Shown here one piece after another: positions 1 through 64,000 of a DNA stretch of 64,000 nucleotides (position 1 is the stretch's first letter; each line of letters begins with the position of its first letter). A program made the position numbers and the translations under genes. This stretch comes from Salinicola aestuarinus (GTDB lineage: Bacteria > Pseudomonadota > Gammaproteobacteria > Pseudomonadales > Halomonadaceae), in assembly GCF_003206645.1 (NCBI RefSeq), contig NZ_PZJP01000005.1, positions 618,904-682,903 of the forward strand. Direction: 5' to 3'. Below the pieces are notes generated by a model. It saw nothing but the letters and a program-made list of their open reading frames with translations. It searched no databases and was not told where the DNA came from.

Positions 1-1
1 C

Positions 2-349
<348 letters not shown>

Positions 350-350
350 C

Positions 351-620
351 ATGAGCCGCTTCATCGACGTACCGCACGCCATGCTGCCCGCCGACACGCT
401 GGACGCGCTGCTCGAGGTCTTCGTCACCCGGCAGGGCTATGACACCACGGACGTCGTCACCGACATGCACGACTGGGTGCGTGAGCTCCGACGCCAGCTC
501 GAGCGGGGCGAGCTGCTGATCGTCCACGATCTGCAGACAGAACTCACCGAAGTGATGACACTCACCCAGTGGAAGAGCTTCGGGCGTCAGATTGGCGACG
601 ACGAGGAGGAGGGCGACTGA
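351..620 (+). CDS. UPF0270 (YheU-like) protein
   Basis: An 89-residue acidic protein that resembles the UPF0270/YheU family: an N-terminal IDVP motif, a LPADTLDALLEVFVTRQG helix region and a central RRQLERGELLIVHD segment that match the family pattern. The function of the family is not known. The C-terminus ends in an acidic run (GDDEEEGD), a little longer than in E. coli YheU. It starts one base after the ligA stop, so it is likely to be translated from the ligA transcript. A strong hairpin 50 bases downstream ends the unit. Family membership is by pattern recognition. Confidence 0.75.
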   Translation: MSRFIDVPHAMLPADTLDALLEVFVTRQGYDTTDVVTDMHDWVRELRRQLERGELLIVHDLQTELTEVMTLTQWKSFGRQIGDDEEEGD

Positions 621-672
621 TGCCCTCAGTCACGGCGGCCAGGCGGGCAGTCGATGCCAGACTTCAACGACA

Positions 673-704
673 AACGGCGCCCCGTTCCTGAACGGGGCGC
701 CGTT
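673..704. terminator. Intrinsic terminator between convergent genes
   Basis: A perfect 14-bp inverted repeat (AACGGCGCCCCGTT and its complement) with a 4-base loop lies between the UPF0270 gene on the plus strand and the transporter gene on the minus strand. The arms can serve both directions, although the T-run is short on each side. Confidence 0.75.
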
Positions 705-740
705 GTTGGCAGCAGCGGTCTTGCCGGCCGAGTCGAGCCG

Positions 741-2054
741 TCAGGCGAAGAAGATCGGCACCAGAATGCTCGAGATCAGCAGGATCAGCGCGCCGCCGAG
801 CCGCGAGGAGATCTGGGCGAACGGCATCAGCTGCATGCGTTTCGCCGCCGATAGCACCGCGACGTCGCCGGTGCCGCCCATGTTCGCCATGCACAGCCCC
901 GCCGTGATCGCGGATTCGATCGGGTAGAAGCCGACCAGCTTGCCGACCAGACCGGCACCGAAAGCCGCACCGGCGACCACGGCGAAGACGATCATGACGT
1001 AGGTGATCGAGATCGCATCGATGACCTGCCCCAGGTCCGTGTAGGCGATGCCGATGCCGAAGAGCAGCGCGAAGGTCCAGTTCTTGGCCACGAACTGGAA
1101 CCACTGAGCGGCGGACTCGTTGATCGACTCCGGGACCACGTTGGCGATCTTGAGCGCGGCGACCAGAACGATCATCAACGCATAGGGATGCAGCGGGATG
1201 ACGCTGCCCAGGATCTCGCCGCCGACGAAGAAGGTGAGCGCCGCGATCACGCCAATCCCCAGCTTGGAAAGATCGGGTTTGGTCTCCCGCTCTTCGATCT
1301 CGACGCCGGGCATCATCTGGCCATTGCCGGTCAGGCTCGGCACCCGATTGGCCAGACCGTTGAGCAACCCGGCGATGATGATCGCAAAGACGTTACCCAG
1401 CGCCAGCGCCGGTACCAGGATCGAGATGTAGTAGCTCGCCGGCTGGCCGAGGAGCTGCTCGTAGATCTGGCTCATCGGCACCGCACCGGCGCCCATGCCG
1501 CCGCCCATGATCGGCAGCGTAATGACGACGACCGCGTCCTGGGGCGAGAAACCCATGACGTAGCCCACGGCGACGGCAAACAGCGCTGCGAACAGCACCG
1601 CGCAGGTCAGCGGCAGGGCATAGCGTGAGCCGACCTTGACCAGCACCTTGGAATCCATGCCCAGAATGCTGCCGGTGATCAGCGCCGCGATGTAGAAATT
1701 CAGAAAGCCGCCGCCTTTCATGAACTGGGTCACGTTGTCCACGACACTCGTCGGCAGCCACTGCAGATAGACCAGCGCCGCGGAGCCGAAGATGGAGAGG
1801 ATCGCCCCGCCGCCCAGGTAGGTCTTGACGATCGGCAGCCGATCGCCGATGAAGCCGAACAGCTCGCCTAACAGCATCATCACCAGCAGGGCGCCGATCA
1901 TGCCGGTCGGTAGCGTTTCCGTGATCATCGACAGGATGAGGACAGCGGAGGCGATCGCAAACAGGGGGAAAGGGATACCGAAAATCGGCGTCGCCAGCCA
2001 GTGGCGTCGGTCGGCCGATTCGGCGTGCGCACGAGGCGACACGGATGAAGTCAT
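741..2054 (-). CDS. 2-hydroxycarboxylate transporter (CitS/CimH family)
   Basis: A 437-residue inner-membrane protein of the 2-hydroxycarboxylate transporter family, which moves citrate, malate or lactate with Na+ or H+. The hydrophobic core runs from about residue 22 to the end in many helices. Two re-entrant loop motifs with the family glycines are present: PIMGGGMGAGAVPMS (about residues 181-195) and NMGGTGDVAVLSAAKR (about 391-406), in symmetric positions in the two halves. The protein reads intact and has the usual family length. It diverges from a CitA/CitB-type two-component system, which normally senses the substrate and switches on the transporter. The exact substrate cannot be told from sequence; citrate or malate is most likely. 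Confidence 0.9.
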   Translation of the reverse strand: MTSSVSPRAHAESADRRHWLATPIFGIPFPLFAIASAVLILSMITETLPTGMIGALLVMMLLGELFGFIGDRLPIVKTYLGGGAILSIFGSAALVYLQWLPTSVVDNVTQFMKGGGFLNFYIAALITGSILGMDSKVLVKVGSRYALPLTCAVLFAALFAVAVGYVMGFSPQDAVVVITLPIMGGGMGAGAVPMSQIYEQLLGQPASYYISILVPALALGNVFAIIIAGLLNGLANRVPSLTGNGQMMPGVEIEERETKPDLSKLGIGVIAALTFFVGGEILGSVIPLHPYALMIVLVAALKIANVVPESINESAAQWFQFVAKNWTFALLFGIGIAYTDLGQVIDAISITYVMIVFAVVAGAAFGAGLVGKLVGFYPIESAITAGLCMANMGGTGDVAVLSAAKRMQLMPFAQISSRLGGALILLISSILVPIFFA

Positions 2055-2505
2055 GATTGGCTCCCCGAAGGTGAGCGCCCGGTGGGCGGTGGACGAAAGT
2101 GTGCCGCGAACGGCTGGTCGCCGAGGATAAAAGGGGAGCCGGCTGAGCCAAATTTTCCCAACTTAATTAAGTCTTTAGAAACTATTGAAAGCAGCGCGAG
2201 ATGGCGCTGCACAAACCCTTGAGCGTCGGAATACCACGTTGGTCTAAGCCGCAGGATTTTTGCCCGCTGCGATTCGCCACGTGCATCGGCGGGACTCGGC
2301 GCCGATCCCGGCGCGAGTCAGAAGCGAAATCGGTGCCAGTCAGAGAGAAACTCGAGGCGAGCCGGCGTCCACGCTGCGCGAAGCCTGGGTGCCATGAGCC
2401 GGCCAACCGGGGCAACGAGTCCGTGTGATAGGCGTGATTTCGATGGCACGGTATGCTGCGCCCACTTCGCCGATCCTGACCATCGATGCCTTGTCTTGAG
2501 GGCCC
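2055..2505. promoter_or_regulatory. Divergent regulatory region, transporter / CitA-type kinase
   Basis: This 451-bp region separates the divergent transporter and sensor kinase genes and holds no convincing gene. It contains an AT-rich patch in GC-rich surroundings with a 12-bp perfect palindrome, ACTTAATTAAGT, at 2161-2172. Regulators of the CitB/DcuR type bind AT-rich hexamer repeats, so this patch, about 110 bp from the transporter start, is a reasonable operator candidate. That link is inference; no -35/-10 pair stands out. Confidence 0.4.
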
Positions 2506-4101
2506 ATGAAACGCTTACGCCTGAGCGCCCAGATATTCCTCCTCGTCGCCAGCATGATCGTGCTGACGCTGGGAACGGCGTTTCTGATTTTCGACTACCA
2601 GCTCGGCGAGAGCGTCGAGCGGGCTCAGGCCAAGCGGGTCCAGGGGTTGGCGAGCGTCATCGCGACCCGACGCGATGTACGCGATGCGCTGGCGGCAGCG
2701 CCGATCGTGCGCGATCCGGGCTCTTCGCTGCGTCGTGACATCGAATCGCTGCGCGAGCGGCTCGGCGTCGACTTCATCACGGTGATGGATCGTGATCATC
2801 TGCGCCTGACGCATCCCGACCCCGACGCGGTGGGCCAGCGATTTCGCGGCGGCGACGAGGACCCTGCCCTCGACGGTGAGTCCTACGTGTCGCGGGCACC
2901 GGGTACGCTGGGGCTCAGCCTGCGCGGCTTCTCGTCCGTGCGCGGCGAGGACGGCAGCATCCTGGGGGCGGTCGCCACGGGCGTGACCCTGAGCCGACTG
3001 GGACTGCTGGTCGCCGAAAATCGCCAGATCGGCCTGCTCGGGGTCTTCTTGCTGACGATCGTCGGCGGGATTGGCGCGGGCTGGCTCTCGCGTTACATCA
3101 AACGCGTGCTGCTGGGCTTCGAGCCGCATCAGATATCGCATTGGGTGCAGGAGCGTCAGGCGGTGATGGCCTCGCTGCACGAGGGGGTGCTGGCCGTCGG
3201 TGCGGACGGCGAGCTCACCCTGATCAATCCGGCAGCGCAACGACTACTGGGTGTCGACGCCACCGGTTCGGTCCCGCAACAGACCCTCGACACCCTGTTC
3301 GGCGACGACTCGCTCGTCCGTGACCGACGGCTGACGCTCAACGGTCGGGCGCTGGTCGTCAACCGAGCAACGATTCGCCACGCGGGAGAGGGCGTGGGGG
3401 GTAGCGTGGTGACGCTTCGCGACCGCAGCGAAGTGAATCGTCTGGCGGAGGAGCTGACCGGTGTCAGCCGCTATGCTCAGGCGCTGCGAGCCTCGACCCA
3501 CGAGTTCAAGAATCGTCTCCACGTCATTCTCGGCCTGGTCCAGTTGCGCGATCTCGACCGGCTGGAGCGCTACCTGCGCGAGCTCGACAGCACCCTGATC
3601 GCCCCCGCGGCGGAGCGGGTCGAGAAGGTGCGAGATCCGGTACTCGCAGGCTATCTGCTCGCCAAGGGAAGCGAAGCGCGGGAGCGTCGTATCGAGCTTG
3701 AGATCGAGCTCGAGACTCCCTTGCCCGCGGCGGCGGAAGAGGAGGTGTGCCATCTGCTGGTGACGATCATCGGCAACCTGCTCGAGAACGCCTTCGAGGC
3801 ACTGGCCGGGCGTGAGTCGCGGCGGGTCACGCTCACCCTTGCGCTCGATGCCGATGCGCTGTCGCTGCATGTGGCCGACAGCGGCGCGGGAATGAGCGCC
3901 GAGCAGTGCGCCCGCGTGCTGTCGCAGGGCGTGTCGACCAAGGGCGAGGGGCGGGGGTTCGGCCTCGCCATGGTCAAGACCCATATCGAATCCCGCGGCG
4001 GCACGCTCGCCCTCTACTCGACGCCGGGGCGTGGCACCCTGGTCGAAGTGACACTGCCCTACACCGCGACCGTTAACCCGGTAACCGACGGAGTGACCTG
4101 A
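2506..4101 (+). CDS. CitA/DcuS-type sensor histidine kinase
   Basis: A 531-residue membrane sensor kinase of the CitA/DcuS/DpiB family. Transmembrane helix 1 is at about residues 8-29. A periplasmic sensor domain follows, with the VMDRDHLRLTHPDP segment typical of citrate and C4-dicarboxylate binders. Transmembrane helix 2 is at about 175-195 and a cytoplasmic PAS domain at about 220-300. The phosphoacceptor lies in STHEFKNRLHVILG (His332), the motif special to this family. The ATPase part shows NLLENAFEA, DSGAGMS and GFGLAMVK. The response regulator gene follows 5 bases later, and the probable target transporter is transcribed in the opposite direction. It most likely senses extracellular citrate or a related 2-hydroxy acid. 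Confidence 0.9.
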   Translation: MKRLRLSAQIFLLVASMIVLTLGTAFLIFDYQLGESVERAQAKRVQGLASVIATRRDVRDALAAAPIVRDPGSSLRRDIESLRERLGVDFITVMDRDHLRLTHPDPDAVGQRFRGGDEDPALDGESYVSRAPGTLGLSLRGFSSVRGEDGSILGAVATGVTLSRLGLLVAENRQIGLLGVFLLTIVGGIGAGWLSRYIKRVLLGFEPHQISHWVQERQAVMASLHEGVLAVGADGELTLINPAAQRLLGVDATGSVPQQTLDTLFGDDSLVRDRRLTLNGRALVVNRATIRHAGEGVGGSVVTLRDRSEVNRLAEELTGVSRYAQALRASTHEFKNRLHVILGLVQLRDLDRLERYLRELDSTLIAPAAERVEKVRDPVLAGYLLAKGSEARERRIELEIELETPLPAAAEEEVCHLLVTIIGNLLENAFEALAGRESRRVTLTLALDADALSLHVADSGAGMSAEQCARVLSQGVSTKGEGRGFGLAMVKTHIESRGGTLALYSTPGRGTLVEVTLPYTATVNPVTDGVT

Positions 4102-4106
4102 GCGAG

Positions 4107-4820
4107 ATGAGCATGCGTGTACTGGTGGTGGAAGACGATCCGATGGTGATGCGACTCAACGTCGAATTTCTCAATCGCGTCGATGGTGTGAGCCTGGTCG
4201 CCCAGTGCGAGGATCTGTCGACCGCCCGCGACGTCCTGGCCCGCGACGCCGTGGATCTCCTGCTGCTGGATGTCTATCTGCGCGACCAGAACGGACTGAC
4301 GCTGGTCCGCGAGCTTCGCCGTCAGGCCCGTGATGTGCAGATCGTGCTGATCACTGCCGCCTCCGAGATCGATACGGTCCGCGAGGCCAAGCATCTGGGC
4401 GTCGCCGACTATCTGGTCAAGCCGTTCGACTTCGCCCGCTTTCGCGAAGCGCTCGGCCAGTGTCTCGACACCCACCATCGACTCTCGGGGTTGCCGGCGC
4501 GGGCGCACCAGCGCGACGTCGATGCGCTGTTCCGGCGCGACGCCGGGGCGCCGGCGCGCCCGGGCGATCTGCCCAAGGGACTGACGCAAAATTCTCTCGC
4601 CCAGGTCGCGCGGGCGGCCGTCGTTCACGCCGGCGATATCTTCACCACCGAAACGCTGAGTGAAGAGAGCGGCATGTCGCGGGTATCGGTTCGCAAGTAC
4701 CTCAAGCACCTGGTGGATCGCGGCCTGCTCGAGGAGTCCTTTCACTACGGCCAGATTGGCCGCCCCTCGTTCACCTACCGCTGTCTGGATATCGCCGCTC
4801 TCGAATACATCGGCCATTAG
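4107..4820 (+). CDS. CitB/DcuR-type response regulator
   Basis: A 237-residue two-domain response regulator. The receiver domain (1-120) has the acidic pair VVEDDP near the N-terminus, the phosphoacceptor Asp55 in LLLLDVYL and the conserved lysine in YLVKPFD. The C-terminal part has the helix-turn-helix of the CitB/DcuR group (ETLSEESGMSRVSVRKYLKH) and the usual final segment GQIGRPSFTYR. It is partnered with the kinase immediately upstream and probably activates the divergent 2-hydroxycarboxylate transporter. The ATG at 4107 overlaps no other gene; a second in-frame ATG two codons later is an alternative start. Confidence 0.9.
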   Translation: MSMRVLVVEDDPMVMRLNVEFLNRVDGVSLVAQCEDLSTARDVLARDAVDLLLLDVYLRDQNGLTLVRELRRQARDVQIVLITAASEIDTVREAKHLGVADYLVKPFDFARFREALGQCLDTHHRLSGLPARAHQRDVDALFRRDAGAPARPGDLPKGLTQNSLAQVARAAVVHAGDIFTTETLSEESGMSRVSVRKYLKHLVDRGLLEESFHYGQIGRPSFTYRCLDIAALEYIGH

Positions 4821-4840
4821 CGCACACGCGGCCTGTGCCG

Positions 4841-6856
4841 CTACTGACCGCGGATCAACTCGGCGATCAGGCGCCGGCCGGGGTGGAGGTGATCGACCAG
4901 CGCCCGTGGCAGCGGCAGCGGCTCCGCGTGAATCCGCGACGCGATCAGCTCGGCGCAGAGCGGTGCGCTCACCATGCCCCGCGAACCGTGGGCGGCGCTG
5001 ACCCACACCCCTGGATAGTGCGCCCCCGGCGTCGAGAAGCGTCGGCGGGCATCCTTGGCGAGGGCGGCGTAGTCCTCTCGCCACTGCGCCGCCATCGGCA
5101 GCGGCCCGGCGTAGGGCGTCTTGTCCGGACTCGCCGCGCGGACGGCCGCGCGACCGTCGAGGCTTGCCGGATCGATGTCGCCGAGCGCCTCGGCGAGCGC
5201 CGGGGCCGTGCGCGCGAGCTCTTCCAGATTGCGCCGATGATCCGCCTCCGTCACCGCGGTATCGGCGTCGTTGGGGTGGAAGGTCGCGCCAAAGGTGAGC
5301 GTGCGGTGTCGCGGCGGCAGTACATAACCCTCGGCGCAGAGCACCCGGTTGAGCGCCGGCAGCGCGTCCCGCTCGAGCATCGATACCTGGCCGCGAATCG
5401 GCTGCAGGGGCAGGCCATCGAGCCAGGCGGCACTGGCGGGACCGGCGGTGATCACTATCTGATCCACGGTGAGGTCACCGTCGCTCAATTCGAGTTGCCA
5501 GCCGTCGCCGTGCGCGTGGTATCCCGCGAGCGAGGCCTGGCGCAGCGTCACGTTCGGCGTGTCGGCCAGGCGTCGGCAGAGCGCGCCCGGGTCGACCCAG
5601 CCGGCGCTGCCATAGTGCAGGGCGTCGTTCTCCACCGCGATGCCTGCCAGGCGTGACGCGTCAGCCGTGTTGCAGGCAGCAACGACGCTCGGCGGCAGGC
5701 CGTAGTGGTCGAGAAATCGTCGCTGGCGCCGGTTTTCCCGCTCGTGGGGCGCGAGGGCCAGCAGCCCGCAGTCGGACCAGAACGTGCGCTCGGGATCGAG
5801 CGTCGAGAGCCAGCGATGCGCATGCTGCAGGGCCGCCAGATAGAAAAGACTCTGCCGGTTCGGCTCGGCGGCGAGTTTGACGTAAAGCGCCGCCTGCGGA
5901 TTCCCGGAGGCGCCGCCGGCGATGCCTTTCGGGTCGATTAGCGTTACCTGGCTGCCCCGTCGGGCCAGCGCTTCGGCCATGCTCGTGCCGGCGATGCCCG
6001 CGCCGATCACCGCGATGTGGGCAGCTCGGCGTGTCGCCGGTGGGGTGAACCAGGGCGTCGCGGCGCGAGCCTCGTCGTCGGGTGCCGAGGCCAGCGACCC
6101 GCAGAGCATCTCGCGCTTGCGGCCGAACCCCGGCACCTTGCGCCAGCTAAAACCGGCTTCGGCCAGTCCGCGGCGAACGAATCCCGCACAGGTGAAGGTC
6201 GCGAACGTCGTCTCGCCATGGCTGGCGCTCGCCATGGCGTGAAACAGCCCGGCGTGCCACATGTCCGGATTCTTGGCGGGGGCGAAGCCATCCAGAAACC
6301 AGGCGTCGACCTGGCCTTCCAGCGCGCTGAGCGACTCGGCGGCGTCGCCGATGTGCAGATCGAGCGTGACGCGGGGGTCGAGTCGAAGCCGATGAATGCC
6401 CGCGACGGCGTCCGGCCACTGGGCGATGAGCGTCTCGGCGCGGGGGGCGAGATCCGGCCAGCTCTGCCAGATGCGAGCGAGCGCTTCGCGCGTCATCGGA
6501 TGCTTTTCGGTCGAGACCAGGTGCAGCCGTGCCGACGGTGGCGCGTTGTCGGTGAAGCATGCCCAGGCGAGCAGCATGTTGAGCCCGGTACCGAAGCCCG
6601 TTTCGCCGACGACGAACGGTCGCGCCGACTGCCAGGCACCAAACCGCTCGGCCAGCCGGTTGTGGGCGAGGAAGACGAAGCGACTCTCTTCCCGGCCATC
6701 GTGGCGAGAAAAGTAGACGTCGTCGTAGCGCGCGGAGAAGGGGGCCTCGCGGTCCTCCGCATCCCGTCGCCACTCCAGTTCAGCGGGCTCGACGGTCAGC
6801 GCCGGGGTGCCGGTATCGGCGTCGGTCTGGGCAGGGCGGGACGGGGTATCGGACAT
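4841..6856 (-). CDS. mnmC: Bifunctional tRNA mnm5s2U34 biosynthesis protein
   Basis: A 671-residue, two-domain enzyme, full length for MnmC. It finishes the wobble uridine modification of tRNAs for Lys, Glu, Gln and others: the C-terminal FAD domain converts carboxymethylaminomethyl-U to aminomethyl-U, and the N-terminal SAM-dependent domain methylates it to mnm5s2U. The N-terminal domain (about 1-260) shows VGETGFGTGLNMLLAW, the SAM-binding loop, and DAWFLDGFAPAKNPDMW. The oxidase domain begins at HIAVIGAGIAGTSMAEALARR with the Rossmann GxGxxG, followed by GGASGNPQAALYVKL. It is a single gene, convergent with the response regulator gene (stop codons 20 bases apart). Confidence 0.96.
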   Translation of the reverse strand: MSDTPSRPAQTDADTGTPALTVEPAELEWRRDAEDREAPFSARYDDVYFSRHDGREESRFVFLAHNRLAERFGAWQSARPFVVGETGFGTGLNMLLAWACFTDNAPPSARLHLVSTEKHPMTREALARIWQSWPDLAPRAETLIAQWPDAVAGIHRLRLDPRVTLDLHIGDAAESLSALEGQVDAWFLDGFAPAKNPDMWHAGLFHAMASASHGETTFATFTCAGFVRRGLAEAGFSWRKVPGFGRKREMLCGSLASAPDDEARAATPWFTPPATRRAAHIAVIGAGIAGTSMAEALARRGSQVTLIDPKGIAGGASGNPQAALYVKLAAEPNRQSLFYLAALQHAHRWLSTLDPERTFWSDCGLLALAPHERENRRQRRFLDHYGLPPSVVAACNTADASRLAGIAVENDALHYGSAGWVDPGALCRRLADTPNVTLRQASLAGYHAHGDGWQLELSDGDLTVDQIVITAGPASAAWLDGLPLQPIRGQVSMLERDALPALNRVLCAEGYVLPPRHRTLTFGATFHPNDADTAVTEADHRRNLEELARTAPALAEALGDIDPASLDGRAAVRAASPDKTPYAGPLPMAAQWREDYAALAKDARRRFSTPGAHYPGVWVSAAHGSRGMVSAPLCAELIASRIHAEPLPLPRALVDHLHPGRRLIAELIRGQ

Positions 6857-7103
6857 GCGGTAGCGTCTCGGCGGGGGTTCAAAAATTGATCAATTGGCGC
6901 CAGTCGGCGTGATGTCGGCGGCTCGTCCAGACGTCCGCGGGATCTCAACAGTGTTATCCACAGCCACTGTGCAAAACCCGATGGCGATCTCATCGCTGGG
7001 ATCTGCCCCTGTGATGGATTGGGCCTGTGATGGATTGAACATGCGGTGGATCGGCCGTTGCGCGGCAGATACCCGGCGCGCGACACCGCGCGCCGGGGGG
7101 AAC
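6857..7103. other. Intergenic region with a DnaA box and short tandem repeat
   Basis: No gene is seen here. It contains one perfect DnaA-type 9-mer, TTATCCACA, at 6954-6962, and a 14-bp direct repeat CCTGTGATGGATTG at 7008-7021 and 7024-7037 (16-bp period). A 10-bp perfect hairpin at 7073-7096 (CCGGCGCGCG, loop ACAC) sits just after the stop of the minus-strand YciI gene and probably ends that transcript, though it lacks a T-run. Confidence 0.5.
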
Positions 7104-7403
7104 TCAAGGCAGGACGTGCTTGAACGGTTTGACGATGACGTCCGCATAGACCCCGGCGGCAACGTACGGGTCGGCGTCGGCCCAGGCTTTGGCCGCCTCC
7201 AGGGAGTCGAACTCGGCCACGACCAGGCTGCCGGTGAAGCCGGCGTCGCCCGGGTCTGCGCTGTCGGTGGCGGGCAGCGGACCGGCAAGCACCAGACGCG
7301 CCTCGTCGCGCAGGCGTTCGAGCCTTGCCAGGTGTTCCGGGCGCGCCGTCTTGCGCTTGTCGAGACTCTCCTCGACGTCCTGACTCATGATGGCATACAG
7401 CAT
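7104..7403 (-). CDS. yciI: YciI-like protein
   Basis: A 99-residue protein of the YciI family, a ferredoxin-like fold with a conserved His/Asp pair whose cellular reaction is not settled. The start [18 protein letters not shown], the central RLVLAGPLP and the [22 protein letters not shown] stretch fit the family well. The ATG at 7403 is chosen because it overlaps the yciB stop by one base (TGATG) and gives the family length; longer in-frame extensions run back through yciB and are not real. Pairing with yciB is the usual arrangement in gammaproteobacteria, so the two form an operon. Confidence 0.9.
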
Positions 7404-7954
7404 CAGCGATTCTCCTCGGTGGGGGAGCGGGAAAGGTGACGGGCCAGGTAAAGCGCCTGTCCCACCACGAACAGTAGCGTCAGACCCAGCATGCCGAACA
7501 GCTTGAAGTCGACCCAGGTGGCCTCGCTGTAATGGGTGAAGACGTAGACATTGAGGGCGGCCATCGCAAAAAAGAAGGCGACCCAGGCAAGATTGAGCCG
7601 CCGCCAGGCCGCTGCCGGCAGCGTCACCGCCTTGCCCATCATGCGTTGGGTCAGGGTCAGTCCGCCAAATAGCGGCGAGAGCAGAAAGGCGATGCCGAAG
7701 GCCGCGTTGACCACGGTCGGCTTCCACTGGATGAACGCCGGGTTATTGAAGGCCACGGTTGCCCCGGCGGACGCCAGGACGATGATCGAGGTCACCAGCA
7801 GCGTCTTCTCGATGCGCCGCTGGCGCCACCAGGTGATGGCAAGCTGGGCGAGCGTTGCCGGTATCAGCACCAGCGTGGCGGTGATGATGTCGCCCGTGAA
7901 GTGGTACACCGCGAAGAAGATCGCGATCGGGAGAAAGTCGAACAGCAGCTTCAT
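7403..7954 (-). CDS. yciB: Inner-membrane septation protein YciB/IspZ
   Basis: A 183-residue polytopic membrane protein of the septation protein A family. It opens with [21 protein letters not shown], the highly conserved family start, and has about five hydrophobic segments, with [18 protein letters not shown] and [13 protein letters not shown] as further hallmarks. YciB works at the inner membrane in cell-envelope integrity and division. It is the first gene of a two-gene operon with yciI and diverges from the PHP-domain phosphatase gene. Confidence 0.93.
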
Positions 7955-8067
7955 GGGCGGAGCGCTCTGAGGGAACTGGCAGGATGTTAAGCGGGGTGTC
8001 GATTGACCGGGTCTGTCGCGACCCTCACCATTGGTGGCCTATTCTGACAAAGACGCCATGCGGCGTC

Positions 8068-9033
8068 ATGCGCATGCCCACCGAAACCTCGCACCGCCCG
8101 GGTGACCCTATCAGCGACCCCTTATCATCGCCGCTCGCCGAGACCCTCGACGTCGCCGCCGGCGTGGACCTGCACATGCACTCGCGCGCCTCCGATGGCA
8201 AGCTCACGCCGACCGAGCTTGTGGATCTCTGCCACGTCCGCGGAATCCGACACATGGCGTTGACCGACCACGACACGCTCGACGGCGTGGCCGAGGCGAG
8301 CGAGCGCGCCCGCTCTCTGGGTCTCAAGCTGCTGCCGGCGGCAGAGCTGTCGTGTCAGTGGCGCGGGCAGGGCATTCATATCGTGGCGATGCTGCCTGCC
8401 GGGGTCTCCGAGGGCTTTACCGCGGGCCTTGGCGTGCTGGCCAATGCGCGCAAGGCCCGCAGCCGAGAGATCGCCCATCGGCTCGAAAAGATCGGTCTCG
8501 AGGATGGGCTGGCACGAGCCCGGCATGAAGCCGGCAGCGAGCGTCCGCTCGGGCGGCCGGACTTCGCCGCCGCGCTGGTGACGGCGGGTCTGGTGCCGGA
8601 TATGCCGACGGCATTCAAACGCTATCTGGGCGCGGGCAAGCGCGGCGACGTCAAGATGCACTGGCCGGAACTCGCAACCGTCGTCGGCTGGATTCGCGAC
8701 AGTGGCGGCGTCGCCGTCATCGCGCACCCGTTGCGCTACGGCATGACCCGACGAAAGCGCGATCTACTGTTCACGGCGTTCATCGAGGCCGGTGGCGAGG
8801 CCGCAGAGCTGGTCAGCGGTTACCAGAATCCGAACGCGACGTTCGATTTTGCTCGCCAGCTCCATTTTCACGGCCTTTATGGCTCCCTCGGCAGCGATTT
8901 TCACTATCCCGGCGGGGCGCTGGCGCCGGGCACGATCAGCCCGCCGCCGCGGTCGCACGTCGTCCCGGTGTGGCGTCACCCGGCACTGGCCGATTTCGCC
9001 ACGGGCGGCAGCGCACCATCTGTTACGCTCTGA
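8068..9033 (+). CDS. PHP-domain 3',5'-nucleoside bisphosphate phosphatase / RNase AM-like (YciV/TrpH)
   Basis: A protein of about 321 residues of the YciV/TrpH group of PHP phosphoesterases. E. coli YciV (RNase AM) trims the 5' ends of RNAs and hydrolyses nucleoside bisphosphates. The metal-binding motifs of the fold are present in order: DLHMHSRASDG, LTDHDTLDG, AELSCQWRGQGIHIV, VIAHPLRY and GSDFHYPGG. The start is uncertain: ATGs at 8068 and 8074 are plausible and neither has a strong ribosome binding site. In enterobacteria the homologue also sits with yciO, as here (the next gene), which supports the assignment. Confidence 0.88.
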   Translation: MRMPTETSHRPGDPISDPLSSPLAETLDVAAGVDLHMHSRASDGKLTPTELVDLCHVRGIRHMALTDHDTLDGVAEASERARSLGLKLLPAAELSCQWRGQGIHIVAMLPAGVSEGFTAGLGVLANARKARSREIAHRLEKIGLEDGLARARHEAGSERPLGRPDFAAALVTAGLVPDMPTAFKRYLGAGKRGDVKMHWPELATVVGWIRDSGGVAVIAHPLRYGMTRRKRDLLFTAFIEAGGEAAELVSGYQNPNATFDFARQLHFHGLYGSLGSDFHYPGGALAPGTISPPPRSHVVPVWRHPALADFATGGSAPSVTL

Positions 9034-9124
9034 CCCCGGGGCAATGTCGATCGCCAGCCGAAAGCGTTGAGAGTGAGAGACACTTCCCCATCGACGAGCG
9101 AACGTCTCGCTTCAGGAGGCCAAT

Positions 9125-9745
9125 ATGACCCAGTTTTTCCAGATTCACGCGCAGAACCCGCAGAAGCGCCTGATCGATCAGTCGATCGCTATCCTGCAGA
9201 AGGGGGGCGTGATCGCCTATCCCACCGACTCCGGCTATGCGCTTGGCTGCCGTCTCGGCGAAAAGAAGGCCGTGGAGAAGATCAAGTGGCTGCGCGAGCT
9301 CGATGACCGCCACAACTTCACCCTCGTCTGCTCGGATCTCTCGGAGATCGGCACCTACGCCAAGGTCGACAACAGCGTCTTTCGCCTGCTGAAGTCCCAC
9401 ACGCCCGGGGCGTATACCTTCATCCTCAATGCCACCAACGAAGTGCCCCGGCTGCTGCTGCATCCCAAGCGTCGCTCGATCGGCGTGCGCGTGCCGGACC
9501 ACAAGATCACGCATGCGCTGCTGGATGCGCTGGGCGAGCCGCTGATGAGCGTGACGCTGATTCCGGTTGGTGAAGCGTTACCGATGACCGATGCCGAGGA
9601 GATCCGGGATCGCTACGGCGCCCATCTGGACCTGATCATCGACGGCGGCGCCTGCCATCTCGAACCCACCACGGTGGTCGACCTGCGCGAGACGCCGCCG
9701 ACGGTCGTCCGCGAGGGCCGCGGCGACACGGCGGCCTTCCTGTAA
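9125..9745 (+). CDS. yciO: YciO, Sua5/YrdC-domain protein
   Basis: A 206-residue single-domain protein of the Sua5/YciO/YrdC family. The nucleotide-binding core is visible: GGVIAYPTDSGYALGC, the KR-type loop around HNFTLVCSDLSEI, and the RSIGVRVPDH segment. Sua5 and YrdC make threonylcarbamoyl-AMP for tRNA t6A; YciO is a paralogue whose main role is less clear. The start is supported by a strong ribosome binding site (AGGAGG, 6 bases before ATG). It follows the PHP phosphatase by 91 bases. A hairpin terminator follows at once. Confidence 0.9.
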   Translation: MTQFFQIHAQNPQKRLIDQSIAILQKGGVIAYPTDSGYALGCRLGEKKAVEKIKWLRELDDRHNFTLVCSDLSEIGTYAKVDNSVFRLLKSHTPGAYTFILNATNEVPRLLLHPKRRSIGVRVPDHKITHALLDALGEPLMSVTLIPVGEALPMTDAEEIRDRYGAHLDLIIDGGACHLEPTTVVDLRETPPTVVREGRGDTAAFL

Positions 9746-9752
9746 ACCAGAG

Positions 9753-9774
9753 CCGGCGCCAGTGGCGCCGGTTT
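9753..9774 (+). terminator. Intrinsic terminator after yciO
   Basis: An 8-bp perfect stem CCGGCGCC / GGCGCCGG with a 3-base loop is followed by TTT, directly after the yciO stop. Confidence 0.7.
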
Positions 9775-9802
9775 CCTGTGGGTCAGGTCAACACCTGATC
9801 CG

Positions 9803-10615
9803 CTATTGCGCCTCGAGCGGTTTCGCCCAGGCCTCCAGGTCGGCGTCGCTCCAGCTGCCATAGCTGGCGTTGGGGAACATGATCCAGTCGTCGCCGAAGT
9901 GCGCTGCCTGATCGACGACCTGCCGCTGCTGGCTCGCGAGATCGGCGTGGTGGAAATCGCGCGAGAAATCCGCGAGCGAATCCCCCAGTTGCAGCACCAG
10001 GTCGTAATCCTTCTCGATCGCGGCTCGGCGTTCGCCTTTCGAGGGCCCGAGGAGCCGGACCTGCGCGTCACTGACCTGCGGGAGTCTCAGCGCGTCGAGC
10101 GTCGCCAGCGTTCCTGCCTTGTTCTCTTCGTAGCGATCGGAAACGTAGAAGATGGTCACGTCATGCGCGTCGGCGTAATCGAGGAACGCGCGGGCGCCCG
10201 GGATCAGCCGCGGATGGCCCTCCTGCTCCCAGGTCTTCCAGGTATCCCAGCGGGTGAAGTCGTGACAGGCCTGCATGTCGCGCACCAGAAGCGCGCTGTT
10301 ATCGATCACCGTCTCATCGAGGTCGGTCATGATCGCGAGGTTGTTCGCTTCCGGCCGTTCGGCGAGTGTCTGCGCCAGACGCGCGGTGGCAAGAGCGTAG
10401 CTCTGCCGCTGCAGGGCCTGGATCTCGGCCGACTGCTGCTGATAGCGCAGCGCCATCGCGTAGTCCTGCGGCGGGCAGTCGGTTGACGGCGTCGGGGTAT
10501 CGGCAAGGGCGAGGCTGCTGGCGCCCAGCGTCAGCATGCCGGCGAGCAGCGTGCCGGTGAGGGACGGCCCGGAGAGCGTTCGGGGTTTCATTGGATTATG
10601 GGTGACGACAGACAT
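9803..10615 (-). CDS. Class C (e(P4)-type) acid phosphatase / 5'-nucleotidase
   Basis: A 270-residue HAD-superfamily phosphatase of the e(P4) family, exported to the periplasm or outer membrane, where such enzymes remove phosphate from nucleotides such as NMN or NADP. The N-terminus has a signal peptide (hydrophobic LLAGMLTLGASSLALA). The catalytic motif is IMTDLDETVIDNS (HAD motif I, two aspartates), then IFYVSDRYEENK (motif II) and QLGDSLADFS (motif IV). A Cys at STDCPP just after the signal region is not in a normal lipobox, so lipid anchoring, usual for e(P4), is doubtful. The ATG at 10615 has a good ribosome binding site (AAGGGG). Confidence 0.9.
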   Translation of the reverse strand: MSVVTHNPMKPRTLSGPSLTGTLLAGMLTLGASSLALADTPTPSTDCPPQDYAMALRYQQQSAEIQALQRQSYALATARLAQTLAERPEANNLAIMTDLDETVIDNSALLVRDMQACHDFTRWDTWKTWEQEGHPRLIPGARAFLDYADAHDVTIFYVSDRYEENKAGTLATLDALRLPQVSDAQVRLLGPSKGERRAAIEKDYDLVLQLGDSLADFSRDFHHADLASQQRQVVDQAAHFGDDWIMFPNASYGSWSDADLEAWAKPLEAQ

Positions 10616-10913
10616 GAGTTCCCCTTTTGTCGTTAGGCAATGAACGAACGCCGGTCGTAGCGTAGCGTTATCGGTAACCGGCTTTTTTATTATTAAATGT
10701 TATTGAACAGGTGGTCAATAAAAGCGCGCGCACGCCGAGGCTTGCCCGGGCGCTAGCGCTGTCCGGTCACGGCGCCGGTGTAAGGGGGGCGACGTGGCGG
10801 CGGCCACGTCGGTTTACGTGCGGCTGGCACAGGTTGCACCAGGTGTCATCGAGAGGCGCTGTCAGCCAACTTCGGGCAGGGCAGAAGGCGTGGCGGGAAA
10901 CGGCGAGCGTCGC
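10616..10913. other. Intergenic region, no gene seen
   Basis: This stretch lies between the phosphatase and potassium channel genes, both on the minus strand. It has an AT-rich stretch near 10683-10705, likely to be part of the phosphatase promoter, and a hairpin GACGTGGC / GCCACGTC near 10790-10810. Short open frames on the plus strand here have no ribosome binding site and no recognisable protein character. Confidence 0.4.
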
Positions 10914-11873
10914 TTACCGAGCCCCGTTGCTCTGGGGGTCATCGTGACCGGCAGCCTCGCTGTCGTCATCACCCGAAGCACGGCCATCCGTATCGCCGGC
11001 CTTCTCCTGATCGTCGTCTTTCTCGGGCGTGGGGGCGTGGGGGTCGGGCGTGTTCTCGTCGAGCCAGGTCCCGCAGAAGCGGCAGTACTTGGCGTCCTGC
11101 TCGTGCCCTTCATGACCGCAGCCGGGGCAGGCTTCTTCGGAGTAGCGGTCCTCGCGGATTGAGCGGATCACTTCGGCGGAGAAGACGCCGGTGGGAACGG
11201 CCAGGATCGAGTAGCCGAGAATCATCATCAGCGCCGAGATGAACTGGCCCACCGGCGTGATGGGCGCAATATCGCCGTAGCCTACCGTGGTCAGGGTGAC
11301 GATCGCCCAGTACATCGAGCGGGGCATGCTGGTGAAACCGGCTTCCGACGGCTCGATCATGTAGATAAGGGCGCCGAAGATGGTAATAATCAACAGCACC
11401 GTGATGAGAAAGAGCATGACCTTGCGCTGACTGCGTCGAAGCGCCTGCACCAGAAGCCGTCCCTCGCCGACGAACTCCATCAGTCGCAGCACGCGAAAGA
11501 CCCGCAGCACCCGCAGTACCCGCAGGACGAGCAACGACTGCGCGCTGGGCAGGACGAGCCCGAGCCAGGTCGGCAGGATCGCGATCAGATCGAGGATGCC
11601 GTAGAAGCTCTTGAGATAGGTGAGCGGGCGCTCCAGACAGTAGAGGCGAAGCGCGAGTTCGAGTGTGAAGATGAGCGTGAAGCCCCACTCCAGGAGGTAG
11701 AACCACTCTCCATAGCGCGCGTGCAGGTGCGGGACGCTGTCGATGAATACGACCAGTACGCTCAGCAGAATCAGGCTGATCAGCGCGATATCGAAGCCCT
11801 TGGCGAGCGGGGTGTCCGATTCGAAGATGACCTGAAACAGTTTTTTGCGAAATGCGGATTCCCCGGATTGCAT
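10914..11873 (-). CDS. Voltage-gated potassium channel with cytoplasmic zinc ribbon
   Basis: A 319-residue Kv-type channel. Six hydrophobic segments are seen between about residues 25 and 235. Segment S4 carries the regular arginine pattern LRVLRVLRVFRVLRLMEF, and the pore loop has the K+ selectivity filter TVGYGD. After S6 there is a putative zinc ribbon with two CxxC knuckles, CPGCGHEGHE and KYCRFCGTW (about residues 250-272), and then a ~50-residue highly acidic, unstructured tail (TPEKDDDQEKAGDTDGR and on). Such channels set membrane potential or release K+. The zinc ribbon could be a metal or redox sensor or an assembly element; its job is inferred only. It is a single gene, divergent from the H-NOX gene. 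Confidence 0.92.
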   Translation of the reverse strand: MQSGESAFRKKLFQVIFESDTPLAKGFDIALISLILLSVLVVFIDSVPHLHARYGEWFYLLEWGFTLIFTLELALRLYCLERPLTYLKSFYGILDLIAILPTWLGLVLPSAQSLLVLRVLRVLRVFRVLRLMEFVGEGRLLVQALRRSQRKVMLFLITVLLIITIFGALIYMIEPSEAGFTSMPRSMYWAIVTLTTVGYGDIAPITPVGQFISALMMILGYSILAVPTGVFSAEVIRSIREDRYSEEACPGCGHEGHEQDAKYCRFCGTWLDENTPDPHAPTPEKDDDQEKAGDTDGRASGDDDSEAAGHDDPQSNGAR

Positions 11874-12117
11874 GGCTGGCTGGGCTCGTGGGTTGTTTTA
11901 AAGTGATGAAGAGAGTGTCGGACTCCCGGCGAACATCGGGCGCACTTAACAATCGGCGCGCCGCGCCGATAACAGTCCCATAATCGATAGCGGCCACGCC
12001 GACATCCACTCGACGTTCTGCCGCGTAGGACAGGGACGAACGGCTTCCAGCAGCGAGTTGGCGAATCGTTGGTACGGATCGACGAGAACTCACGCCTGAC
12101 GACAAGAGGCCAGTGTC

Positions 12118-12681
12118 ATGATCGGATTGATTCAGCGCGTGCTGATCGACCGCATCGAAGCGGACCACGGCGAGGATGCGATGGCGAGCATCGCAAAGCA
12201 AGCAGGTATCGATTCGCCCGGACGGCGGATCGATACCGATTACGCCGACATCGAATGCCTGTCGCTGTTCGAGGCGACACAGCGCTATTTGTCTATCGAT
12301 CACGAAGCCCTGATGGCGCGCTACGCTGACTGGTTCATCGTCTGGGCGAAACGCCACTATCCCATGTTCTTTACCATGGCGGACTCCGCGCAGTCATTTC
12401 TGGCGCGTCAGCCCTGCATTCACGCCTCACTCGGCGCGAGTCTCCACGAGCCGGTCGCCCGTGACCGGGTGAGCGACAAGTTTCATATCCTGCAGCGGGG
12501 CGAGCGATCGCTGACCGTCGATTACCGTTCGGCCAATGGTCTTTGCGCGCTTTATCGGGCGATCGTTGCACGCGTGCTGGAGGAGTATCAGCAGAGCGGT
12601 ACGCTGTCCGAGACACTCTGTCGTCACCGCGGCGACGATCGATGCCGCTTCGTCCTGCACTTCGACGAGGCGCCAGAATGA
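12118..12681 (+). CDS. H-NOX-type heme NO-binding protein
   Basis: A 187-residue stand-alone H-NOX (HNOB) domain protein, a cytoplasmic heme-based sensor of nitric oxide. The fold is visible from MIGLIQRVLIDRIEADHGED through FVLHF at the end. The proximal heme ligand is His102 in CIHASLGASLHEP. The heme-propionate motif YxSxR is present only in part: Tyr136 and Ser138 are there but the arginine is replaced by Asn140 (YRSAN), so heme binding may be altered. The last four bases overlap the start of the PAS-GGDEF-EAL gene (ATGA), which makes that protein the probable output partner, as in known H-NOX/cyclic-di-GMP enzyme pairs. Confidence 0.88.
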   Translation: MIGLIQRVLIDRIEADHGEDAMASIAKQAGIDSPGRRIDTDYADIECLSLFEATQRYLSIDHEALMARYADWFIVWAKRHYPMFFTMADSAQSFLARQPCIHASLGASLHEPVARDRVSDKFHILQRGERSLTVDYRSANGLCALYRAIVARVLEEYQQSGTLSETLCRHRGDDRCRFVLHFDEAPE

Positions 12682-14627
12682 GCCTGAACGAGCCCCCCAA
12701 GGTCAGTGAGCGTGAGCGTCACCTCATCGATCAGATCGACGCCATCAGCAACCAGCTCTGTCAGGCCGTCGACGGAACGTTCGACTTCTACGTCGAGGCC
12801 GACAGCGATGAGATCGCGATCCAGAAACTGGCGCAGCTCAACAATTTCCTGCTCGAAACCGCCCATCGCACGCTGGGGGAGCTGAGCGACTCGCATCGTC
12901 AGCTCGAGGCCCGCGTGGTGGAGCGGACCCAGCGTCTCGACCTGGTGCTGACAGCCACCAATGACGGGATCTGGGAGTGGGATCTGAAAAGCGGACTCGT
13001 CACCCTCTCGGTGCGCTGGACGGGCATGCTCGGTCTACCGCGCCCCGAGGAGTCGAGGCCGCTCGACGACTGGCTGTCACTGGTTCACACAGAGGATCGC
13101 GAGGCCGTCGAACGCGCGCTCTACCGCCATCTCGACGGTTTGACCAAAGCCGTGAACGTCGAGTATCGCATTCGCGACGCGCGCGGTACCTGGCGGATGG
13201 TGCTCTGCCGCGGTCTGTGTCAGCGCGACGAACAGGGACGTCCGGTCCGCATGGCAGGCACGCAGACGGATACCACCGAGCAGCGGTTGAGCGACTCGCT
13301 GACCGGGCTGCCCAACGGTCACTACCTGGACCTGCTGCTGAACGAGCGCCTGGTCGAAAAATCACGTCAGCCGATGTCGCTGGTGAAGTTCCAACTGCTC
13401 AATGTCGCGTCGCTGTTCGACGGCGTGGCGGTGGAAGACGCCGTCAAGGCGCTACGCTCGCTGGTACAGCGCATGCGTCGGCAACTGCCCCCCAACGTGA
13501 GCCTGGTGGCGCTTCCCGAGCACACCTTTGCCATGATCTTCGAGACTGCCGAGGTGCTTGCGCTCGAACGTCTGCTGGAACCGCTCGAGAAGCTACTGGG
13601 GCAGCCCGTGGAGATCGAGGGGCAGCAGGTGTGGCTCTCCCACATCAGCGGGGTGGCGATTCTCAACCCGCAGGAACCGATCTCCGCCGACGAGTGGCGT
13701 CAGCAGGCCAGGTTGGCCCAGGCCAGTGCCCGCGCGTCGGACAGTGGTGCCAGGCGCTATTACAGCGAGGCGCTGCGGCTGGGAGCGCGTGCCAACAGTC
13801 GCGCCGAGCAGATGATCCGGGGGGCGATTGCCGCCAACGGCGTGCGCTGCTTCCTGCAGCCGATCGTCGACCCGTTGAGCGGTCAGGTGCGCTGCGTCGA
13901 GGCGCTGATGCGCCTGCAGGATCCGGTGGATGGACTGGTCAATCCGGCGGTTTTCATCGAAGTGGCCGAGCGCACCGGATTGATCACGCCGCTCTGGGAG
14001 ATGCTGATGGACCAGGCCCTCAAGCTGCTCAAGGACCCCGCAGCGGCGGAGCGATTCGGCAACGAGTTTCTGCTCAGCGTGAATCTCTCGGCGCGTCAGC
14101 TGCTGGATTCATCGCTGCTCGAATCGATCATCCTGCGCTGCGAACGCGAGGGGGTCTCTCACCGCCGACTACAGATCGAAGTGACGGAAACCGCCGTGTT
14201 GAGTGAGCCGGCCAAAGCGTTTCGCATCCTTCAGCGCATGCGCGCCGCCGGCGTGCGGGTCGCGCTGGACGACTTCGGCAGTGGCTACTCGTCACTGGCA
14301 CAGCTCACGTCGATGCCGCTGGATACCGTCAAGATCGATCGGCAGCTGGTGGTCGGTGTCAACGAGTCGCCACGCAAACGGCACGTCCTCGCGGCGGTCG
14401 TCGCGCTCTGTCAGCGCCTCGAATACGACGTGGTGGTCGAAGGCATCGAGGATGCCGCGACGCTCGACCTGCTCTGCGGATGGGAGGCGGGCGATATCCA
14501 GGGCTACTACTACGCCCGCCCGATGGCGTTTCCGGACTTCATCAAGACCTTTACGCAGCCAAGCCCACACCCACAGCCGCCGCGAGATGTCTCTTGGGAG
14601 CCACCGACCGACGCCGCCTTGCGCTAG
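12678..14627 (+). CDS. PAS-GGDEF-EAL protein, predicted cyclic-di-GMP phosphodiesterase
   Basis: A 649-residue cytoplasmic signalling protein. After an N-terminal helical region (1-85) comes a PAS domain (about 85-205, NDGIWEWDLKSG), a GGDEF-fold domain (about 210-370) and an EAL domain (about 390-635). The GGDEF active site is lost: ALPEHTF (278-284) stands where GG[D/E]EF belongs, so cyclase activity is unlikely. The EAL site looks complete: VEALMRL, SVNLSARQL, EVTET, LDDFGSGYSS, VKIDRQ, VVEGIED and QGYYYARP. It should therefore break down cyclic-di-GMP. The start at 12678 overlaps the H-NOX stop by four bases, implying translational coupling and NO control of the phosphodiesterase. Confidence 0.9.
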   Translation: MSLNEPPKVSERERHLIDQIDAISNQLCQAVDGTFDFYVEADSDEIAIQKLAQLNNFLLETAHRTLGELSDSHRQLEARVVERTQRLDLVLTATNDGIWEWDLKSGLVTLSVRWTGMLGLPRPEESRPLDDWLSLVHTEDREAVERALYRHLDGLTKAVNVEYRIRDARGTWRMVLCRGLCQRDEQGRPVRMAGTQTDTTEQRLSDSLTGLPNGHYLDLLLNERLVEKSRQPMSLVKFQLLNVASLFDGVAVEDAVKALRSLVQRMRRQLPPNVSLVALPEHTFAMIFETAEVLALERLLEPLEKLLGQPVEIEGQQVWLSHISGVAILNPQEPISADEWRQQARLAQASARASDSGARRYYSEALRLGARANSRAEQMIRGAIAANGVRCFLQPIVDPLSGQVRCVEALMRLQDPVDGLVNPAVFIEVAERTGLITPLWEMLMDQALKLLKDPAAAERFGNEFLLSVNLSARQLLDSSLLESIILRCEREGVSHRRLQIEVTETAVLSEPAKAFRILQRMRAAGVRVALDDFGSGYSSLAQLTSMPLDTVKIDRQLVVGVNESPRKRHVLAAVVALCQRLEYDVVVEGIEDAATLDLLCGWEAGDIQGYYYARPMAFPDFIKTFTQPSPHPQPPRDVSWEPPTDAALR

Positions 14628-14682
14628 CGGCGCCTCGTGCTCGTGACGACGGCGGGCGACGCGTCGGGCAGGTCGGACGGGA

Positions 14683-15555
14683 TTATCGATCCCGGCGCAG
14701 TATCAGCCAGGCGCTGGCCTGCCAGGGGATGTGACCGGCGGCGAGCGCCTCGGCGATATGGTCGAAAGCCGCTCGCAGGGTGTCATCCTTGTGAGGTGTG
14801 TCTTCGCGCAGCGCTTCGATCCGCTCGACCGCCGAAATCAGCCAGCGCGGCTCCTCGCTGTCCTGCCAGCAATCCACGGCGTCGATGACGTCGTCGAGGC
14901 TCGGTGCCGAAGGGATGTCCGGTGCCGGCCAGCCGCTACGCAACGCCGCGGCTCGGCTCGCCTTGCTGTGATTGGCCGGGCGCGCGGCAAGCGGCGTCTC
15001 TCCCTCGCAGAGTCGGTGGGTCAGGGCCCACAGCGACGACGGCTCGCCGGCTTTCAATTCGAGCTCGAGTTCCAGAATCGACAGGCAGCGATCGCCGACG
15101 GTGATCTCGCCCTGATCGAGCGCGATCTCGATCTCGCCGCTCGACTCCGCCTCACGGTAGCGCCAGAGGCGCCGCTCGAAGTCGGTCGAGAACACCGGGG
15201 CCAGGCGATCCAGATCGATTCCTTCCAGCGCGGGCAGGCCGAGTTCGCGAAGCCCGGCGATATCCAGCCCGGCCGCGTTGCAGTCGCGGCCGTCGAGTGA
15301 CCATTCCCACTCCCCGCGGCTCGAGAGGCCGCCCTGGCTGGCGGCGGCGGTCTTCAGCGTCTGCAGGCGCCGGTTGCCACTCTGGCGCACGCGCAGTGCC
15401 ACCTTCGCCGCTTCCAGATCGCCGTCTGGGGTGTCGTAGTAACGGTTGCCAAGCGTGAGCGTCTCGCGCTCGCAGTCAGCCAGCTCGGGATGGGCATCGA
15501 GCATCGTCGGGGCGCTCGTGTCGAGGGCCAGTTTGAGTTCGATTTCTTGGCTCAT
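14683..15555 (-). CDS. CYTH-domain inorganic triphosphatase (YgiF-like)
   Basis: A 290-residue protein with an N-terminal CYTH domain (about 1-200). The ExExK signature is at the very start (MSQEIELKLAL), followed by RYYDTPDGDLEAAKVALRVR, KTAAASQGGLSSRGEWEW and the acidic strand ILELELELKAG. These tunnel-fold enzymes hydrolyse inorganic triphosphate or other triphosphates with Mg2+ or Mn2+. The C-terminal ~90 residues are helical and much shorter than a full CHAD domain, so this is a short form compared with E. coli YgiF. The ATG at 15555 is chosen for the ExExK motif next to it. It diverges from the DUF47 gene. Confidence 0.88.
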   Translation of the reverse strand: MSQEIELKLALDTSAPTMLDAHPELADCERETLTLGNRYYDTPDGDLEAAKVALRVRQSGNRRLQTLKTAAASQGGLSSRGEWEWSLDGRDCNAAGLDIAGLRELGLPALEGIDLDRLAPVFSTDFERRLWRYREAESSGEIEIALDQGEITVGDRCLSILELELELKAGEPSSLWALTHRLCEGETPLAARPANHSKASRAAALRSGWPAPDIPSAPSLDDVIDAVDCWQDSEEPRWLISAVERIEALREDTPHKDDTLRAAFDHIAEALAAGHIPWQASAWLILRRDR

Positions 15556-15769
15556 GGGAACTCCGCAAGGGGTGCATGAAACAGGGGGCAACGACCGTGG
15601 CGGCGCAACCGCAAGGCTTGCCGCGTGAAGCCAGGGTGTCACGTTCGATCGCTGACGTCGGCCACTTCGCTGCCAACAGGGTCGCGGGCGCGAACATGAA
15701 TTTTTCATGACGGGCCAAGGTGCAGTCATTATACTGGCGCCGCCACTTCCAACGCATTTGGGCCAAGTC

Positions 15770-16450
15770 ATGGTGAGTACCAATCCGTTCTCAGCACTGT
15801 TTGGACGTTCCCCTTTCCAGCCGCTGCTGGCGCACATCGTCAAGACCAGTGAGTGTGCTGCCGAACTCCTGCCGTTCTTCGACGCCGCGCTCGGTGGCGA
15901 TTGGGAAGCGGCGCGCCGGCACCGGGAATCGATCACGCAGCTCGAGCACGATGCCGACGAGCTCAAGACGCAGCTTCGGTTGAATCTCCCCAACACCATG
16001 TTCTTGCCGGTGTCGCGATCGGATCTGCTCGAGCTGATCAGCGTCCAGGACAAGATCGCCAACAAGGCCCGCGACATCACCGGCATCATGCTGGGTCGCA
16101 ACATGAACATTCCCGAGTCGCTGGCCGAGCCGATGCGTGCCTACCTGCAAACCGCCGTGGCGACGGTCGATCAGGCGCGCAAGGCACTAGAAGAGCTCGA
16201 GGATCTACTCGAGTCCGGCTTCGGTCGCAACGTGTCCGATGTGATGCACACGTTGATCCGCGAGCTCCATGAGCTCGAGCATCAGGCTGACGATCAACAG
16301 ATCGCGATCCGCCGCCAGCTCTTTCAGCTCGAGTCCGAGCTGCCCCCGGTCGATGTCATCTTCCTCTACAAGATCATCGAGTGGATCGGGGAACTCTCCG
16401 ATCGTGCCGAGAGAGTCGGCAGTCGTCTCCAGATCCTGACGGCCCGCTGA
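15770..16450 (+). CDS. DUF47 (PhoU-like) regulator of Pit-type phosphate transport
   Basis: A 226-residue all-helical protein of the DUF47/TIGR00153 family, distantly related to PhoU. Family marks are NPFSALFGRSPFQPLLAH at the N-terminus, ITQLEHDADELKTQL (metal-contacting acidic helix), SVQDKIANKARDI and the second repeat ELEHQADDQQIAIRR. It lies 70 bases before a Pit phosphate transporter gene, the usual pairing; such proteins are thought to control the activity of the neighbouring transporter. The ATG at 15770 gives the family N-terminus; an upstream in-frame extension to 15707 is not supported. A -10-like TATACT is visible at 15730-15735. Confidence 0.9.
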   Translation: MVSTNPFSALFGRSPFQPLLAHIVKTSECAAELLPFFDAALGGDWEAARRHRESITQLEHDADELKTQLRLNLPNTMFLPVSRSDLLELISVQDKIANKARDITGIMLGRNMNIPESLAEPMRAYLQTAVATVDQARKALEELEDLLESGFGRNVSDVMHTLIRELHELEHQADDQQIAIRRQLFQLESELPPVDVIFLYKIIEWIGELSDRAERVGSRLQILTAR

Positions 16451-16520
16451 ACAGCGGGCCTCTCTCTTCTGCGTCCCCAGTACGTCAGTCTTCGACACGC
16501 CACTTTAGCGAAATCAGCCT

Positions 16521-17789
16521 ATGTCCATCATTGCGCAATACGGTGATGTCTTCATCATCCTCGCCTGTGCCTTCGGTTTCTTCATGGCCTGGGGCGTCGG
16601 CGCCAACGACGTCGCCAACGCCATGGGCACCTCCGTCGGGTCCAAGGCGATCACGATCAAGCAGGCGATCATCATCGCGGTGATCTTCGAGTTCCTGGGG
16701 GCGTGGCTCGCCGGCGGGGAAGTGACCGAAACCATCCGCAAAGGCATCATCGATCCGGAGCTATTAAAGGGCAATCCGGAGCTGCTGGTCTACGGGATGC
16801 TCGCGTCGCTGCTGGCGGCCGGGTCGTGGTTGATGGTCGCCTCGCTCAAGGGCTGGCCGGTCTCCACCACGCACTCCATCGTCGGCGCGATCGTCGGTTT
16901 CGCCATCGCCGGGCTCGGCGTGGGGTCGGTGCACTGGGACGCGGTGGGCACGATCGCCATGAGCTGGGTGACCTCGCCGCTGATCGCCGGGGTGTTCGCC
17001 TACGTGCTGTTTCGTTCGGTACAGGTGCTGATCTTCGATAATCCCGATCCCTTCGCCGCCGCCAAACGCTACGTGCCGGGCTACATCTTTCTGGTGGGCT
17101 TCATCGTCTCGATGGTGACGCTGGTGAAAGGGCTGTCACACGTGGGGCTGCATCTCAGCTTCGGTCAAAGCCTGCTGCTGGCGGTGGCCTTCGGCGTGAT
17201 CATCATGTTGATGGGGCTTCTGCTCGAGAACCGGATCAATCGCGGCGATCGCCGTTCGCGCAGCAACTACGACTTCTCCGGCGTCGAGCGCATCTTCGGC
17301 GTGCTGATGATGTTCACCGCCTGCGCCATGGCGTTCGCGCATGGCTCCAACGACGTCGCCAACGCGGTGGGGCCACTGGCCGCGGTGATCAGTGTGGTGG
17401 AGAGCGCCGGCAGCGTGGGTGGTTCCGCCTCGATGCCGTGGTGGGTGCTGGTGCTCGGCGGTGGCGGTATCGTGGTCGGGCTTGTGACCTACGGCCACAA
17501 GGTGATCGCGACGGTGGGTACCGGCATCACTGAACTGACACCGAGCCGCGGTTTCGCCGCCACGCTGTCGGCCGCCTCCACGGTGGTGCTCGCCTCGGGG
17601 ACCGGGTTGCCGATCTCGACCACGCATACGCTGGTTGGCGCGGTTCTCGGCGTGGGACTCGCCCGCGGTATGGCCGCGTTGAACCTGCGCGTGCTGGGGC
17701 AGATCGTGCTCTCCTGGCTGATCACGCTACCGGCCGGGGCGCTGCTCTCCATTATCTTCTTCTTCATGTTGAAGGGCATGTTCAGCTAG
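16521..17789 (+). CDS. Pit-family inorganic phosphate transporter
   Basis: A 422-residue inner-membrane phosphate transporter of the PiT family. The two inverted family signatures are present: WGVGANDVANAMGTSVGSKA near residue 30 and AFAHGSNDVANAVGPLAAV in the second half, each followed by its STTHS/T element (PVSTTHSIVGAI and PISTTHTLVGAV). About ten hydrophobic helices are seen, and the length is normal. It moves metal-phosphate with H+ (or Na+) at low affinity. It forms an operon with the DUF47 gene upstream. Confidence 0.95.
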   Translation: MSIIAQYGDVFIILACAFGFFMAWGVGANDVANAMGTSVGSKAITIKQAIIIAVIFEFLGAWLAGGEVTETIRKGIIDPELLKGNPELLVYGMLASLLAAGSWLMVASLKGWPVSTTHSIVGAIVGFAIAGLGVGSVHWDAVGTIAMSWVTSPLIAGVFAYVLFRSVQVLIFDNPDPFAAAKRYVPGYIFLVGFIVSMVTLVKGLSHVGLHLSFGQSLLLAVAFGVIIMLMGLLLENRINRGDRRSRSNYDFSGVERIFGVLMMFTACAMAFAHGSNDVANAVGPLAAVISVVESAGSVGGSASMPWWVLVLGGGGIVVGLVTYGHKVIATVGTGITELTPSRGFAATLSAASTVVLASGTGLPISTTHTLVGAVLGVGLARGMAALNLRVLGQIVLSWLITLPAGALLSIIFFFMLKGMFS

Positions 17790-17910
17790 CGGTCTCGGCC
17801 ACGCCCCCGCCCGACGCCACTTTGCGCGTGTCAGTGCGGGGCCCCCTGCGATAACGCTCTGGTATAGTGATGGCTCGACTCAGCCATGCACCTGCCGGAG
17901 CGTTACTGCA

Positions 17911-19224
17911 TTGGACTCGCGCTTTCCTTTCGTCGACTGGTTCCGTAACTCCTCGCCCTATATCAACGCCCATCGAGGCAAGACCTTTGTCGTCCTGATC
18001 GAGGGGGAGGCGATGACGTCCTCGCGCTCGGATCAGCTCCTGCAGGACATGGCGCTGCTGCACACCCTCGGCGTGCGTCTGGTGATCGTCTTCGGTATTC
18101 GGCCGCAGGTGAGCGCCGCGCTCGATGCCGACGGCGTGACCCCCTATCGGACCGACGGACGCTGGGTGGCGACGCGCCAGATCATGGACCACGTCGAACG
18201 GATCGCGGCGCGTCAGCGGCTCGATCTCGAGGCCAAGCTCTCGCTGGGCCTGCCCAACACGCCGCTGCACGGCACCGAGCTCACCGCCGTGTCGGGCAAT
18301 CTCGTCACCGCCAAGCCGCTCGGCGTTCGTGCCGGGGTCGACTTCGACCATAGCGGTGAAGTTCGTCGGGTACGCGCCCCCGCCATTCAGACACTGCTCG
18401 ACGGTGGCAACCTCGTGCTGCTGCCGCCGCTTGGCTACTCCCGCACCGGCGAGGTGTTCGATCTCGATGCCTCCGAAATCGCCCAGCACGTGGCGATTTC
18501 GCTGGGGGCGGACAAACTCGTGCTGCTTGGCGAATCCGCCGGGCTGCATGACGATGGCGGTCAGCTACAGCGCCAGCTGTCGCCGAGCGAGGCGGAGTCC
18601 TTGCGGGCGCAGTCGGAAGCGGGCAGCGAACAGTGGCGTCACCTTGGCGCGGCCTGTGAAGCGGCCCGCCACGGCGTCGAGCGGACACACCTGCTCTCCT
18701 GGCACGACCATGATGCGCTGCTGGGCGAACTCTTCACGCGTGACGGGGTGGGCACCATGATCACCCAGAATCGCTACGAGCAGCTACGCCAGGCAGTGCT
18801 CGACGACGTCGGGGGGCTGCTGGCACTGCTGCAGCCGCTCGAGCACAGCGGCATGCTGGTGTCGCGGACCCGCGAGCGGCTCGAACACGACATTGACGAC
18901 TACGTGGTGATCGAGCGTGACGGCATGGTGATCGGCTGTGCCGCGCTGCACGGCTACGCCGACAACGCCATGGGTGAACTCGCCTGTCTGGCGGTGCACG
19001 ATGACTATCGCCGAGGATCGCGAGGCGAAACCCTGCTCGCCGAGGTCGAGCGGCGCGCCCGACGGGCCGGTCTGTCCCAGCTCTTTGCGCTCACTACTCA
19101 CACGACCCACTGGTTCTTCGAGCGGGGTTTCGCGCTCGGTGAGCTCGGCTCGCTGCCGGCGGGCAAGCGCGAGGCCTACAACCAGGCCAGGGGCTCCAAA
19201 GTCCTTGTGAAGTCACTCCGATAG
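17911..19224 (+). CDS. argA: Amino-acid N-acetyltransferase (N-acetylglutamate synthase)
   Basis: A 437-residue protein with the ArgA architecture: an amino-acid-kinase-like domain (about 1-285), which binds arginine for feedback inhibition, and a C-terminal GNAT acetyltransferase domain (about 295-437, GCAALHGYADNAMGELACLAVHDDYR then RRGSRGETLL, the acetyl-CoA loop). It makes N-acetylglutamate, the first step of arginine biosynthesis. The start appears to be TTG at 17911, since no ATG or GTG gives the conserved N-terminus FVDWFRNSSPYINAHRGKTF. A -10-like TATAGT lies at 17873-17878. It is a single-gene unit followed by a 0.9-kb region. Confidence 0.95.
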   Translation: MDSRFPFVDWFRNSSPYINAHRGKTFVVLIEGEAMTSSRSDQLLQDMALLHTLGVRLVIVFGIRPQVSAALDADGVTPYRTDGRWVATRQIMDHVERIAARQRLDLEAKLSLGLPNTPLHGTELTAVSGNLVTAKPLGVRAGVDFDHSGEVRRVRAPAIQTLLDGGNLVLLPPLGYSRTGEVFDLDASEIAQHVAISLGADKLVLLGESAGLHDDGGQLQRQLSPSEAESLRAQSEAGSEQWRHLGAACEAARHGVERTHLLSWHDHDALLGELFTRDGVGTMITQNRYEQLRQAVLDDVGGLLALLQPLEHSGMLVSRTRERLEHDIDDYVVIERDGMVIGCAALHGYADNAMGELACLAVHDDYRRGSRGETLLAEVERRARRAGLSQLFALTTHTTHWFFERGFALGELGSLPAGKREAYNQARGSKVLVKSLR

Positions 19225-19249
19225 CGCGTAACGCGCCGCCTATCGCGGT

Positions 19250-19267
19250 TGTCGCCAATCGGAGACA
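19250..19267. promoter_or_regulatory. GlrR-type operator, TGTC-N10-GACA
   Basis: A perfect TGTC-N10-GACA dyad, the form bound by the response regulator GlrR (QseF) upstream of glmY in E. coli. It lies about 190 bp before the sigma-54 promoter elements at 19440. A TGTC half-site follows at 19275-19278. The glrR homologue is encoded 3 kb downstream in the same cluster. Confidence 0.6.
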
Positions 19268-19439
19268 TGCTAAGTGTCTGTTAATAAAGCGATATTTATT
19301 TTCACGTCTTTTAGCGTCCGCATTCGGCGACGATTTTCCCGTGTCTAAGGCGGTGTTTTCGTCGCTGATCGCGTCACGTCCTTTTCCCCCGCCTCCCGTT
19401 AAGCTATAAGCTACTGAAAAATAAGCAATAACTATTTTT

Positions 19440-19455
19440 TGGCACACTCTTGGCT
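19440..19455 (+). promoter_or_regulatory. Sigma-54 promoter
   Basis: TGGCAC-N5-TGGCT with the invariant GG (19441-19442) and GC (19453-19454) separated by exactly 10 bases, as RpoN promoters require. There is one mismatch in the -12 box. The expected transcription start is near 19466 on the plus strand. An AT-rich stretch just upstream could hold a bending-protein site. The nearest plus-strand protein gene starts 660 bp away and a strong terminator intervenes, so the product should be a non-coding RNA or a very small protein. Confidence 0.62.
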
Positions 19456-19465
19456 ATAGTATTTG

Positions 19466-19926
19466 ACGAGAGCAGGCGGGGTGATGCTGATCACGTCAGT
19501 GCCTGGCGTCGCCGGAAACGGTTGCCGTCACCACTCCGGCTTCTGCTCACGCGATAGGCGACTCAGGTTGCGATGAGACGGGTGCAGCCCTCGGGGCATG
19601 GAGACGCACTTTAGGGCATGGATGCTCTGGCATGGATGCCTCCCCTTCGATTCACGATCCCCGATGCGGGAAGAATCGAATGGCGGGACGAATCAAGTCC
19701 GGACGTGGGTCAACAATGACCGACGACCGGCAGGAACCAAGGCCGGCGAGTGATCGCCACGAGACGAGACGCCCCTGAATGGCAGCAGTCGACTCTCCGC
19801 TTTGGGGGCCCTCGGGCCCGATGGAACGCCTTCGAACAGCTGATTCAGGCAGTTATTCAAGGGCGTTTTGACTGACCCTTCAGTTCCCTGCGTACCTTGG
19901 GCCGGCTCTTGCCGGCCCATTTTTTT
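19466..19926 (+). ncRNA. Candidate GlmY-like regulatory RNA upstream of glrK
   Basis: The segment is bounded by a sigma-54 promoter and a strong intrinsic terminator on the same strand and carries no normal-sized gene. It lies where E. coli has glmY, directly before glrK-qseG-glrR; there GlrR and sigma-54 drive the GlmY small RNA that controls glucosamine-6-phosphate synthase. I see no clear sequence match to enterobacterial GlmY or GlmZ, and ~460 nt is longer than GlmY (~180 nt), so processing or an internal end is possible. A structured element is visible at 19646-19680 (TTCGATT / AATCGAA enclosing CCCG-ATG-CGGG). A short open frame (GTG at 19750, stop at 19873) ends just before the terminator and leaves open a small-protein alternative. 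Confidence 0.45.
19899..19926 (+). terminator. Strong intrinsic terminator
   Basis: An 8-bp GC-only stem GGGCCGGC / GCCGGCCC with loop TCTT is followed by ATTTTTTT on the plus strand. It is a textbook terminator with no annotated-size gene before it, which points to an unseen transcript upstream. It also isolates the glrK operon from argA. Confidence 0.88.
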
Positions 19927-20125
19927 GCCCGGTTTTCGAGGCACCATTCCGTCGAACCCGCAAAGGTTCATCCCCTGACCGCAGGGGTTAACGCCTTGCC
20001 TCCGACCAATGAATGCCGTCTCCGGTCCCCCACAGTGACGCCAGCAAAAATGGGCAGCGTGATTAAATGTTATTCTTGCGTACCGACCCATGAGCCGCAT
20101 CGGCTTTCTGCCCAGAGTCCTTGTC

Positions 20126-21640
20126 ATGTCCACCGAGCTCTCCCGACGCTGGCGCCCGCGCTCGTTGATGCAATTGGTGATGCTGGCGTTCGCTGTTGTC
20201 ATGTTACCCATCGCGGTGCTGATGTTTCAGGCCGGCGAAGCGCTGTCCGAACTGTCGGCGCTGGCCAATCAGAGTGCCCGACAGGCGGTCGAAGAGACCC
20301 GCCGTTCTCGCATGCTCAGTTCGCTGGCGCTGCAGATGGAGCGCAGTGCTCGCCAGTACGCGGTCATCGAGGAGCCGGGCCTGCGTGATATCTACGAAGA
20401 CAAGTCGAACCAGTTCGGCCGGCTTCTCGATCAGCATGAAGCGCTGATGCGCGACGACCCGGACTACCGCTCGCTGGTCTCGCGCTACCAGTCGCTCAAG
20501 GTCCTGCCGGAAATGCCGACCGACTCGATGGCGCCGTTTCTCGAGCGCTTCTCCGACTTCGGCGCCGAGGCCGACGCCGTCCGCGACAAGACCAACGGTT
20601 TGATCGACACGCGGATCAATGCGATCCGGGACAGGGCGGATACAGTTCGCGCCAGGCTTTGGATGCAGACTGCCGCACTGGTCTCTGCGAGCCTGATGCT
20701 GATGCTCTTCTTTACCTGGCTGATCACTCGACCGATTCGTCAGCTCGAGCGGCGCATCTTCACGTTGGGTAGCAGCGAGCGGGACGCGGGCGTCGTACGG
20801 ATTCAGGGGCCGGCAGAGCTGGTTCATCTCGGCGACCGGCTGGACTGGCTGGCCAACCGGCTCAACGAGCTCGAAGCCCAGAAGCGTGAGTTTCTTCGCC
20901 ACATGTCGCACGAGCTGAAGACGCCGCTGGCGAGCATTCGCGAGGGCACGGCGCTGCTGTCGGATCGCATTGCCGGCGATCTCAATGCCCGGCAGGACGA
21001 GATTCTCGGCCTGATCGACGACAACGGCCAGGAGCTACAGACATTGATCGAGCAGCTGCTCGATTACAATCTGCTCCAGAGCGGGCACCGAATGAACGTG
21101 TCGCAGTTCGACATCGCCACCGTCGTGCAGGAGGTGTTGTCGAAGCATCGCCTGGCGCTCGACAACAAGGGGATGACGCTGACCGCTCCGCATCAGCCCT
21201 GTCAGTGGCAGGCAGATTGCGAGCGCAGCGCGCGAATTATCGATAACCTGATCTCCAATGCCATCGCCTATGGCGAGGATGGTGGCAAGCTGATCGTGCG
21301 CGTGGCGCATCGCTACGACTGGCTGTCGGTGGAAGTGGCGAACAGCGGCGAGGCAATCGCGGAACACGATCGCGAACATCTCTTCAAGCCGTTCTATCAG
21401 GGCAGTGCGCGGCGCAAAGGGCCGCTCAAAGGCTCGGGAATCGGGCTGTCGGTGGCCGCCGACTGCGCGCGACTGCAGGGGGGCGATCTCGCGCTGGTCG
21501 ACGACGCTGAACTGCCGGTCTGCTTTCGGCTGACGCTACCCTGGGTGGATTTGCCGACGACGGCACAGCAACACGAGACCGACGAGAACGCCGGTTCCCG
21601 GGCTCTCGAACGAGACGACACACACGACACATGGCTTTGA
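20126..21640 (+). CDS. glrK: GlrK/QseE-type sensor histidine kinase
   Basis: A membrane histidine kinase of 504 residues, counted from the ATG at 20126. This start is preferred over 20090 because the following RSLMQLVMLAFAVVMLP region lies at the same distance from the N-terminus in enterobacterial GlrK. Transmembrane helix 1 is at about residues 12-32. A helical periplasmic domain follows, then helix 2 (about 187-208), a HAMP-like linker and the HisKA motif RHMSHELKTPLASIREG. The ATPase has NLISNAIAYG and GSGIGLSVAADCARLQGG. GlrK phosphorylates GlrR in response to envelope-related signals. The lipoprotein gene qseG follows 7 bases later and glrR after that, the standard gene order. Confidence 0.9.
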   Translation: MSTELSRRWRPRSLMQLVMLAFAVVMLPIAVLMFQAGEALSELSALANQSARQAVEETRRSRMLSSLALQMERSARQYAVIEEPGLRDIYEDKSNQFGRLLDQHEALMRDDPDYRSLVSRYQSLKVLPEMPTDSMAPFLERFSDFGAEADAVRDKTNGLIDTRINAIRDRADTVRARLWMQTAALVSASLMLMLFFTWLITRPIRQLERRIFTLGSSERDAGVVRIQGPAELVHLGDRLDWLANRLNELEAQKREFLRHMSHELKTPLASIREGTALLSDRIAGDLNARQDEILGLIDDNGQELQTLIEQLLDYNLLQSGHRMNVSQFDIATVVQEVLSKHRLALDNKGMTLTAPHQPCQWQADCERSARIIDNLISNAIAYGEDGGKLIVRVAHRYDWLSVEVANSGEAIAEHDREHLFKPFYQGSARRKGPLKGSGIGLSVAADCARLQGGDLALVDDAELPVCFRLTLPWVDLPTTAQQHETDENAGSRALERDDTHDTWL

Positions 21641-21647
21641 TAACGCA

Positions 21648-22190
21648 ATGATGGGAATAACGAGAGTCGTAGTGATCGCCGCCATTTTGGCGGTCGTCAC
21701 CGGCTGCCAGTCGCTGCCGGAGCAGGCGGTGCCGCGCGGCTGCGGAGAGATTCCGCGCTTTGCCGACAACGTCTGCCTGCTCGACACCTGGGTGGCCTTT
21801 GGCCTTGAGTCCCAGCGCGGCGACGCGATGTGGCGCCAGACGCACCTGCGCGCGCTCAAGGGCATGCAGCCCGAGCGCAAGGCGGCCCGTGCCGTGGTGC
21901 TCGGCGAGGGGAGCCCCGCCGAGTGGGCGCAGGCCTCCGAGCTCTACAAGGCGAGCATTGACGAGGCGCCGCCTCGACTGCAGCCGCTGCTGCGGCAATG
22001 GCTCAACGCGCTGGAAGCGCGCCGGCGTCTTGAATCGCAATCCGCAGCGGCGCCCACCGCGGCAGCGTCCGGCGGTCAGATGCAGGCGTTGAAGCGGGAG
22101 AACCAGAGACTCAAGCAGCAGCTCGAAACGGTTTCCGCCAAGCTCGAGGCGCTCACCGATATCGAGCGAACGATCAACGCACGCGAGTGA
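21648..22190 (+). CDS. qseG: QseG-like outer-membrane lipoprotein
   Basis: A 180-residue lipoprotein. The signal peptide ends in a lipobox, VVTGC (Cys at about residue 19). The mature part is helical with repeated charged residues, and the last ~45 residues form a coiled coil (MQALKRENQRLKQQLETV). Position between glrK and glrR is that of QseG, which interacts with the kinase GlrK in E. coli and promotes its activity. Primary sequence similarity to QseG is weak by eye, so the name rests on lipoprotein character, size and position. The terminal codons are duplicated just downstream (see repeat at 22169-22235). Confidence 0.72.
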   Translation: MMGITRVVVIAAILAVVTGCQSLPEQAVPRGCGEIPRFADNVCLLDTWVAFGLESQRGDAMWRQTHLRALKGMQPERKAARAVVLGEGSPAEWAQASELYKASIDEAPPRLQPLLRQWLNALEARRRLESQSAAAPTAAASGGQMQALKRENQRLKQQLETVSAKLEALTDIERTINARE

Positions 22191-22235
22191 ACGTTTGGGT
22201 CACGCAAGATAACGGTCAACGCACGCGAGTGACCG
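22169..22235. repeat. 25-bp direct repeat at the 3' end of qseG
   Basis: A 25-base block at 22169-22193 covering the last codons and stop of qseG recurs at 22211-22235 with two mismatches (42-bp offset; shared core TCAACGCACGCGAGTGA). It looks like a local duplication of the gene end. A weaker third copy of the core (CGTACGCGAATGG) follows near 22241. Confidence 0.7.
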
Positions 22236-22555
22236 ATCCACGTACGCGAATGGCGGCTCGAGGCATGAGCGTAAGCGGTGGAACGCAACCGTCAGTGAGT
22301 GGTCACTGTTTCTGTGTGACTCTTAAAACGGCGTCAGTGAACGTTTACTTCGAATAGAGTCATGACTCGCTCGGGCCCCGCGACGCCTGGAGTGAGGAAA
22401 ACACCACGAGCGTGTGTCGACACCTGATCGACGCGCGCTCGTCGACGTCACCGACCGTTCCGCCGTGACCCGGCGGGCGAGTCAACGCCGCCGGCGTCAC
22501 CCGCCGGATTCGGCACCCGGGCTGCGGCCCGGCGATGGCAAGAGGTACCCAACCG
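22236..22555 (+). other. qseG-glrR spacer
   Basis: About 360 bp separate the qseG stop from the chosen glrR start, which is long for a gene within an operon, so glrR may have its own promoter. No -35/-10 or -24/-12 pair stands out clearly. Open frames here lack protein character. Confidence 0.4.
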
Positions 22556-23977
<1,422 letters not shown>

Positions 23978-24078
23978 ACCCGGCCACTCGGGGCAGCGCT
24001 TGGAGTTGCCTCGCGCCAGGGGTAAAAGCCGCTGACGCGTGACGCCCAAAGACGCGTTGAGCAAAAAAAAAGTGTCGA

Positions 24079-24129
24079 AGCCAGAAGGCTGGGGAAGCCA
24101 GAAGGTTGTGGCAGCCAGAAGGTGTTAAA
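24079..24129. repeat. 17-bp tandem repeat, three units
   Basis: AGCCAGAAGG occurs at 24079, 24096 and 24113 with an exact 17-bp period; the units diverge after the 10-base core. It lies between the glrR stop and the bidirectional terminator, so it is transcribed but untranslated. Confidence 0.8.
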
Positions 24130-24179
24130 GAGAAACGGCGCCGAGCGCGAAACGACGCTGACAGCAAAGTGGCTGTCAA

Positions 24180-24221
24180 CGCAAAAGCCCCCATCGGTGT
24201 GAGCCGGTGGGGGCTTTTGCG
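24180..24221. terminator. Bidirectional intrinsic terminator, glrR / xseA
   Basis: An 18-bp stem (left arm starts CGCAAAAGCCCCCA) with a 6-base loop lies between the convergent glrR and xseA genes. The A/T-rich base of the stem can act as a T-run for both directions. Confidence 0.88.
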
Positions 24222-24248
24222 TAAGTGAGCGATCACTTTTTATCGTCC

Positions 24249-24272
24249 AAGCGTTCAAGCGTTCAAGCGTCT
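24249..24272. repeat. 8-bp tandem repeat at the end of xseA
   Basis: AAGCGTTC is repeated twice exactly and a third time with one change (24249-24272). The block runs up to the stop codon of the minus-strand xseA gene. Confidence 0.6.
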
Positions 24273-25647
24273 AGCGCTTCAGGCGACGCTTTACCTCGAG
24301 CTTGAGTCGCCCGTCGCCGAGGCGGGCGGTGAGCGTCTGGCCGGGCTGGGTCTGACTGGCGGCGCGAATCACCTGACCGTCGTCATCCTGCAGGATGGCG
24401 TAGCCACGGCCGAGCACCGCCAGCGGGCTGACGGCATTGAGCTCGCGCGCGCCGGCCTCCAGTCGCTGGCGCGCCTGCTGTAGCTGGCGACGCTGGGCGG
24501 TCTCCAGTCGTGTTTGCAGATCGGCCACCTGTGCCCGGGTGCGGGCGAGCGTTCGCGCCGGGTCGTGGCGAGTGAAGCGCTGCGCGACCGCGGATAGGTG
24601 CTGGCGTTCGTCACCGAGCCGACGTTGCATCGCGCTGTTCAGCCGCTGCTCCAGCGTCGTCAGATGCTGACGCTGTTGAGCGAGACGCTCTCCGGGGTGA
24701 CGCAGGCGGGCGCGGAGGTGATCGAGCCGCTGCGACTCGGCGTTGGCGCGGCCCTGCCACGCTCGCACCAGCCGCGCGCGGGCCTGTTCAAGGCTCGCGG
24801 TGAGGTCGCGGCGGTCCGGTACCAGCCGTTCCGCCGCCGCCGACGGAGTGGGGGCGCGCACGTCGGCGGCGAACTCCGCCAGGGTGTGGTCCACCTCATG
24901 ACCGATTGCCGCCATCACCGGCAGCGCGGAGCGGAAGATCGCCCGCGCCAGATGCTCATCGTTGAAGGCCCACAGGTCTTCCAGACTGCCACCGCCGCGG
25001 GTGACCAGAATGGCATCGAACGGCGTGCCGTTCGGGCGTTGTGCGTCGTTTTCCGATGCGTCGCGTCGAGCCTGACGGTTGACCAGCGCCAGTGCGCGAA
25101 TCAGCGCCGGTGGCGCCTCGCGACCCTGTACCGGTACCGGGAAAACGCTGACACGCACCATCGGCCAGCGCGCCCGCAGCACCGCGAGGACGTCACAAAT
25201 CGCTGCACCGGTGGGGGACGTGATCAGCGCCAGATGTTGCGGCGGGTAGGGCAGCGGTCGCGCGTTGGCAAAGGCGCCCTCGGCCTGCAGCGTCTGCTTC
25301 AAGCGCTCGTAGGCCGCCATCAGCTCGCCTTCGCCGCTTGGCTGCACCGCCTCGACAATCAGCTGATAGTCGCCCCGCGGTTCGAAAATCGAGACTTTTC
25401 CGCGCACCCTGATGCGGTCGCCATCCTTCAACGGCGTGCGCGACAGCCCCGCGCGATTGCGGAAGAAAGCGCACTTGAGCTGCGCCTTGGCGTCCTTGAG
25501 CGAAAAGTAGATATGACCGGACGCGGGGCGCGCCAGCCCGGAGATCTCGCCCTCTACCCAGCAGTCGCCGAAGCCGCGTTCCAGCAGTTGGCGGGCCTGA
25601 CGGTTGAGGTCGCTGACGGAGATCGCCTGGGGCGTCGGGGCGGGCAT
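24271..25647 (-). CDS. xseA: Exodeoxyribonuclease VII large subunit
   Basis: A 458-residue protein, normal length for XseA. The N-terminal OB-fold DNA-binding domain (about 1-100) shows ISVSDLNRQARQLLE, WVEGEISGLARPASGHIYF and LKDAKAQLKCAFF. The catalytic core follows with ITSPTGAAICDVL, the RGGGSLEDLWAFND motif and ATPSAAAE-like PTPSAAAERLVP. A long helical region ends with the family C-terminus VLGRGYAI. With XseB it degrades single-stranded DNA. The ATG at 25647 gives the family N-terminus. The gene diverges from guaB, the order found in E. coli. Confidence 0.96.
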   Translation of the reverse strand: MPAPTPQAISVSDLNRQARQLLERGFGDCWVEGEISGLARPASGHIYFSLKDAKAQLKCAFFRNRAGLSRTPLKDGDRIRVRGKVSIFEPRGDYQLIVEAVQPSGEGELMAAYERLKQTLQAEGAFANARPLPYPPQHLALITSPTGAAICDVLAVLRARWPMVRVSVFPVPVQGREAPPALIRALALVNRQARRDASENDAQRPNGTPFDAILVTRGGGSLEDLWAFNDEHLARAIFRSALPVMAAIGHEVDHTLAEFAADVRAPTPSAAAERLVPDRRDLTASLEQARARLVRAWQGRANAESQRLDHLRARLRHPGERLAQQRQHLTTLEQRLNSAMQRRLGDERQHLSAVAQRFTRHDPARTLARTRAQVADLQTRLETAQRRQLQQARQRLEAGARELNAVSPLAVLGRGYAILQDDDGQVIRAASQTQPGQTLTARLGDGRLKLEVKRRLKR

Positions 25648-25706
25648 GGCAAGTCTCGGAACGGTCACGAAAGCGTGGCAGCGTAACACGCACGGTGGCT
25701 TCGGCG

Positions 25707-25735
25707 TTGAGTGGGTGTCGTCAAATGTCTATAAT
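25707..25735 (+). promoter_or_regulatory. Sigma-70 promoter of guaB
   Basis: TTGAGT (25707-25712) and a perfect TATAAT (25730-25735) are separated by 17 bases, about 105 bp upstream of guaB and in the xseA-guaB divergent region. Confidence 0.75.
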
Positions 25736-25781
25736 GCGCGATTAACTTTTCGCACCACCCGCCGAGCCGTATCCAGCCTAA

Positions 25782-27311
<1,530 letters not shown>

Positions 27312-27429
27312 TGAACCCTCTGCGCTCGCTCGGGCTTTGTTGAACGTCGGCTCGCCTGAGCATCGCTCGAAGGGTTTCTTTCCATGGTTGAGTTCATCTT
27401 GTATGGGCTCGGCCATGGAATCAGTTTCT

Positions 27430-27615
27430 AGCCATTTCCGGCTTCATCAGCGGCGCCCAGGCTCCGTCTGAAACGTTGACGAGCGAAGTCCAGGCAAGGC
27501 GAAAATTGAAGAAAGAGCGGAGTTTACGGTTGTAAATGAGCATCTTGAGACAATTTTCAACGCTGTATGGACAAGCGCAGTCGCTTTTCAGGCTGAGTCT
27601 GCAAGCGCCGCTGCT
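27430..27615. repeat. Palindromic repeat element in the guaB-guaA spacer
   Basis: The 335-bp spacer between guaB and guaA has no gene but a block of sequence with large imperfect dyad symmetry: GAAAATTG (about 27500) pairs with CAATTTTC (about 27553), and GTTTAC with GTAAAT around a centre near 27529. The block looks unlike the surrounding GC-rich sequence. It resembles dispersed intergenic repeats I recall from halomonads, but I cannot confirm that here. It may fold in RNA and alter guaA expression. Confidence 0.5.
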
Positions 27616-27646
27616 TGTTTAAGCACTACATCTCAGGGCCCATTCG

Positions 27647-29221
27647 ATGACCGACATCCATTCGCACAAGATCCTGATTCTCGACTTCGGCTCCCAGTAC
27701 ACGCAGCTGATTGCTCGCCGCGTGCGTGAGCTCGGCGTCTACTCCGAAGTGCGCGCCTTCGACATCACCGAAGACGAGATCCGCGAATACAACCCCAACG
27801 GCATCATCCTCTCCGGTGGGCCGGAGTCGGTGGCCGAGCTGGACTCCCCGCGCGCGCCGCAGTGCGTGTTCGAGATGGGCCTGCCGGTACTCGGCATCTG
27901 CTACGGCATGCAGGTGATGGCGGAGCAGCTTGGCGGCGCCACCGAAGGCTCCGACAAGCGCGAGTTCGGCTATGCCCAGATCAGCGTGGCGGCGGAAGAC
28001 GACCTGCTCGGCGGCATCAAGGACCACATCGGCGAGCGCGGCGACGCCCTGCTCGACGTCTGGATGAGCCACGGCGACAAGGTCGCCCGCGTGCCCGAGG
28101 CGTTCGAAGTGACCGCCTCCACCCCGAGCTGCCCCATCGCCGCCATGAGCTGGGCGGAGAAGCGCCTCTACGCAGTGCAGTTCCACCCGGAAGTGACCCA
28201 CACGACCCAGGGCCAGCGGATTCTCGAGCGCTTCGTGCTCGAGATCTGCGGCTGCGAGACGCTCTGGACGCCGGCGAAGATCATCGAAGACCTCGCCGAG
28301 CGCGTGCGTGAACAGGTCGGCGACCGCCACGTCTTGCTGGGTCTCTCCGGCGGCGTGGACTCCTCCGTCGTTGCCGCGCTGCTGCACAAGGCGATCGGCG
28401 ATCAGCTCACCTGCGTCTTCGTCGACAACGGCCTGCTGCGCAAGGACGAAGGCGAGCAGGTGATGGACACCTTCGCCCAGCACATGGGCGTGCGAGTGAT
28501 CCGCGTCGATGCCGAAGACGAGTTCCTCGGCAAGCTGGAAGGGGAGAACGACCCCGAGGCCAAGCGCAAGATCATCGGCAACACTTTCATCGATGTCTTC
28601 GACCGCGAAGCCGCCAAGATCGACGGCGTCGAGTTCCTCGCTCAGGGCACCATCTACCCGGACGTGATCGAATCCGCCGCCAGCAAGACCGGCAAGGCGC
28701 ACGTGATCAAGTCGCACCACAACGTGGGCGGTCTGCCGGAGACAATGAAGCTCAAGCTGGTCGAACCGCTGCGGGAACTGTTCAAGGACGAAGTGCGCAA
28801 GCTCGGCCTCGAACTCGGCCTGCCCTACGACATGGTCTACCGTCACCCCTTCCCGGGGCCGGGCCTCGGCGTGCGCATTTTGGGTGAAGTGAAGAAGGAG
28901 TACGCCGACATCCTGCGGGAAGCCGACGCCATCTTCATCGAAGAGCTGCACAACTTCGACTGGTACCACAAGACCAGCCAGGCGTTCGCCGTCTTTCTGC
29001 CGGTGAAATCGGTTGGCGTCGTCGGTGACGGCCGCCGCTACGAATGGGTCATCGCCATTCGCGCCGTCGAGACCATTGACTTCATGACCGCCCGCTGGGC
29101 CCACCTGCCGTATGAGCTGCTGGAGAAGGTCTCCGGAAGAATCATCAACGAGATCAGTGGCGTATCGCGCGTGACCTACGACGTCAGCAGCAAGCCGCCC
29201 GCGACGATCGAGTGGGAGTGA
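27647..29221 (+). CDS. guaA: GMP synthase (glutamine-hydrolysing)
   Basis: A 524-residue two-domain amidotransferase, full length. The class I glutaminase domain (about 1-200) has ILSGGPESV, the nucleophile elbow GICYGMQ and FHPEVTHT. The ATP-pyrophosphatase domain has the P-loop [15 protein letters not shown]. The C-terminal dimerisation domain contains [17 protein letters not shown] and ends KPPATIEWE, the conserved GuaA terminus. It converts XMP to GMP using glutamine and ATP. Confidence 0.98.
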
Positions 29222-29230
29222 GGTTTAAAT

Positions 29231-29287
29231 TGTAGGTTTTTTCCTACAAACCTGTAAGTAAAAAGCCCGCCATTGAGCGGGTTTTTT
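29231..29287 (+). terminator. Double hairpin terminator after guaA
   Basis: Two hairpins follow the guaA stop: TGTAGG-TTTTTT-CCTACA at 29231-29248, and a GC stem CCCGC / GCGGG at 29266-29281 followed by TTTTTT. The second is a normal intrinsic terminator. Confidence 0.85.
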
Positions 29288-29464
29288 CATGAATTAATGC
29301 CCCTGTCGACAACGGCTGCTGACCAATAAAATTATTTTCATTTGATGCCTAAAGAAGTGCAAGAAAGGGTCGTTATTCGACAGGAACTTGCGCTTTGAAG
29401 GTGCGCGCATTGCGTTCACGAAGGCCTTAAAGAGCCTACCTGCACTTCAAGAGAACGTTGATTA

Positions 29465-29980
29465 ATGAGCTTCAAAACCCTTGCCGCTCTTGTGGCAGCT
29501 TGCGCCTCGATCAGCCTGACCGGCTGCGCATCTATTGTTGGCGACAGCGATCAAAGCATGACGATCAGTAGTTCACCCTCCGATGCGGCGGTTGTTATCA
29601 CTGACGAAACTGCCAAGCAAATTTTCACCGGCACGACGCCGACCACCGTCACACTCAAGAAGTCTGACGGCAGCTATTTCGGTGGAAAGACCTACCATGT
29701 CGAGATCGACAAGCCGGGCTACCAGATGCGTCAGATCACGCTGACGACGTCGCCGAACGGCTGGTTCATCGGCGGTAATATTCTGTTCGGTGGCGTCATC
29801 GGTTGGCTGGTCGTCGACCCGTTCAATGGCGGCATGTATACGCTGTCACCCGATGAGATCAGCGCCGATCTCGGCGATGCCGTCTCCATGCAGGGTGAGG
29901 GGGCGTCGCTCAACCTGGTGATGATGGAAGACGTGAGCACCGAGATGAAAGACAAGCTGGTCAAGGTTGGTCAGATCTGA
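29465..29980 (+). CDS. Putative lipoprotein of unknown function
   Basis: A 171-residue protein with a lipoprotein signal peptide and lipobox LTGC (Cys at about residue 21). The mature part has a short beta-rich segment, VTLKKSDGSYFGGKTYHVEIDKPGY, that recalls a PEGA-type domain. It then has a hydrophobic glycine-rich stretch (WFIGGNILFGGVIGWLVVDP) that may be membrane-inserted. I do not recognise a specific family function. It is expressed as a single gene, with an AT-rich upstream region. Confidence 0.8.
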   Translation: MSFKTLAALVAACASISLTGCASIVGDSDQSMTISSSPSDAAVVITDETAKQIFTGTTPTTVTLKKSDGSYFGGKTYHVEIDKPGYQMRQITLTTSPNGWFIGGNILFGGVIGWLVVDPFNGGMYTLSPDEISADLGDAVSMQGEGASLNLVMMEDVSTEMKDKLVKVGQI

Positions 29981-30109
29981 GTACTTTGGACCGGGCGTTT
30001 GCCCGGTCTATTTCTCTCTGGATTCCCACGAACGTATCCATTCCTACGACCAATCCCATTCCCTCAAAGACCTGAACGCCTCTCTCTATCGCCTCTTCCT
30101 CTATCGCGT

Positions 30110-30213
30110 GTGTCGACTCAATTCGCCGATGCCGTCGGGCGAATGGTGATCTCGGTGGTGTCGACTCAATTCGCCGATGCCGTCGGGCGAATGGTGATCT
30201 CGGTGGTGTCGAC
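30110..30213. repeat. 48-bp perfect tandem duplication at an SDR gene end
   Basis: The block 30110-30157 is repeated exactly at 30158-30205, and the first eight bases (GTGTCGAC) recur at 30206-30213. The inner copy encodes the last codons and stop of the minus-strand SDR gene; the outer copy lies just beyond that stop and is untranslated. Confidence 0.92.
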
Positions 30214-30915
30214 GCTGGCCGGCGCTTCGATGAGTTGGCGAACGGCGCGGGCGATGTCGCTGGGCTTTAGGGCGATGGCGCGATACTCATCCATCAGGGC
30301 GGCGGTGTCGCCGTGGGTGATGGTCGAGGCAAGCTCGCTCGCCACGACGCCGGGATTGACGCAGGTCACGCGAATGTTCGATGTCTCCTGGCGCAATCCG
30401 TCGGAGATGGCGCGGACGGCGAACTTGGTCCCACAGTAGACCGCGGCGGTAGGCACGGCCTGCAGCGCGCCGATGGAGCCGATGTTGATGATCTGCCCCT
30501 CGCCCTGTCGCTCCATCACCGGTAGCACGGCGCCAATACCCCACAGCACGCCCTTGATGTTGACGTCGACCATCCGCTCCCATTCGTCCCGTTTGCCGGC
30601 AGAGAGCGGGGAGAGCGGCATGATGCCGGCGTTGTTCACCAGCACGTCGATTCGACCCCAGCGCTCCAGCGCGGTATCGGCGAAGGCGGCCATGTCGGCG
30701 CGGTCGGTGACGTCCAGCGCCTGCACCTCAACCTCAACCCTACCGCCGCTGTCGCGGAGCTCGGCGGCGATGCGCTCCAACTTGTCCACCCGGCGCGCGC
30801 CGAGCAGCACACGGCCGCCGGCGGCGGCCAGCTCACGGGCGATGCCTTCACCTATGCCGCTGCTGGCGCCGGTAATCAGGATGACTTTGTCGTTCAGGTT
30901 TGTGCTAGCGCTCAT
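30166..30915 (-). CDS. Short-chain dehydrogenase/reductase
   Basis: A 249-residue classical SDR enzyme. The cofactor loop TGASSGIGEG is near the N-terminus, NNAG (LVNNAGIMP) follows, the catalytic Ser lies in IINIGSIGAL and the catalytic YxxxK is YCGTK. The RR pair in LLGARRVDKL after strand 2 suggests NADP(H) preference. The substrate is unknown; such enzymes reduce many carbonyl compounds. It diverges from a LysR-type regulator gene that probably controls it. Its 3' end is tandemly duplicated. Confidence 0.9.
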   Translation of the reverse strand: MSASTNLNDKVILITGASSGIGEGIARELAAAGGRVLLGARRVDKLERIAAELRDSGGRVEVEVQALDVTDRADMAAFADTALERWGRIDVLVNNAGIMPLSPLSAGKRDEWERMVDVNIKGVLWGIGAVLPVMERQGEGQIINIGSIGALQAVPTAAVYCGTKFAVRAISDGLRQETSNIRVTCVNPGVVASELASTITHGDTAALMDEYRAIALKPSDIARAVRQLIEAPASVDTTEITIRPTASAN

Positions 30916-31045
30916 GATTCTGTTTCCCGTCGTTTCTCAAGCGGACGAATGTCCGGCTCCCGTGAGCGACAAGATAGGGCGCGGCACCGTTGAGTAGAAT
31001 AGGCTGCACGCTGGACATAATGGTTAGCAAGGCTTGCCAATCGCG

Positions 31046-31930
31046 ATGGATCTCAATCTTTTGACACTGTTTATTGCCGTGGCGGAGGCGGGCAATTTCC
31101 GTGCCGCCGCGGATCGGCTGGGGGTGACGCGCTCCGCCGTCAGCCAGGGCGTAAGACGGCTGGAGAGCGACCTGACGCGGCCGCTATTTAACCGCACCAC
31201 GCGTAGCGTTCGACTCACGGAAGAGGGCGAGCGCCTGTATCAGGCGCTTGTCCATCCGCTGGGGGAGATTGACGCGGTGCTGGGAGCCACGCGGGATGCG
31301 CCCGGCGCGCCCCACGGCACGTTGCGGGTCACGGCGACATCGATTGCCGAGCGATTCCTCTCCGGGCCGCTGATCGCCGACTTCGCCGAACGCTATCCGC
31401 ACGTCACCCTCGACGTGACGGTAACCGACGAGGAATTCGACATCGTCGCCACGGGGTTCGACGCCGGCATTCGTCTGGGGGAGGTGATCGAGCGTGACAT
31501 GGTCGCCGTGCCGCTGACCGGCGAGCAGCGACAGGTCGCCGTCGCCTCGCCGGCGTATCTGGCGCGTCATGGCTACCCGGCGCACCCCGGGGAACTGACG
31601 CATCACCGCTGCATCGGCTGGCGCCCGCGACCCGACACGGCGCCGTATCGCTGGGAGTTCGAGCGTGACGGCCAGGCATTCGATGTGGCGGTCGCGCCGC
31701 AGGTGACCACCAACGACCTGTTGCTGATGATCCGCACGGCGCTGGCCGGCGGCGGTATCACCTTCGGCATGGAAGAGACGTTCCGGCCCTACATCGAGCG
31801 CGGCGAGCTGATGACGCTGCTGGATGACTGGCTGCCCCCTTTCGCCGGCTTCTCGCTCTACTACCCGAGCCGGCGCACCGTCACGCCCAAGTTGCGCGCA
31901 CTGATCGATCACGTTCGCGACTATCGCTGA
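31046..31930 (+). CDS. LysR-type transcriptional regulator
   Basis: A 294-residue LysR regulator. The winged helix-turn-helix is MDLNLLTLFIAVAEAGNFRA then AADRLGVTRSAVSQGVRRLE, and the rest is the two-lobed effector-binding domain with the DVTVTDEEFDIVATGFDAGIR region seen in the AaeR/DmlR-like branch. The ATG at 31046 is preferred over an upstream TTG. It is divergent from the SDR gene, 130 bp apart, and is probably its regulator. The effector is unknown. Confidence 0.9.
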   Translation: MDLNLLTLFIAVAEAGNFRAAADRLGVTRSAVSQGVRRLESDLTRPLFNRTTRSVRLTEEGERLYQALVHPLGEIDAVLGATRDAPGAPHGTLRVTATSIAERFLSGPLIADFAERYPHVTLDVTVTDEEFDIVATGFDAGIRLGEVIERDMVAVPLTGEQRQVAVASPAYLARHGYPAHPGELTHHRCIGWRPRPDTAPYRWEFERDGQAFDVAVAPQVTTNDLLLMIRTALAGGGITFGMEETFRPYIERGELMTLLDDWLPPFAGFSLYYPSRRTVTPKLRALIDHVRDYR

Positions 31931-31971
31931 CCCCTTGGTCGCTTCTGGTCAGAGTGGACGCGCGCCGCCTC

Positions 31972-32214
31972 TCACTCGGGCGGTAGGGCGCCTTCCTGCA
32001 TCACTTGGCGCCAGCGGTGGCGCTGTGCTTCCAGCGCGGCGATCTGGCCGAGTTTGTCGAGGCCGCGATTTCCCGTTAGCTGTCGGTCGTGCCTGCCCGG
32101 GGTAAGCCTGGGCAGCCTCTGGCCGGTGTCGATGGTCGAACGGGTGGCCGTCACGACATCTTCCTCAGGAAATGCCTTTACCGGCCGATACTTGGCGCGG
32201 CGGTTCGCCGCCAT
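31972..32214 (-). CDS. Possible small hypothetical protein
   Basis: An 80-residue basic frame from ATG 32214 to 31972. The C-terminal half (GLDKLGQIAALEAQRHRWRQVMQ) looks protein-like, with a heptad helix, but I recognise no family, and the only upstream ribosome binding site is weak. It overlaps the probable promoter region of the lipoprotein gene on the other strand. It could be a real small gene, a gene remnant, or chance in GC-rich DNA. Confidence 0.3.
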   Translation of the reverse strand: MAANRRAKYRPVKAFPEEDVVTATRSTIDTGQRLPRLTPGRHDRQLTGNRGLDKLGQIAALEAQRHRWRQVMQEGALPPE

Positions 32215-32245
32215 GACCACCAAGCAATGCCGTAAGGGAACATCG

Positions 32246-32698
32246 ATGATCAAACGCACAGTGTTGGGCGGGCTGATTGCCGCCACGCTGCTGGTGTCGG
32301 GGTGCGCCTCGGTGCCGATGGGGAGTAGTGAAGAAGACCGGGCACTCAAGCAGTTTCCCGTGCCGCCCGACAATCAGGCGGGGCTCTACGTCTACCGCGA
32401 CAGCTTCATGGGCAAGGCGCTGAAGAAGACGTTGACGCTAGATGGCCGCCCTCTGGGTAAGACCGCCAATGGCGTCTATTTCTACGAGACGATCGCGCCG
32501 GGTGAGCACGAACTGGCAACGGAATCGGAGTTCAGCGACAACGCGATCCGATTCTCGGCGAATGCCGGGAAGAACTATTTCGTCGAGCAGTACATCAAGC
32601 TGGGCGTCTTCGTCGGGGGGGCCAATCTCGAGCTGAAACCCGAAGCCGAGGGCATGCAGGCGCTGCGCGAATGCTGCCATTTGGCCGCACCTCAGTAG
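32246..32698 (+). CDS. DUF2846-type lipoprotein
   Basis: A 150-residue lipoprotein. MIKRTVLGGLIAATLLVSGC is the signal peptide with lipobox VSGC. The mature part follows the DUF2846 pattern: AGLYVYRDSFMGKALKKTL, a LDGRPLGKTANGVYFYETI strand pair, PGEHELATES and NYFVEQYIKLGVFVGG. The function of the family is unknown. The ATG at 32246 is chosen because it begins the signal peptide and has AAGGGA 7 bases before it; a longer in-frame extension is not credible. Confidence 0.85.
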   Translation: MIKRTVLGGLIAATLLVSGCASVPMGSSEEDRALKQFPVPPDNQAGLYVYRDSFMGKALKKTLTLDGRPLGKTANGVYFYETIAPGEHELATESEFSDNAIRFSANAGKNYFVEQYIKLGVFVGGANLELKPEAEGMQALRECCHLAAPQ

Positions 32699-32760
32699 AG
32701 TCCCCGCGCCAGAGTGTCGCGCGCCGAAGAGCGGTCTTTCGCCGGTTATTGTGGTTCACC

Positions 32761-32840
32761 TACCGACAAGGGATCTTACCCGCCGATAAGGAATCTCACC
32801 CGCCGATAGCCGAGAAGCCCTGACGACGCAGGGCTTCTCG
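32761..32840. terminator. 20-bp tandem repeats and 12-bp hairpin between convergent genes
   Basis: Units of 20 bases starting at 32761, 32781 and 32801 (the core CGCCGATA is shared by the last two) run into a perfect 12-bp hairpin, CGAGAAGCCCTG with loop ACGACG, at 32811-32840. It lies between the convergent lipoprotein and lactonase genes and probably terminates both, although no T-run follows. Confidence 0.6.
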
Positions 32841-32906
32841 GGTGGGTAACGAAGCGCATCGTGAAGGCCGGGCATCCTTCATCGATAGCGCGACTCGCCG
32901 CGGCGA

Positions 32907-34040
32907 TCACTCATAAGAGACGATCTCGACCCAGTTGGCGTTGTCTCCCGTGGCGGCGCTGTCGACCTTCTCCAGCCCGCCGTTTTCGGGGTCGATTCGG
33001 TAGAGCCCCAGCTCGCCGTCGAGCTGGCCGGAAACGACCATGTAGCGCCCGGTGTCGTCGATGCGAAAGCCGCGGGGCTGGAGCTCCACCGGCAGGCTGC
33101 GCTGGTAGCTGAGTTCGCCCGTCTCCGGGTCCGCTTTGAGGGTACTGATGAGGCTGCTGGTGCGCTCCGAGATGTAGACGTAGCGCCCGTCCGGGGTGAC
33201 CTGAATGTCTGCGGCCCAGATGCGCAGGGTTTCGTCACCGTCCGGGATGTCTTCCTGCGGGATGCCGTGGGCCAGATCGAGCGCCTCGGGGACGCCCTCG
33301 ACGGTGCCCTGGCGCGTCAGCGTGCCGTCGTCGGCATCAATGGCGTAGGTGGTGACGGCGCCGGTGAGTTCGCCGAGCACGTAGAGATGGCGGCTATCCG
33401 GGGCGAAGCGGAAATGGCGCGGCCCGGTGCCTTCCGGCGTGTCCACGGTGGCGGGCTCGTTGGCGCTGAGTTCGCCCGAGTCGGCGTCGAAGCGGAACTG
33501 GGTGATCTGATCGTCACCGAGCACGGAAACGAAGGCGAAGCGGTTATCCGGCGTGGTCTGGATGGCGTGGGCACGCTGGCCGGTGTCGACGGTCTGTGTC
33601 GAATCCCCGGCCACGCCGTCGGCGTCGATGGGGCCGACGCTGGCGATGTCGTCCGAGTAGGAGGCGCTGAGCAGGTAATTGCCGCTCTCATCGGTATCGA
33701 TGTAGGCCATGGGAGAGGGCAGTGACCCGCTCCCTTCTCGCGTCAGCTCGCCGCTCTCCGGGTCGATGCGGTAGCTCAGCACGCGGTAGGGCTCGCTGCC
33801 GATGCCGGCGTAGAGATGGTGTAGGTCCGGGCTGAGTGCCATCGGCATGACCGAGTCTTCCGCCTTGGTGGTGGTCAGCGGCGTCAGCGTCGCGCTGTCG
33901 CGGTCGAGCGTATAGCTTGCGATGACGCCGTCGTCGGCGTTGGAGACATAGACGTAGGTCGCCGCCTGAGCGCTCAGACAGGCGGCGAGCAGTGCGCCTC
34001 CCGTGAGCCAACTGACGGCCTGGTTCCTCATCCTTGGCAT
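32907..34040 (-). CDS. Exported beta-propeller protein, lactonase family
   Basis: A 377-residue secreted protein with a signal peptide (LTGGALLAACLSAQA) and seven-bladed beta-propeller repeats of the 6-phosphogluconolactonase-like (Pgl) family. Repeats such as YVYVSNADDGVIASYTLD, LYAGIGSEPYRVLSYRID, FAFVSVLGDDQITQFRFD and LYVLGELTGAVTTYAID show the blade pattern. Cytoplasmic Pgl hydrolyses 6-phosphogluconolactone; an exported version is more likely to act on other lactones or to be structural. ATG 34040 has a good ribosome binding site (AAGGAAG). The protein is acidic, as halophile exports often are. Confidence 0.82.
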   Translation of the reverse strand: MPRMRNQAVSWLTGGALLAACLSAQAATYVYVSNADDGVIASYTLDRDSATLTPLTTTKAEDSVMPMALSPDLHHLYAGIGSEPYRVLSYRIDPESGELTREGSGSLPSPMAYIDTDESGNYLLSASYSDDIASVGPIDADGVAGDSTQTVDTGQRAHAIQTTPDNRFAFVSVLGDDQITQFRFDADSGELSANEPATVDTPEGTGPRHFRFAPDSRHLYVLGELTGAVTTYAIDADDGTLTRQGTVEGVPEALDLAHGIPQEDIPDGDETLRIWAADIQVTPDGRYVYISERTSSLISTLKADPETGELSYQRSLPVELQPRGFRIDDTGRYMVVSGQLDGELGLYRIDPENGGLEKVDSAATGDNANWVEIVSYE

Positions 34041-34408
34041 GGGTCTTCCTTGTTCGTCGGTAGCGTGCGGGCCGCTTCGCCGCGTGGGCGGCGAGACGCC
34101 GGGTGGCGACACGGGTAACCGTGCGGCTGCGAGTCAAACTAGGCCGCTGCCCGCTATTCCACAACGCGACCTTAAGCTGAGAGCCTCGCCGCGAGGGGCG
34201 GCCATTCACGCCGCGCAGCGGTTGATGAACGTGGCTCACGTTGCGGTGAAATTAAATCACTACACCTCATGCGGAGGCTCTGTCATAAAGGGTCAAATGT
34301 TTTCCGGTGATGGGCCCGTGCGGTCCGTTCGATGAAAGAATTCGATAAGCGGTTGGATTCGTTCTGAAGCATCAGAATCGATCCCAGTGACCAGGGTGGG
34401 CACCAACG
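34041..34408. promoter_or_regulatory. mesXD regulatory region with two MetR-like boxes
   Basis: This 368-bp region before mesX holds two MetR-type dyads, TGAA-N5-TTCA with one mismatch each: TGAACGTGGCTCA at 34226-34238 and TGAAATTAAATCA at 34247-34259. Their centres are 21 bp apart, two helical turns. The downstream genes make methionine, so control by MetR (activated by homocysteine) is plausible. No riboswitch is recognised. Confidence 0.5.
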
Positions 34409-35422
34409 ATGAGCCAGGACTTTACGTTTACCGTCAGCAGTGTCGCGTTCGACGAGCACTATCGTCCCGCCGACAACACGCGGACCACGACCAATTTCGC
34501 CAACCTGGCGAGAGGCGAGCGGCGTCGTGAGAACCTGCGCAATGCGCTGACGATGATCGAGAACCGTTTCAACAGCCTGGCCCACTGGGACAACCCCACC
34601 GGCGATCGGTACGCGGTCGAACTCGAGATCATCACCGGCGACGTGCAGGTGGGCGCTGAGGCAAGCGAGACGCGCTTTCCGGCTATCGAGGTGCTGAAAA
34701 CGACGATCGTCGACAGGCAGGCGGGCGTGCGAATCCCGGGCATGGTCGGCAACAACTTTTCGTCCTACGTGCGGGATTACGACTTCAGCGTGCGCCTCGC
34801 CGAGCACAATCGAGATCGTGCGGCATTCGGCATCCCGGAGGGATTCGGCGACCTGCACGGCACGCTGTTCAGACGCTTCATCGACTCCGAGGCGTATCGA
34901 AGCATCGCCGGCAAGCCGCCGGTCATCTGCCTCAGTGTCTCCAGCAGCAAGCAGTATCGTCGCACCGACAATCACCACCCGGTGCTGGGCGTGGAATACG
35001 TCAACGACGACGCGTCGCTGACGGACTTCTACTTCGGCAAGATGGGGCTCGAGGCGCGCTACTTCATGCCGCCGAACGGTGTCGCCCCGCTGGCGTTCTA
35101 CTTCGCCGGTGATCTACTCACCGACTATACGACGCTCGAGTTGATCAGCGCGATCAGCACGATGGAGACGTTCCAGAAGATCTATCGCCCCGAGATCTAC
35201 AATGCCAATTCGCCGGCGGGACAGTGCTATCGCCCGAGTCTGGAGCACGCTGACTATTCGCTGACGCGGGTGGTCTATGACCGGGAAGAGCGCAGCCAGT
35301 TGGGCATCGAGCAGGGGAAGTTCGCCGAAGAGCACTTCATCACGCCCTACCGCCACGTCTTCGAACGGTGGTCGGCCAAAGACACCGTTGATCAACCCAG
35401 GAACAAGGTCGCGTTTTCATGA
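34409..35422 (+). CDS. mesX: MesX (DUF1852), partner of a folate-independent methionine synthase
   Basis: A 337-residue DUF1852 protein. Recognisable stretches are FTFTVSSVAFDEHYRPADN, TTTNFANLARGERRRENLR and GVEYVNDDASLTDFYFGKMG. In Acinetobacter and relatives, DUF1852 (MesX) is required with the short MetE-like protein MesD to make methionine without folate-bound methyl groups; MesX itself may be part of an oxygen-dependent methyl-donor route. The stop overlaps the mesD start by four bases (ATGA), so the two are coupled. It is intact. Confidence 0.88.
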   Translation: MSQDFTFTVSSVAFDEHYRPADNTRTTTNFANLARGERRRENLRNALTMIENRFNSLAHWDNPTGDRYAVELEIITGDVQVGAEASETRFPAIEVLKTTIVDRQAGVRIPGMVGNNFSSYVRDYDFSVRLAEHNRDRAAFGIPEGFGDLHGTLFRRFIDSEAYRSIAGKPPVICLSVSSSKQYRRTDNHHPVLGVEYVNDDASLTDFYFGKMGLEARYFMPPNGVAPLAFYFAGDLLTDYTTLELISAISTMETFQKIYRPEIYNANSPAGQCYRPSLEHADYSLTRVVYDREERSQLGIEQGKFAEEHFITPYRHVFERWSAKDTVDQPRNKVAFS

Positions 35423-36450
35423 AAACATTGTTACCCACGTCGACGGCGGGCAGCCTGCCCAAACCTGCCTGGCTGGCGGAGCCCGAAAAACTCTGGTCGC
35501 CGTGGAAGCTGGAGGGTGACGCCCTGGTCGAGGGCAAGCAGGATGCGCTTCGACTGACGCTGGCCGATCAGCAACAGGCGGGAATCGATATCGTCAGCGA
35601 CGGCGAGCAGACCCGCCAGCACTTCGTCACCACCTTTATCGAGCACCTGAGCGGCGTCGACTTCGAGAAACGTCAGACGGTGAAGATTCGTGATCGCTAC
35701 GAGGCGAGCGTGCCCTCGGTCGTGGGGCCGGTGGCGCGTGAAAAAGCGGTGTTCGTCGATGACGCCCGTTTCCTGCGTCAGCAGACCGACCGGCCGATCA
35801 AATGGGCGCTGCCGGGACCGATGACCATGGTCGACACGCTATATGACGGCCACTACAAGAGCCGCGAAAAGCTCGCCTGGGAGTTCGCCCGGATCCTCAA
35901 CGAGGAAGCCAGAGAGCTGGCGGCCGCCGGCGTCGATATCATTCAGTTCGACGAGCCGGCATTCAACGTCTTCTTCGACGAGGTCAACGACTGGGGTATC
36001 GCGGCCCTGGAGCGCGCCATCGAAGGCGTGACGTGCGAGACCGGCGTGCACATCTGCTACGGCTACGGCATCAAGGCCAACAACGACTGGAAGAAGACCC
36101 TGGGGTCGGAGTGGCGCCAGTACGAGGAGACGTTCCCCAAGCTGCAGGCTTCCAACATCGATATCGTCTCGCTGGAGTGCCAGAACTCTCACGTGCCGAT
36201 GGAGCTCATCGAGCTCATCCGCGGCAAGAAGGTCATGGCGGGAGCCATCGATGTCGCCACCCAGACCGTCGAGACGCCGGAAGAGGTCGCCGACACGCTG
36301 CGCAAGGCCCTGCAGTTCGTCGACGCCGACAAGCTCTATCCCTGCACCAACTGCGGCATGACGCCGTTGCCGCGGCGCGTCGCGAGCGCCAAGCTCGAGG
36401 CCTTGAGTGCCGGTGCGGCGATCGTTCGCCGGGAGCTCCAGACCCGCTAG
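35419..36450 (+). CDS. mesD: MesD-type core methionine synthase (short MetE homologue)
   Basis: A 343-residue single TIM-barrel protein equal to the C-terminal catalytic half of MetE; the N-terminal half that holds polyglutamyl-folate is absent. The zinc ligands are visible: His and Cys in GVHICYGYG, Glu in SLECQNSH, and Cys in PCTNCGMTPLP. QFDEPAFNVFF gives the homocysteine-binding acidic residue. It methylates homocysteine to methionine using a donor other than folate. Pairing with DUF1852 assigns it to the MesD group instead of MesA, B or C. A GC hairpin follows at 36458-36477. Confidence 0.88.
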   Translation: MKTLLPTSTAGSLPKPAWLAEPEKLWSPWKLEGDALVEGKQDALRLTLADQQQAGIDIVSDGEQTRQHFVTTFIEHLSGVDFEKRQTVKIRDRYEASVPSVVGPVAREKAVFVDDARFLRQQTDRPIKWALPGPMTMVDTLYDGHYKSREKLAWEFARILNEEARELAAAGVDIIQFDEPAFNVFFDEVNDWGIAALERAIEGVTCETGVHICYGYGIKANNDWKKTLGSEWRQYEETFPKLQASNIDIVSLECQNSHVPMELIELIRGKKVMAGAIDVATQTVETPEEVADTLRKALQFVDADKLYPCTNCGMTPLPRRVASAKLEALSAGAAIVRRELQTR

Positions 36451-36591
36451 AACACGAGGGCCGGCGCAAACCGGCCCGGGCATGACAGTGCCACCCTTCC
36501 TTTTGCGGTGCATCGGGTGCAGGGTGGCATACCCTCGAGAGGGAGCCGGCCCGGTTGGGCTGGCCTGTCACTGCCTGCCGGGAACCTCACC

Positions 36592-37068
36592 ATGACCACC
36601 GTCGCCATCTTCGTCGACACCCAGAACGTCTACTACACCGCGCGTGAAGCCTACGGCAAGCACTTCGACTATCGCCGCTTCTGGGCCAAGGCGACGGCGG
36701 GGCGAGAGGTGCTCACCGCGCGCTGTTACGCCACCGACAAGGGAGACGCCAAGCAGCGCGGCTTCCAGAACACGCTGCGCACGATCGGCTTCGAGGTGAA
36801 GTTGAAGCCCTTCATTCAGCGCGCGGATGGCTCCGCCAAGGGCGACTGGGATGTCGGCATCACGCTCGACGCCATCGAGTTCGCGGCGCGGGCAGATGTC
36901 ATCGTGCTGGTCTCCGGCGACGGCGACTTCGACCTGCTGGCACAGAAGATTCGCGAGGCGCACGGCAAGCGCGTCGAGGTCTACGGCGTACCCCGGCTGA
37001 CCGCCAATTCGCTGATCCGCTCGGCGAGCGAGTTCATGCCCATCGAAGGCGAGCTGCTGCTGGGCTAG
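36592..37068 (+). CDS. NYN-domain (LabA/DUF88) putative nuclease
   Basis: A 158-residue NYN-domain protein of the LabA/DUF88 group, a PIN-like fold often acting on RNA. The metal-binding aspartates are in place: VAIFVDTQNVYY at the N-terminus, KGDWDVGITLDAI in the middle and VLVSGDGDFDLLAQKI. The C-terminus (GKRVEVYGVPRLTANSLIRS) is typical. The exact substrate is unknown. The ATG at 36592 gives the conserved N-terminus; the upstream in-frame extension has no family match. Confidence 0.88.
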   Translation: MTTVAIFVDTQNVYYTAREAYGKHFDYRRFWAKATAGREVLTARCYATDKGDAKQRGFQNTLRTIGFEVKLKPFIQRADGSAKGDWDVGITLDAIEFAARADVIVLVSGDGDFDLLAQKIREAHGKRVEVYGVPRLTANSLIRSASEFMPIEGELLLG

Positions 37069-37090
37069 CGCGCGGCACCGTGACCCGCGG

Positions 37091-38497
37091 TCAAGTCTCG
37101 GCCCGTGGCAGCGCCATCACCACTCGTAGTCCACCCCCCGGGCGGTTGGTCAGCGTCAGCCGGCCGCGGTGCGCCATCACGATACTTCGAACGATGCTCA
37201 ACCCCAGACCGTAGCCGCCGCTGGCGGTGGGCGAACCGTCGCCCTGCCCGCCATTGCCTTGAACATAGGGCTGGGTGACGTCGACGGTTTCCGTGCCATC
37301 AAGGCCGGGGCCGTCGTCTTCGATCGTTACCTCGGCCCAGGCGCCTGTCGTTCGCAGCGATAGATGGGCGTTGCCGGCATGGCGCAGGGCGTTGTCGATC
37401 AGATTATGCAGCACCCGCCGCAGGCTGGCGGCGTGGCCGGCGACGGGCACGGATTCGCTGGCGTGCCAGTGAACGTCGCTGCCGGTCTCGGTGAAGTCAT
37501 CGGCGACGGCGGTGATCAGCCCGCTCAGGTCGCAGGTGGTGTTGCCGGTCGGTGTCGTGTTCTCGCTGGCGGAGTCCAGCAGCGAGCGAATCAGTCCTTC
37601 CATCTGCGCGATGTTGTCGATCAGTTTGCCGCGAAGTCTCTCGTCACCGATGCCTTCCGCGCGCAGCCGCATGCGGGTAAGCGGGGTGCGCAGATCATGC
37701 GAAACGGCCGCCAGCAACTGGGTGCGGGCCTCCAGCAGGTCGATCAACTGATGCTGCATGGCGTTGAAGGTCTCCGCCGCCTGGCGCATCTCCTTCGGCC
37801 CCTCCACCGGTATTGGCGGCTGCTGAAGATTGTGTCCCAGCGCCGAAGCCGCGCGCACCAGCCGCCTGAGCGGTCGGGTGCTAAGACGCACCACGAGGAG
37901 CGCCACGGCCACTAGGGCGAGGGCGCGCAGCAGATAGACGCGCAGCCCGTAGTCGAGCAGCACCCGCCACACGGAGCGAGCGTTCCACCCCTGTTCCTGC
38001 CTTGCCTCGATATGCAACCACCGATGCGGCGCCAGCCGAAGCTGAAAGTCGAAATGCCCCACCACATGGGAGAGTCCGAACAGGCCGGCCCAGGTTCTGG
38101 CGTGGCCGTTCTCGTCGCGAATCTGCACGTTGAGTAGCTCGAGTGTCACGTCATGCCCCAGCTCTCGTTCCAGGGCTTCCCGGAGCATCCGTTCGACGTT
38201 TTCGGGCCCGGCATCGAGCCGACGCGGCGCGGGAAGCGGTGCGTCGAGGCGCTCGGGATGGAACGTCTCAGTGGCCAGCGAAGCGAGCGGTGCGCCGCTC
38301 GCAAGCTGCTGCAGGGTATCGACGGTGCGAAAGCTCACCAGGCGCGTGGGCACCTCGAGCACCTGGCTGTAGCGCACGTCATACCAGATGCTGCTGAACA
38401 GCAGTTGGATCGATAACCCGCCGGCGACGACGATCACGCAGAGCTGACCGAAGAGCGAGTCGGGCCAGAGGCGGCGAAAGGCTGTCGTTGTCCGCAT
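37091..38497 (-). CDS. OmpR-group sensor histidine kinase
   Basis: A 468-residue membrane kinase. Transmembrane helix 1 is at about residues 18-36 and helix 2 at about 195-215. Between them lies a periplasmic domain of ~150 residues. A HAMP domain follows, then the phosphoacceptor motif AAVSHDLRTPLTRMRLR, an N box LHNLIDNALRHAG and G boxes DDGPGLDG and YGLGLSIVRSIV. The start overlaps the response regulator stop by one base, so the pair is translated together. The stimulus is unknown; the operon diverges from an iron-siderophore receptor. Confidence 0.9.
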   Translation of the reverse strand: MRTTTAFRRLWPDSLFGQLCVIVVAGGLSIQLLFSSIWYDVRYSQVLEVPTRLVSFRTVDTLQQLASGAPLASLATETFHPERLDAPLPAPRRLDAGPENVERMLREALERELGHDVTLELLNVQIRDENGHARTWAGLFGLSHVVGHFDFQLRLAPHRWLHIEARQEQGWNARSVWRVLLDYGLRVYLLRALALVAVALLVVRLSTRPLRRLVRAASALGHNLQQPPIPVEGPKEMRQAAETFNAMQHQLIDLLEARTQLLAAVSHDLRTPLTRMRLRAEGIGDERLRGKLIDNIAQMEGLIRSLLDSASENTTPTGNTTCDLSGLITAVADDFTETGSDVHWHASESVPVAGHAASLRRVLHNLIDNALRHAGNAHLSLRTTGAWAEVTIEDDGPGLDGTETVDVTQPYVQGNGGQGDGSPTASGGYGLGLSIVRSIVMAHRGRLTLTNRPGGGLRVVMALPRAET

Positions 38498-39315
38498 CAG
38501 TCGGCGGTGGCGGGTAGTTCGAGTAGATACCCTTCGTTGCGCACGGTGCGAATGAACCGAGGCCGGCGGGCGTCGTCCTCGAAGAGTTGGCGCAGGCGGC
38601 TGATGCAGACATCGATGGAACGGTCGTCGGGGAAGTAGTCGCGGCCGAAGGCGCGCTGACTCAGGCAGTTCCGGTCGACGATCCGGTTTGGCGTCGCGCT
38701 CAGCGCTTCCAGCACGCGGAAGTCCGAGCGCGGGAGATCGAACGCCTGGCCGCGAGGCGAGTGCAGCCGTCGAGTGCCGAGATCCAGCTGCCAGCCGGCG
38801 AATCGGCGCTGGTGCGCGTCGCTTGCTCCACCGCCAGGGGTCGGCCTCGAGCCCGGGTGACTCTGCGGCTGTCCGCCTGGATGACGGCTTTCTCGGGCCA
38901 ACGGCTGGCGGCGGAGCACGGCGCGAATGCGGGCGAGCAGCTCGCGAGGATCGAAAGGCTTGCAGAGATAGTCGTCCGCGCCGATTTCGAGACCCACGAT
39001 GCGCTCCGAGCAGGCGCCGCGGGCGCTGATCATGATCACCGGCAGATCGCCCTGGTGGCGCAGCGCGCGGCACAGGCTGAGCCCATCCTCGCCCGGCAGC
39101 ATCAAGTCGAGAATCACCAGATCGACGGCATCATCCAGCCTTGCCCACATCTCGCGACCGTTGGCCGCCGGTCGCGTGCGGTAGCCCATGCCCGCCAGAT
39201 AGTCGCTGATCAATTCACGGATTTCGTCATCGTCATCCACCACGAGAACCAGCGGCGCTTCGAGGGATGCCACGGCGTGGGAAGCCGCGGGAAGCACATC
39301 GTCAATACAATTCAT
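38497..39315 (-). CDS. OmpR-family response regulator
   Basis: A 272-residue response regulator. The receiver domain (about 20-140) has VVDDDDEIRE, phosphoacceptor Asp in LVILDLMLPGEDG and the lysine in YLCKPFDP. The linker is unusually long and rich in Gly, Pro and His (RHPGGQPQSHPGSRP). The winged helix ends in RTVRNEGYLLELP. ATG 39315 is preferred; a TTG at 39360 would add 15 residues. The gene is divergent from the TonB receptor gene, so the intervening Fur-box region may serve both. Confidence 0.9.
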   Translation of the reverse strand: MNCIDDVLPAASHAVASLEAPLVLVVDDDDEIRELISDYLAGMGYRTRPAANGREMWARLDDAVDLVILDLMLPGEDGLSLCRALRHQGDLPVIMISARGACSERIVGLEIGADDYLCKPFDPRELLARIRAVLRRQPLARESRHPGGQPQSHPGSRPTPGGGASDAHQRRFAGWQLDLGTRRLHSPRGQAFDLPRSDFRVLEALSATPNRIVDRNCLSQRAFGRDYFPDDRSIDVCISRLRQLFEDDARRPRFIRTVRNEGYLLELPATAD

Positions 39316-39382
39316 TACATTTGCCACACAGACGCCAAGGTTGTCGCGGTAAGTCGCCAATATAATTGTCGGCCTCAGCGCA

Positions 39383-39401
39383 GTAAATGCTAATCATTAT
39401 T
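39383..39401 (+). promoter_or_regulatory. Fur box upstream of the siderophore receptor
   Basis: A 19-bp site with the perfect core TAATCATTAT (39391-39400) matches about 15 of 19 positions of the Fur consensus. It lies 20 bases before the receptor ATG and just after a -10-like TATAAT (39361-39366), a good position for iron-dependent repression. Confidence 0.75.
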
Positions 39402-39420
39402 ATTCAACCAAGGGTCAGTC

Positions 39421-41730
39421 ATGACGTATCGCGCCTCGAAAGCCACCGGCAACGTCTTCCACGGATCAAGGACGCCGCTCGCCGCGGCGATCGCCGCCAC
39501 CCTCGGCGGCTGTCTGCTGAGCACGCCGGCTCTGGCACAGTCCGCTGGGGCCGAGACGCCTGACGACTCGACGACGGTGCTGGCGCCGGTAACGGTTCAG
39601 GGCACCTACCAGGGTTATCCGTCGCGAAGCTATACGGTTTCCGAAACGAGCAGCGCGACCGGCCTTAGCCTGTCACAGCGGGAGACGCCGCAGTCGGTCA
39701 CCAGTCTCACGCGTCAGCAGCTCGACGACCGTCAGGTGGTCAACATCGCCCAGGCGCTTGAACTCACGCCGGGCGTCACGTCGAACGAGACCGAGGTCGG
39801 TGGCCGAACGGCGTTTCGAGCGCGCGGCTATGACATCAGCAACTGGAAGGTCGATGGCCTGCAGTTTCCGGGGGGCTCGGATTTCAGCGGCGGCGGCAAC
39901 GCCTTGAACATGGATCTCTATGAGCGTGTCGACATCGTGCGCGGCGCCAATGGACTGCTCGGCGGCACCGGCGACCCCTCGGCCACGGTCGATCTGATCC
40001 GCAAACGCCCGCAAAAGACCTTTGGCGGCAGCGCCTACGGCCGCTACGGTCGCTGGGACCAGCGCCGCATCGGTGCCGATCTGAACGTGCCGCTGACCGA
40101 GGATGGCAGCGTTCGCTCGCGCTTTGTCATCACGCAGCAGGAGGGCAACGCCTTCCGCGACAACGAGTCGACCCGCGCCCGCGCCGCACTGGCCAACTTC
40201 GAAGCCGACGTCACCGAGGACACCACGCTGGGACTTGGCTATCAGTACGAGTACAACAAGACCTTCGGGGCAGGGTGGGGCGCCAACGTGCCGATCTGGT
40301 ACGCCGACGGAGAAAAGGCCGATCTCTCCCGCAGTACCAATCTGGCGCCTGACTGGAGCTATGGCGAATACCAGACCGACACGGTGTTCGGTTCGGTGAG
40401 CCACCGCTTCAACGAGGACTGGACGCTTGATGTACGCGCAGCGCAAAGCGACACCGAAGCGGTCAATCATCGCGGTCTGGCCAAGGTCAACCGGGGGGGC
40501 GGTGGCACCTTTATCGGCTACTGGGATCAGGACGGTAGCGGCGCGATCCTGAACGGCCTGCACAACAGCACCGACACCCGCACGCGCTCGGTCCGTGTCG
40601 ATCTGGACGGCGTCTATGACCTGTTCGGGCGCGAGCACGAGGTGATGGTCGGCTACAACGACAGCCGCACCGTCGAGCGAAGCCCGGAATATTCGTGCAC
40701 CATGTCCAGCGCCACCGCCTCGGTCGACTCCTCGCGCTGCATGTACCGCGCCACCAACGGCCTGCCGATCTCCGACTGGCGAAACGGTGTCGATGGCGAT
40801 ATCGACCTCGATGCCTCCCGGACCGGACGCAGCGGCAAGACCGTCACGCGGCTTCGCGGTCTCTACGCCGCGACCCGCCTGAACGTGACCGAGCCGCTCT
40901 CGATCATTCTCGGGGCGCGGACCAGCAACTACAAAACGGTGAGCGATAGCGCGTCCGGCGATCACACCAGCCGCAGCGAAGATGGCGTCTTCACGCCCTA
41001 TGCCGGTGTGGTGTACGACCTTTCGGACAATTACTCGGTCTACGCAAGCTACACCAATCAGTTCACCCCGCAGAGCGAGGAAACCTCCAGCGGGTCGATG
41101 GTCGAGCCGATCAAAGGCGAGAGCTACGAGACCGGTATCAAGGGGGCGTGGTTCGATGGGCGCCTGAATGCTTCCGCGGCGTACTTCCGCACCAAGCAGG
41201 AAAATACCGCGGTGCGCGATGGCGCCAGCCTGACGCCGACCGGCGATCAGGCCTATACCGCTGGCACCGGTAACGAAACCGAAGGGCTCGATGTCGAGGT
41301 TGCCGGGGCGATCACACCGAACTGGAACGTCTACGGGGGCTACACCTATCTGCATTTCCGCCGGGTGGATTCCGACGGCCGCAGCGATCCCTCGCACCTG
41401 TTCAAGCTTTCTACCACCTACGCGCCCGGTGGATCCCTGAACCGCTGGACCTTCGGCGGCGGCGTGTACGCCCAAAGCCACATCGACGCGGTCTCGGGCC
41501 CGGCCGGTCAGCCGTCCAACGGGGTCAGCACCGGACCCACCGACGTCAAATGGCCGGGCTACGCGATCTGGAACGCCATGGCCCGCTACGACATTACCGA
41601 TGCCACCAGCCTGACGGTGAACGTCGACAACCTCTTCGATCAGCACTACTACACCCGCTACGGATTCTATGCCGGCGCCATTTACGGCAATCCGCGCAGC
41701 GCCTCGGTCACGCTTCGCACTCACTTCTAA
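39421..41730 (+). CDS. TonB-dependent siderophore receptor
   Basis: A 769-residue outer-membrane receptor. It has a signal peptide (to about residue 40, TPALAQS), a TonB-box-like segment APVTVQG, a plug domain (ETPQSVTSLTRQQLDDRQV through GANGLLGGTGDPSATVDLIRKRP, the FhuE/FpvA-type siderophore receptor pattern), and a 22-strand barrel ending in HF (VTLRTHF). The C-terminal Phe is the usual barrel-assembly signal. It imports ferric siderophores using TonB energy. Iron control through the Fur box just upstream is likely. The ligand cannot be named; hydroxamate types are common for this branch. Confidence 0.93.
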   Translation: MTYRASKATGNVFHGSRTPLAAAIAATLGGCLLSTPALAQSAGAETPDDSTTVLAPVTVQGTYQGYPSRSYTVSETSSATGLSLSQRETPQSVTSLTRQQLDDRQVVNIAQALELTPGVTSNETEVGGRTAFRARGYDISNWKVDGLQFPGGSDFSGGGNALNMDLYERVDIVRGANGLLGGTGDPSATVDLIRKRPQKTFGGSAYGRYGRWDQRRIGADLNVPLTEDGSVRSRFVITQQEGNAFRDNESTRARAALANFEADVTEDTTLGLGYQYEYNKTFGAGWGANVPIWYADGEKADLSRSTNLAPDWSYGEYQTDTVFGSVSHRFNEDWTLDVRAAQSDTEAVNHRGLAKVNRGGGGTFIGYWDQDGSGAILNGLHNSTDTRTRSVRVDLDGVYDLFGREHEVMVGYNDSRTVERSPEYSCTMSSATASVDSSRCMYRATNGLPISDWRNGVDGDIDLDASRTGRSGKTVTRLRGLYAATRLNVTEPLSIILGARTSNYKTVSDSASGDHTSRSEDGVFTPYAGVVYDLSDNYSVYASYTNQFTPQSEETSSGSMVEPIKGESYETGIKGAWFDGRLNASAAYFRTKQENTAVRDGASLTPTGDQAYTAGTGNETEGLDVEVAGAITPNWNVYGGYTYLHFRRVDSDGRSDPSHLFKLSTTYAPGGSLNRWTFGGGVYAQSHIDAVSGPAGQPSNGVSTGPTDVKWPGYAIWNAMARYDITDATSLTVNVDNLFDQHYYTRYGFYAGAIYGNPRSASVTLRTHF

Positions 41731-41784
41731 GCGCTTGATTCACGTAGAGCACGGGTCGCGCCTTTCATTGGCGCCCCGGCCATT

Positions 41785-41816
41785 AGCGCCCCTGTCGGTT
41801 CGCCGGCAGGGGCGCT
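41785..41816. terminator. Hairpin between convergent genes
   Basis: A 10-bp perfect stem AGCGCCCCTG / CAGGGGCGCT with a 12-base loop lies between the receptor gene and the hydrolase gene; it has a weak T content after it. Confidence 0.65.
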
Positions 41817-41855
41817 TCGGGGGTTACCCCATCCGGCGGGCAGCAGCGCTGGGGG

Positions 41856-42776
41856 TCAGGGGTGTCTCAAATGGTTGGCAAAGAATCGACCGACGTAGGC
41901 GAACACCTCGTGGCATTCGACACTCGACCGCTCTGGCGCGTCACTCTGAGAGACATGCCACGTCCGCGGGCCGTCATCGTCCAGCGCGTTGCGGTTGAAG
42001 AAGCCGTGCCCCAGCCCCTCGATCAGCCCCAGGATGGCGGGATTGTCGCTGCGCGAGAGCGCCTCGAACAGTAGCCGGCTCTGCTGCCACGGCACGGCGG
42101 TGTCGCTCAGGCCATGCAGAATCAGCATCGGTGGCAGACCGGATTCCAGATACGTGATCGGATTGGCCGCCGCCACTTGCGCCGGCGCGTCCTCGATGGG
42201 AACGCCGATGAACAGCGATTCCATCGAGTCGGCATCGGCGCTGAACTTGCCCGCCGGCATCTGGATGGACTCCGGGTCGTCGGAAGGCACGCCGTCGGGG
42301 TCGCGAAACGCATCCTGCTGCAGAAAATCGGTCGGTCCGTAGCCATCGACCACCGCTCGTACCTGCTCATCGAATTCGCCGTAGTCGTGGCCAGGAAAGC
42401 GCGCAGGACCCGCGGTGACGGCCAGCGTCGCCAGATGCGCGCCGGCGGAGGAGCCCCATAGCCCGAGTCGCTCGGCGTCGAAGCCGTAGGTGTCGGCGAC
42501 GGATTTGACCCAGCGGATGGCGGTCTTGACGTCCTCGATCGCCGCCGGAAAGGGCGCCTGATCGGATAGGCGGTAGTCGACGCTGATCATGGCGAACCCC
42601 TCGCGAGCGAAAAAGCGCGACAGGTCCGGGGCCAGTTTGCGATCGCCGAATTTCCAGCCGCCCCCGTGCAGGAAGAGAATCACCGGTGGCTTGTCGTCTC
42701 GCTCAGGCAGATAGAGATCGGCCTTGAGTGCCACATCGTCGATGGTGATGTAGGTGATATCCAGCACGGTTTTCAC
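41856..42776 (-). CDS. Alpha/beta hydrolase (esterase, HSL-like)
   Basis: A 306-residue alpha/beta hydrolase. The oxyanion-hole motif FLHGGGWKFGD is followed by the nucleophile elbow LWGSSAGAHLAT, an acid residue near LHGLSDTAVP and the catalytic His in GLGHGFFN. The order fits the esterase/lipase branch related to hormone-sensitive lipase and bacterial feruloyl-type esterases. The start is GTG at 42776, because a near-perfect ribosome binding site (GAGGAG) lies 6 bases before it; longer in-frame starts reach into the next gene. It follows the quercetinase gene by 58 bases and is probably in its operon. Confidence 0.87.
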   Translation of the reverse strand: MKTVLDITYITIDDVALKADLYLPERDDKPPVILFLHGGGWKFGDRKLAPDLSRFFAREGFAMISVDYRLSDQAPFPAAIEDVKTAIRWVKSVADTYGFDAERLGLWGSSAGAHLATLAVTAGPARFPGHDYGEFDEQVRAVVDGYGPTDFLQQDAFRDPDGVPSDDPESIQMPAGKFSADADSMESLFIGVPIEDAPAQVAAANPITYLESGLPPMLILHGLSDTAVPWQQSRLLFEALSRSDNPAILGLIEGLGHGFFNRNALDDDGPRTWHVSQSDAPERSSVECHEVFAYVGRFFANHLRHP

Positions 42777-42834
42777 AGGGTTCTCCTCGAGAATCGGTGT
42801 CTGTCGAGCCGTTGAACGATGGCCCGACATCGGT

Positions 42835-43923
42835 TCATGTCGCGGGCCCGTCGCCCTGGCCCAGCGGCTGCAGGTCCAGCTCGTCGAGATGCGCAAGCAC
42901 CCGGTCGAATCGGAAAGCGGGCGGATTCAGCGGGAACACGTGGCCGTCGTAGGGTTCACCCAGATAGCGGAAGAAGGGCTCGAAGATACCCGGCACCAGC
43001 CAGCCGAAAAAGCGCGTGTAGGGGGCATCCAGCCGGTAGGCATGGACGTGGCGAGCGGGTACCTGCAGATAGTCGCCGGGCAGGAGCTTCACCTCCTGAC
43101 CGTTGACCCACATGGTCATGTGGCCATCCAGACAGAAGAAGTTCTCCGTGTGCTCGCGATGGTAGTGCGGCGGAATGGCCTCGCCCTTTGGCCCCTCGTT
43201 CATGATGGCGATGAATTGATCGCCGCTGGAGGCCTGGGTCTGCAGGAACGAGAAAAGCTGTTCGGCGGCGACCAGACGCTCGCCGGTACCGGCGGCCAGC
43301 ACGTAGGGGACCTTGTCGGTCGGCACCTGGTCGTTGGTCACGCGCACCGCGGGGGTCGCCGGCACAGCCGCCTCGACGAAGGTGACGTCGGCGACCGCCT
43401 CGGCTGCGCGGAGCCGTTCCTCGTCGATCGAGACATCGGCCTGCTCCGGTTGGACCGGGCGCGAGAACGCAACGCCCAGGGCCGGGTACATGGCGCCGAC
43501 GCGATCGCCGGTGGTCCAGGTCAGAAAGCGGGTGCGCCAGTCGATCAGGGTATGGGCGTAGACCGTACCCGCCGGCACGTAGGCGTAATCGCCCCGATTG
43601 AGCAGGTGGCGCTCGCCGTCGATCAGCAACTCCACGCTGCCGTCGAGCACCAGAAAGGCGGCGTCACTCTCGGCATGAGCGCGGGGCGGAAGGTAGGCCC
43701 CCTTGCCGCCGGTCACTACGGCCGCCTCGAACTGCCCGGCGGACTCCTCCCCGCGAGCGATCAGCGTCACCACCTGGCCACCCACCCGATGAAACTCACC
43801 TTCACCGTCGCGCAGGGCGTAGAGCGCTTCGCAACCGGGCAGCGTGCCGTTGGCCAGCAGGGCGGCTTCCGGTCCGGTGACCGGACCGGCGTCTTGCGGG
43901 TCGGGGGCGGTGTTCTGAGACAT
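42835..43923 (-). CDS. Bicupin quercetin 2,3-dioxygenase-like protein
   Basis: A 362-residue protein with two cupin domains. The C-terminal cupin keeps the full metal site: PPHYHREHTENFFCLDG (two His and Glu) and the distal His in VPARHVHAYR. The N-terminal cupin has PRAHAESDAAFLVLDG and VPAGTVYAHTL, a partial site. Bacterial bicupin quercetinases open the flavonol ring with O2, releasing CO. Flavonols are plant compounds, so this points to contact with plant material. The ATG at 43923 has a strong ribosome binding site (AGAGGAG). It is first in an operon with the hydrolase and is divergent from a LysR gene. Other aromatic substrates cannot be excluded. Confidence 0.8.
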   Translation of the reverse strand: MSQNTAPDPQDAGPVTGPEAALLANGTLPGCEALYALRDGEGEFHRVGGQVVTLIARGEESAGQFEAAVVTGGKGAYLPPRAHAESDAAFLVLDGSVELLIDGERHLLNRGDYAYVPAGTVYAHTLIDWRTRFLTWTTGDRVGAMYPALGVAFSRPVQPEQADVSIDEERLRAAEAVADVTFVEAAVPATPAVRVTNDQVPTDKVPYVLAAGTGERLVAAEQLFSFLQTQASSGDQFIAIMNEGPKGEAIPPHYHREHTENFFCLDGHMTMWVNGQEVKLLPGDYLQVPARHVHAYRLDAPYTRFFGWLVPGIFEPFFRYLGEPYDGHVFPLNPPAFRFDRVLAHLDELDLQPLGQGDGPAT

Positions 43924-44009
43924 GTCGACACTCCTCTTGCTGTGATCTAACGATGACCGCGAGGATAGTTAGCTCAGAGTCTTCAGTGAAATAGATTGTT
44001 CTGTCGTCT

Positions 44010-44030
44010 GTGATCATTCAAGTTGATCAC
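44010..44030. promoter_or_regulatory. Palindromic operator candidate, quercetinase / LysR
   Basis: GTGATCA-N7-TGATCAC is a perfect 21-bp inverted repeat in the 137-bp divergent spacer, 30 bases before the LysR start and about 90 from the quercetinase start. It is a good candidate for binding by the LysR protein or another repressor. Confidence 0.55.
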
Positions 44031-44060
44031 AAGATGAGAGACGCTGAGCAAGGAGCGAGA

Positions 44061-44945
44061 GTGGAGCTACGACATCTGCGTTATTTTCTGGCCGTCGCCG
44101 AGACGCTGCATTTCGGCCGGGCCGCCGAGCGGCTCAATATCGTGCAGCCGGCACTCAGCATGCAGATCAAGGCGCTGGAGTCGACGCTGGAGGCGCAGCT
44201 TTTCATCCGCAACCGCCGGCAGGTGCGTCTGACGGCCGCCGGACTGGCCCTGGTGCCGGAGGCGCGGCGAATTCTCGAACAGGTAACGCACGCCGGGGAG
44301 GTGGTTCGCCAGACGGCGGCCGGGGTGCTCGGCAGCGTGCGCCTGGGCTACGCCGCCAGTGCGCTCTACGCCGGCGTCCTCGGTCGGGTAGTGAAAGCGG
44401 TTCAGGCGGCCTGTCCCGATATCGAACTGCAGGTGAGCGAGCTGCATCCACACAGTCAACAGACGGCGCTTCGCGAAGACCGTCTGGATGCGACCTTCGG
44501 CCCGATGCTCTCCCTGACCCCGGATCCCGAATTCGAATACCGTCGATTGGCCGCGTTCCCGCTGCGACTGGCGCTACCCGAGGCACACCCGCTGGCCAAG
44601 CGCGAAACGCTCATGTCGGAGGACATTCGTCACGAGCGTTTTATCGGCTACGTTGGCGAACACGATGACGAGGGCGGCTATCTGATGGCGCGGGCGCTGG
44701 GGTATCAGCCAGTGATCGGCATGCAGGCCCGAAGTCCGGTCATTGCCCTGGGGCTGGTCGAGGCCGGGTTGGGGGTGACACTGGTCTCATCGATACTCGC
44801 GCCTCGTTTCCCGGAGGGTGTGGTCTATCGCGAGCTGGCCGACGTCGAGCTGGAGCTCGACGTTACGCTGATGATGCGACGCGAGGCGCAGGCTCCCGCC
44901 GTGCTGGCGTTTCGCCGGGTGCTCGAGACGCTCAGGTTGGGCTAG
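44061..44945 (+). CDS. LysR-type regulator (CatR/BenM-like branch)
   Basis: A 294-residue LysR regulator. The N-terminal helix-turn-helix is LRHLRYFLAVAETLHFGRAA then ERLNIVQPALSMQIKALE, as in the aromatic-catabolism branch. The start is GTG at 44061 because AAGGAG lies 5 bases before it and the family N-terminus begins there. It probably controls the divergent quercetinase operon in response to an aromatic compound. A strong terminator follows. Confidence 0.9.
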   Translation: MELRHLRYFLAVAETLHFGRAAERLNIVQPALSMQIKALESTLEAQLFIRNRRQVRLTAAGLALVPEARRILEQVTHAGEVVRQTAAGVLGSVRLGYAASALYAGVLGRVVKAVQAACPDIELQVSELHPHSQQTALREDRLDATFGPMLSLTPDPEFEYRRLAAFPLRLALPEAHPLAKRETLMSEDIRHERFIGYVGEHDDEGGYLMARALGYQPVIGMQARSPVIALGLVEAGLGVTLVSSILAPRFPEGVVYRELADVELELDVTLMMRREAQAPAVLAFRRVLETLRLG

Positions 44946-44983
44946 AAGGGGAGGAAGGCGCTTTTTGGTGTTTCGTGTCACGG

Positions 44984-45016
44984 CTCGAAAGGACCGCATC
45001 AGGCGGTCCTTTCGAG
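44984..45016. terminator. Bidirectional intrinsic terminator
   Basis: A perfect 14-bp stem CTCGAAAGGACCGC with a 5-base loop lies between the convergent LysR and substrate-binding-protein genes. Confidence 0.82.
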
Positions 45017-45035
45017 TGCCCTGACTCCCTGGTGA

Positions 45036-46550
45036 CTATTCGCTGAGTGAAACGTCTTCCAGGAAGAAACGCCCCATGGGGTTCTGATAGAAGTTACTCA
45101 CCGCCTTGGTAGATACATTGCGATAGGGGCTGTAGTAGAGGTCGATCCAGTTGACGTCCTGCTTCGCCATCTCCTGCAGTCTGGTGTACATCTCCTCGCG
45201 CACGTCCGGGTCCGTTGCAAGGCGTGCGTCGGCCACCAACTGAGTCACTTCAGGATTATCGTAACGCGTCATGTAGTTCATGTTGGCATCGTTGCCGAGC
45301 ACGAAGGTGGTTTTCTGGTCGGGGTCGAGAATATCGTTGGTCCAGTACATGACCGAAATATCGTAGTCACCATCAACCAGCATGCCCCAGCTCTGGCTTG
45401 GGTCTACTTTGGTCAGGTTGGCTCGAATGCCGACTGCGGAGAGTTGCTGCTGCAGCAGTACGGCAATTTGTTCGTCCACTTCATCACCGGCATTGACGAC
45501 ATAATCCAGCGTGAGATTGTCGACGCCAGCTTCTTCCAGCAGTGCCTTGGCTTTCTCGGGATCGTAACCCCGGGAGAGGTTGTCAGCGTTGTGGTACAGC
45601 GCGCCCATGGGGATGTAGGCGTTGGCAACCGTGCCGTAGCCGAACGTGACCGTATCGATGATTGACTGCTTATCGATGGCGTAGTCCAGCGCTTGACGCA
45701 CCTTGACGTCATCGAGCGGCGGATGGGAGTGATTGATCAGCAGGTGATCCTCGCGAGTAGAGGCATCCAGATGAACCGTGAGATTCGGGTCCGCTTCCAG
45801 TGAGCTGATACGCGAAAAGGGCACGTTGATCGCCGCGTCGATTTCACCGGCCTGGATTTTCAGCATGCGCGTATTGCTGTCCGGCAGGGTCAGCCAGTTC
45901 ACGCCATCGAGTTCGATACGATCCCTATCCCAGTAGTGAGGGTTCTTGCGCAGGATGACGCTTTCGCCGCGATTCCATTCCTCCAGCATGAAGGCGCCTG
46001 AACCGACAGGTGCTTGAGAGAAGGCTTCTTCCCCCACCTCCTGGAAATAATCCTTGGGGATGACGGAGGCGTTGGGCAGTGCCAGTTGCGAAAGGAAAGG
46101 CACTGAAGGTGCGCTTAACGTGATCACCAGCGTGTGGTCATCCTCGGCATCTGCCGACTCGATGATCTTGTAGGAGTCCGCCCAGAGCGATTTATCGTCA
46201 TTGCGAATCCGCATCAGGCTGAATGCGGCATCTTCTGCGGTGACGGGCGTCCCATCGGAAAATTTGGCATCCCGCATGGTCAGCGTATAAGTCTTGCCGT
46301 CTTCGGAGATAGTCCAGCTCTCCGCCAGTCCTGGCACTAATTCCGTTCCGCTTCTATCCAACGCGATCAATGGGTCGAAAATATTGGAAAAGATCCAGTT
46401 GTCAGCGTTCTGAGTCGTATTGATCGGGTCGAACGTCGTACTGTCCGCGCTGCGCCCGATGGTTAGGGTCGCGGCGGATACCAGTGAGCTGGCCAACAAC
46501 AAACCTAGGCAGCAGCAGTTGAGTAGGTGGCGCTTGAACGGTGTCGGCAT
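45036..46550 (-). CDS. Peptide ABC transporter, periplasmic substrate-binding protein
   Basis: A 504-residue family 5 (DppA/OppA-like) solute-binding protein. It has a signal peptide ending at VSAATL; the triple Cys (LLNCCCLG) lies inside the hydrophobic core and does not form a clear lipobox. Family marks are RSADSTTFDPINTTQNADNW, LVPGLAESWTISEDGKTYT and FSDGTPVTAEDAAFS. It is the last gene of the six-gene pip-ABC operon, 7 bases after the second ATPase gene. By analogy with the PipR-linked transporter of plant-associated pseudomonads, it could take up the peptide or ethanolamine-derived signal; that is inference. Confidence 0.93.
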   Translation of the reverse strand: MPTPFKRHLLNCCCLGLLLASSLVSAATLTIGRSADSTTFDPINTTQNADNWIFSNIFDPLIALDRSGTELVPGLAESWTISEDGKTYTLTMRDAKFSDGTPVTAEDAAFSLMRIRNDDKSLWADSYKIIESADAEDDHTLVITLSAPSVPFLSQLALPNASVIPKDYFQEVGEEAFSQAPVGSGAFMLEEWNRGESVILRKNPHYWDRDRIELDGVNWLTLPDSNTRMLKIQAGEIDAAINVPFSRISSLEADPNLTVHLDASTREDHLLINHSHPPLDDVKVRQALDYAIDKQSIIDTVTFGYGTVANAYIPMGALYHNADNLSRGYDPEKAKALLEEAGVDNLTLDYVVNAGDEVDEQIAVLLQQQLSAVGIRANLTKVDPSQSWGMLVDGDYDISVMYWTNDILDPDQKTTFVLGNDANMNYMTRYDNPEVTQLVADARLATDPDVREEMYTRLQEMAKQDVNWIDLYYSPYRNVSTKAVSNFYQNPMGRFFLEDVSLSE

Positions 46551-46557
46551 GTCTCTG

Positions 46558-47568
46558 TTACCTCATTGGGTCGGTCAGTCTTTCGGCTTCACCAGCCTCG
46601 AGAAGGCAGGCGTACTGGTGATTTCCATCGCCTCTCAGCTCGGGGGCTTCACCCTTTCGGCAAGCCTCCCGAGCGAAGCAACAACGAGTATGAAAGGCAC
46701 AGCCATCAGGCAGGTCGAGTGGGCTCGGTGGCTCACCCCGCAGCAGCGTGTCCGGTAATCGGCGCTCAGGGTCGATATCCGGTATGGCGCTGATCAGAGC
46801 GGCGGTGTAGGGGTGTCGGGGATGGGAAAACACGCTCTCCGTTGGCCCCTCTTCGACGATTCGGCCCAAGTACATGACCGCTACCCGGTCGCAGAGTCGC
46901 CGGACGATACTCAAATCATGGGCAATAAAAAGCAGCGTTAAATTGATCTTGCGTTGCAGCTCCAGCAGCAGGTTGACGATCTGCGCCTGGATCGAGACAT
47001 CGAGTGCGGCAACACACTCATCCGCGACAATGAGGCGGGGCTCGATGGCGAGGGCGCGTGCGATCGCTGCGCGCTGGCACTGCCCCCCGCTGAGCTGCTT
47101 CGGATAGCGACTTTTATAGTCGCCACTCAGCCCGGTCAGGGTCAGCAACTCGTCGACTCTCGACGCTCGCTTCTCCGCGGAACATTTGCGGTGCACCTTG
47201 AGCACTTCGGCAATGGCCTCACCGAGGGTCTGGCGTGGATTGAGTGACGAGTAAGGGTCCTGAAAGATCATGGCCGTTTGCTGACGCAGGCGTGCTATAT
47301 CGCTCTGCGTCGCGTTGTCGAGCTGCAGGCCATCAAAGGTGATCGATCCGGCGCAGGATGGCTCGAGCTTGAGCATGGCGCGGCCGAGTGTGCTTTTGCC
47401 GCTTCCCGACTCGCCGACCAGACCCACGACGGAGCCGGGCTCGACCTGCAGTGATACGGCATTGACCGCATGCAATTTCTGCTTCAGAAACAGCCCTTTG
47501 AGCCCGGGACCGGTCACCGGAAAGCTCACACTGAGGCGCTCCACCTCCAATAGCGGATGACTACTCAT
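46558..47568 (-). CDS. Peptide ABC transporter ATP-binding protein (DppF-like)
   Basis: A 336-residue ATPase. Walker A is GESGSGKST, Q-loop MIFQDPYSSLNPRQ, signature LSGGQ, and Walker B LIVADECVAALD, in which the usual PT[S/T]A after DE is CVAA. The C-terminal oligopeptide-transporter extension holds cysteines (HTRCCFAREACRKG) that fit the iron-sulfur or Cys motif of this family. It overlaps the preceding ATPase gene by eight bases. It energises the transporter together with that second ATPase. Confidence 0.93.
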   Translation of the reverse strand: MSSHPLLEVERLSVSFPVTGPGLKGLFLKQKLHAVNAVSLQVEPGSVVGLVGESGSGKSTLGRAMLKLEPSCAGSITFDGLQLDNATQSDIARLRQQTAMIFQDPYSSLNPRQTLGEAIAEVLKVHRKCSAEKRASRVDELLTLTGLSGDYKSRYPKQLSGGQCQRAAIARALAIEPRLIVADECVAALDVSIQAQIVNLLLELQRKINLTLLFIAHDLSIVRRLCDRVAVMYLGRIVEEGPTESVFSHPRHPYTAALISAIPDIDPERRLPDTLLRGEPPSPLDLPDGCAFHTRCCFAREACRKGEAPELRGDGNHQYACLLEAGEAERLTDPMR

Positions 47569-48559
47569 GATCGAGCTCCCTGTGGATCAGTCGCTGGAGG
47601 GGGTAGTGACAGGCGACACGATGCCCGCTCTCTTGCGCGACATCGTGCACGACGGGCTGACGGGTCTGGCAACGCCGTTGGGCGTCGGGGCAACGGGGAT
47701 GGAAACGACAGCCCGCTGGCATCTCCTCGGCGGTCGGTGGCGCACCCGCAATGGTGGTCAAAGGCCCTTGGGCGTTGACGTTGGCGTGTGGCTGACAAGC
47801 GATCAGCCCGCGGGTGTAGGGGTGAGCGGGATGCTTCAGCAGATCCGCGGTCGCTGCAATCTCACAGATTCGGCCTCCGTAGAGAACGGCGACCCGGTCG
47901 CAGGTTTGCGCCACCACCCCCAGATCGTGAGTGATCATGATGATGCTCAGACCATGCTCCCGCCGCAGCCCGTCGAGCAGTTTCAGAATCTGAGCTTGTA
48001 CGGTCACATCCAGCGCCGTGGTCGGCTCATCGGCGATCAGAACTCGCGGTGAGCAGGCCAGCGCAATGGCAATCATGGCGCGCTGACGCATACCGCCGGA
48101 AAACTCATGAGCATGGCTGTCCAGTCGCTGTTCCGGCGAGGGGATTCCCACTTGCTCGAGTAGCGAGACAGAACGGGCTCTGATCTCCTTGCGAGACAGT
48201 CGCCCGCGTAGCCGCAGACTCTCCGCCATCTGCTGGCCGATGGTCATCAAGGGATTGATATGAGTCGACGGGTTCTGAAAGATCATGCCGACCCCGGCAC
48301 CCCGAAGTTGTCTCATCTCCCGCGGGCTCAGTCGCAGTAGATCGCGACCGTCGAAATCCACACGGCCGCCGGTAATCTGCAACGCGCCCTCCGGCAGCAG
48401 TTGCAAGAGGGCACGGCAGGTCAATGTCTTGCCAGAGCCGCTCTCGCCGACAAGGCCCAGCATTTCACCCGGCGCCAAACTGAACGACACCTGATCGACC
48501 AGGTTGAGACCGGCCCTCGTGGTGATGGTTAGGCTATCCACAGTCAGCAGCGGACTCAT
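47561..48559 (-). CDS. Peptide ABC transporter ATP-binding protein (DppD-like)
   Basis: A 332-residue ATPase with Walker A GESGSGKT, FQNPSTHINPL after the Q loop, signature FSGGMRQRAMIA and Walker B LIADEPTTALDV. The C-terminal extension carries the cysteines of the Opp/Dpp family (CRFHPRCPDAQRRC). It overlaps the permease gene before it by four bases (ATGA) and the second ATPase gene after it by eight, so the operon is translationally coupled. Confidence 0.93.
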   Translation of the reverse strand: MSPLLTVDSLTITTRAGLNLVDQVSFSLAPGEMLGLVGESGSGKTLTCRALLQLLPEGALQITGGRVDFDGRDLLRLSPREMRQLRGAGVGMIFQNPSTHINPLMTIGQQMAESLRLRGRLSRKEIRARSVSLLEQVGIPSPEQRLDSHAHEFSGGMRQRAMIAIALACSPRVLIADEPTTALDVTVQAQILKLLDGLRREHGLSIIMITHDLGVVAQTCDRVAVLYGGRICEIAATADLLKHPAHPYTRGLIACQPHANVNAQGPLTTIAGAPPTAEEMPAGCRFHPRCPDAQRRCQTRQPVVHDVAQESGHRVACHYPLQRLIHRELDHE

Positions 48560-49434
48560 TGCGTGCCTCCACGGTTTTCGCTCAAGCCATCAGCAATAAA
48601 GCTGAAACCCACGGCCAGCAGTACGATGGCGAGACCGGGGAAGGCGGTCAGCCACCAGGCGGTGGTGATAAAACCCTGACCTTCGGTGACCATCACCCCC
48701 CATTCGGCGACCGGTGGTTGAACGCCCAACCCGAGGTAGCTGATGGCGGCGCCATTCAGCAGTACCAGCACCACATCGGACATGGAAAACACCACGGCAT
48801 CGGTCAACACATTCGGCAGCAGGTGCTTGCAGATAATTCGGCTGTGGCTGTACCCCAGGCTTCTTGCCGCCAGCACGAAATCGCTCTGTTTGAGTACCAG
48901 AACGCGCGCCCTGACCAGGCGTGCGTAGGAGACCCAGCCCACCAGTGCCATGGCGATAAAGAAGCTGCTGAGACCCGGACCCAGAATCGTGATGATTGCG
49001 AGCATCAACACCAGGAATGGAAAGGCCAGCACGATATCGATCAGCCGCATCACGATCGCGTCGCACCAGCCGCCGATATAGCCGCTGAAAGTGCCCAGCA
49101 CCGTGCCGATGATGAACGGGAAGATCACACCCAGTAGACAGATCTGGAGATCGACCCGGGCGCTGTAGATGACGCGGGAGAGGATGTCCCTGCCGAAGTT
49201 ATCGGTACCCATCGGATGGGCCCAACTCATGGGGGCAAGGCGGGTAGTGAGATCCTGATAGACAGGGTCGTAAGGCGAAATCCAGGGTGCCAGCAGTGCC
49301 ACCAGGACCCACCCCAGCACGATCGCCAGACCAATTTTCAGGGTCGTGCGTTGAGACAGATCTCGGCTCAGCCTGCGCAGTGGAGCCGTCACGCGCTGTC
49401 CCATGGAGATCTGAGTCGAGGTGAGGGCCGTCAT
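48556..49434 (-). CDS. Peptide ABC transporter permease (DppC-like)
   Basis: A 292-residue inner-membrane permease with an N-terminal helix (about 33-55) and five more hydrophobic segments. The DppC start region (APWISPYDPVYQDLTTRL, HPMGTDNFGRDILSRVIY) is clear, and the EAA loop that touches the ATPase is ARSLGYSHSRIICKHLLPN. It overlaps both neighbours by four bases. It pairs with the DppB-like permease to form the channel. Confidence 0.93.
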   Translation of the reverse strand: MTALTSTQISMGQRVTAPLRRLSRDLSQRTTLKIGLAIVLGWVLVALLAPWISPYDPVYQDLTTRLAPMSWAHPMGTDNFGRDILSRVIYSARVDLQICLLGVIFPFIIGTVLGTFSGYIGGWCDAIVMRLIDIVLAFPFLVLMLAIITILGPGLSSFFIAMALVGWVSYARLVRARVLVLKQSDFVLAARSLGYSHSRIICKHLLPNVLTDAVVFSMSDVVLVLLNGAAISYLGLGVQPPVAEWGVMVTEGQGFITTAWWLTAFPGLAIVLLAVGFSFIADGLSENRGGTQ

Positions 49435-50369
49435 AGCTTGATCCTCGGGTCGATGAACACGGTGAGGATGTCCGCCAGCAGGTTCACCAGCACGGTAGAA
49501 AGAGCGAAGAAGAGCACCACGCCCTGCACCACCATGTAGTCCCGGCTGAAAATGGCTTTGATCAGCAACTGCCCAAGCCCGGGGATACCGAAAACGGATT
49601 CGATCACCACCGAGCCGCCGATCAGCCAGCTGACGTTAACGGCCAGCAGATTGATGATCGGTACGATGGCGTTGGGCATCACATGCCGCCAGAAGATATA
49701 GCGCTCTGACTGACCTCGGGCGAGTGCCGCGACGAAGTAGTCGGCACGCATCTCGCGGATCAGCGCTGACCTCAGGCTGCGGGTGAGCACGGCAGACAGC
49801 GATAGCGCTGCGGTGAGGCAGGGGATGAACAGGTGGTAAAGCTTCTCGCCAAGGCTATCGCCATAGCCGGAGACCGGAAACAGGCGCCAGGTGATGCTCA
49901 GCAGAATGATGAGCATGATGCCAAGCCAGAACGGGGGTAAGCCAAGGCCTGCCGTGGTGAGTAAGCGAATCACGTGGTCGGCGACCCCGCCACGACTTCT
50001 TGCTGCCCACGTTGCCAGAGGAAGCGCCAGTAGAACCGACAGCAGCACGCTACCCAAGATAAACATCGCCGTGGGTTCCAATCGCTCCAACAGCAAGGTC
50101 AGCGTGTCCGTCTTGTAGATGATCGAACGGCCCAGTTCGCCATCGAAGAGATGCTTGAGAAACAGTAGGTATTGCATCGGTAGCGGCTGATCCAGACCGT
50201 ACTCGGCATGGATACGGGCCAGCGCTTCCGGCGTGCTCCGGGTGCCCAGCAGTACCCTGGCTGGGTCACCGGGAATGGCGCGGACAAGCACAAAGGAAAT
50301 CGCACTGATACCGAACAGCACGGGTATCAGCTGAAGCGGTCGCAGTAGCAAGAATCGATATCGATGCAT
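49431..50369 (-). CDS. Peptide ABC transporter permease (DppB-like)
   Basis: A 312-residue inner-membrane permease. It has the DppB N-terminus (FGISAISFVLVRAIPGDPA), six hydrophobic segments and the EAA loop ALARGQSERYIFWRHVMPNA. It follows the pip gene by 20 bases and is the first transporter gene in the operon. Confidence 0.93.
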   Translation of the reverse strand: MHRYRFLLLRPLQLIPVLFGISAISFVLVRAIPGDPARVLLGTRSTPEALARIHAEYGLDQPLPMQYLLFLKHLFDGELGRSIIYKTDTLTLLLERLEPTAMFILGSVLLSVLLALPLATWAARSRGGVADHVIRLLTTAGLGLPPFWLGIMLIILLSITWRLFPVSGYGDSLGEKLYHLFIPCLTAALSLSAVLTRSLRSALIREMRADYFVAALARGQSERYIFWRHVMPNAIVPIINLLAVNVSWLIGGSVVIESVFGIPGLGQLLIKAIFSRDYMVVQGVVLFFALSTVLVNLLADILTVFIDPRIKL

Positions 50370-50389
50370 AACTGGCTGTCAGTCCTCGG

Positions 50390-51289
50390 TTAATGCGTCT
50401 GACGGCTGTGACGCTGCAGAAAATCAAGGAGTACCGGATAGTAGGCCTGTGGCTCTTCGTAGAAGGGCATATGGCTACTGTTGGGAAAGACCTGCAGCTC
50501 TGCGTGCGGCAACCCTTCCTTGATTCGTGCCGCGCAGGCCGGTGTCAGTTCGTCATGCTGTCCGGTCGTGATCAGCGCCGGCACCTTGACCGACTTGAGC
50601 GCTTCGACGCGGCACCAGTCCTTCAAGTTGCCGTTGTAGAGAAACTCATTAGGCCCCTGCATGGCTTCGTAAGGCGCCTTGTTCCAGTCGTTCAGCGAGC
50701 GTTCTACCGGCGCTGGCAAGTCATCCAACCGGCAGACATGGCGATAGTTGAGTAGCGTGAGCGCGGCCTGATAGGCGGGATGGTCTAGCTGGCCCAGTGC
50801 CTCGTGCCGGTTCATCATCGCGACGGTTTCGGGGCCAAGCGCCTCTCGCAGACGACCCAGCTCACGAGAGAGGTGGGGGATATCCGCGACGGTGTTCTCC
50901 AGGATCATTGTTTTCAGGTGTTCCGGGTAGGTGAGCGCGTATTCGATGGCCAACCAGCCGCCCCACGAGTGGCCAAGCATGTGGACTTTGTCCAGCTTGA
51001 GCGCCTCGCAAACCGATCGGACCTCTTCTACATAGCGTTCAATCGTCCAGAGATTATTGTCATCCGGGCGATCGGATGCCCCGGTTCCCAGCTGATCGAA
51101 AGCGATGATTCGGTAGCCAAATTCACTTAGGAAAGCGTGCGCTTCGCGAAGGTAGTCACAGGGTAAACCCGGCCCGCCATTCAGGCAGAGTATGACCTCT
51201 TCTCCCTTGCCGAACTCGTAGGCGAAGATCTTATAGCCGTCCACAGTAATCTCGTGGATGTCGTCTGCAGCGATTTCCCGATAGTTCAT
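50390..51289 (-). CDS. pip: Proline iminopeptidase, first gene of the pip-ABC operon
   Basis: A 299-residue alpha/beta hydrolase of the proline iminopeptidase family (peptidase S33), which removes N-terminal proline or similar residues from peptides and amides. The oxyanion motif LNGGPGLPCDYL, FDQLGTGASDRP, the nucleophile elbow GHSWGGWLA and the catalytic His in PNSSHMPFYEEP are all present. The ATG at 51289 is chosen because it gives the family length; a TTG at 51385 would add 32 residues. It leads the peptide transporter operon and is divergent from the LuxR-type gene. A pip gene next to a plant-type LuxR solo is the hallmark of the OryR/PipR group. Confidence 0.9.
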   Translation of the reverse strand: MNYREIAADDIHEITVDGYKIFAYEFGKGEEVILCLNGGPGLPCDYLREAHAFLSEFGYRIIAFDQLGTGASDRPDDNNLWTIERYVEEVRSVCEALKLDKVHMLGHSWGGWLAIEYALTYPEHLKTMILENTVADIPHLSRELGRLREALGPETVAMMNRHEALGQLDHPAYQAALTLLNYRHVCRLDDLPAPVERSLNDWNKAPYEAMQGPNEFLYNGNLKDWCRVEALKSVKVPALITTGQHDELTPACAARIKEGLPHAELQVFPNSSHMPFYEEPQAYYPVLLDFLQRHSRQTH

Positions 51290-51331
51290 GCTGTCGATGC
51301 CTGTCTCGATTCGGTTATTGATGGCATCAAC

Positions 51332-51424
51332 GTTACGAAAGAGAACAAGGGTATCGTAACTAGAAAAATTGATAGGTTTTGACAAGGACTAGAAAAGCGA
51401 AGAAATTCCGCACACTTTTAGTGC
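51332..51424. promoter_or_regulatory. Palindromes in the pip-luxR divergent spacer
   Basis: Two dyads lie in the AT-rich spacer. GTTACGA-N15-TCGTAAC (51332-51360) is in the pip leader. CGCAC-N7-GTGCG (51409-51425) lies about 105-120 bp from both starts. Either could be the LuxR-protein operator; neither matches the classical lux box (CTG-N10-CAG), and the assignment is only a suggestion. Confidence 0.4.
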
Positions 51425-51529
51425 GTATATTCACTTTATTTTCCAACTTGGTGCAACAGATTTTCCGCCTCTTTTCGCCATACGTCATTGCCAGCGAGAA
51501 TCGAGCTATCGTCGCTACAGGAGGAGGCG

Positions 51530-52330
51530 ATGCCAGGTGAACCGATGGCACTCATCTTGCATCATTATGCGGTTAGTATTCCATTCTCATTGGGGAAAGC
51601 CATGCCGCCGGCCAGTGATCGACATGCCCTTGATGCCGAGTTATCGAAATTGCAGGTGGAGACGGCAGCGCTGGGGTTTGAAGCCTTTATCTATGACTAT
51701 TCCCCTGTCCCTACCTCGATTGAAGGGGATTTGATAACACCGTCTTTTTTGCACATGGAGCGAGTTCCCCCGGACATGCAGGGGCTATGGTGCAATGATG
51801 GCTACTATCAGATCGATCCTGTTCAACAATTAGCGCTACAGTGTTGTGCTCCATTTGTATGGTCTTATCGCCATCCGGAACGCACTGCGCTAAAAGCGTT
51901 GGTGACGAAACGCGATCGGGTGGCGGAATACATGAACGATAATGATATTGCCTGTGGCCTGACAGTGCCGCTGCATCTTAGAGACGGTAGTTTTGCGACA
52001 TTGACGGGAATGAAGCATGGGCAAACTCATGAAGCGAGGCTGGAGGAGACAATGGCTGAATTTAGCCTTTTAGCTCATCAGTTTCATGATCGTGCGTATT
52101 CATGTTTTGGCAGTGATGCTCGCAATAGCAGTCCAGTGTCCCTTAGTAGTCGAGAAAAAGAGTGTCTGGCATACGCTGCCGAGGGGCTGACGGCGAAGCA
52201 GATTGCACGTCAGCTCAACCGCTCCACGGCGACGGTCAATCTGCATCTCAATTCGGCCATTCATAAGCTTGGGGCTAGCAATCGTGTTCAGGCCGTGGTG
52301 CGTGCCATTCACTATCGCCTTATCGATTAA
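51530..52330 (+). CDS. LuxR-type solo of the plant-associated (OryR/PipR) group
   Basis: A 266-residue regulator with an N-terminal autoinducer-binding domain (about 20-180) and a C-terminal LuxR helix-turn-helix (SREKECLAYAAEGLTAKQIA then RQLNRSTATVNLHLNSAIHKLG). In the ligand pocket, DMQGLW has Met and Trp where acyl-homoserine-lactone receptors have Trp57 and Tyr61. The IDP (Asp70, Pro71), FVW (Trp85) and ACG (Gly113) positions are kept. This Met/Trp pair marks solos that answer plant-derived compounds. No luxI gene is in the window. The ATG at 51530 has an AGGAGG site. The gene is more AT-rich than its neighbours, suggesting transfer. It sits between two pip genes and next to a peptide transporter, as PipR does. 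Confidence 0.88.
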   Translation: MPGEPMALILHHYAVSIPFSLGKAMPPASDRHALDAELSKLQVETAALGFEAFIYDYSPVPTSIEGDLITPSFLHMERVPPDMQGLWCNDGYYQIDPVQQLALQCCAPFVWSYRHPERTALKALVTKRDRVAEYMNDNDIACGLTVPLHLRDGSFATLTGMKHGQTHEARLEETMAEFSLLAHQFHDRAYSCFGSDARNSSPVSLSSREKECLAYAAEGLTAKQIARQLNRSTATVNLHLNSAIHKLGASNRVQAVVRAIHYRLID

Positions 52331-52418
52331 GTGGCGATGAACTAGCATTTTTGTTAGGTCACGTGCATCCAGGATTTGTTTAGTCTGGCGTCATTCTTCA
52401 TGAGTCAGGAGAGAGTGA

Positions 52419-53318
52419 ATGATGTCAGTCACTGAGGGGTGGGCCCCGTTCGGAGAGTACCAGACCTGGTACCGGATCACGGGAGACTTGAAAACATCGT
52501 CGCTGACGCCGGTGGTAGTGGTTCATGGTGGCCCTGGCTGCACGCACGACTATGTCGAGGCCTTCAAGGATCTGGCCGCCACCGGCCGACCGGTGATTCA
52601 TTACGATCAAATCGGCAACGGTCTCTCGACTCACCTGCCAGAAAAACCAACGGCATTCTGGCAGGTGTCACTGTTTCTGGACGAAATGGACAACCTGCTG
52701 CAGTGGCTGGGCATCCAAAAAGACTATCTGCTAATCGGGCAGTCCTGGGGAGGCATGCTCTGCGCTGAACATGCGGTACGTCGGCCTGGCGGGTTAAAAG
52801 GGTTGGTCGTCGCCAACTCACCGGCTTCCATGTCACTCTGGCTTGATGCAGCCTGCCAGCTGCGTGCTCAGTTGCCGACCGATGTCCAGGCGACACTTCT
52901 CGCTCATGAGGAGGCGGGAACCCTCAGTTCCGCCGAGTACAAGGCGGCATCGGACGTTTTCTACAAGCGACACGTCTGTCGTCTGGCGCAATGGCCTGCC
53001 GAAGTCACGCGAACTTTCGATGCCATCGATAATGATCCCACCGTTTATCACGCCATGAACGGTCCAACGGAGTTTCATGTCATCGGCACGATGAAAAGTT
53101 GGAGCATTATCGATCGGCTGGGGAACATCTCCGTACCGACACTGCTGATCTCCGGGCGTTACGACGAAGCGACGCGTGAAACAGTGAAGCCTTACGCAGA
53201 CCATATCGCCGATGTGGAATGGGAGGTATTTCAGGCATCCAGTCATATGCCTCACGTTGAGGAGCGCGAAGCCTGTATGGCCAGGGTGCAGCGCTTCTTT
53301 ACGGGAAAGGGCCTTTAG
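52419..53318 (+). CDS. pip: Second proline iminopeptidase, downstream of the LuxR gene
   Basis: A 299-residue proline iminopeptidase-family protein (MMSVTEGW start, or MSVTEGW three bases later; AGGAG lies 9 bases before the first). It has [24 protein letters not shown], the nucleophile motif [12 protein letters not shown] and the His in [11 protein letters not shown]. It is clearly related to the protein encoded at 50390 but diverged, so this is an old paralogue pair and not a recent duplicate. It lies 88 bases downstream of the LuxR gene on the same strand. Confidence 0.9.
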
Positions 53319-53360
53319 GGGGTATGGGTGCGGTAGCGGTTTTCTCGATAGAGGCTTGTG

Positions 53361-53384
53361 CAGAGCGGTAACCACGGCGCTCTG
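53361..53384. terminator. Weak hairpin between convergent genes
   Basis: A 7-bp stem CAGAGCG / CGCTCTG with a 10-base loop lies between the second pip gene and the DUF2252 gene. It lacks a T-run, so the terminator call is tentative. Confidence 0.4.
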
Positions 53385-53444
53385 GGACACACTGTCGGTC
53401 CTCACCGAGTCATGGACAGCACTCCGACCCATTGCAACGCTGAT

Positions 53445-55040
53445 TCAGCGATGGACCCAGTCCAGATGCTGGAACGCGCCGCGAGCGTGGTCTTCGCAGA
53501 ACAGCGCGTGATCGCGGCGGACGCGATCGGCAGCTTCGCTGGCGAATTCGACCATATCCTCAGCGAACAGCTTGGGCGGGCCGATGGCGTCGACGATGGC
53601 AGGCTCGATGTCGTAGTCGATCTTGCCGAGCTCGTCGGAGAGGGCATGCACGGTGGCAAGTACACGACCGCAGATACGGGCATACTCTCTCCACTCGCTT
53701 TTGGAGAGGTCGTCGAGATCGATGTCGTCGCGGAACGGCGCGCGTTCGCGAGACAGATAGCTCTGACCTTCGAATTCGACATGGCCGTAGAAGACGTCGC
53801 CACGAACCAGATGCACGGCCTGCGCATGACTCACCCGCTCGGCGAGCGTATCGACTTCATAGGCGGTAGGTGGGGCCAGGCCGGAGAGCGCGGAGCGCCG
53901 GGCCTGCTTGTATTCGATGATCAGGTCGTCGGTGCCATCGCCCTCGGGCCCTTCGATCAGTACGTAGTAGCGGTTGAGCCCGAGCGAGGCGGTGCCCTGG
54001 CCCAGACGGATGGCGACGTCCTTGACGCGCATGCCGGGTTGTCCGCGCTGGGCTTTCTTTCCGCTCTGGGCCTTCTTTTTACCCGGCGCTGACTTTTTAC
54101 CCATGGTGGCCGCGTCCGCACCAAGCGCCCGGTGCGGCACCTCGATGGCGTTCTCGGCGACCAGCTGGTCGGTGAGTCGCTGAAACTCGTCCCGGCGAGA
54201 GGAGATCGGCACCAATTTCTTCGTCGGCCGGAAACCGCTGCGGGTCTCGTCGAGGTAGTCATCCATCAGCCACTCGTCGCGAGCCTCGTCGGCGTCCTCG
54301 AACAGCTTGCGAATCAGCTTTGGCGCGTTGTCATGGCGCATCTCCTCATCGCGCTCGGTGCCCTCCCGCGATAGTCGCTGCATCTCGTTGATATACCCTT
54401 TCACGAAATGGCGCACGATCTTGGCCTGATGCTTTCGCTCGAGCTTGCCTTCCGTCTCGGCGGCGATCATGAAGCCGGTGGCCCCGCGTTTGAGATCCCA
54501 GGTAAAGGGAGCGTAGTAGGCCTCGTCGAAGTCGTTGACGGAGAAAATCGGCACGTTGTCGGCGTTGGGCATGACGCCGAAGTTCTCGGGGTGGACATCC
54601 CCGAGCGCGAGCACGGTCGGCATCCAGGCGTCGTCGCCGGCCATATCGCGGTAGAACAGCAGCGCCGTGCCGCGGAAGAAAGAGAACATTGAACCGGCGA
54701 GCTTATCGAACTTGTCGCCGGCCTCTTCGCAGCCCTCGGCGATACGGGTCTGGTGATCCTCGCGCAGGGTCTGGCGCAGATGTCGGCGTCTCTCGTGCCC
54801 GGATAGCGCCCGGGGTCGCAGCACGAACTCGCCGCTGGCCACGGCTTCGGCGAGGCGCTTGAAGGTCGCATAACGAGAGGCGATCTCTGGCGCCGGGGGC
54901 TCTGGCGTAGCGGTTTCCGACGTATGACGCGCCAGGGCGGCGGCGAGCTCGGCCTTGCTCATGGAAGCGCGGCCGGGAATCTCGCGCTGCTGTGCCTCGG
55001 CGTAGAGTGTCCTGCGGGTCGGTTCGGAGGATGTCGTCAT
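53445..55040 (-). CDS. DUF2252 protein with SAP-like N-terminus
   Basis: A 531-residue DUF2252 protein. The kinase-like centre is visible: ALGDVHPENFGVMP (recalling the HGDxHxxN catalytic loop of aminoglycoside-kinase folds) and FSVNDFDEAYYAP (the metal-binding Asp). The first ~40 residues (RRTLYAEAQQREIPGRASMS, KAELAAALARH) look like a Rho-N/SAP-type helical motif, an uncommon addition. A lysine-rich insert near residue 300 (GKKSAPGKKKAQSGKKAQRG) is probably disordered. The biochemical role of DUF2252 is unknown; phosphotransfer is inferred from fold only. It is a single gene. Confidence 0.82.
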   Translation of the reverse strand: MTTSSEPTRRTLYAEAQQREIPGRASMSKAELAAALARHTSETATPEPPAPEIASRYATFKRLAEAVASGEFVLRPRALSGHERRRHLRQTLREDHQTRIAEGCEEAGDKFDKLAGSMFSFFRGTALLFYRDMAGDDAWMPTVLALGDVHPENFGVMPNADNVPIFSVNDFDEAYYAPFTWDLKRGATGFMIAAETEGKLERKHQAKIVRHFVKGYINEMQRLSREGTERDEEMRHDNAPKLIRKLFEDADEARDEWLMDDYLDETRSGFRPTKKLVPISSRRDEFQRLTDQLVAENAIEVPHRALGADAATMGKKSAPGKKKAQSGKKAQRGQPGMRVKDVAIRLGQGTASLGLNRYYVLIEGPEGDGTDDLIIEYKQARRSALSGLAPPTAYEVDTLAERVSHAQAVHLVRGDVFYGHVEFEGQSYLSRERAPFRDDIDLDDLSKSEWREYARICGRVLATVHALSDELGKIDYDIEPAIVDAIGPPKLFAEDMVEFASEAADRVRRDHALFCEDHARGAFQHLDWVHR

Positions 55041-55167
55041 GGCGCTCGCGTGCCTCTCTCGTCTGCGGTCAGTGTCTTGTTGCCGTTAGCCTCAAGATGG
55101 CTCAAAAGCGCGCGATGTGCTCATGACGCGGAGCCCCGGAGAAGAAAAGGCGAGGGCTTGACGAAAA

Positions 55168-55195
55168 ACACCCCGAGGAACAGACCCCGGGGTGT
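55168..55195. terminator. Intrinsic terminator
   Basis: An 8-bp stem ACACCCCG / CGGGGTGT with a 12-base loop. On the minus strand, in the direction of the PQQ-type dehydrogenase gene, it is followed by TTTTT, so it ends that transcript. Confidence 0.75.
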
Positions 55196-55239
55196 CGTCG
55201 TCTCACGCCCAGCGAAGGACGATCAGTCTTGCGGTGCGA

Positions 55240-56727
55240 TCAGTTGGACGTCGTCGTGCTCTCGTCGTCCGTCTCCCTCGCATCGGCTTCAGCCGAACCG
55301 TCGTCGTCAGCGGCCGAAGTCGCTTCCTGGCTGCCGGTATCGACGTCCGACGCCGCACTGTCATCGGCGTCGATGGAGACGTCGTTACCCGCAGCATTGT
55401 CGCCGGTCGTGGCGCTGGCGGGCTCGTTGCCGGCATCGTCGCGGGTGACGCGCCAGACGGCGTTGGTCAGGTCGTCGGCGATAATGACCGAGCCATCCGG
55501 GGCGACGGTCACGCCGACAGGTCGGCCGCGGGTGCGGCCGTCGTCCGTCAAGAACCCTGACACGAAGTCGACCGGGTCACCCGCTGGTTCGCCGTTGTCG
55601 AAGGGGATGAAGACAACCTTGTAGCCCACCGGGTCGGCACGGTTCCAGCTACCGTGCTCACTGACGAAGACACCGTCCGAGAAGTCGCCGCCGACGGTGT
55701 CATTCGAGAACGCGATACCCAACGGCGCCATATGGGAGCCGAGGCTGTAGTCCGGGGAAATAGCCGACTCCACTTTTTCCGGATTCTCCGGTTTGACGCG
55801 CGGGTCGACGTGCTGGCCCCAGTAGCTATAGGGCCAGCCGTAGAAACCGCCGTCCTGAATCGAGGTCAGGTAGTCCGGCACCAGGTGCGGGCCGAGCTCG
55901 TCACGCTCGTTGGCGACGGCCCAGAGTTCGTCGCTGTCCGGCTGGAAGGTGAGCGCCGTGGGGTTGCGAACGCCGGTGGCGTAGGCGCGGTGTGCGCCGG
56001 TGTCGGCGTCGATCTCCCAGATTTCGGCGCGATCGACTTCCGCGGCCATGCCGCGCTCGGTGATGTTGCTGTTGGAACCGATGCCGACATAGAGATATTC
56101 ACCGTCGGGGCTGGCGGTGAGTGCCTTGGTCCAGTGGTGGTTGATCTCTGAAGGTAGCGGCGTCACGACCTCGGGGTCCCCATCGGCCTCCGTCTGGCCT
56201 TGCTGATAGTCGAAGCGGACCAGCGCATCCTGATTGGCGACGTAGAGCGCGTTGTCGACGAGCGCCAGGCCATAGGGCGCATTCAGCCCTTCGGCGAATA
56301 CCGTCTGCTCCTCGTAGGTGCCATCGTCGTCGGCGTCACGCAGCAGTGTCAGCCGGTTGCCGCCGGATACCAAGGTCTTGCCCTTGGCCTTGATCACGCC
56401 GGCGATGAAGTCCTTGGGCTTGAGCTTGGGGGCATTGCCACCGCTGCCTTCGGCGACGAGGATATCGCCGTTGGGCAGCACCAGTGTCTGTCGCGGAATC
56501 TTCAGGTCGGTGGCGATGGCGCTGATGCTATAGCCTTCCGGCACGGTGGGAAGCCGGTCATCCCAGGGGGCGCGTTCGGGCACCCCCATGTTGGGCAGCA
56601 GGCCGCGCTGCGGCTCGGGAAGGTCCGGATTGGCACCGTACTGCATGTCACCGTCGGCGGCGCTGGCACCACTGGCCATCAGTACGAGCGTGAGCGGGGC
56701 GATGTGGCGAATGCGGGCGTACTTCAT
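55240..56727 (-). CDS. PQQ-type sorbosone/glucose dehydrogenase-like protein
   Basis: A 495-residue exported protein with a signal peptide (LTLVLMASGASA). It has the six-bladed propeller of the soluble glucose/sorbosone dehydrogenase family: ILVAEGSGGNAPKL, GLNAPYGLALVDNALYVAN, HHWTKALTASPDGEYLYVGI, GVRNPTALTFQPDSDELW, GGFYGWPYSYWGQH and FVSEHGSWNRADPVGY. Family enzymes oxidise sugars or aldehydes with PQQ in the periplasm. The last ~65 residues are Asp, Ser and Ala rich (DDAGNEPASATTGDNAAGND), an acidic, disordered tail absent from most relatives. It overlaps the DUF2231 membrane protein gene by four bases, a likely electron-transfer or assembly partner. Confidence 0.88.
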   Translation of the reverse strand: MKYARIRHIAPLTLVLMASGASAADGDMQYGANPDLPEPQRGLLPNMGVPERAPWDDRLPTVPEGYSISAIATDLKIPRQTLVLPNGDILVAEGSGGNAPKLKPKDFIAGVIKAKGKTLVSGGNRLTLLRDADDDGTYEEQTVFAEGLNAPYGLALVDNALYVANQDALVRFDYQQGQTEADGDPEVVTPLPSEINHHWTKALTASPDGEYLYVGIGSNSNITERGMAAEVDRAEIWEIDADTGAHRAYATGVRNPTALTFQPDSDELWAVANERDELGPHLVPDYLTSIQDGGFYGWPYSYWGQHVDPRVKPENPEKVESAISPDYSLGSHMAPLGIAFSNDTVGGDFSDGVFVSEHGSWNRADPVGYKVVFIPFDNGEPAGDPVDFVSGFLTDDGRTRGRPVGVTVAPDGSVIIADDLTNAVWRVTRDDAGNEPASATTGDNAAGNDVSIDADDSAASDVDTGSQEATSAADDDGSAEADARETDDESTTTSN

Positions 56728-57152
56728 GAATGGCCTCCGGTCTTGCGACTGGTAAATCCGATCCAGATGGCGGCGAACGACAGGATGGCGACGACGATCG
56801 ATAGCACGAAGCCGGTGGGCATCATGGCCCAGGCATCGCGAGCATGAATCAGGGCGTTGATGAAGCCGAGACCCCAGGTTGCCAGTAGCAGAAGAAAGTA
56901 GACGACTGAGAGTCCCCGGCTAGCCACCGGCCGAAAGATGCCGATCAGTGCGAAAATCATCGCCAGTCCGCAGAACACCAGCCCGCCGGCGAGGAGCCAG
57001 GAAGCGAAGGTCTGCCACTGGATGTGGTAGCTGGTGGAGTAGGCATAATCGCTCAGTGCAGCGCCCAGGAAGAGGGGGAAGGCACCGGCGAGTAGCATGC
57101 CGTGCAGCGGATTCGGCCCGCTTCGATGGGGGCGTTCGGCAATCGCGTTCAC
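56724..57152 (-). CDS. DUF2231 membrane protein
   Basis: A 142-residue inner-membrane protein with four hydrophobic segments. The DUF2231 start RSGPNPLHGMLLAGAFPLFL then GAALSDYAY is clear. The start is GTG at 57152 because AAGGAG lies 6 bases before it. It is translationally coupled to the PQQ-type dehydrogenase. DUF2231 proteins often accompany periplasmic oxidoreductases, and some bind heme or quinone; function here is inferred. Confidence 0.85.
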   Translation of the reverse strand: MNAIAERPHRSGPNPLHGMLLAGAFPLFLGAALSDYAYSTSYHIQWQTFASWLLAGGLVFCGLAMIFALIGIFRPVASRGLSVVYFLLLLATWGLGFINALIHARDAWAMMPTGFVLSIVVAILSFAAIWIGFTSRKTGGHS

Positions 57153-57479
57153 GAAGAACTCCTTAGGCTGATCCAATATCGGGGACAGGAAAAGCGCCGC
57201 TCGCGCCACTTCCCTTGACGGCATCGGTCTTTGTTTTCACCGCGAGACCGACTCCCTCGTCGCGCAGGCTAAGTCTAGTTCAGCTCTCGTGTTTTACCCG
57301 AATAAACGGGTTGACGTGCGCAGTCAGGTTTCGTGCCAGGCTGGCGCCAGACGCGAAACCGTCAAACGCATGACAGACCGGATTGACGTCACCCCGGGCT
57401 CGAGATCCGGGGCTTTGAACCCGGTAGGAAAGCAACGGCCTGGACTTTCAGTCCTTCACTCTTCGCGAAGGAGCCAATA

Positions 57480-57620
57480 TTGGCGCATCGTAAACCTCAT
57501 CTACCGACCAAGATCTGCCCGGTCTGTGAACGGTCCTTCGCCTGGCGCAAGAAGTGGGCACGAGATTGGGAGCATGTGGTCTACTGCTCCGAGCGGTGTC
57601 GGCGCCGGGGCAAAGCCTAA
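57480..57620 (+). CDS. DUF2256 zinc-ribbon microprotein
   Basis: A 46-residue protein starting at TTG 57480, with AAGGAG 7 bases before it. It has two CxxC-type pairs (KICPVCERSF and YCSERC) around the conserved WRKKWARDWEHVVYC stretch that defines DUF2256. It is short and basic and probably binds zinc. Function is unknown; many members lie beside cryptochrome or photolyase genes, but none is visible here. Confidence 0.85.
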   Translation: MAHRKPHLPTKICPVCERSFAWRKKWARDWEHVVYCSERCRRRGKA

Positions 57621-57648
57621 GGGAGGGGGATCTCTAAGGGAGGGGGAT
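57618..57648. repeat. 14-bp direct repeat after the DUF2256 gene
   Basis: TAAGGGAGGGGGAT occurs at 57618-57631 and 57635-57648. The first copy contains the DUF2256 stop codon. The purine-rich tract continues to about 57670. Confidence 0.7.
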
Positions 57649-57873
57649 TGCTAGGAGAAGGAGATCGTTTGAGAGACGCGGCGTGGGTCATGTCGCGCGA
57701 TTTCTATACTTGGGTTGAAGTCTCGGGCGTGCAGGACCTTTAAGCTTCTCCGCCGACGCAGGGGAAGCAATGACTCGCTGGTCAGGCCTTGCGCCGATGA
57801 GACATGACAAACAACCATCGGATCGATGACGATCCGTCAGGGCACAACGGAAGTCCCAAGGACACGATAACGG

Positions 57874-60051
57874 ATGATGAAGAGAAACGGCGTTTTGCGG
57901 GGATGGCTGACGGTCACGCTCGTCACCCTGCTGATGACGCTCGCCAGTGCGGCGGCGCAGGCGCAGGTCAGAGAAGTCGACGAGGGCAGTTGGTACGTGA
58001 CCGATGCCATCAACGAAGGCCTCGGTGCGGTGCCGGACGCGGTCAATCTGCGGACGCCCCGAGAGGCGATCCGCAGTTTTCTGGATCTGACTGATAGCGG
58101 TGATTATGCCGCCGCGGCGCATATCCTCAACCTCTCCGATCTTTCGCCAGCGGATCAGCGCGAACGCGGTGCGGAGCTTGCGCGGAAACTCTCTGAGGTG
58201 CTGCGACGCGGGGAGTGGCTGACCTCGAGGAGTCTTTCCGGACGACCCGACGGCGCGACCGAACAGATCACCAAGCAGAGCACCCAGACCAGCGACCCGC
58301 GACGCAACATCGAGCTGGCTTCGCTCAGTCTCGGTAACGATGCCTACGATATTCGCCTCGGCCGTTACCGCGTGGGAGAGGCGGACCCGGTCTGGCTGTT
58401 CATGTCGGACAGTATCGAACCCATCCCACGGCTCTATACCGAGTACGGACCGTCGGCTTTCGAGGATTTCATCCCTGATCGATTCAAGAGCACCTTCGGG
58501 ATGCTTCGAATCTGGGAGTGGATCGCGCTGCCGATCGTCTTCCTTTTCATCGGTCTCGTAGGATGGGCCGTCTACAGCCTGGTGGGGTGGTTGGCGAAAC
58601 TCCTGCCATCCGGCTCGCGCAGTGTCTTCGCCGGGCAGGTGCGTGTGCCGCTGGCGCTGATCGCGATGTCGCTGACGACCCAGACCCTGCTCGACTACGT
58701 CGTCTCGTTTTCGGCGGCAGCAACCACCACGCTGCGGGTGATACTGATGGGCGTGCTGGCCTGGGGGATCGGCACCATCGCACTGCGTGTGGTCGACGCC
58801 GTGATGCTGAAGATGATGCGCCGACTGATGGGACAGATCGACGACCTCAAACTCAAGGATGATCGCCGACTGCTCACATCGCTCTATGCGCTGCGGCGGG
58901 TCATCATTCTGATCACCGTGTCGGTCGTCTCGGTCTACGTTCTGGGTCAGGTACAGCTGTTCGAGACGCTCGGACTCTCGATCCTGGCATCGGCGAGTGT
59001 GCTGGCGGTGCTGGTCGGTGTCGCGGGTCAGGCCGTGCTCGGCAACATTCTCTCCTCGTTTCAGCTCTCGCTCGCCAAGCCCATCCGGATCGGCGATCTC
59101 GTGATGTTCGAAGGGCAGTGGTGCTATGTCGAGGGCATCTTCTACACCTTTATCCGACTTCGCGCCTGGAACGAACGCCGCATCGTCGTGCCGGTCACTT
59201 ATTTCGCCTCCCAGCCGTTCGAGAATCTCTCCTCCAAGAACGTCAAGGAGTACCGCAGTCTGGAGCTGTCGCTGCACCTGAATGCCGACGTGGCCGTGAT
59301 TCGGGAGCGCTTTTTCGCCTTCGCCAAGGAGGAGGAGAGCGTCATCGAGCATCACAAGCTGCTCTCCTACGTCACCGCGCAGAGCGGCACGTCGCAGACG
59401 ATCACCTGCTATTTGATGACATCCGACCCGCTGTCGGGGTGGGCCGCTCAGATGAGCGTGCTGGAGAAGTTGATGGCCTTCGTGCGCGACAACCACCCGG
59501 ACTGGTGGCCGCGTGACGTGATGGTGATCAGTCAGGAAGACATTACCCTGGGCGCCAATCAGCGCAATGCCAGTGGCACGAATGGCGCGCCAACCGCTGA
59601 AAAGGGCACGCAAAATCGCGAACACGGCGAACAAGCGTTTCGTCACGACAACGAGGATGGCGCAACGGGCAACGCTAACCAGAGTGGGTATGACAATGCC
59701 GAGGAGAGTGAGGACGAGCAGCCGCCCGGGCCCACCAGCGACGAAGATCGTCAGGATGACGAGGCGAGCGAGCCGCGCGGGGAATCAGGCGGTGCGCCGG
59801 ACTGGGACGATACCGATGCCGATGAGAGCCACAAGATCGCCCCGTCGCGGCGATACGCTCACGAGACGGACGCGTATGACGCGGACGAGCATGGCGCGGA
59901 TGAGCATGGCGCGGATGAGCATGGCGCGGATGAGCCAGGTTCCGACGGGCGAGACGCGGATGGGCGTAAAACCGACGAGACGCGACGCCGGGGCCGCCGC
60001 GGCGCTGAGGATGATAAAGCCTCTGACGAGGATGAGGAGGGTAGGCGTTAG
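57874..60051 (+). CDS. MscS-family mechanosensitive channel with acidic repeat tail
   Basis: A 725-residue channel. It has a signal peptide (LMTLASAAAQA), a periplasmic helical domain (about 30-205) and then transmembrane helices between about 210 and 395. The pore region is SILASASVLAVLVGVAGQAV then LGNILSSFQLSLAKP, the MscS TM3 motif, followed by the beta domain (IRIGDLVMFEGQWCYVEGIF) and the C-terminal alpha/beta domain. From about residue 565 the rest is acidic and low in complexity, including four units of ADEHG or its variant (15-bp DNA repeats at 59881-59940). Such channels release solutes on hypo-osmotic shock, a key need for halophiles. The ATG at 57874 is chosen for the signal peptide. 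Confidence 0.92.
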   Translation: MMKRNGVLRGWLTVTLVTLLMTLASAAAQAQVREVDEGSWYVTDAINEGLGAVPDAVNLRTPREAIRSFLDLTDSGDYAAAAHILNLSDLSPADQRERGAELARKLSEVLRRGEWLTSRSLSGRPDGATEQITKQSTQTSDPRRNIELASLSLGNDAYDIRLGRYRVGEADPVWLFMSDSIEPIPRLYTEYGPSAFEDFIPDRFKSTFGMLRIWEWIALPIVFLFIGLVGWAVYSLVGWLAKLLPSGSRSVFAGQVRVPLALIAMSLTTQTLLDYVVSFSAAATTTLRVILMGVLAWGIGTIALRVVDAVMLKMMRRLMGQIDDLKLKDDRRLLTSLYALRRVIILITVSVVSVYVLGQVQLFETLGLSILASASVLAVLVGVAGQAVLGNILSSFQLSLAKPIRIGDLVMFEGQWCYVEGIFYTFIRLRAWNERRIVVPVTYFASQPFENLSSKNVKEYRSLELSLHLNADVAVIRERFFAFAKEEESVIEHHKLLSYVTAQSGTSQTITCYLMTSDPLSGWAAQMSVLEKLMAFVRDNHPDWWPRDVMVISQEDITLGANQRNASGTNGAPTAEKGTQNREHGEQAFRHDNEDGATGNANQSGYDNAEESEDEQPPGPTSDEDRQDDEASEPRGESGGAPDWDDTDADESHKIAPSRRYAHETDAYDADEHGADEHGADEHGADEPGSDGRDADGRKTDETRRRGRRGAEDDKASDEDEEGRR
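59881..59940 (+). repeat. 15-bp coding tandem repeat in the MscS tail
   Basis: Four 15-base units (GCGGATGAGCATGGC and variants) begin at 59881, 59896, 59911 and 59926, in frame, encoding ADEHG three times and then ADEPG. Confidence 0.9.
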
Positions 60052-60058
60052 CCGTCAG

Positions 60059-60517
60059 TCACGTCGCCGGCGATTCGGCAGTCGGTGCGGTGACAATGCG
60101 AACGTCCCGGTAGCCGGTGTCGGCGACACGCGTACACAGCGCGCTCCACTGGCAGTCCACGCAAGCAGTGCGGATCTCATTGGCGCGGAACCCGTCGCGA
60201 AGACGGGAAAGCGTGTCGGCGTCCAGCGTGAACGTGTCACCCACGGCAAGCGCTCGCCCGAGCAGCGCGGCGACTTCGTGGCGGGCCGCCGCATCGCGCT
60301 CGACCACGCTCGGTTGCCGGCAGTGGGCCGGCGCGCTGGCGGTGGGGGCGAGTAGCGGGGCGCAAATATCGTCCGGCCCCGCGACCAGTCGTATCGGCTC
60401 GCCGGCGATGATCCGCCGCGCCAGAGCGTCGTAGTTGGCAACGAACGCTTCGCTGTAACCCCGGCCGACGTAGGTGAGCACGCAGAGCAGATGATGCGCG
60501 CGTAGCGCCACGCTCAT
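60059..60517 (-). CDS. DUF1284 protein
   Basis: A 152-residue DUF1284 protein. It begins MSVALRAHHLLCVLTYVGRG, the highly conserved family start, and has LVAGPDDICAPLL and a C-terminal Cys pair (TACVDCQWSALC) that may bind iron or zinc. The function is unknown. The ATG at 60517 overlaps the bioY stop by four bases, so it is the second gene of a bioY operon. Larger in-frame extensions run through bioY in another frame and are not real. Confidence 0.88.
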   Translation of the reverse strand: MSVALRAHHLLCVLTYVGRGYSEAFVANYDALARRIIAGEPIRLVAGPDDICAPLLAPTASAPAHCRQPSVVERDAAARHEVAALLGRALAVGDTFTLDADTLSRLRDGFRANEIRTACVDCQWSALCTRVADTGYRDVRIVTAPTAESPAT

Positions 60518-61095
60518 CGGCGGCCGCGCGCCTGGATCTGCGCCAGTAGCCGGAGCGTGACGGCGCCGAGCGCGGACTTGAGCAATGCTCCGACCAGAAA
60601 CGGCACTGTCCCCACCGCGATCGCCGATTCGATCCCCACCAGTGGCGTTAGCCAGGCCGTCCCTATCAGCAGGCAGAGCAGGTTGGCAGCCAGCAGGCTG
60701 ATGCCGGCGAACCAGGGACGATGGCCATCCCAGCCGCGTTCGGCGAGCCAGCCGCAGAGTGCCGCACAGAGCGGAAAGGCTAAGAGATAGCCAGCGCTGG
60801 GGCTCATGAAGGCGCTCCAGCCGCTGGCACCCCCGGCCAGTACCGGCAGCCCGACTGCCGCTTCGCCCAGCCAGGCCATGACCGTCAGTGCGCCCAGGCG
60901 CCAGCCGTAGAGCGCCCCGATGAGCGTCACCGCCAGCATCTGTAGCGTGACTGGTACCGGCACCATGGGAATCTGGGCATAGGACGAAAGCGTCAATGCC
61001 AGCGTGCCCGCGACGATAGCGCCGAGCTGCCAAGTGCGCGATCGAGACGTCAGGCCCTGGGCTTGGGGCGTCGCGAGGGAAGAGAGCATCACCAT
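60514..61095 (-). CDS. bioY: Biotin transporter BioY
   Basis: A 193-residue inner-membrane protein with about six hydrophobic segments. The family motifs VPVTLQMLAVTLIGALYG and SPSAGYLLAFPLCAALCGWL are clear. BioY is the substrate-binding unit of an energy-coupling-factor transporter; no BioM or BioN gene is present here, so it may work alone or share an energising module. A dyad just upstream (61100-61131) could be a BirA-type operator, so biotin control is likely. Its reading frame overlaps the DUF1284 gene by four bases. Confidence 0.93.
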   Translation of the reverse strand: MVMLSSLATPQAQGLTSRSRTWQLGAIVAGTLALTLSSYAQIPMVPVPVTLQMLAVTLIGALYGWRLGALTVMAWLGEAAVGLPVLAGGASGWSAFMSPSAGYLLAFPLCAALCGWLAERGWDGHRPWFAGISLLAANLLCLLIGTAWLTPLVGIESAIAVGTVPFLVGALLKSALGAVTLRLLAQIQARGRR

Positions 61096-61099
61096 CGAT

Positions 61100-61131
61100 C
61101 AGTTACCCTTTATTTCTGTAAAAGTTAACTG
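61100..61131 (-). promoter_or_regulatory. Candidate biotin-responsive operator upstream of bioY
   Basis: CAGTTA-N20-TAACTG is a 6-bp dyad, and the inner bases extend it to two 9-mers (AGTTACCCT and AAGTTAACT) 12 bases apart. It lies 5 bases before the bioY start. It recalls BirA boxes in having GTTAAC-like arms but is a few bases shorter than the usual 9-N15-9 form, so the call is tentative. Confidence 0.4.
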
Positions 61132-61296
61132 CGCGACTGTAGCGCGTTCGTCGACGGCGATTCAATCGCTCAAGGCAAGCCCCTTGTCCAGATTGACGAT
61201 CTCCACGCTAGCCATGTGTGTCGCGTTACCCGATAGCTACCCGCGGCTGGCGGCGCGTGACGTGCGCTGGGGCCGATATCGCCTCGGCGGGTTCGA

Positions 61297-61704
61297 TCAG
61301 CGACAGGCGCTCTGACCGTCGCTCCACAGCCAGTAGCCGCCGCCGAACAGTGCGCTAACCAATAGCCCTGGCCCCGTCGCTGCCCCCGCGATGGTGGCCA
61401 GGTTCCAGCCGCCGGCTGCCATGCCGGCCGTCTCGATGCCGTCGTGGGCGCACTCCTCGCTCAAGCCACCGTATTCGTGAAGCGCGTACTTCACGCCCTG
61501 TTTCAATCCGACCACGGCCAGTGCCGTGAGATAGGGGTCACCGATCCCGGAAAGCAGCGGATTCGCTTCGCTATAACCGTGATCGAGTGCGTAGGCCGTG
61601 GTGGCGGCGTCGAGCGCCGTTCCCGCTCCCGGCGGGCGAGTGGAGGCGCAGCCGGACAAGGTGGCAATTGCCAGTACGCTGAGTGCGAAGATTGACGTTT
61701 TGAT
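61297..61704 (-). CDS. Small lipoprotein with apparent AUC start codon
   Basis: A 135-residue lipoprotein, if translation starts at ATC 61704. That codon lies 6 bases after AGGAG and opens a perfect lipoprotein signal peptide (IKTSIFALSVLAIATLSGC, with an initiator Met in place of Ile). No ATG, GTG or TTG in the frame lies upstream of the signal. The first conventional start, TTG at 61659, falls inside the lipobox and would leave no signal peptide. The mature part has hydrophobic segments (LTALAVVGLKQGV, AGMAAGGWNLATIAGAATGP) and a YALDHGYSEANPLLSG motif. I do not recognise a specific function. A single-base change in an ATG, or a sequencing error, would also explain the picture. Confidence 0.7.
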   Translation of the reverse strand: MKTSIFALSVLAIATLSGCASTRPPGAGTALDAATTAYALDHGYSEANPLLSGIGDPYLTALAVVGLKQGVKYALHEYGGLSEECAHDGIETAGMAAGGWNLATIAGAATGPGLLVSALFGGGYWLWSDGQSACR

Positions 61705-62009
61705 GAGACTCTCCTGAAGTATCGACCGCGACGGCGGTGGGACGGTCCTGCGTTACGCATCATGCCGTCTTCGCAATCGATACGCCGGGGGGGTCGACCT
61801 AATGCTAAGGCTCATCGACCCATGGGAAAGATTCGAACGGCGGGGCAGCCAGACTCGCTGGTGCTCGCTTTCACTATCGACCTGCCGATTTCGGGCTTTA
61901 ATTAAGTCTTTGACGATCGCCGATGCACTTTGCCTATCTCGGCCGAGGCGCGGGTTATCCTTCGCGCCTTCAACGATAGCCCGCAGCCTACAATTCTTGG
62001 AGAAAGCTG
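61705..62009. other. Intergenic region, no gene seen
   Basis: This 305-bp divergent region lies between the small lipoprotein and the SDR gene. It contains an AT-rich TTAATTAAGTCTTT (61898-61911), identical to a 14-mer at 2163-2176. The SDR start has GGAGAAAG 3-4 bases before it. A 71-codon frame on the plus strand here lacks protein character. Confidence 0.4.
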
Positions 62010-62777
62010 ATGACTGACTCAACGATCGATGCCCCAATAACGGACACTCGCCAGAAGGTGGCGCTGGTTACCGGCGGCTCCCGCGGTATCGGCCGAGCCA
62101 CCGCCGCCGCGCTGGCGGCAGACGGATTCGCGGTGGTGGTCAACTATGCCAGCAACGTGGCAGCGGCAGAGGAGACGGTGAAGACGATCGCCGCGAGCGG
62201 TGGGGTCGCCGAAGCGATCCAGGCCGATATCGCCGACACCGAGGCGGTGGCGCGGCTTTTCGCGCAGACGCTGGCGCGCTTCGGGCGACTCGATGTGGTC
62301 GTCAACAATGCCGGCATGATGCAGATGGCGGAGATGACGAGCGACAACGTCGAGGTGCTCGACCGGACACTGGCCACCAATCTGCGCGGTAGCTGGCTGG
62401 TCATGGCGAAAGCGGCGGAAACGCTCTCGTCGGGCGGGCGGATCATTGCTCTGACGTCCTCGGTGATCGGTAAGTCGTTCCCCGGCTACGGTGCCTATAT
62501 CGCCAGCAAGGCCGGCGTCGAGGGGCTGGTTCGTGTCCTCGCCAATGAACTCCGCGGCCGTGAGATCACGGTCAATGCGGTGGCGCCGGGGCCGGTCGCG
62601 ACCGAGCTTTTTTTCAATGGCAAGAGCGAGGAAACCGTGCAGAAGATCGCCGCGATGTCGCCGTTCGAGCGCGTGGGCCAACCCGACGAGATCGCCGGCG
62701 TGGTGACCTTTCTCGCAGGTCCCCAGGGTTCATGGATCAACGGCCAGATACTCCGTGCCAATGGCGGCATGGTTTAG
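62010..62777 (+). CDS. Short-chain dehydrogenase/reductase (FabG-like)
   Basis: A 255-residue classical SDR. Cofactor loop TGGSRGIGRA, NNAG (VVNNAGMMQ), the catalytic Ser region ALTSSVIGKS and the catalytic YIASK motif are present; the C-terminus GQILRANGGMV is usual. The substrate is unknown. The ATG at 62010 follows a good ribosome binding site (GGAGAAAG). It appears to be a single-gene unit. Confidence 0.9.
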   Translation: MTDSTIDAPITDTRQKVALVTGGSRGIGRATAAALAADGFAVVVNYASNVAAAEETVKTIAASGGVAEAIQADIADTEAVARLFAQTLARFGRLDVVVNNAGMMQMAEMTSDNVEVLDRTLATNLRGSWLVMAKAAETLSSGGRIIALTSSVIGKSFPGYGAYIASKAGVEGLVRVLANELRGREITVNAVAPGPVATELFFNGKSEETVQKIAAMSPFERVGQPDEIAGVVTFLAGPQGSWINGQILRANGGMV

Positions 62778-63009
62778 AACAGGTTGAAGCCAGTCTCGGC
62801 AGCGCGGGTCTCTTCGCCCTGAAGGCCGCCGCGACGCAGCAAGGTGGACAGTCGGGGTTATCTTCGGCGTTTTTGGTCAGCGACGTGTGACAAACAGCGG
62901 TCGATGCTTTTTCATTAACCCGCTACCTTTCAGGTCACACAGCCGATGGGGCCGCTAACGGGCCCGACAGTCATCGGCACACGATCTAGCAATCGATTCA
63001 GGAGAGAGC

Positions 63010-63864
63010 ATGAGCGATTACACGCCCCCCAAGGTCTGGGAGCCGAAAGAGAGCGGTGGAAAATTCGCCAAGACCAATCGGCCGGTAGCCGGCCCGACGC
63101 ACGACAAGGCGCTGCCGGTCGGCGAGCATCCGTTTCAGGTCTACTCGCTCGCCACCCCCAATGGGGTCAAGGTCGGTGTCATGTTCGAGGAGCTAATGGC
63201 GCTGGGCAAGGAGGCCGAGTACGACGCCTGGCTGATCAACATCGGCGATGGCGATCAGTTCGGCAGTGGTTTCGTGGAGATCAATCCGAACTCCAAGATT
63301 CCGGCGATGGTGGATCACACCGGGGAGACGCCACTGCGCGTGTTCGAGTCCGGTTCGATTCTGATCCATCTCGCCGAGAAGTTTGGCGCCTTTCTGCCGA
63401 GCGACCCTGCCACGCGCGTAGAGACGATGAACTGGCTGTTCTGGCAGATGGGGAGCGCCCCCTACCTCGGTGGCGGTTTCGGGCACTTCTACGCTTATGC
63501 GCCGGTCAGTATCGAGTACGCCATCGATCGCTTCACCATGGAAACCAAGCGACAGCTCGATGTGCTCGACCGTCGTCTGGCAGAGACCGAGTATCTGGCC
63601 GGTGACGAGTACACCATCGCTGACATCGCGACCTGGTCGTGGTACGGCCAGCTGGTGCTCGGCCGGCTCTACGACGCCGCCGAATTCCTCCAGGTCGAGA
63701 GCTACACCCACGTGATGCGCTGGGCCAAACAGATCGACGCCCGTCCGGCGGTGCAGCGCGGGCGCATGGTCAATCGGACCTTCGGCGAGCCGGAGACGCA
63801 GCTTCATGAGCGCCATGACGCCAGCGACTTCGAGACGAAGACGCAGGACAAGATCGGCGGCTGA
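63010..63864 (+). CDS. yghU: Glutathione-dependent disulfide-bond oxidoreductase YghU
   Basis: A 284-residue glutathione S-transferase-fold enzyme of the YghU/YfcG (Nu-class) type. The N-terminal extension (YTPPKVWEPKESGGKFAKTN) and HPFQVYSLATPNGVKV precede the thioredoxin-fold domain; NPNSKIPAMVD and FESGSILIHLAEKFG form the glutathione site, and YTIADIATWSWYG lies in the helical domain. These enzymes reduce disulfides and organic hydroperoxides with glutathione. GGAGAG lies 5 bases before ATG. A hairpin terminator follows 20 bases after the stop. Confidence 0.95.
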   Translation: MSDYTPPKVWEPKESGGKFAKTNRPVAGPTHDKALPVGEHPFQVYSLATPNGVKVGVMFEELMALGKEAEYDAWLINIGDGDQFGSGFVEINPNSKIPAMVDHTGETPLRVFESGSILIHLAEKFGAFLPSDPATRVETMNWLFWQMGSAPYLGGGFGHFYAYAPVSIEYAIDRFTMETKRQLDVLDRRLAETEYLAGDEYTIADIATWSWYGQLVLGRLYDAAEFLQVESYTHVMRWAKQIDARPAVQRGRMVNRTFGEPETQLHERHDASDFETKTQDKIGG

Positions 63865-63882
63865 AAGTCGTCGATGACTCCT

Positions 63883-63906
63883 AGCCCGGCCTCGCGCCGG
63901 GCTTTT
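63883..63906 (+). terminator. Intrinsic terminator after yghU
   Basis: An 8-bp stem AGCCCGGC / GCCGGGCT with a 5-base loop is followed by TTTT. Confidence 0.82.
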
Positions 63907-63987
63907 CGTTTCCGGGGACAAAACGGTGATAATGGGGCGATGGCGTAAACGACGCTGATTTCTCCAGTCGATCGATAAGGCATAGGC

Positions 63988-64000
63988 ATGCAATCACTGC
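63988..64000 (+). CDS. Possible start of a further gene, cut by the window end
   Basis: An ATG at 63988 follows AAGG at a spacing of 9 bases; only four codons (MQSL) are visible. It is too short to identify. Confidence 0.3.

Follow-up and report, generated by a model that had tools for sequence, protein, structure and literature searches.

The window, by which we mean the whole 64,000-nucleotide stretch of Salinicola aestuarinus DNA analyzed here, contains a luxR gene within a cassette of eight genes. Table 1 lists these genes together with the other features of the locus. A proline-iminopeptidase-family gene (pip1) and five ABC importer genes occupy the minus strand and diverge from luxR, and a second pip gene (pip2) lies 3′ of luxR. 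None of the eight reading frames is interrupted, each is full length compared with its homologues, and ribosome-site-like sequences precede luxR and pip2. The first-pass annotation placed proline iminopeptidase genes on both sides of luxR, and both neighbours indeed exceed the TIGR01250 cut-off of 167.65, the left one on the opposite strand. The importer half with its AapF-like protein, the promoter boxes and the insertion described below go beyond that annotation.

Table 1. Genes, candidate promoter boxes and the low-GC block at the luxR locus (window coordinates).
Feature	Coordinates	Strand	Basis or remark
Low-GC block, 8,522 bp, absent in G007 between LysR and DUF2252	44927..53448		DNA homology, GC
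Substrate-binding protein, AapF-like	45036..46550	-	SBP_bac_5 347 bits; PDB 7kz8/7kz9 AapF 664 bits
ABC importer ATPase (OppF/DppF-type)	46558..47568	-	PF00005, PF08352; synteny
ABC importer ATPase (OppD-type)	47561..48559	-	PF00005, PF08352; synteny
ABC importer permease (aapC-like)	48556..49434	-	PF00528, PF12911 OppC_N; synteny
ABC importer permease (aapB-like)	49431..50369	-	PF00528, PF19300; synteny
pip1, proline-iminopeptidase-family hydrolase (aapA-like)	50390..51289	-	TIGR01250 285.7 bits
Candidate lux-box-like 20-mer 5′ of pip1	51358..51377		centre 78.5 bp before ATG 51289
PAB-type LuxR solo (pipR-like), 266 aa	51530..52330	+	domains, pocket alignment, trees; M/W at TraR W57/Y61 positions
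Candidate lux-box-like 20-mer 5′ of pip2	52340..52359		centre 69.5 bp before ATG 52419
pip2, proline-iminopeptidase-family hydrolase (pipA-like)	52419..53318	+	TIGR01250 252.6 bits; best solved relative 7a6g 460 bits

The solved proteins closest to both hydrolases are entitled proline iminopeptidases (7a6g, the best for pip2, is titled 'putative proline iminopeptidase'), and by eye the G-x-S-W-G-G, Asp and His motifs are retained in both. In six annotated records the start of the pip1 homologue lies at most one residue from ATG 51289. Because the blast query was itself the shorter form, these annotated starts are what counts as evidence for the ATG. TTG 51385 was rejected on their account, and ATG 51289 is the likely start. 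The substrate-binding protein scored 664 bits against AapF (7kz8 and 7kz9, taken as the GM79 AapF by entry name and cited title) compared with 193 bits for the next solved entry. As in GM79, a pip-family gene is collinear with the genes for an AapF-type binding protein and an ABC importer.

The luxR frame begins at ATG 51530, directly preceded by AGGAGG, and ends with its stop codon at 52330. Scored on a longer, TTG-initiated form, the protein reached 79.1 bits for the autoinducer-binding domain (cut-off 23) and 63.3 bits for the LuxR HTH domain (cut-off 23.5). HMMER paired M83, W87 and D96 with W60, Y64 and D73 of LasR, which we take to correspond to W57, Y61 and D70 of TraR. In an alignment of 31 LuxR rows, from which the Bradyrhizobium reading frame of locus L006 was excluded, as it was from the trees, the window protein carries V-M-W-D-W-G at TraR Y53/W57/Y61/D70/W85/G113. 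The Met and Trp first noticed at the W57 and Y61 positions were borne out by both comparisons. The accompanying claim that the other pocket residues are kept holds for D70, P71, W85 and G113 and fails for Y53, where the window protein has V; Y occupies this position in none of the 17 rows of the OryR/PipR (PAB) group. The M/W pocket occurs in 13 of these 17 rows and W/W in four, all from one Pseudomonas-like genus. W/Y is kept in 13 of the 14 non-PAB rows, the remaining row (G274) being unaligned in the pocket region. In the relevant passages of the literature the group pocket is M/W (PMC10134790) and that of PipR is W/W (PMC7301841).

Of 60 rows spread over 506 plasmid records matched by the window LuxR, 18 are full length, with 42–56% identity and 208–270 bits. 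As none of the remaining 42 scores above 76 bits, the likeness to these relatives is more than chance. A scan of genome contigs with the LuxR protein alone gave eight loci, none of which looks like a PAB solo from the tabulated matches: seven match chiefly the HTH end, and the eighth has 28% identity.

In its genome, of 3.87 Mb in 33 contigs at a completeness of 100, the window LuxR is the only protein found to have an autoinducer-binding domain. No luxI was found genome-wide (G000), in agreement with the proposed solo status; the same search was positive for all four plasmid records in which a luxI is annotated, and also for G945, a genome described below. In the 31-row luxR tree the 17 PAB rows, including the window, were separated from the 14 other LuxR rows with a support of 100/99; the program gave a long-branch warning, and Phenylobacterium joined beside the PAB clade. 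A second luxR tree, from which the Phenylobacterium row was removed and whose outgroup is four rows only, separated 20 PAB rows from this outgroup, likewise with 100/99. Both trees were built without the named OryR, NesR and PipR sequences. One further row, G880 (L037), belongs to the alignment and the 31-row tree and is absent from the synteny, half-site and shuffle tests, the second luxR tree and the four-protein tree. Proteins that respond to acyl-homoserine lactones (AHLs) are expected to retain W57 and Y61 and to group with AHL receptors; the window LuxR does neither. An AHL receptor with a luxI elsewhere in the genome was rejected on the basis of the luxI search and the 31-row luxR tree. 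Membership of the OryR/PipR (PAB) group, the central proposal of the first-pass annotation, is supported at the level of sequence by the tree placement away from the other LuxR rows, the M/W pocket, the pip flanks and the luxI search. That annotation drew the range of plant-type solos too narrowly, as mainly Xanthomonas, Pseudomonas and rhizobia: the lists of PAB solos given in parts of PMC4338825 and PMC10134790 also contain Enterobacterales, Rhodobacter and Citreicella.

A comparison of the eight window proteins with 15 other PAB loci found the full set of eight cassette genes in 12 of them, and the idea that the pip genes are chance neighbours of luxR was rejected on these grounds. The Rahnella locus is missing pip1, and in the Aureimonas locus the importer is diverged and located on the other side. 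An exception to the pip hallmark is a PAB-type LuxR of G950 (L044, 8940–9746), which has an M/W pocket and is 51% identical; neither a pip gene nor an AapF-type importer was found in the surrounding 19-kb stretch, about 9 kb per side.

The gene content and order of the window cassette are like those of the GM79 PipR/aapA-F/pipA system (mBio 2016), which is described as running from aapF to aapA, pipR and pipA (PMC4981722, in part). Both systems have an AapF-like binding protein, and ahead of the downstream pip gene, at a distance of about 70 bp, lies a box, in the window a candidate one; they differ in host lineage and in the pocket, which is W/W in GM79 PipR and M/W in the window. The window pocket is therein closer to OryR and PsrR than to the HEHEAA-responsive PipR. 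Kosakonia PsrR (M/W, adjacent pip) gave no pip induction by rice root macerate, ethanolamine or HEHEAA in the experiments excerpted from PMC7301841, which counts against a plant-compound response of the window locus. By the literature, OryR and XccR of Xanthomonas share the M/W pocket and an adjoining pip gene with the window (PMC10134790, in part), but unlike the window they are without a linked ABC importer (PMC4981722, in part). The Klebsiella variicola and Rahnella cassettes have the pocket and gene order of the window, but they are plasmid-borne and the latter is without pip1. Rhizobial PAB solos and those of further Hyphomicrobiales resemble the window in their M/W pocket and in a pip1-importer unit divergent from luxR-pip2, whereas in five annotated Hyphomicrobiales records the two ATPases are fused as one reading frame. 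NesR is the described example among these solos. The eight genes of G945 follow the same order as in the window at 64–79% protein identity, again with an M/W pocket. Unlike the window genome, in which none was found, G945 has a luxI homologue (G945:C1:5435756-5436268). Because it lies far from the PAB solo, AHL signalling and a Pip system may coexist in G945.

The two 20-mers upstream of pip1 and pip2 are identical at 15 of 20 bases, and we read them as candidate sites for the LuxR protein. The published GM79 site is centred 71.5 bp before pipA (PMC4981722, in part). Exact matches to the box pattern in the genome are these two sites only, the next match having two mismatches. As the pattern was built from the two boxes, a shuffle test is fairer, in which the best 20-mer identity between two 130-bp promoter regions was compared with 200 shuffles. 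The 15/20 of the window promoter pair was reached by 10 of 200 shuffles, which is marginal taken alone. Among 14 other loci, eight (Klebsiella and seven related Hyphomicrobiales) showed 17–18/20 at matching places, reached by 0–1 of 200 shuffles. The other six, namely G945, Rahnella, Aureimonas and three Pseudomonas-like loci, fell short of the 1-in-200 level (5, 9, 45, 62, 88 and 164 of 200 shuffles), and in G945 the top-matching promoter pair differs from its box pair. Scored by a half-site that was picked after the boxes had been seen, the Pseudomonas-like boxes are strong (11/12 in each promoter, a score seen in no more than 0.3% of 300 shuffles), and those of several other loci are not. 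G950 is absent from the half-site and shuffle tests. With up to three mismatches, the box pattern had 27 + 21 matches in the genome compared with 108 + 117 for the reversed pattern. This gives no support for sites beyond the two boxes, and a wider box-defined regulon was rejected. An inverted-repeat finder did not detect the boxes.

To place the cassette in its genomic context, we compared the window with G007, the genus member nearest by DUF2252 identity (93%), which shares eight flanking proteins at 80–93% identity. DNA homology between the two ends at 44926 and restarts at 53449, and in G007 a gap of 67 bp separates the aligned end of DUF2252 from that of LysR. The GC content of the intervening block is 57.4%, compared with 64.3% for the remaining window and 62.5–66.7% for 154 overlapping windows of block size elsewhere in it. 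With its own genome counted, a PAB-type protein was found in 1 of 18 genomes of the genus and 1 of 275 of the family, and in 7 of 390, 1 of 369 and 12 of 398 genomes sampled from the order, class and phylum. The family search gave three further matches of at most 52 bits, G058 and G259 with an AHL-type pocket and G274 unaligned there. Because no other searched genome of the genus has a PAB-type protein, we infer that the block is an insertion here rather than a loss in G007.

The window and G945 were joined with a support of 100/99 in the 31-row luxR tree, 94/98 in the second luxR tree and 100/100 in a tree of four proteins (binding protein, two permeases and pip2). This four-protein tree, which omits G950, Aureimonas and the four short loci L097–L100, replaced a tree of the binding protein only that had included the far Aureimonas row. 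Klebsiella and Rahnella join next in the 31-row luxR and four-protein trees, a step that the second luxR tree does not resolve. Since the luxR trees and the four-protein tree agree on the window and G945, the cassette seems to have been transferred as one unit. There is good evidence that its transfer into the window lineage was recent. Of the 22 genomes in its family, G945 alone carries a PAB-type protein. Its chitosanase matches PDB 6lwu at 242 of 243 residues, and a chitosanase structure has been published for Gynuella sunshinyii. G945, which holds the closest cassette found, is thus probably Gynuella sunshinyii, a salt-marsh-plant rhizobacterium; one table lists the source of this species as tidal flat sediment (PMC11966569, in part).

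Taken together, we consider it highly probable that a complete PAB/Pip signalling cassette was gained here horizontally as a block, and that in it import of a plant compound leads through LuxR to induction of the pip and importer genes, with feedback. The AapF-type binding protein would capture a small peptide- or amide-like plant-derived compound, and the ABC importer would carry it into the cytoplasm. There the LuxR solo, its pocket altered away from AHLs, would bind the compound and then both 20-bp boxes, turning on pip2 and, in the opposite direction, the pip1-importer operon. Both peptidases would probably use or degrade the inducer or its derivative, which would result in negative feedback. 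We infer ligand import, LuxR activation and feedback in the window by analogy with the published work on GM79 PipR. There, leaf macerate, peptone and a tripeptide no longer elicited a response in a permease mutant, and the response was exaggerated in peptidase mutants (both from portions of PMC4981722), which supports import, sensing and peptidase feedback.

The retention of D70, P71, W85 and G113, together with AHL production reported for Halomonadaceae species (PMC4187203, in part), would suit a solo that still answers the AHLs of its neighbours as an SdiA-like eavesdropper, with the pip genes adjacent by chance. However, both aromatic pocket residues are altered as in non-AHL solos, while nearly all non-PAB rows keep W/Y (13 of 14), and most other PAB solos (12 of 15) are surrounded by all eight cassette genes, so we regard this reading as extremely improbable. 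The cassette might instead be a decayed or silent passenger, inserted recently and unused. The rarity of PAB-type proteins in the genus and family (one genome in each) and the still foreign GC of the block are consistent with such a fate, but the eight full-length frames argue against it, as do the two boxes, which are in place, and the ribosome-site-like sequences ahead of luxR and of pip2; we consider it very unlikely.

A different role for an active cassette would be nutritional: a peptide-scavenging operon, useful in any peptide-rich saline habitat, whose LuxR senses ordinary peptides or protein breakdown products and has no specific plant role. Its importer and two peptidases come from peptide-handling families, GM79 PipR responded to peptone, Ser-His-Ser and leaf macerate alike (PMC4981722, in part), and the Rahnella and Klebsiella variicola carriers are from food or human samples according to their records. 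By score, though, the binding protein is far nearer to AapF than to dipeptide or oligopeptide binders, and an AapF-like protein (E 1e-80) occurs, in a collection that is uneven, in 171 plasmid records, 142 of them from Rhizobium, Sinorhizobium or Neorhizobium. Scavenging is possible, if somewhat unlikely, and a plant-compound-responsive Pip cassette is the reading that we prefer.

The Pip/PAB system is already known; the window adds a member in an unusual host, probably a halophile. In the open-licence literature, supplements aside, we found no report of a Pip system in Halomonadaceae. The window would present a Pip system that moved, as a single module of eight genes, into a lineage for which no published case was found in that literature, and a close relative whose site is empty allows a clean comparison with and without it. 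The M/W pocket beside an AapF-type importer may provide a route to a second natural ligand of the family.

The neighbouring DNA was also inspected. The interval from a NYN gene to DUF2252 (36508–53448) is an apparent insertion hot spot. In four relatives the gap between these genes is about 0.05–1.4 kb, and another has a gap of 2.9 kb; in G007 it contains esterase, quercetinase and LysR genes, and the window adds a TonB receptor, a two-component pair (by eye) and the Pip cassette to this content. A bicupin gene adjoining the cassette (42835–43923, minus strand) matches quercetin 2,3-dioxygenase (2h0v, 335 bits). A BD-FAE-family esterase (41856–42896, minus strand) lies near the cassette and a LysR regulator (44010–44945, plus strand) beside it. 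All three genes are present in G007, and none was found around DUF2252 in the five other relatives. A function in plant-phenolic catabolism is possible.

Evidence for an association with halophytes is circumstantial: the closest cassette is probably that of Gynuella sunshinyii, and a quercetin-dioxygenase-like gene is adjacent. If the locus responds to halophyte material, it would be a tractable handle on plant detection by salt-tolerant bacteria. A more specific scenario, in which the window and G945 represent a saline-habitat Pip sublineage that spread into halophilic lineages as an eight-gene module and senses a halophyte- or salt-marsh-specific compound other than HEHEAA, appears unlikely; if true, the cassette would be a plant-sensing switch that close relatives lack. 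Further upstream, at 34409–36450, a DUF1852/methionine-synthase pair resembles pairs on Pantoea, Paracoccus, Shinella and Novosphingobium plasmids, with about 73–77% DNA identity to the plasmid pairs among the best ten of 65 matches.
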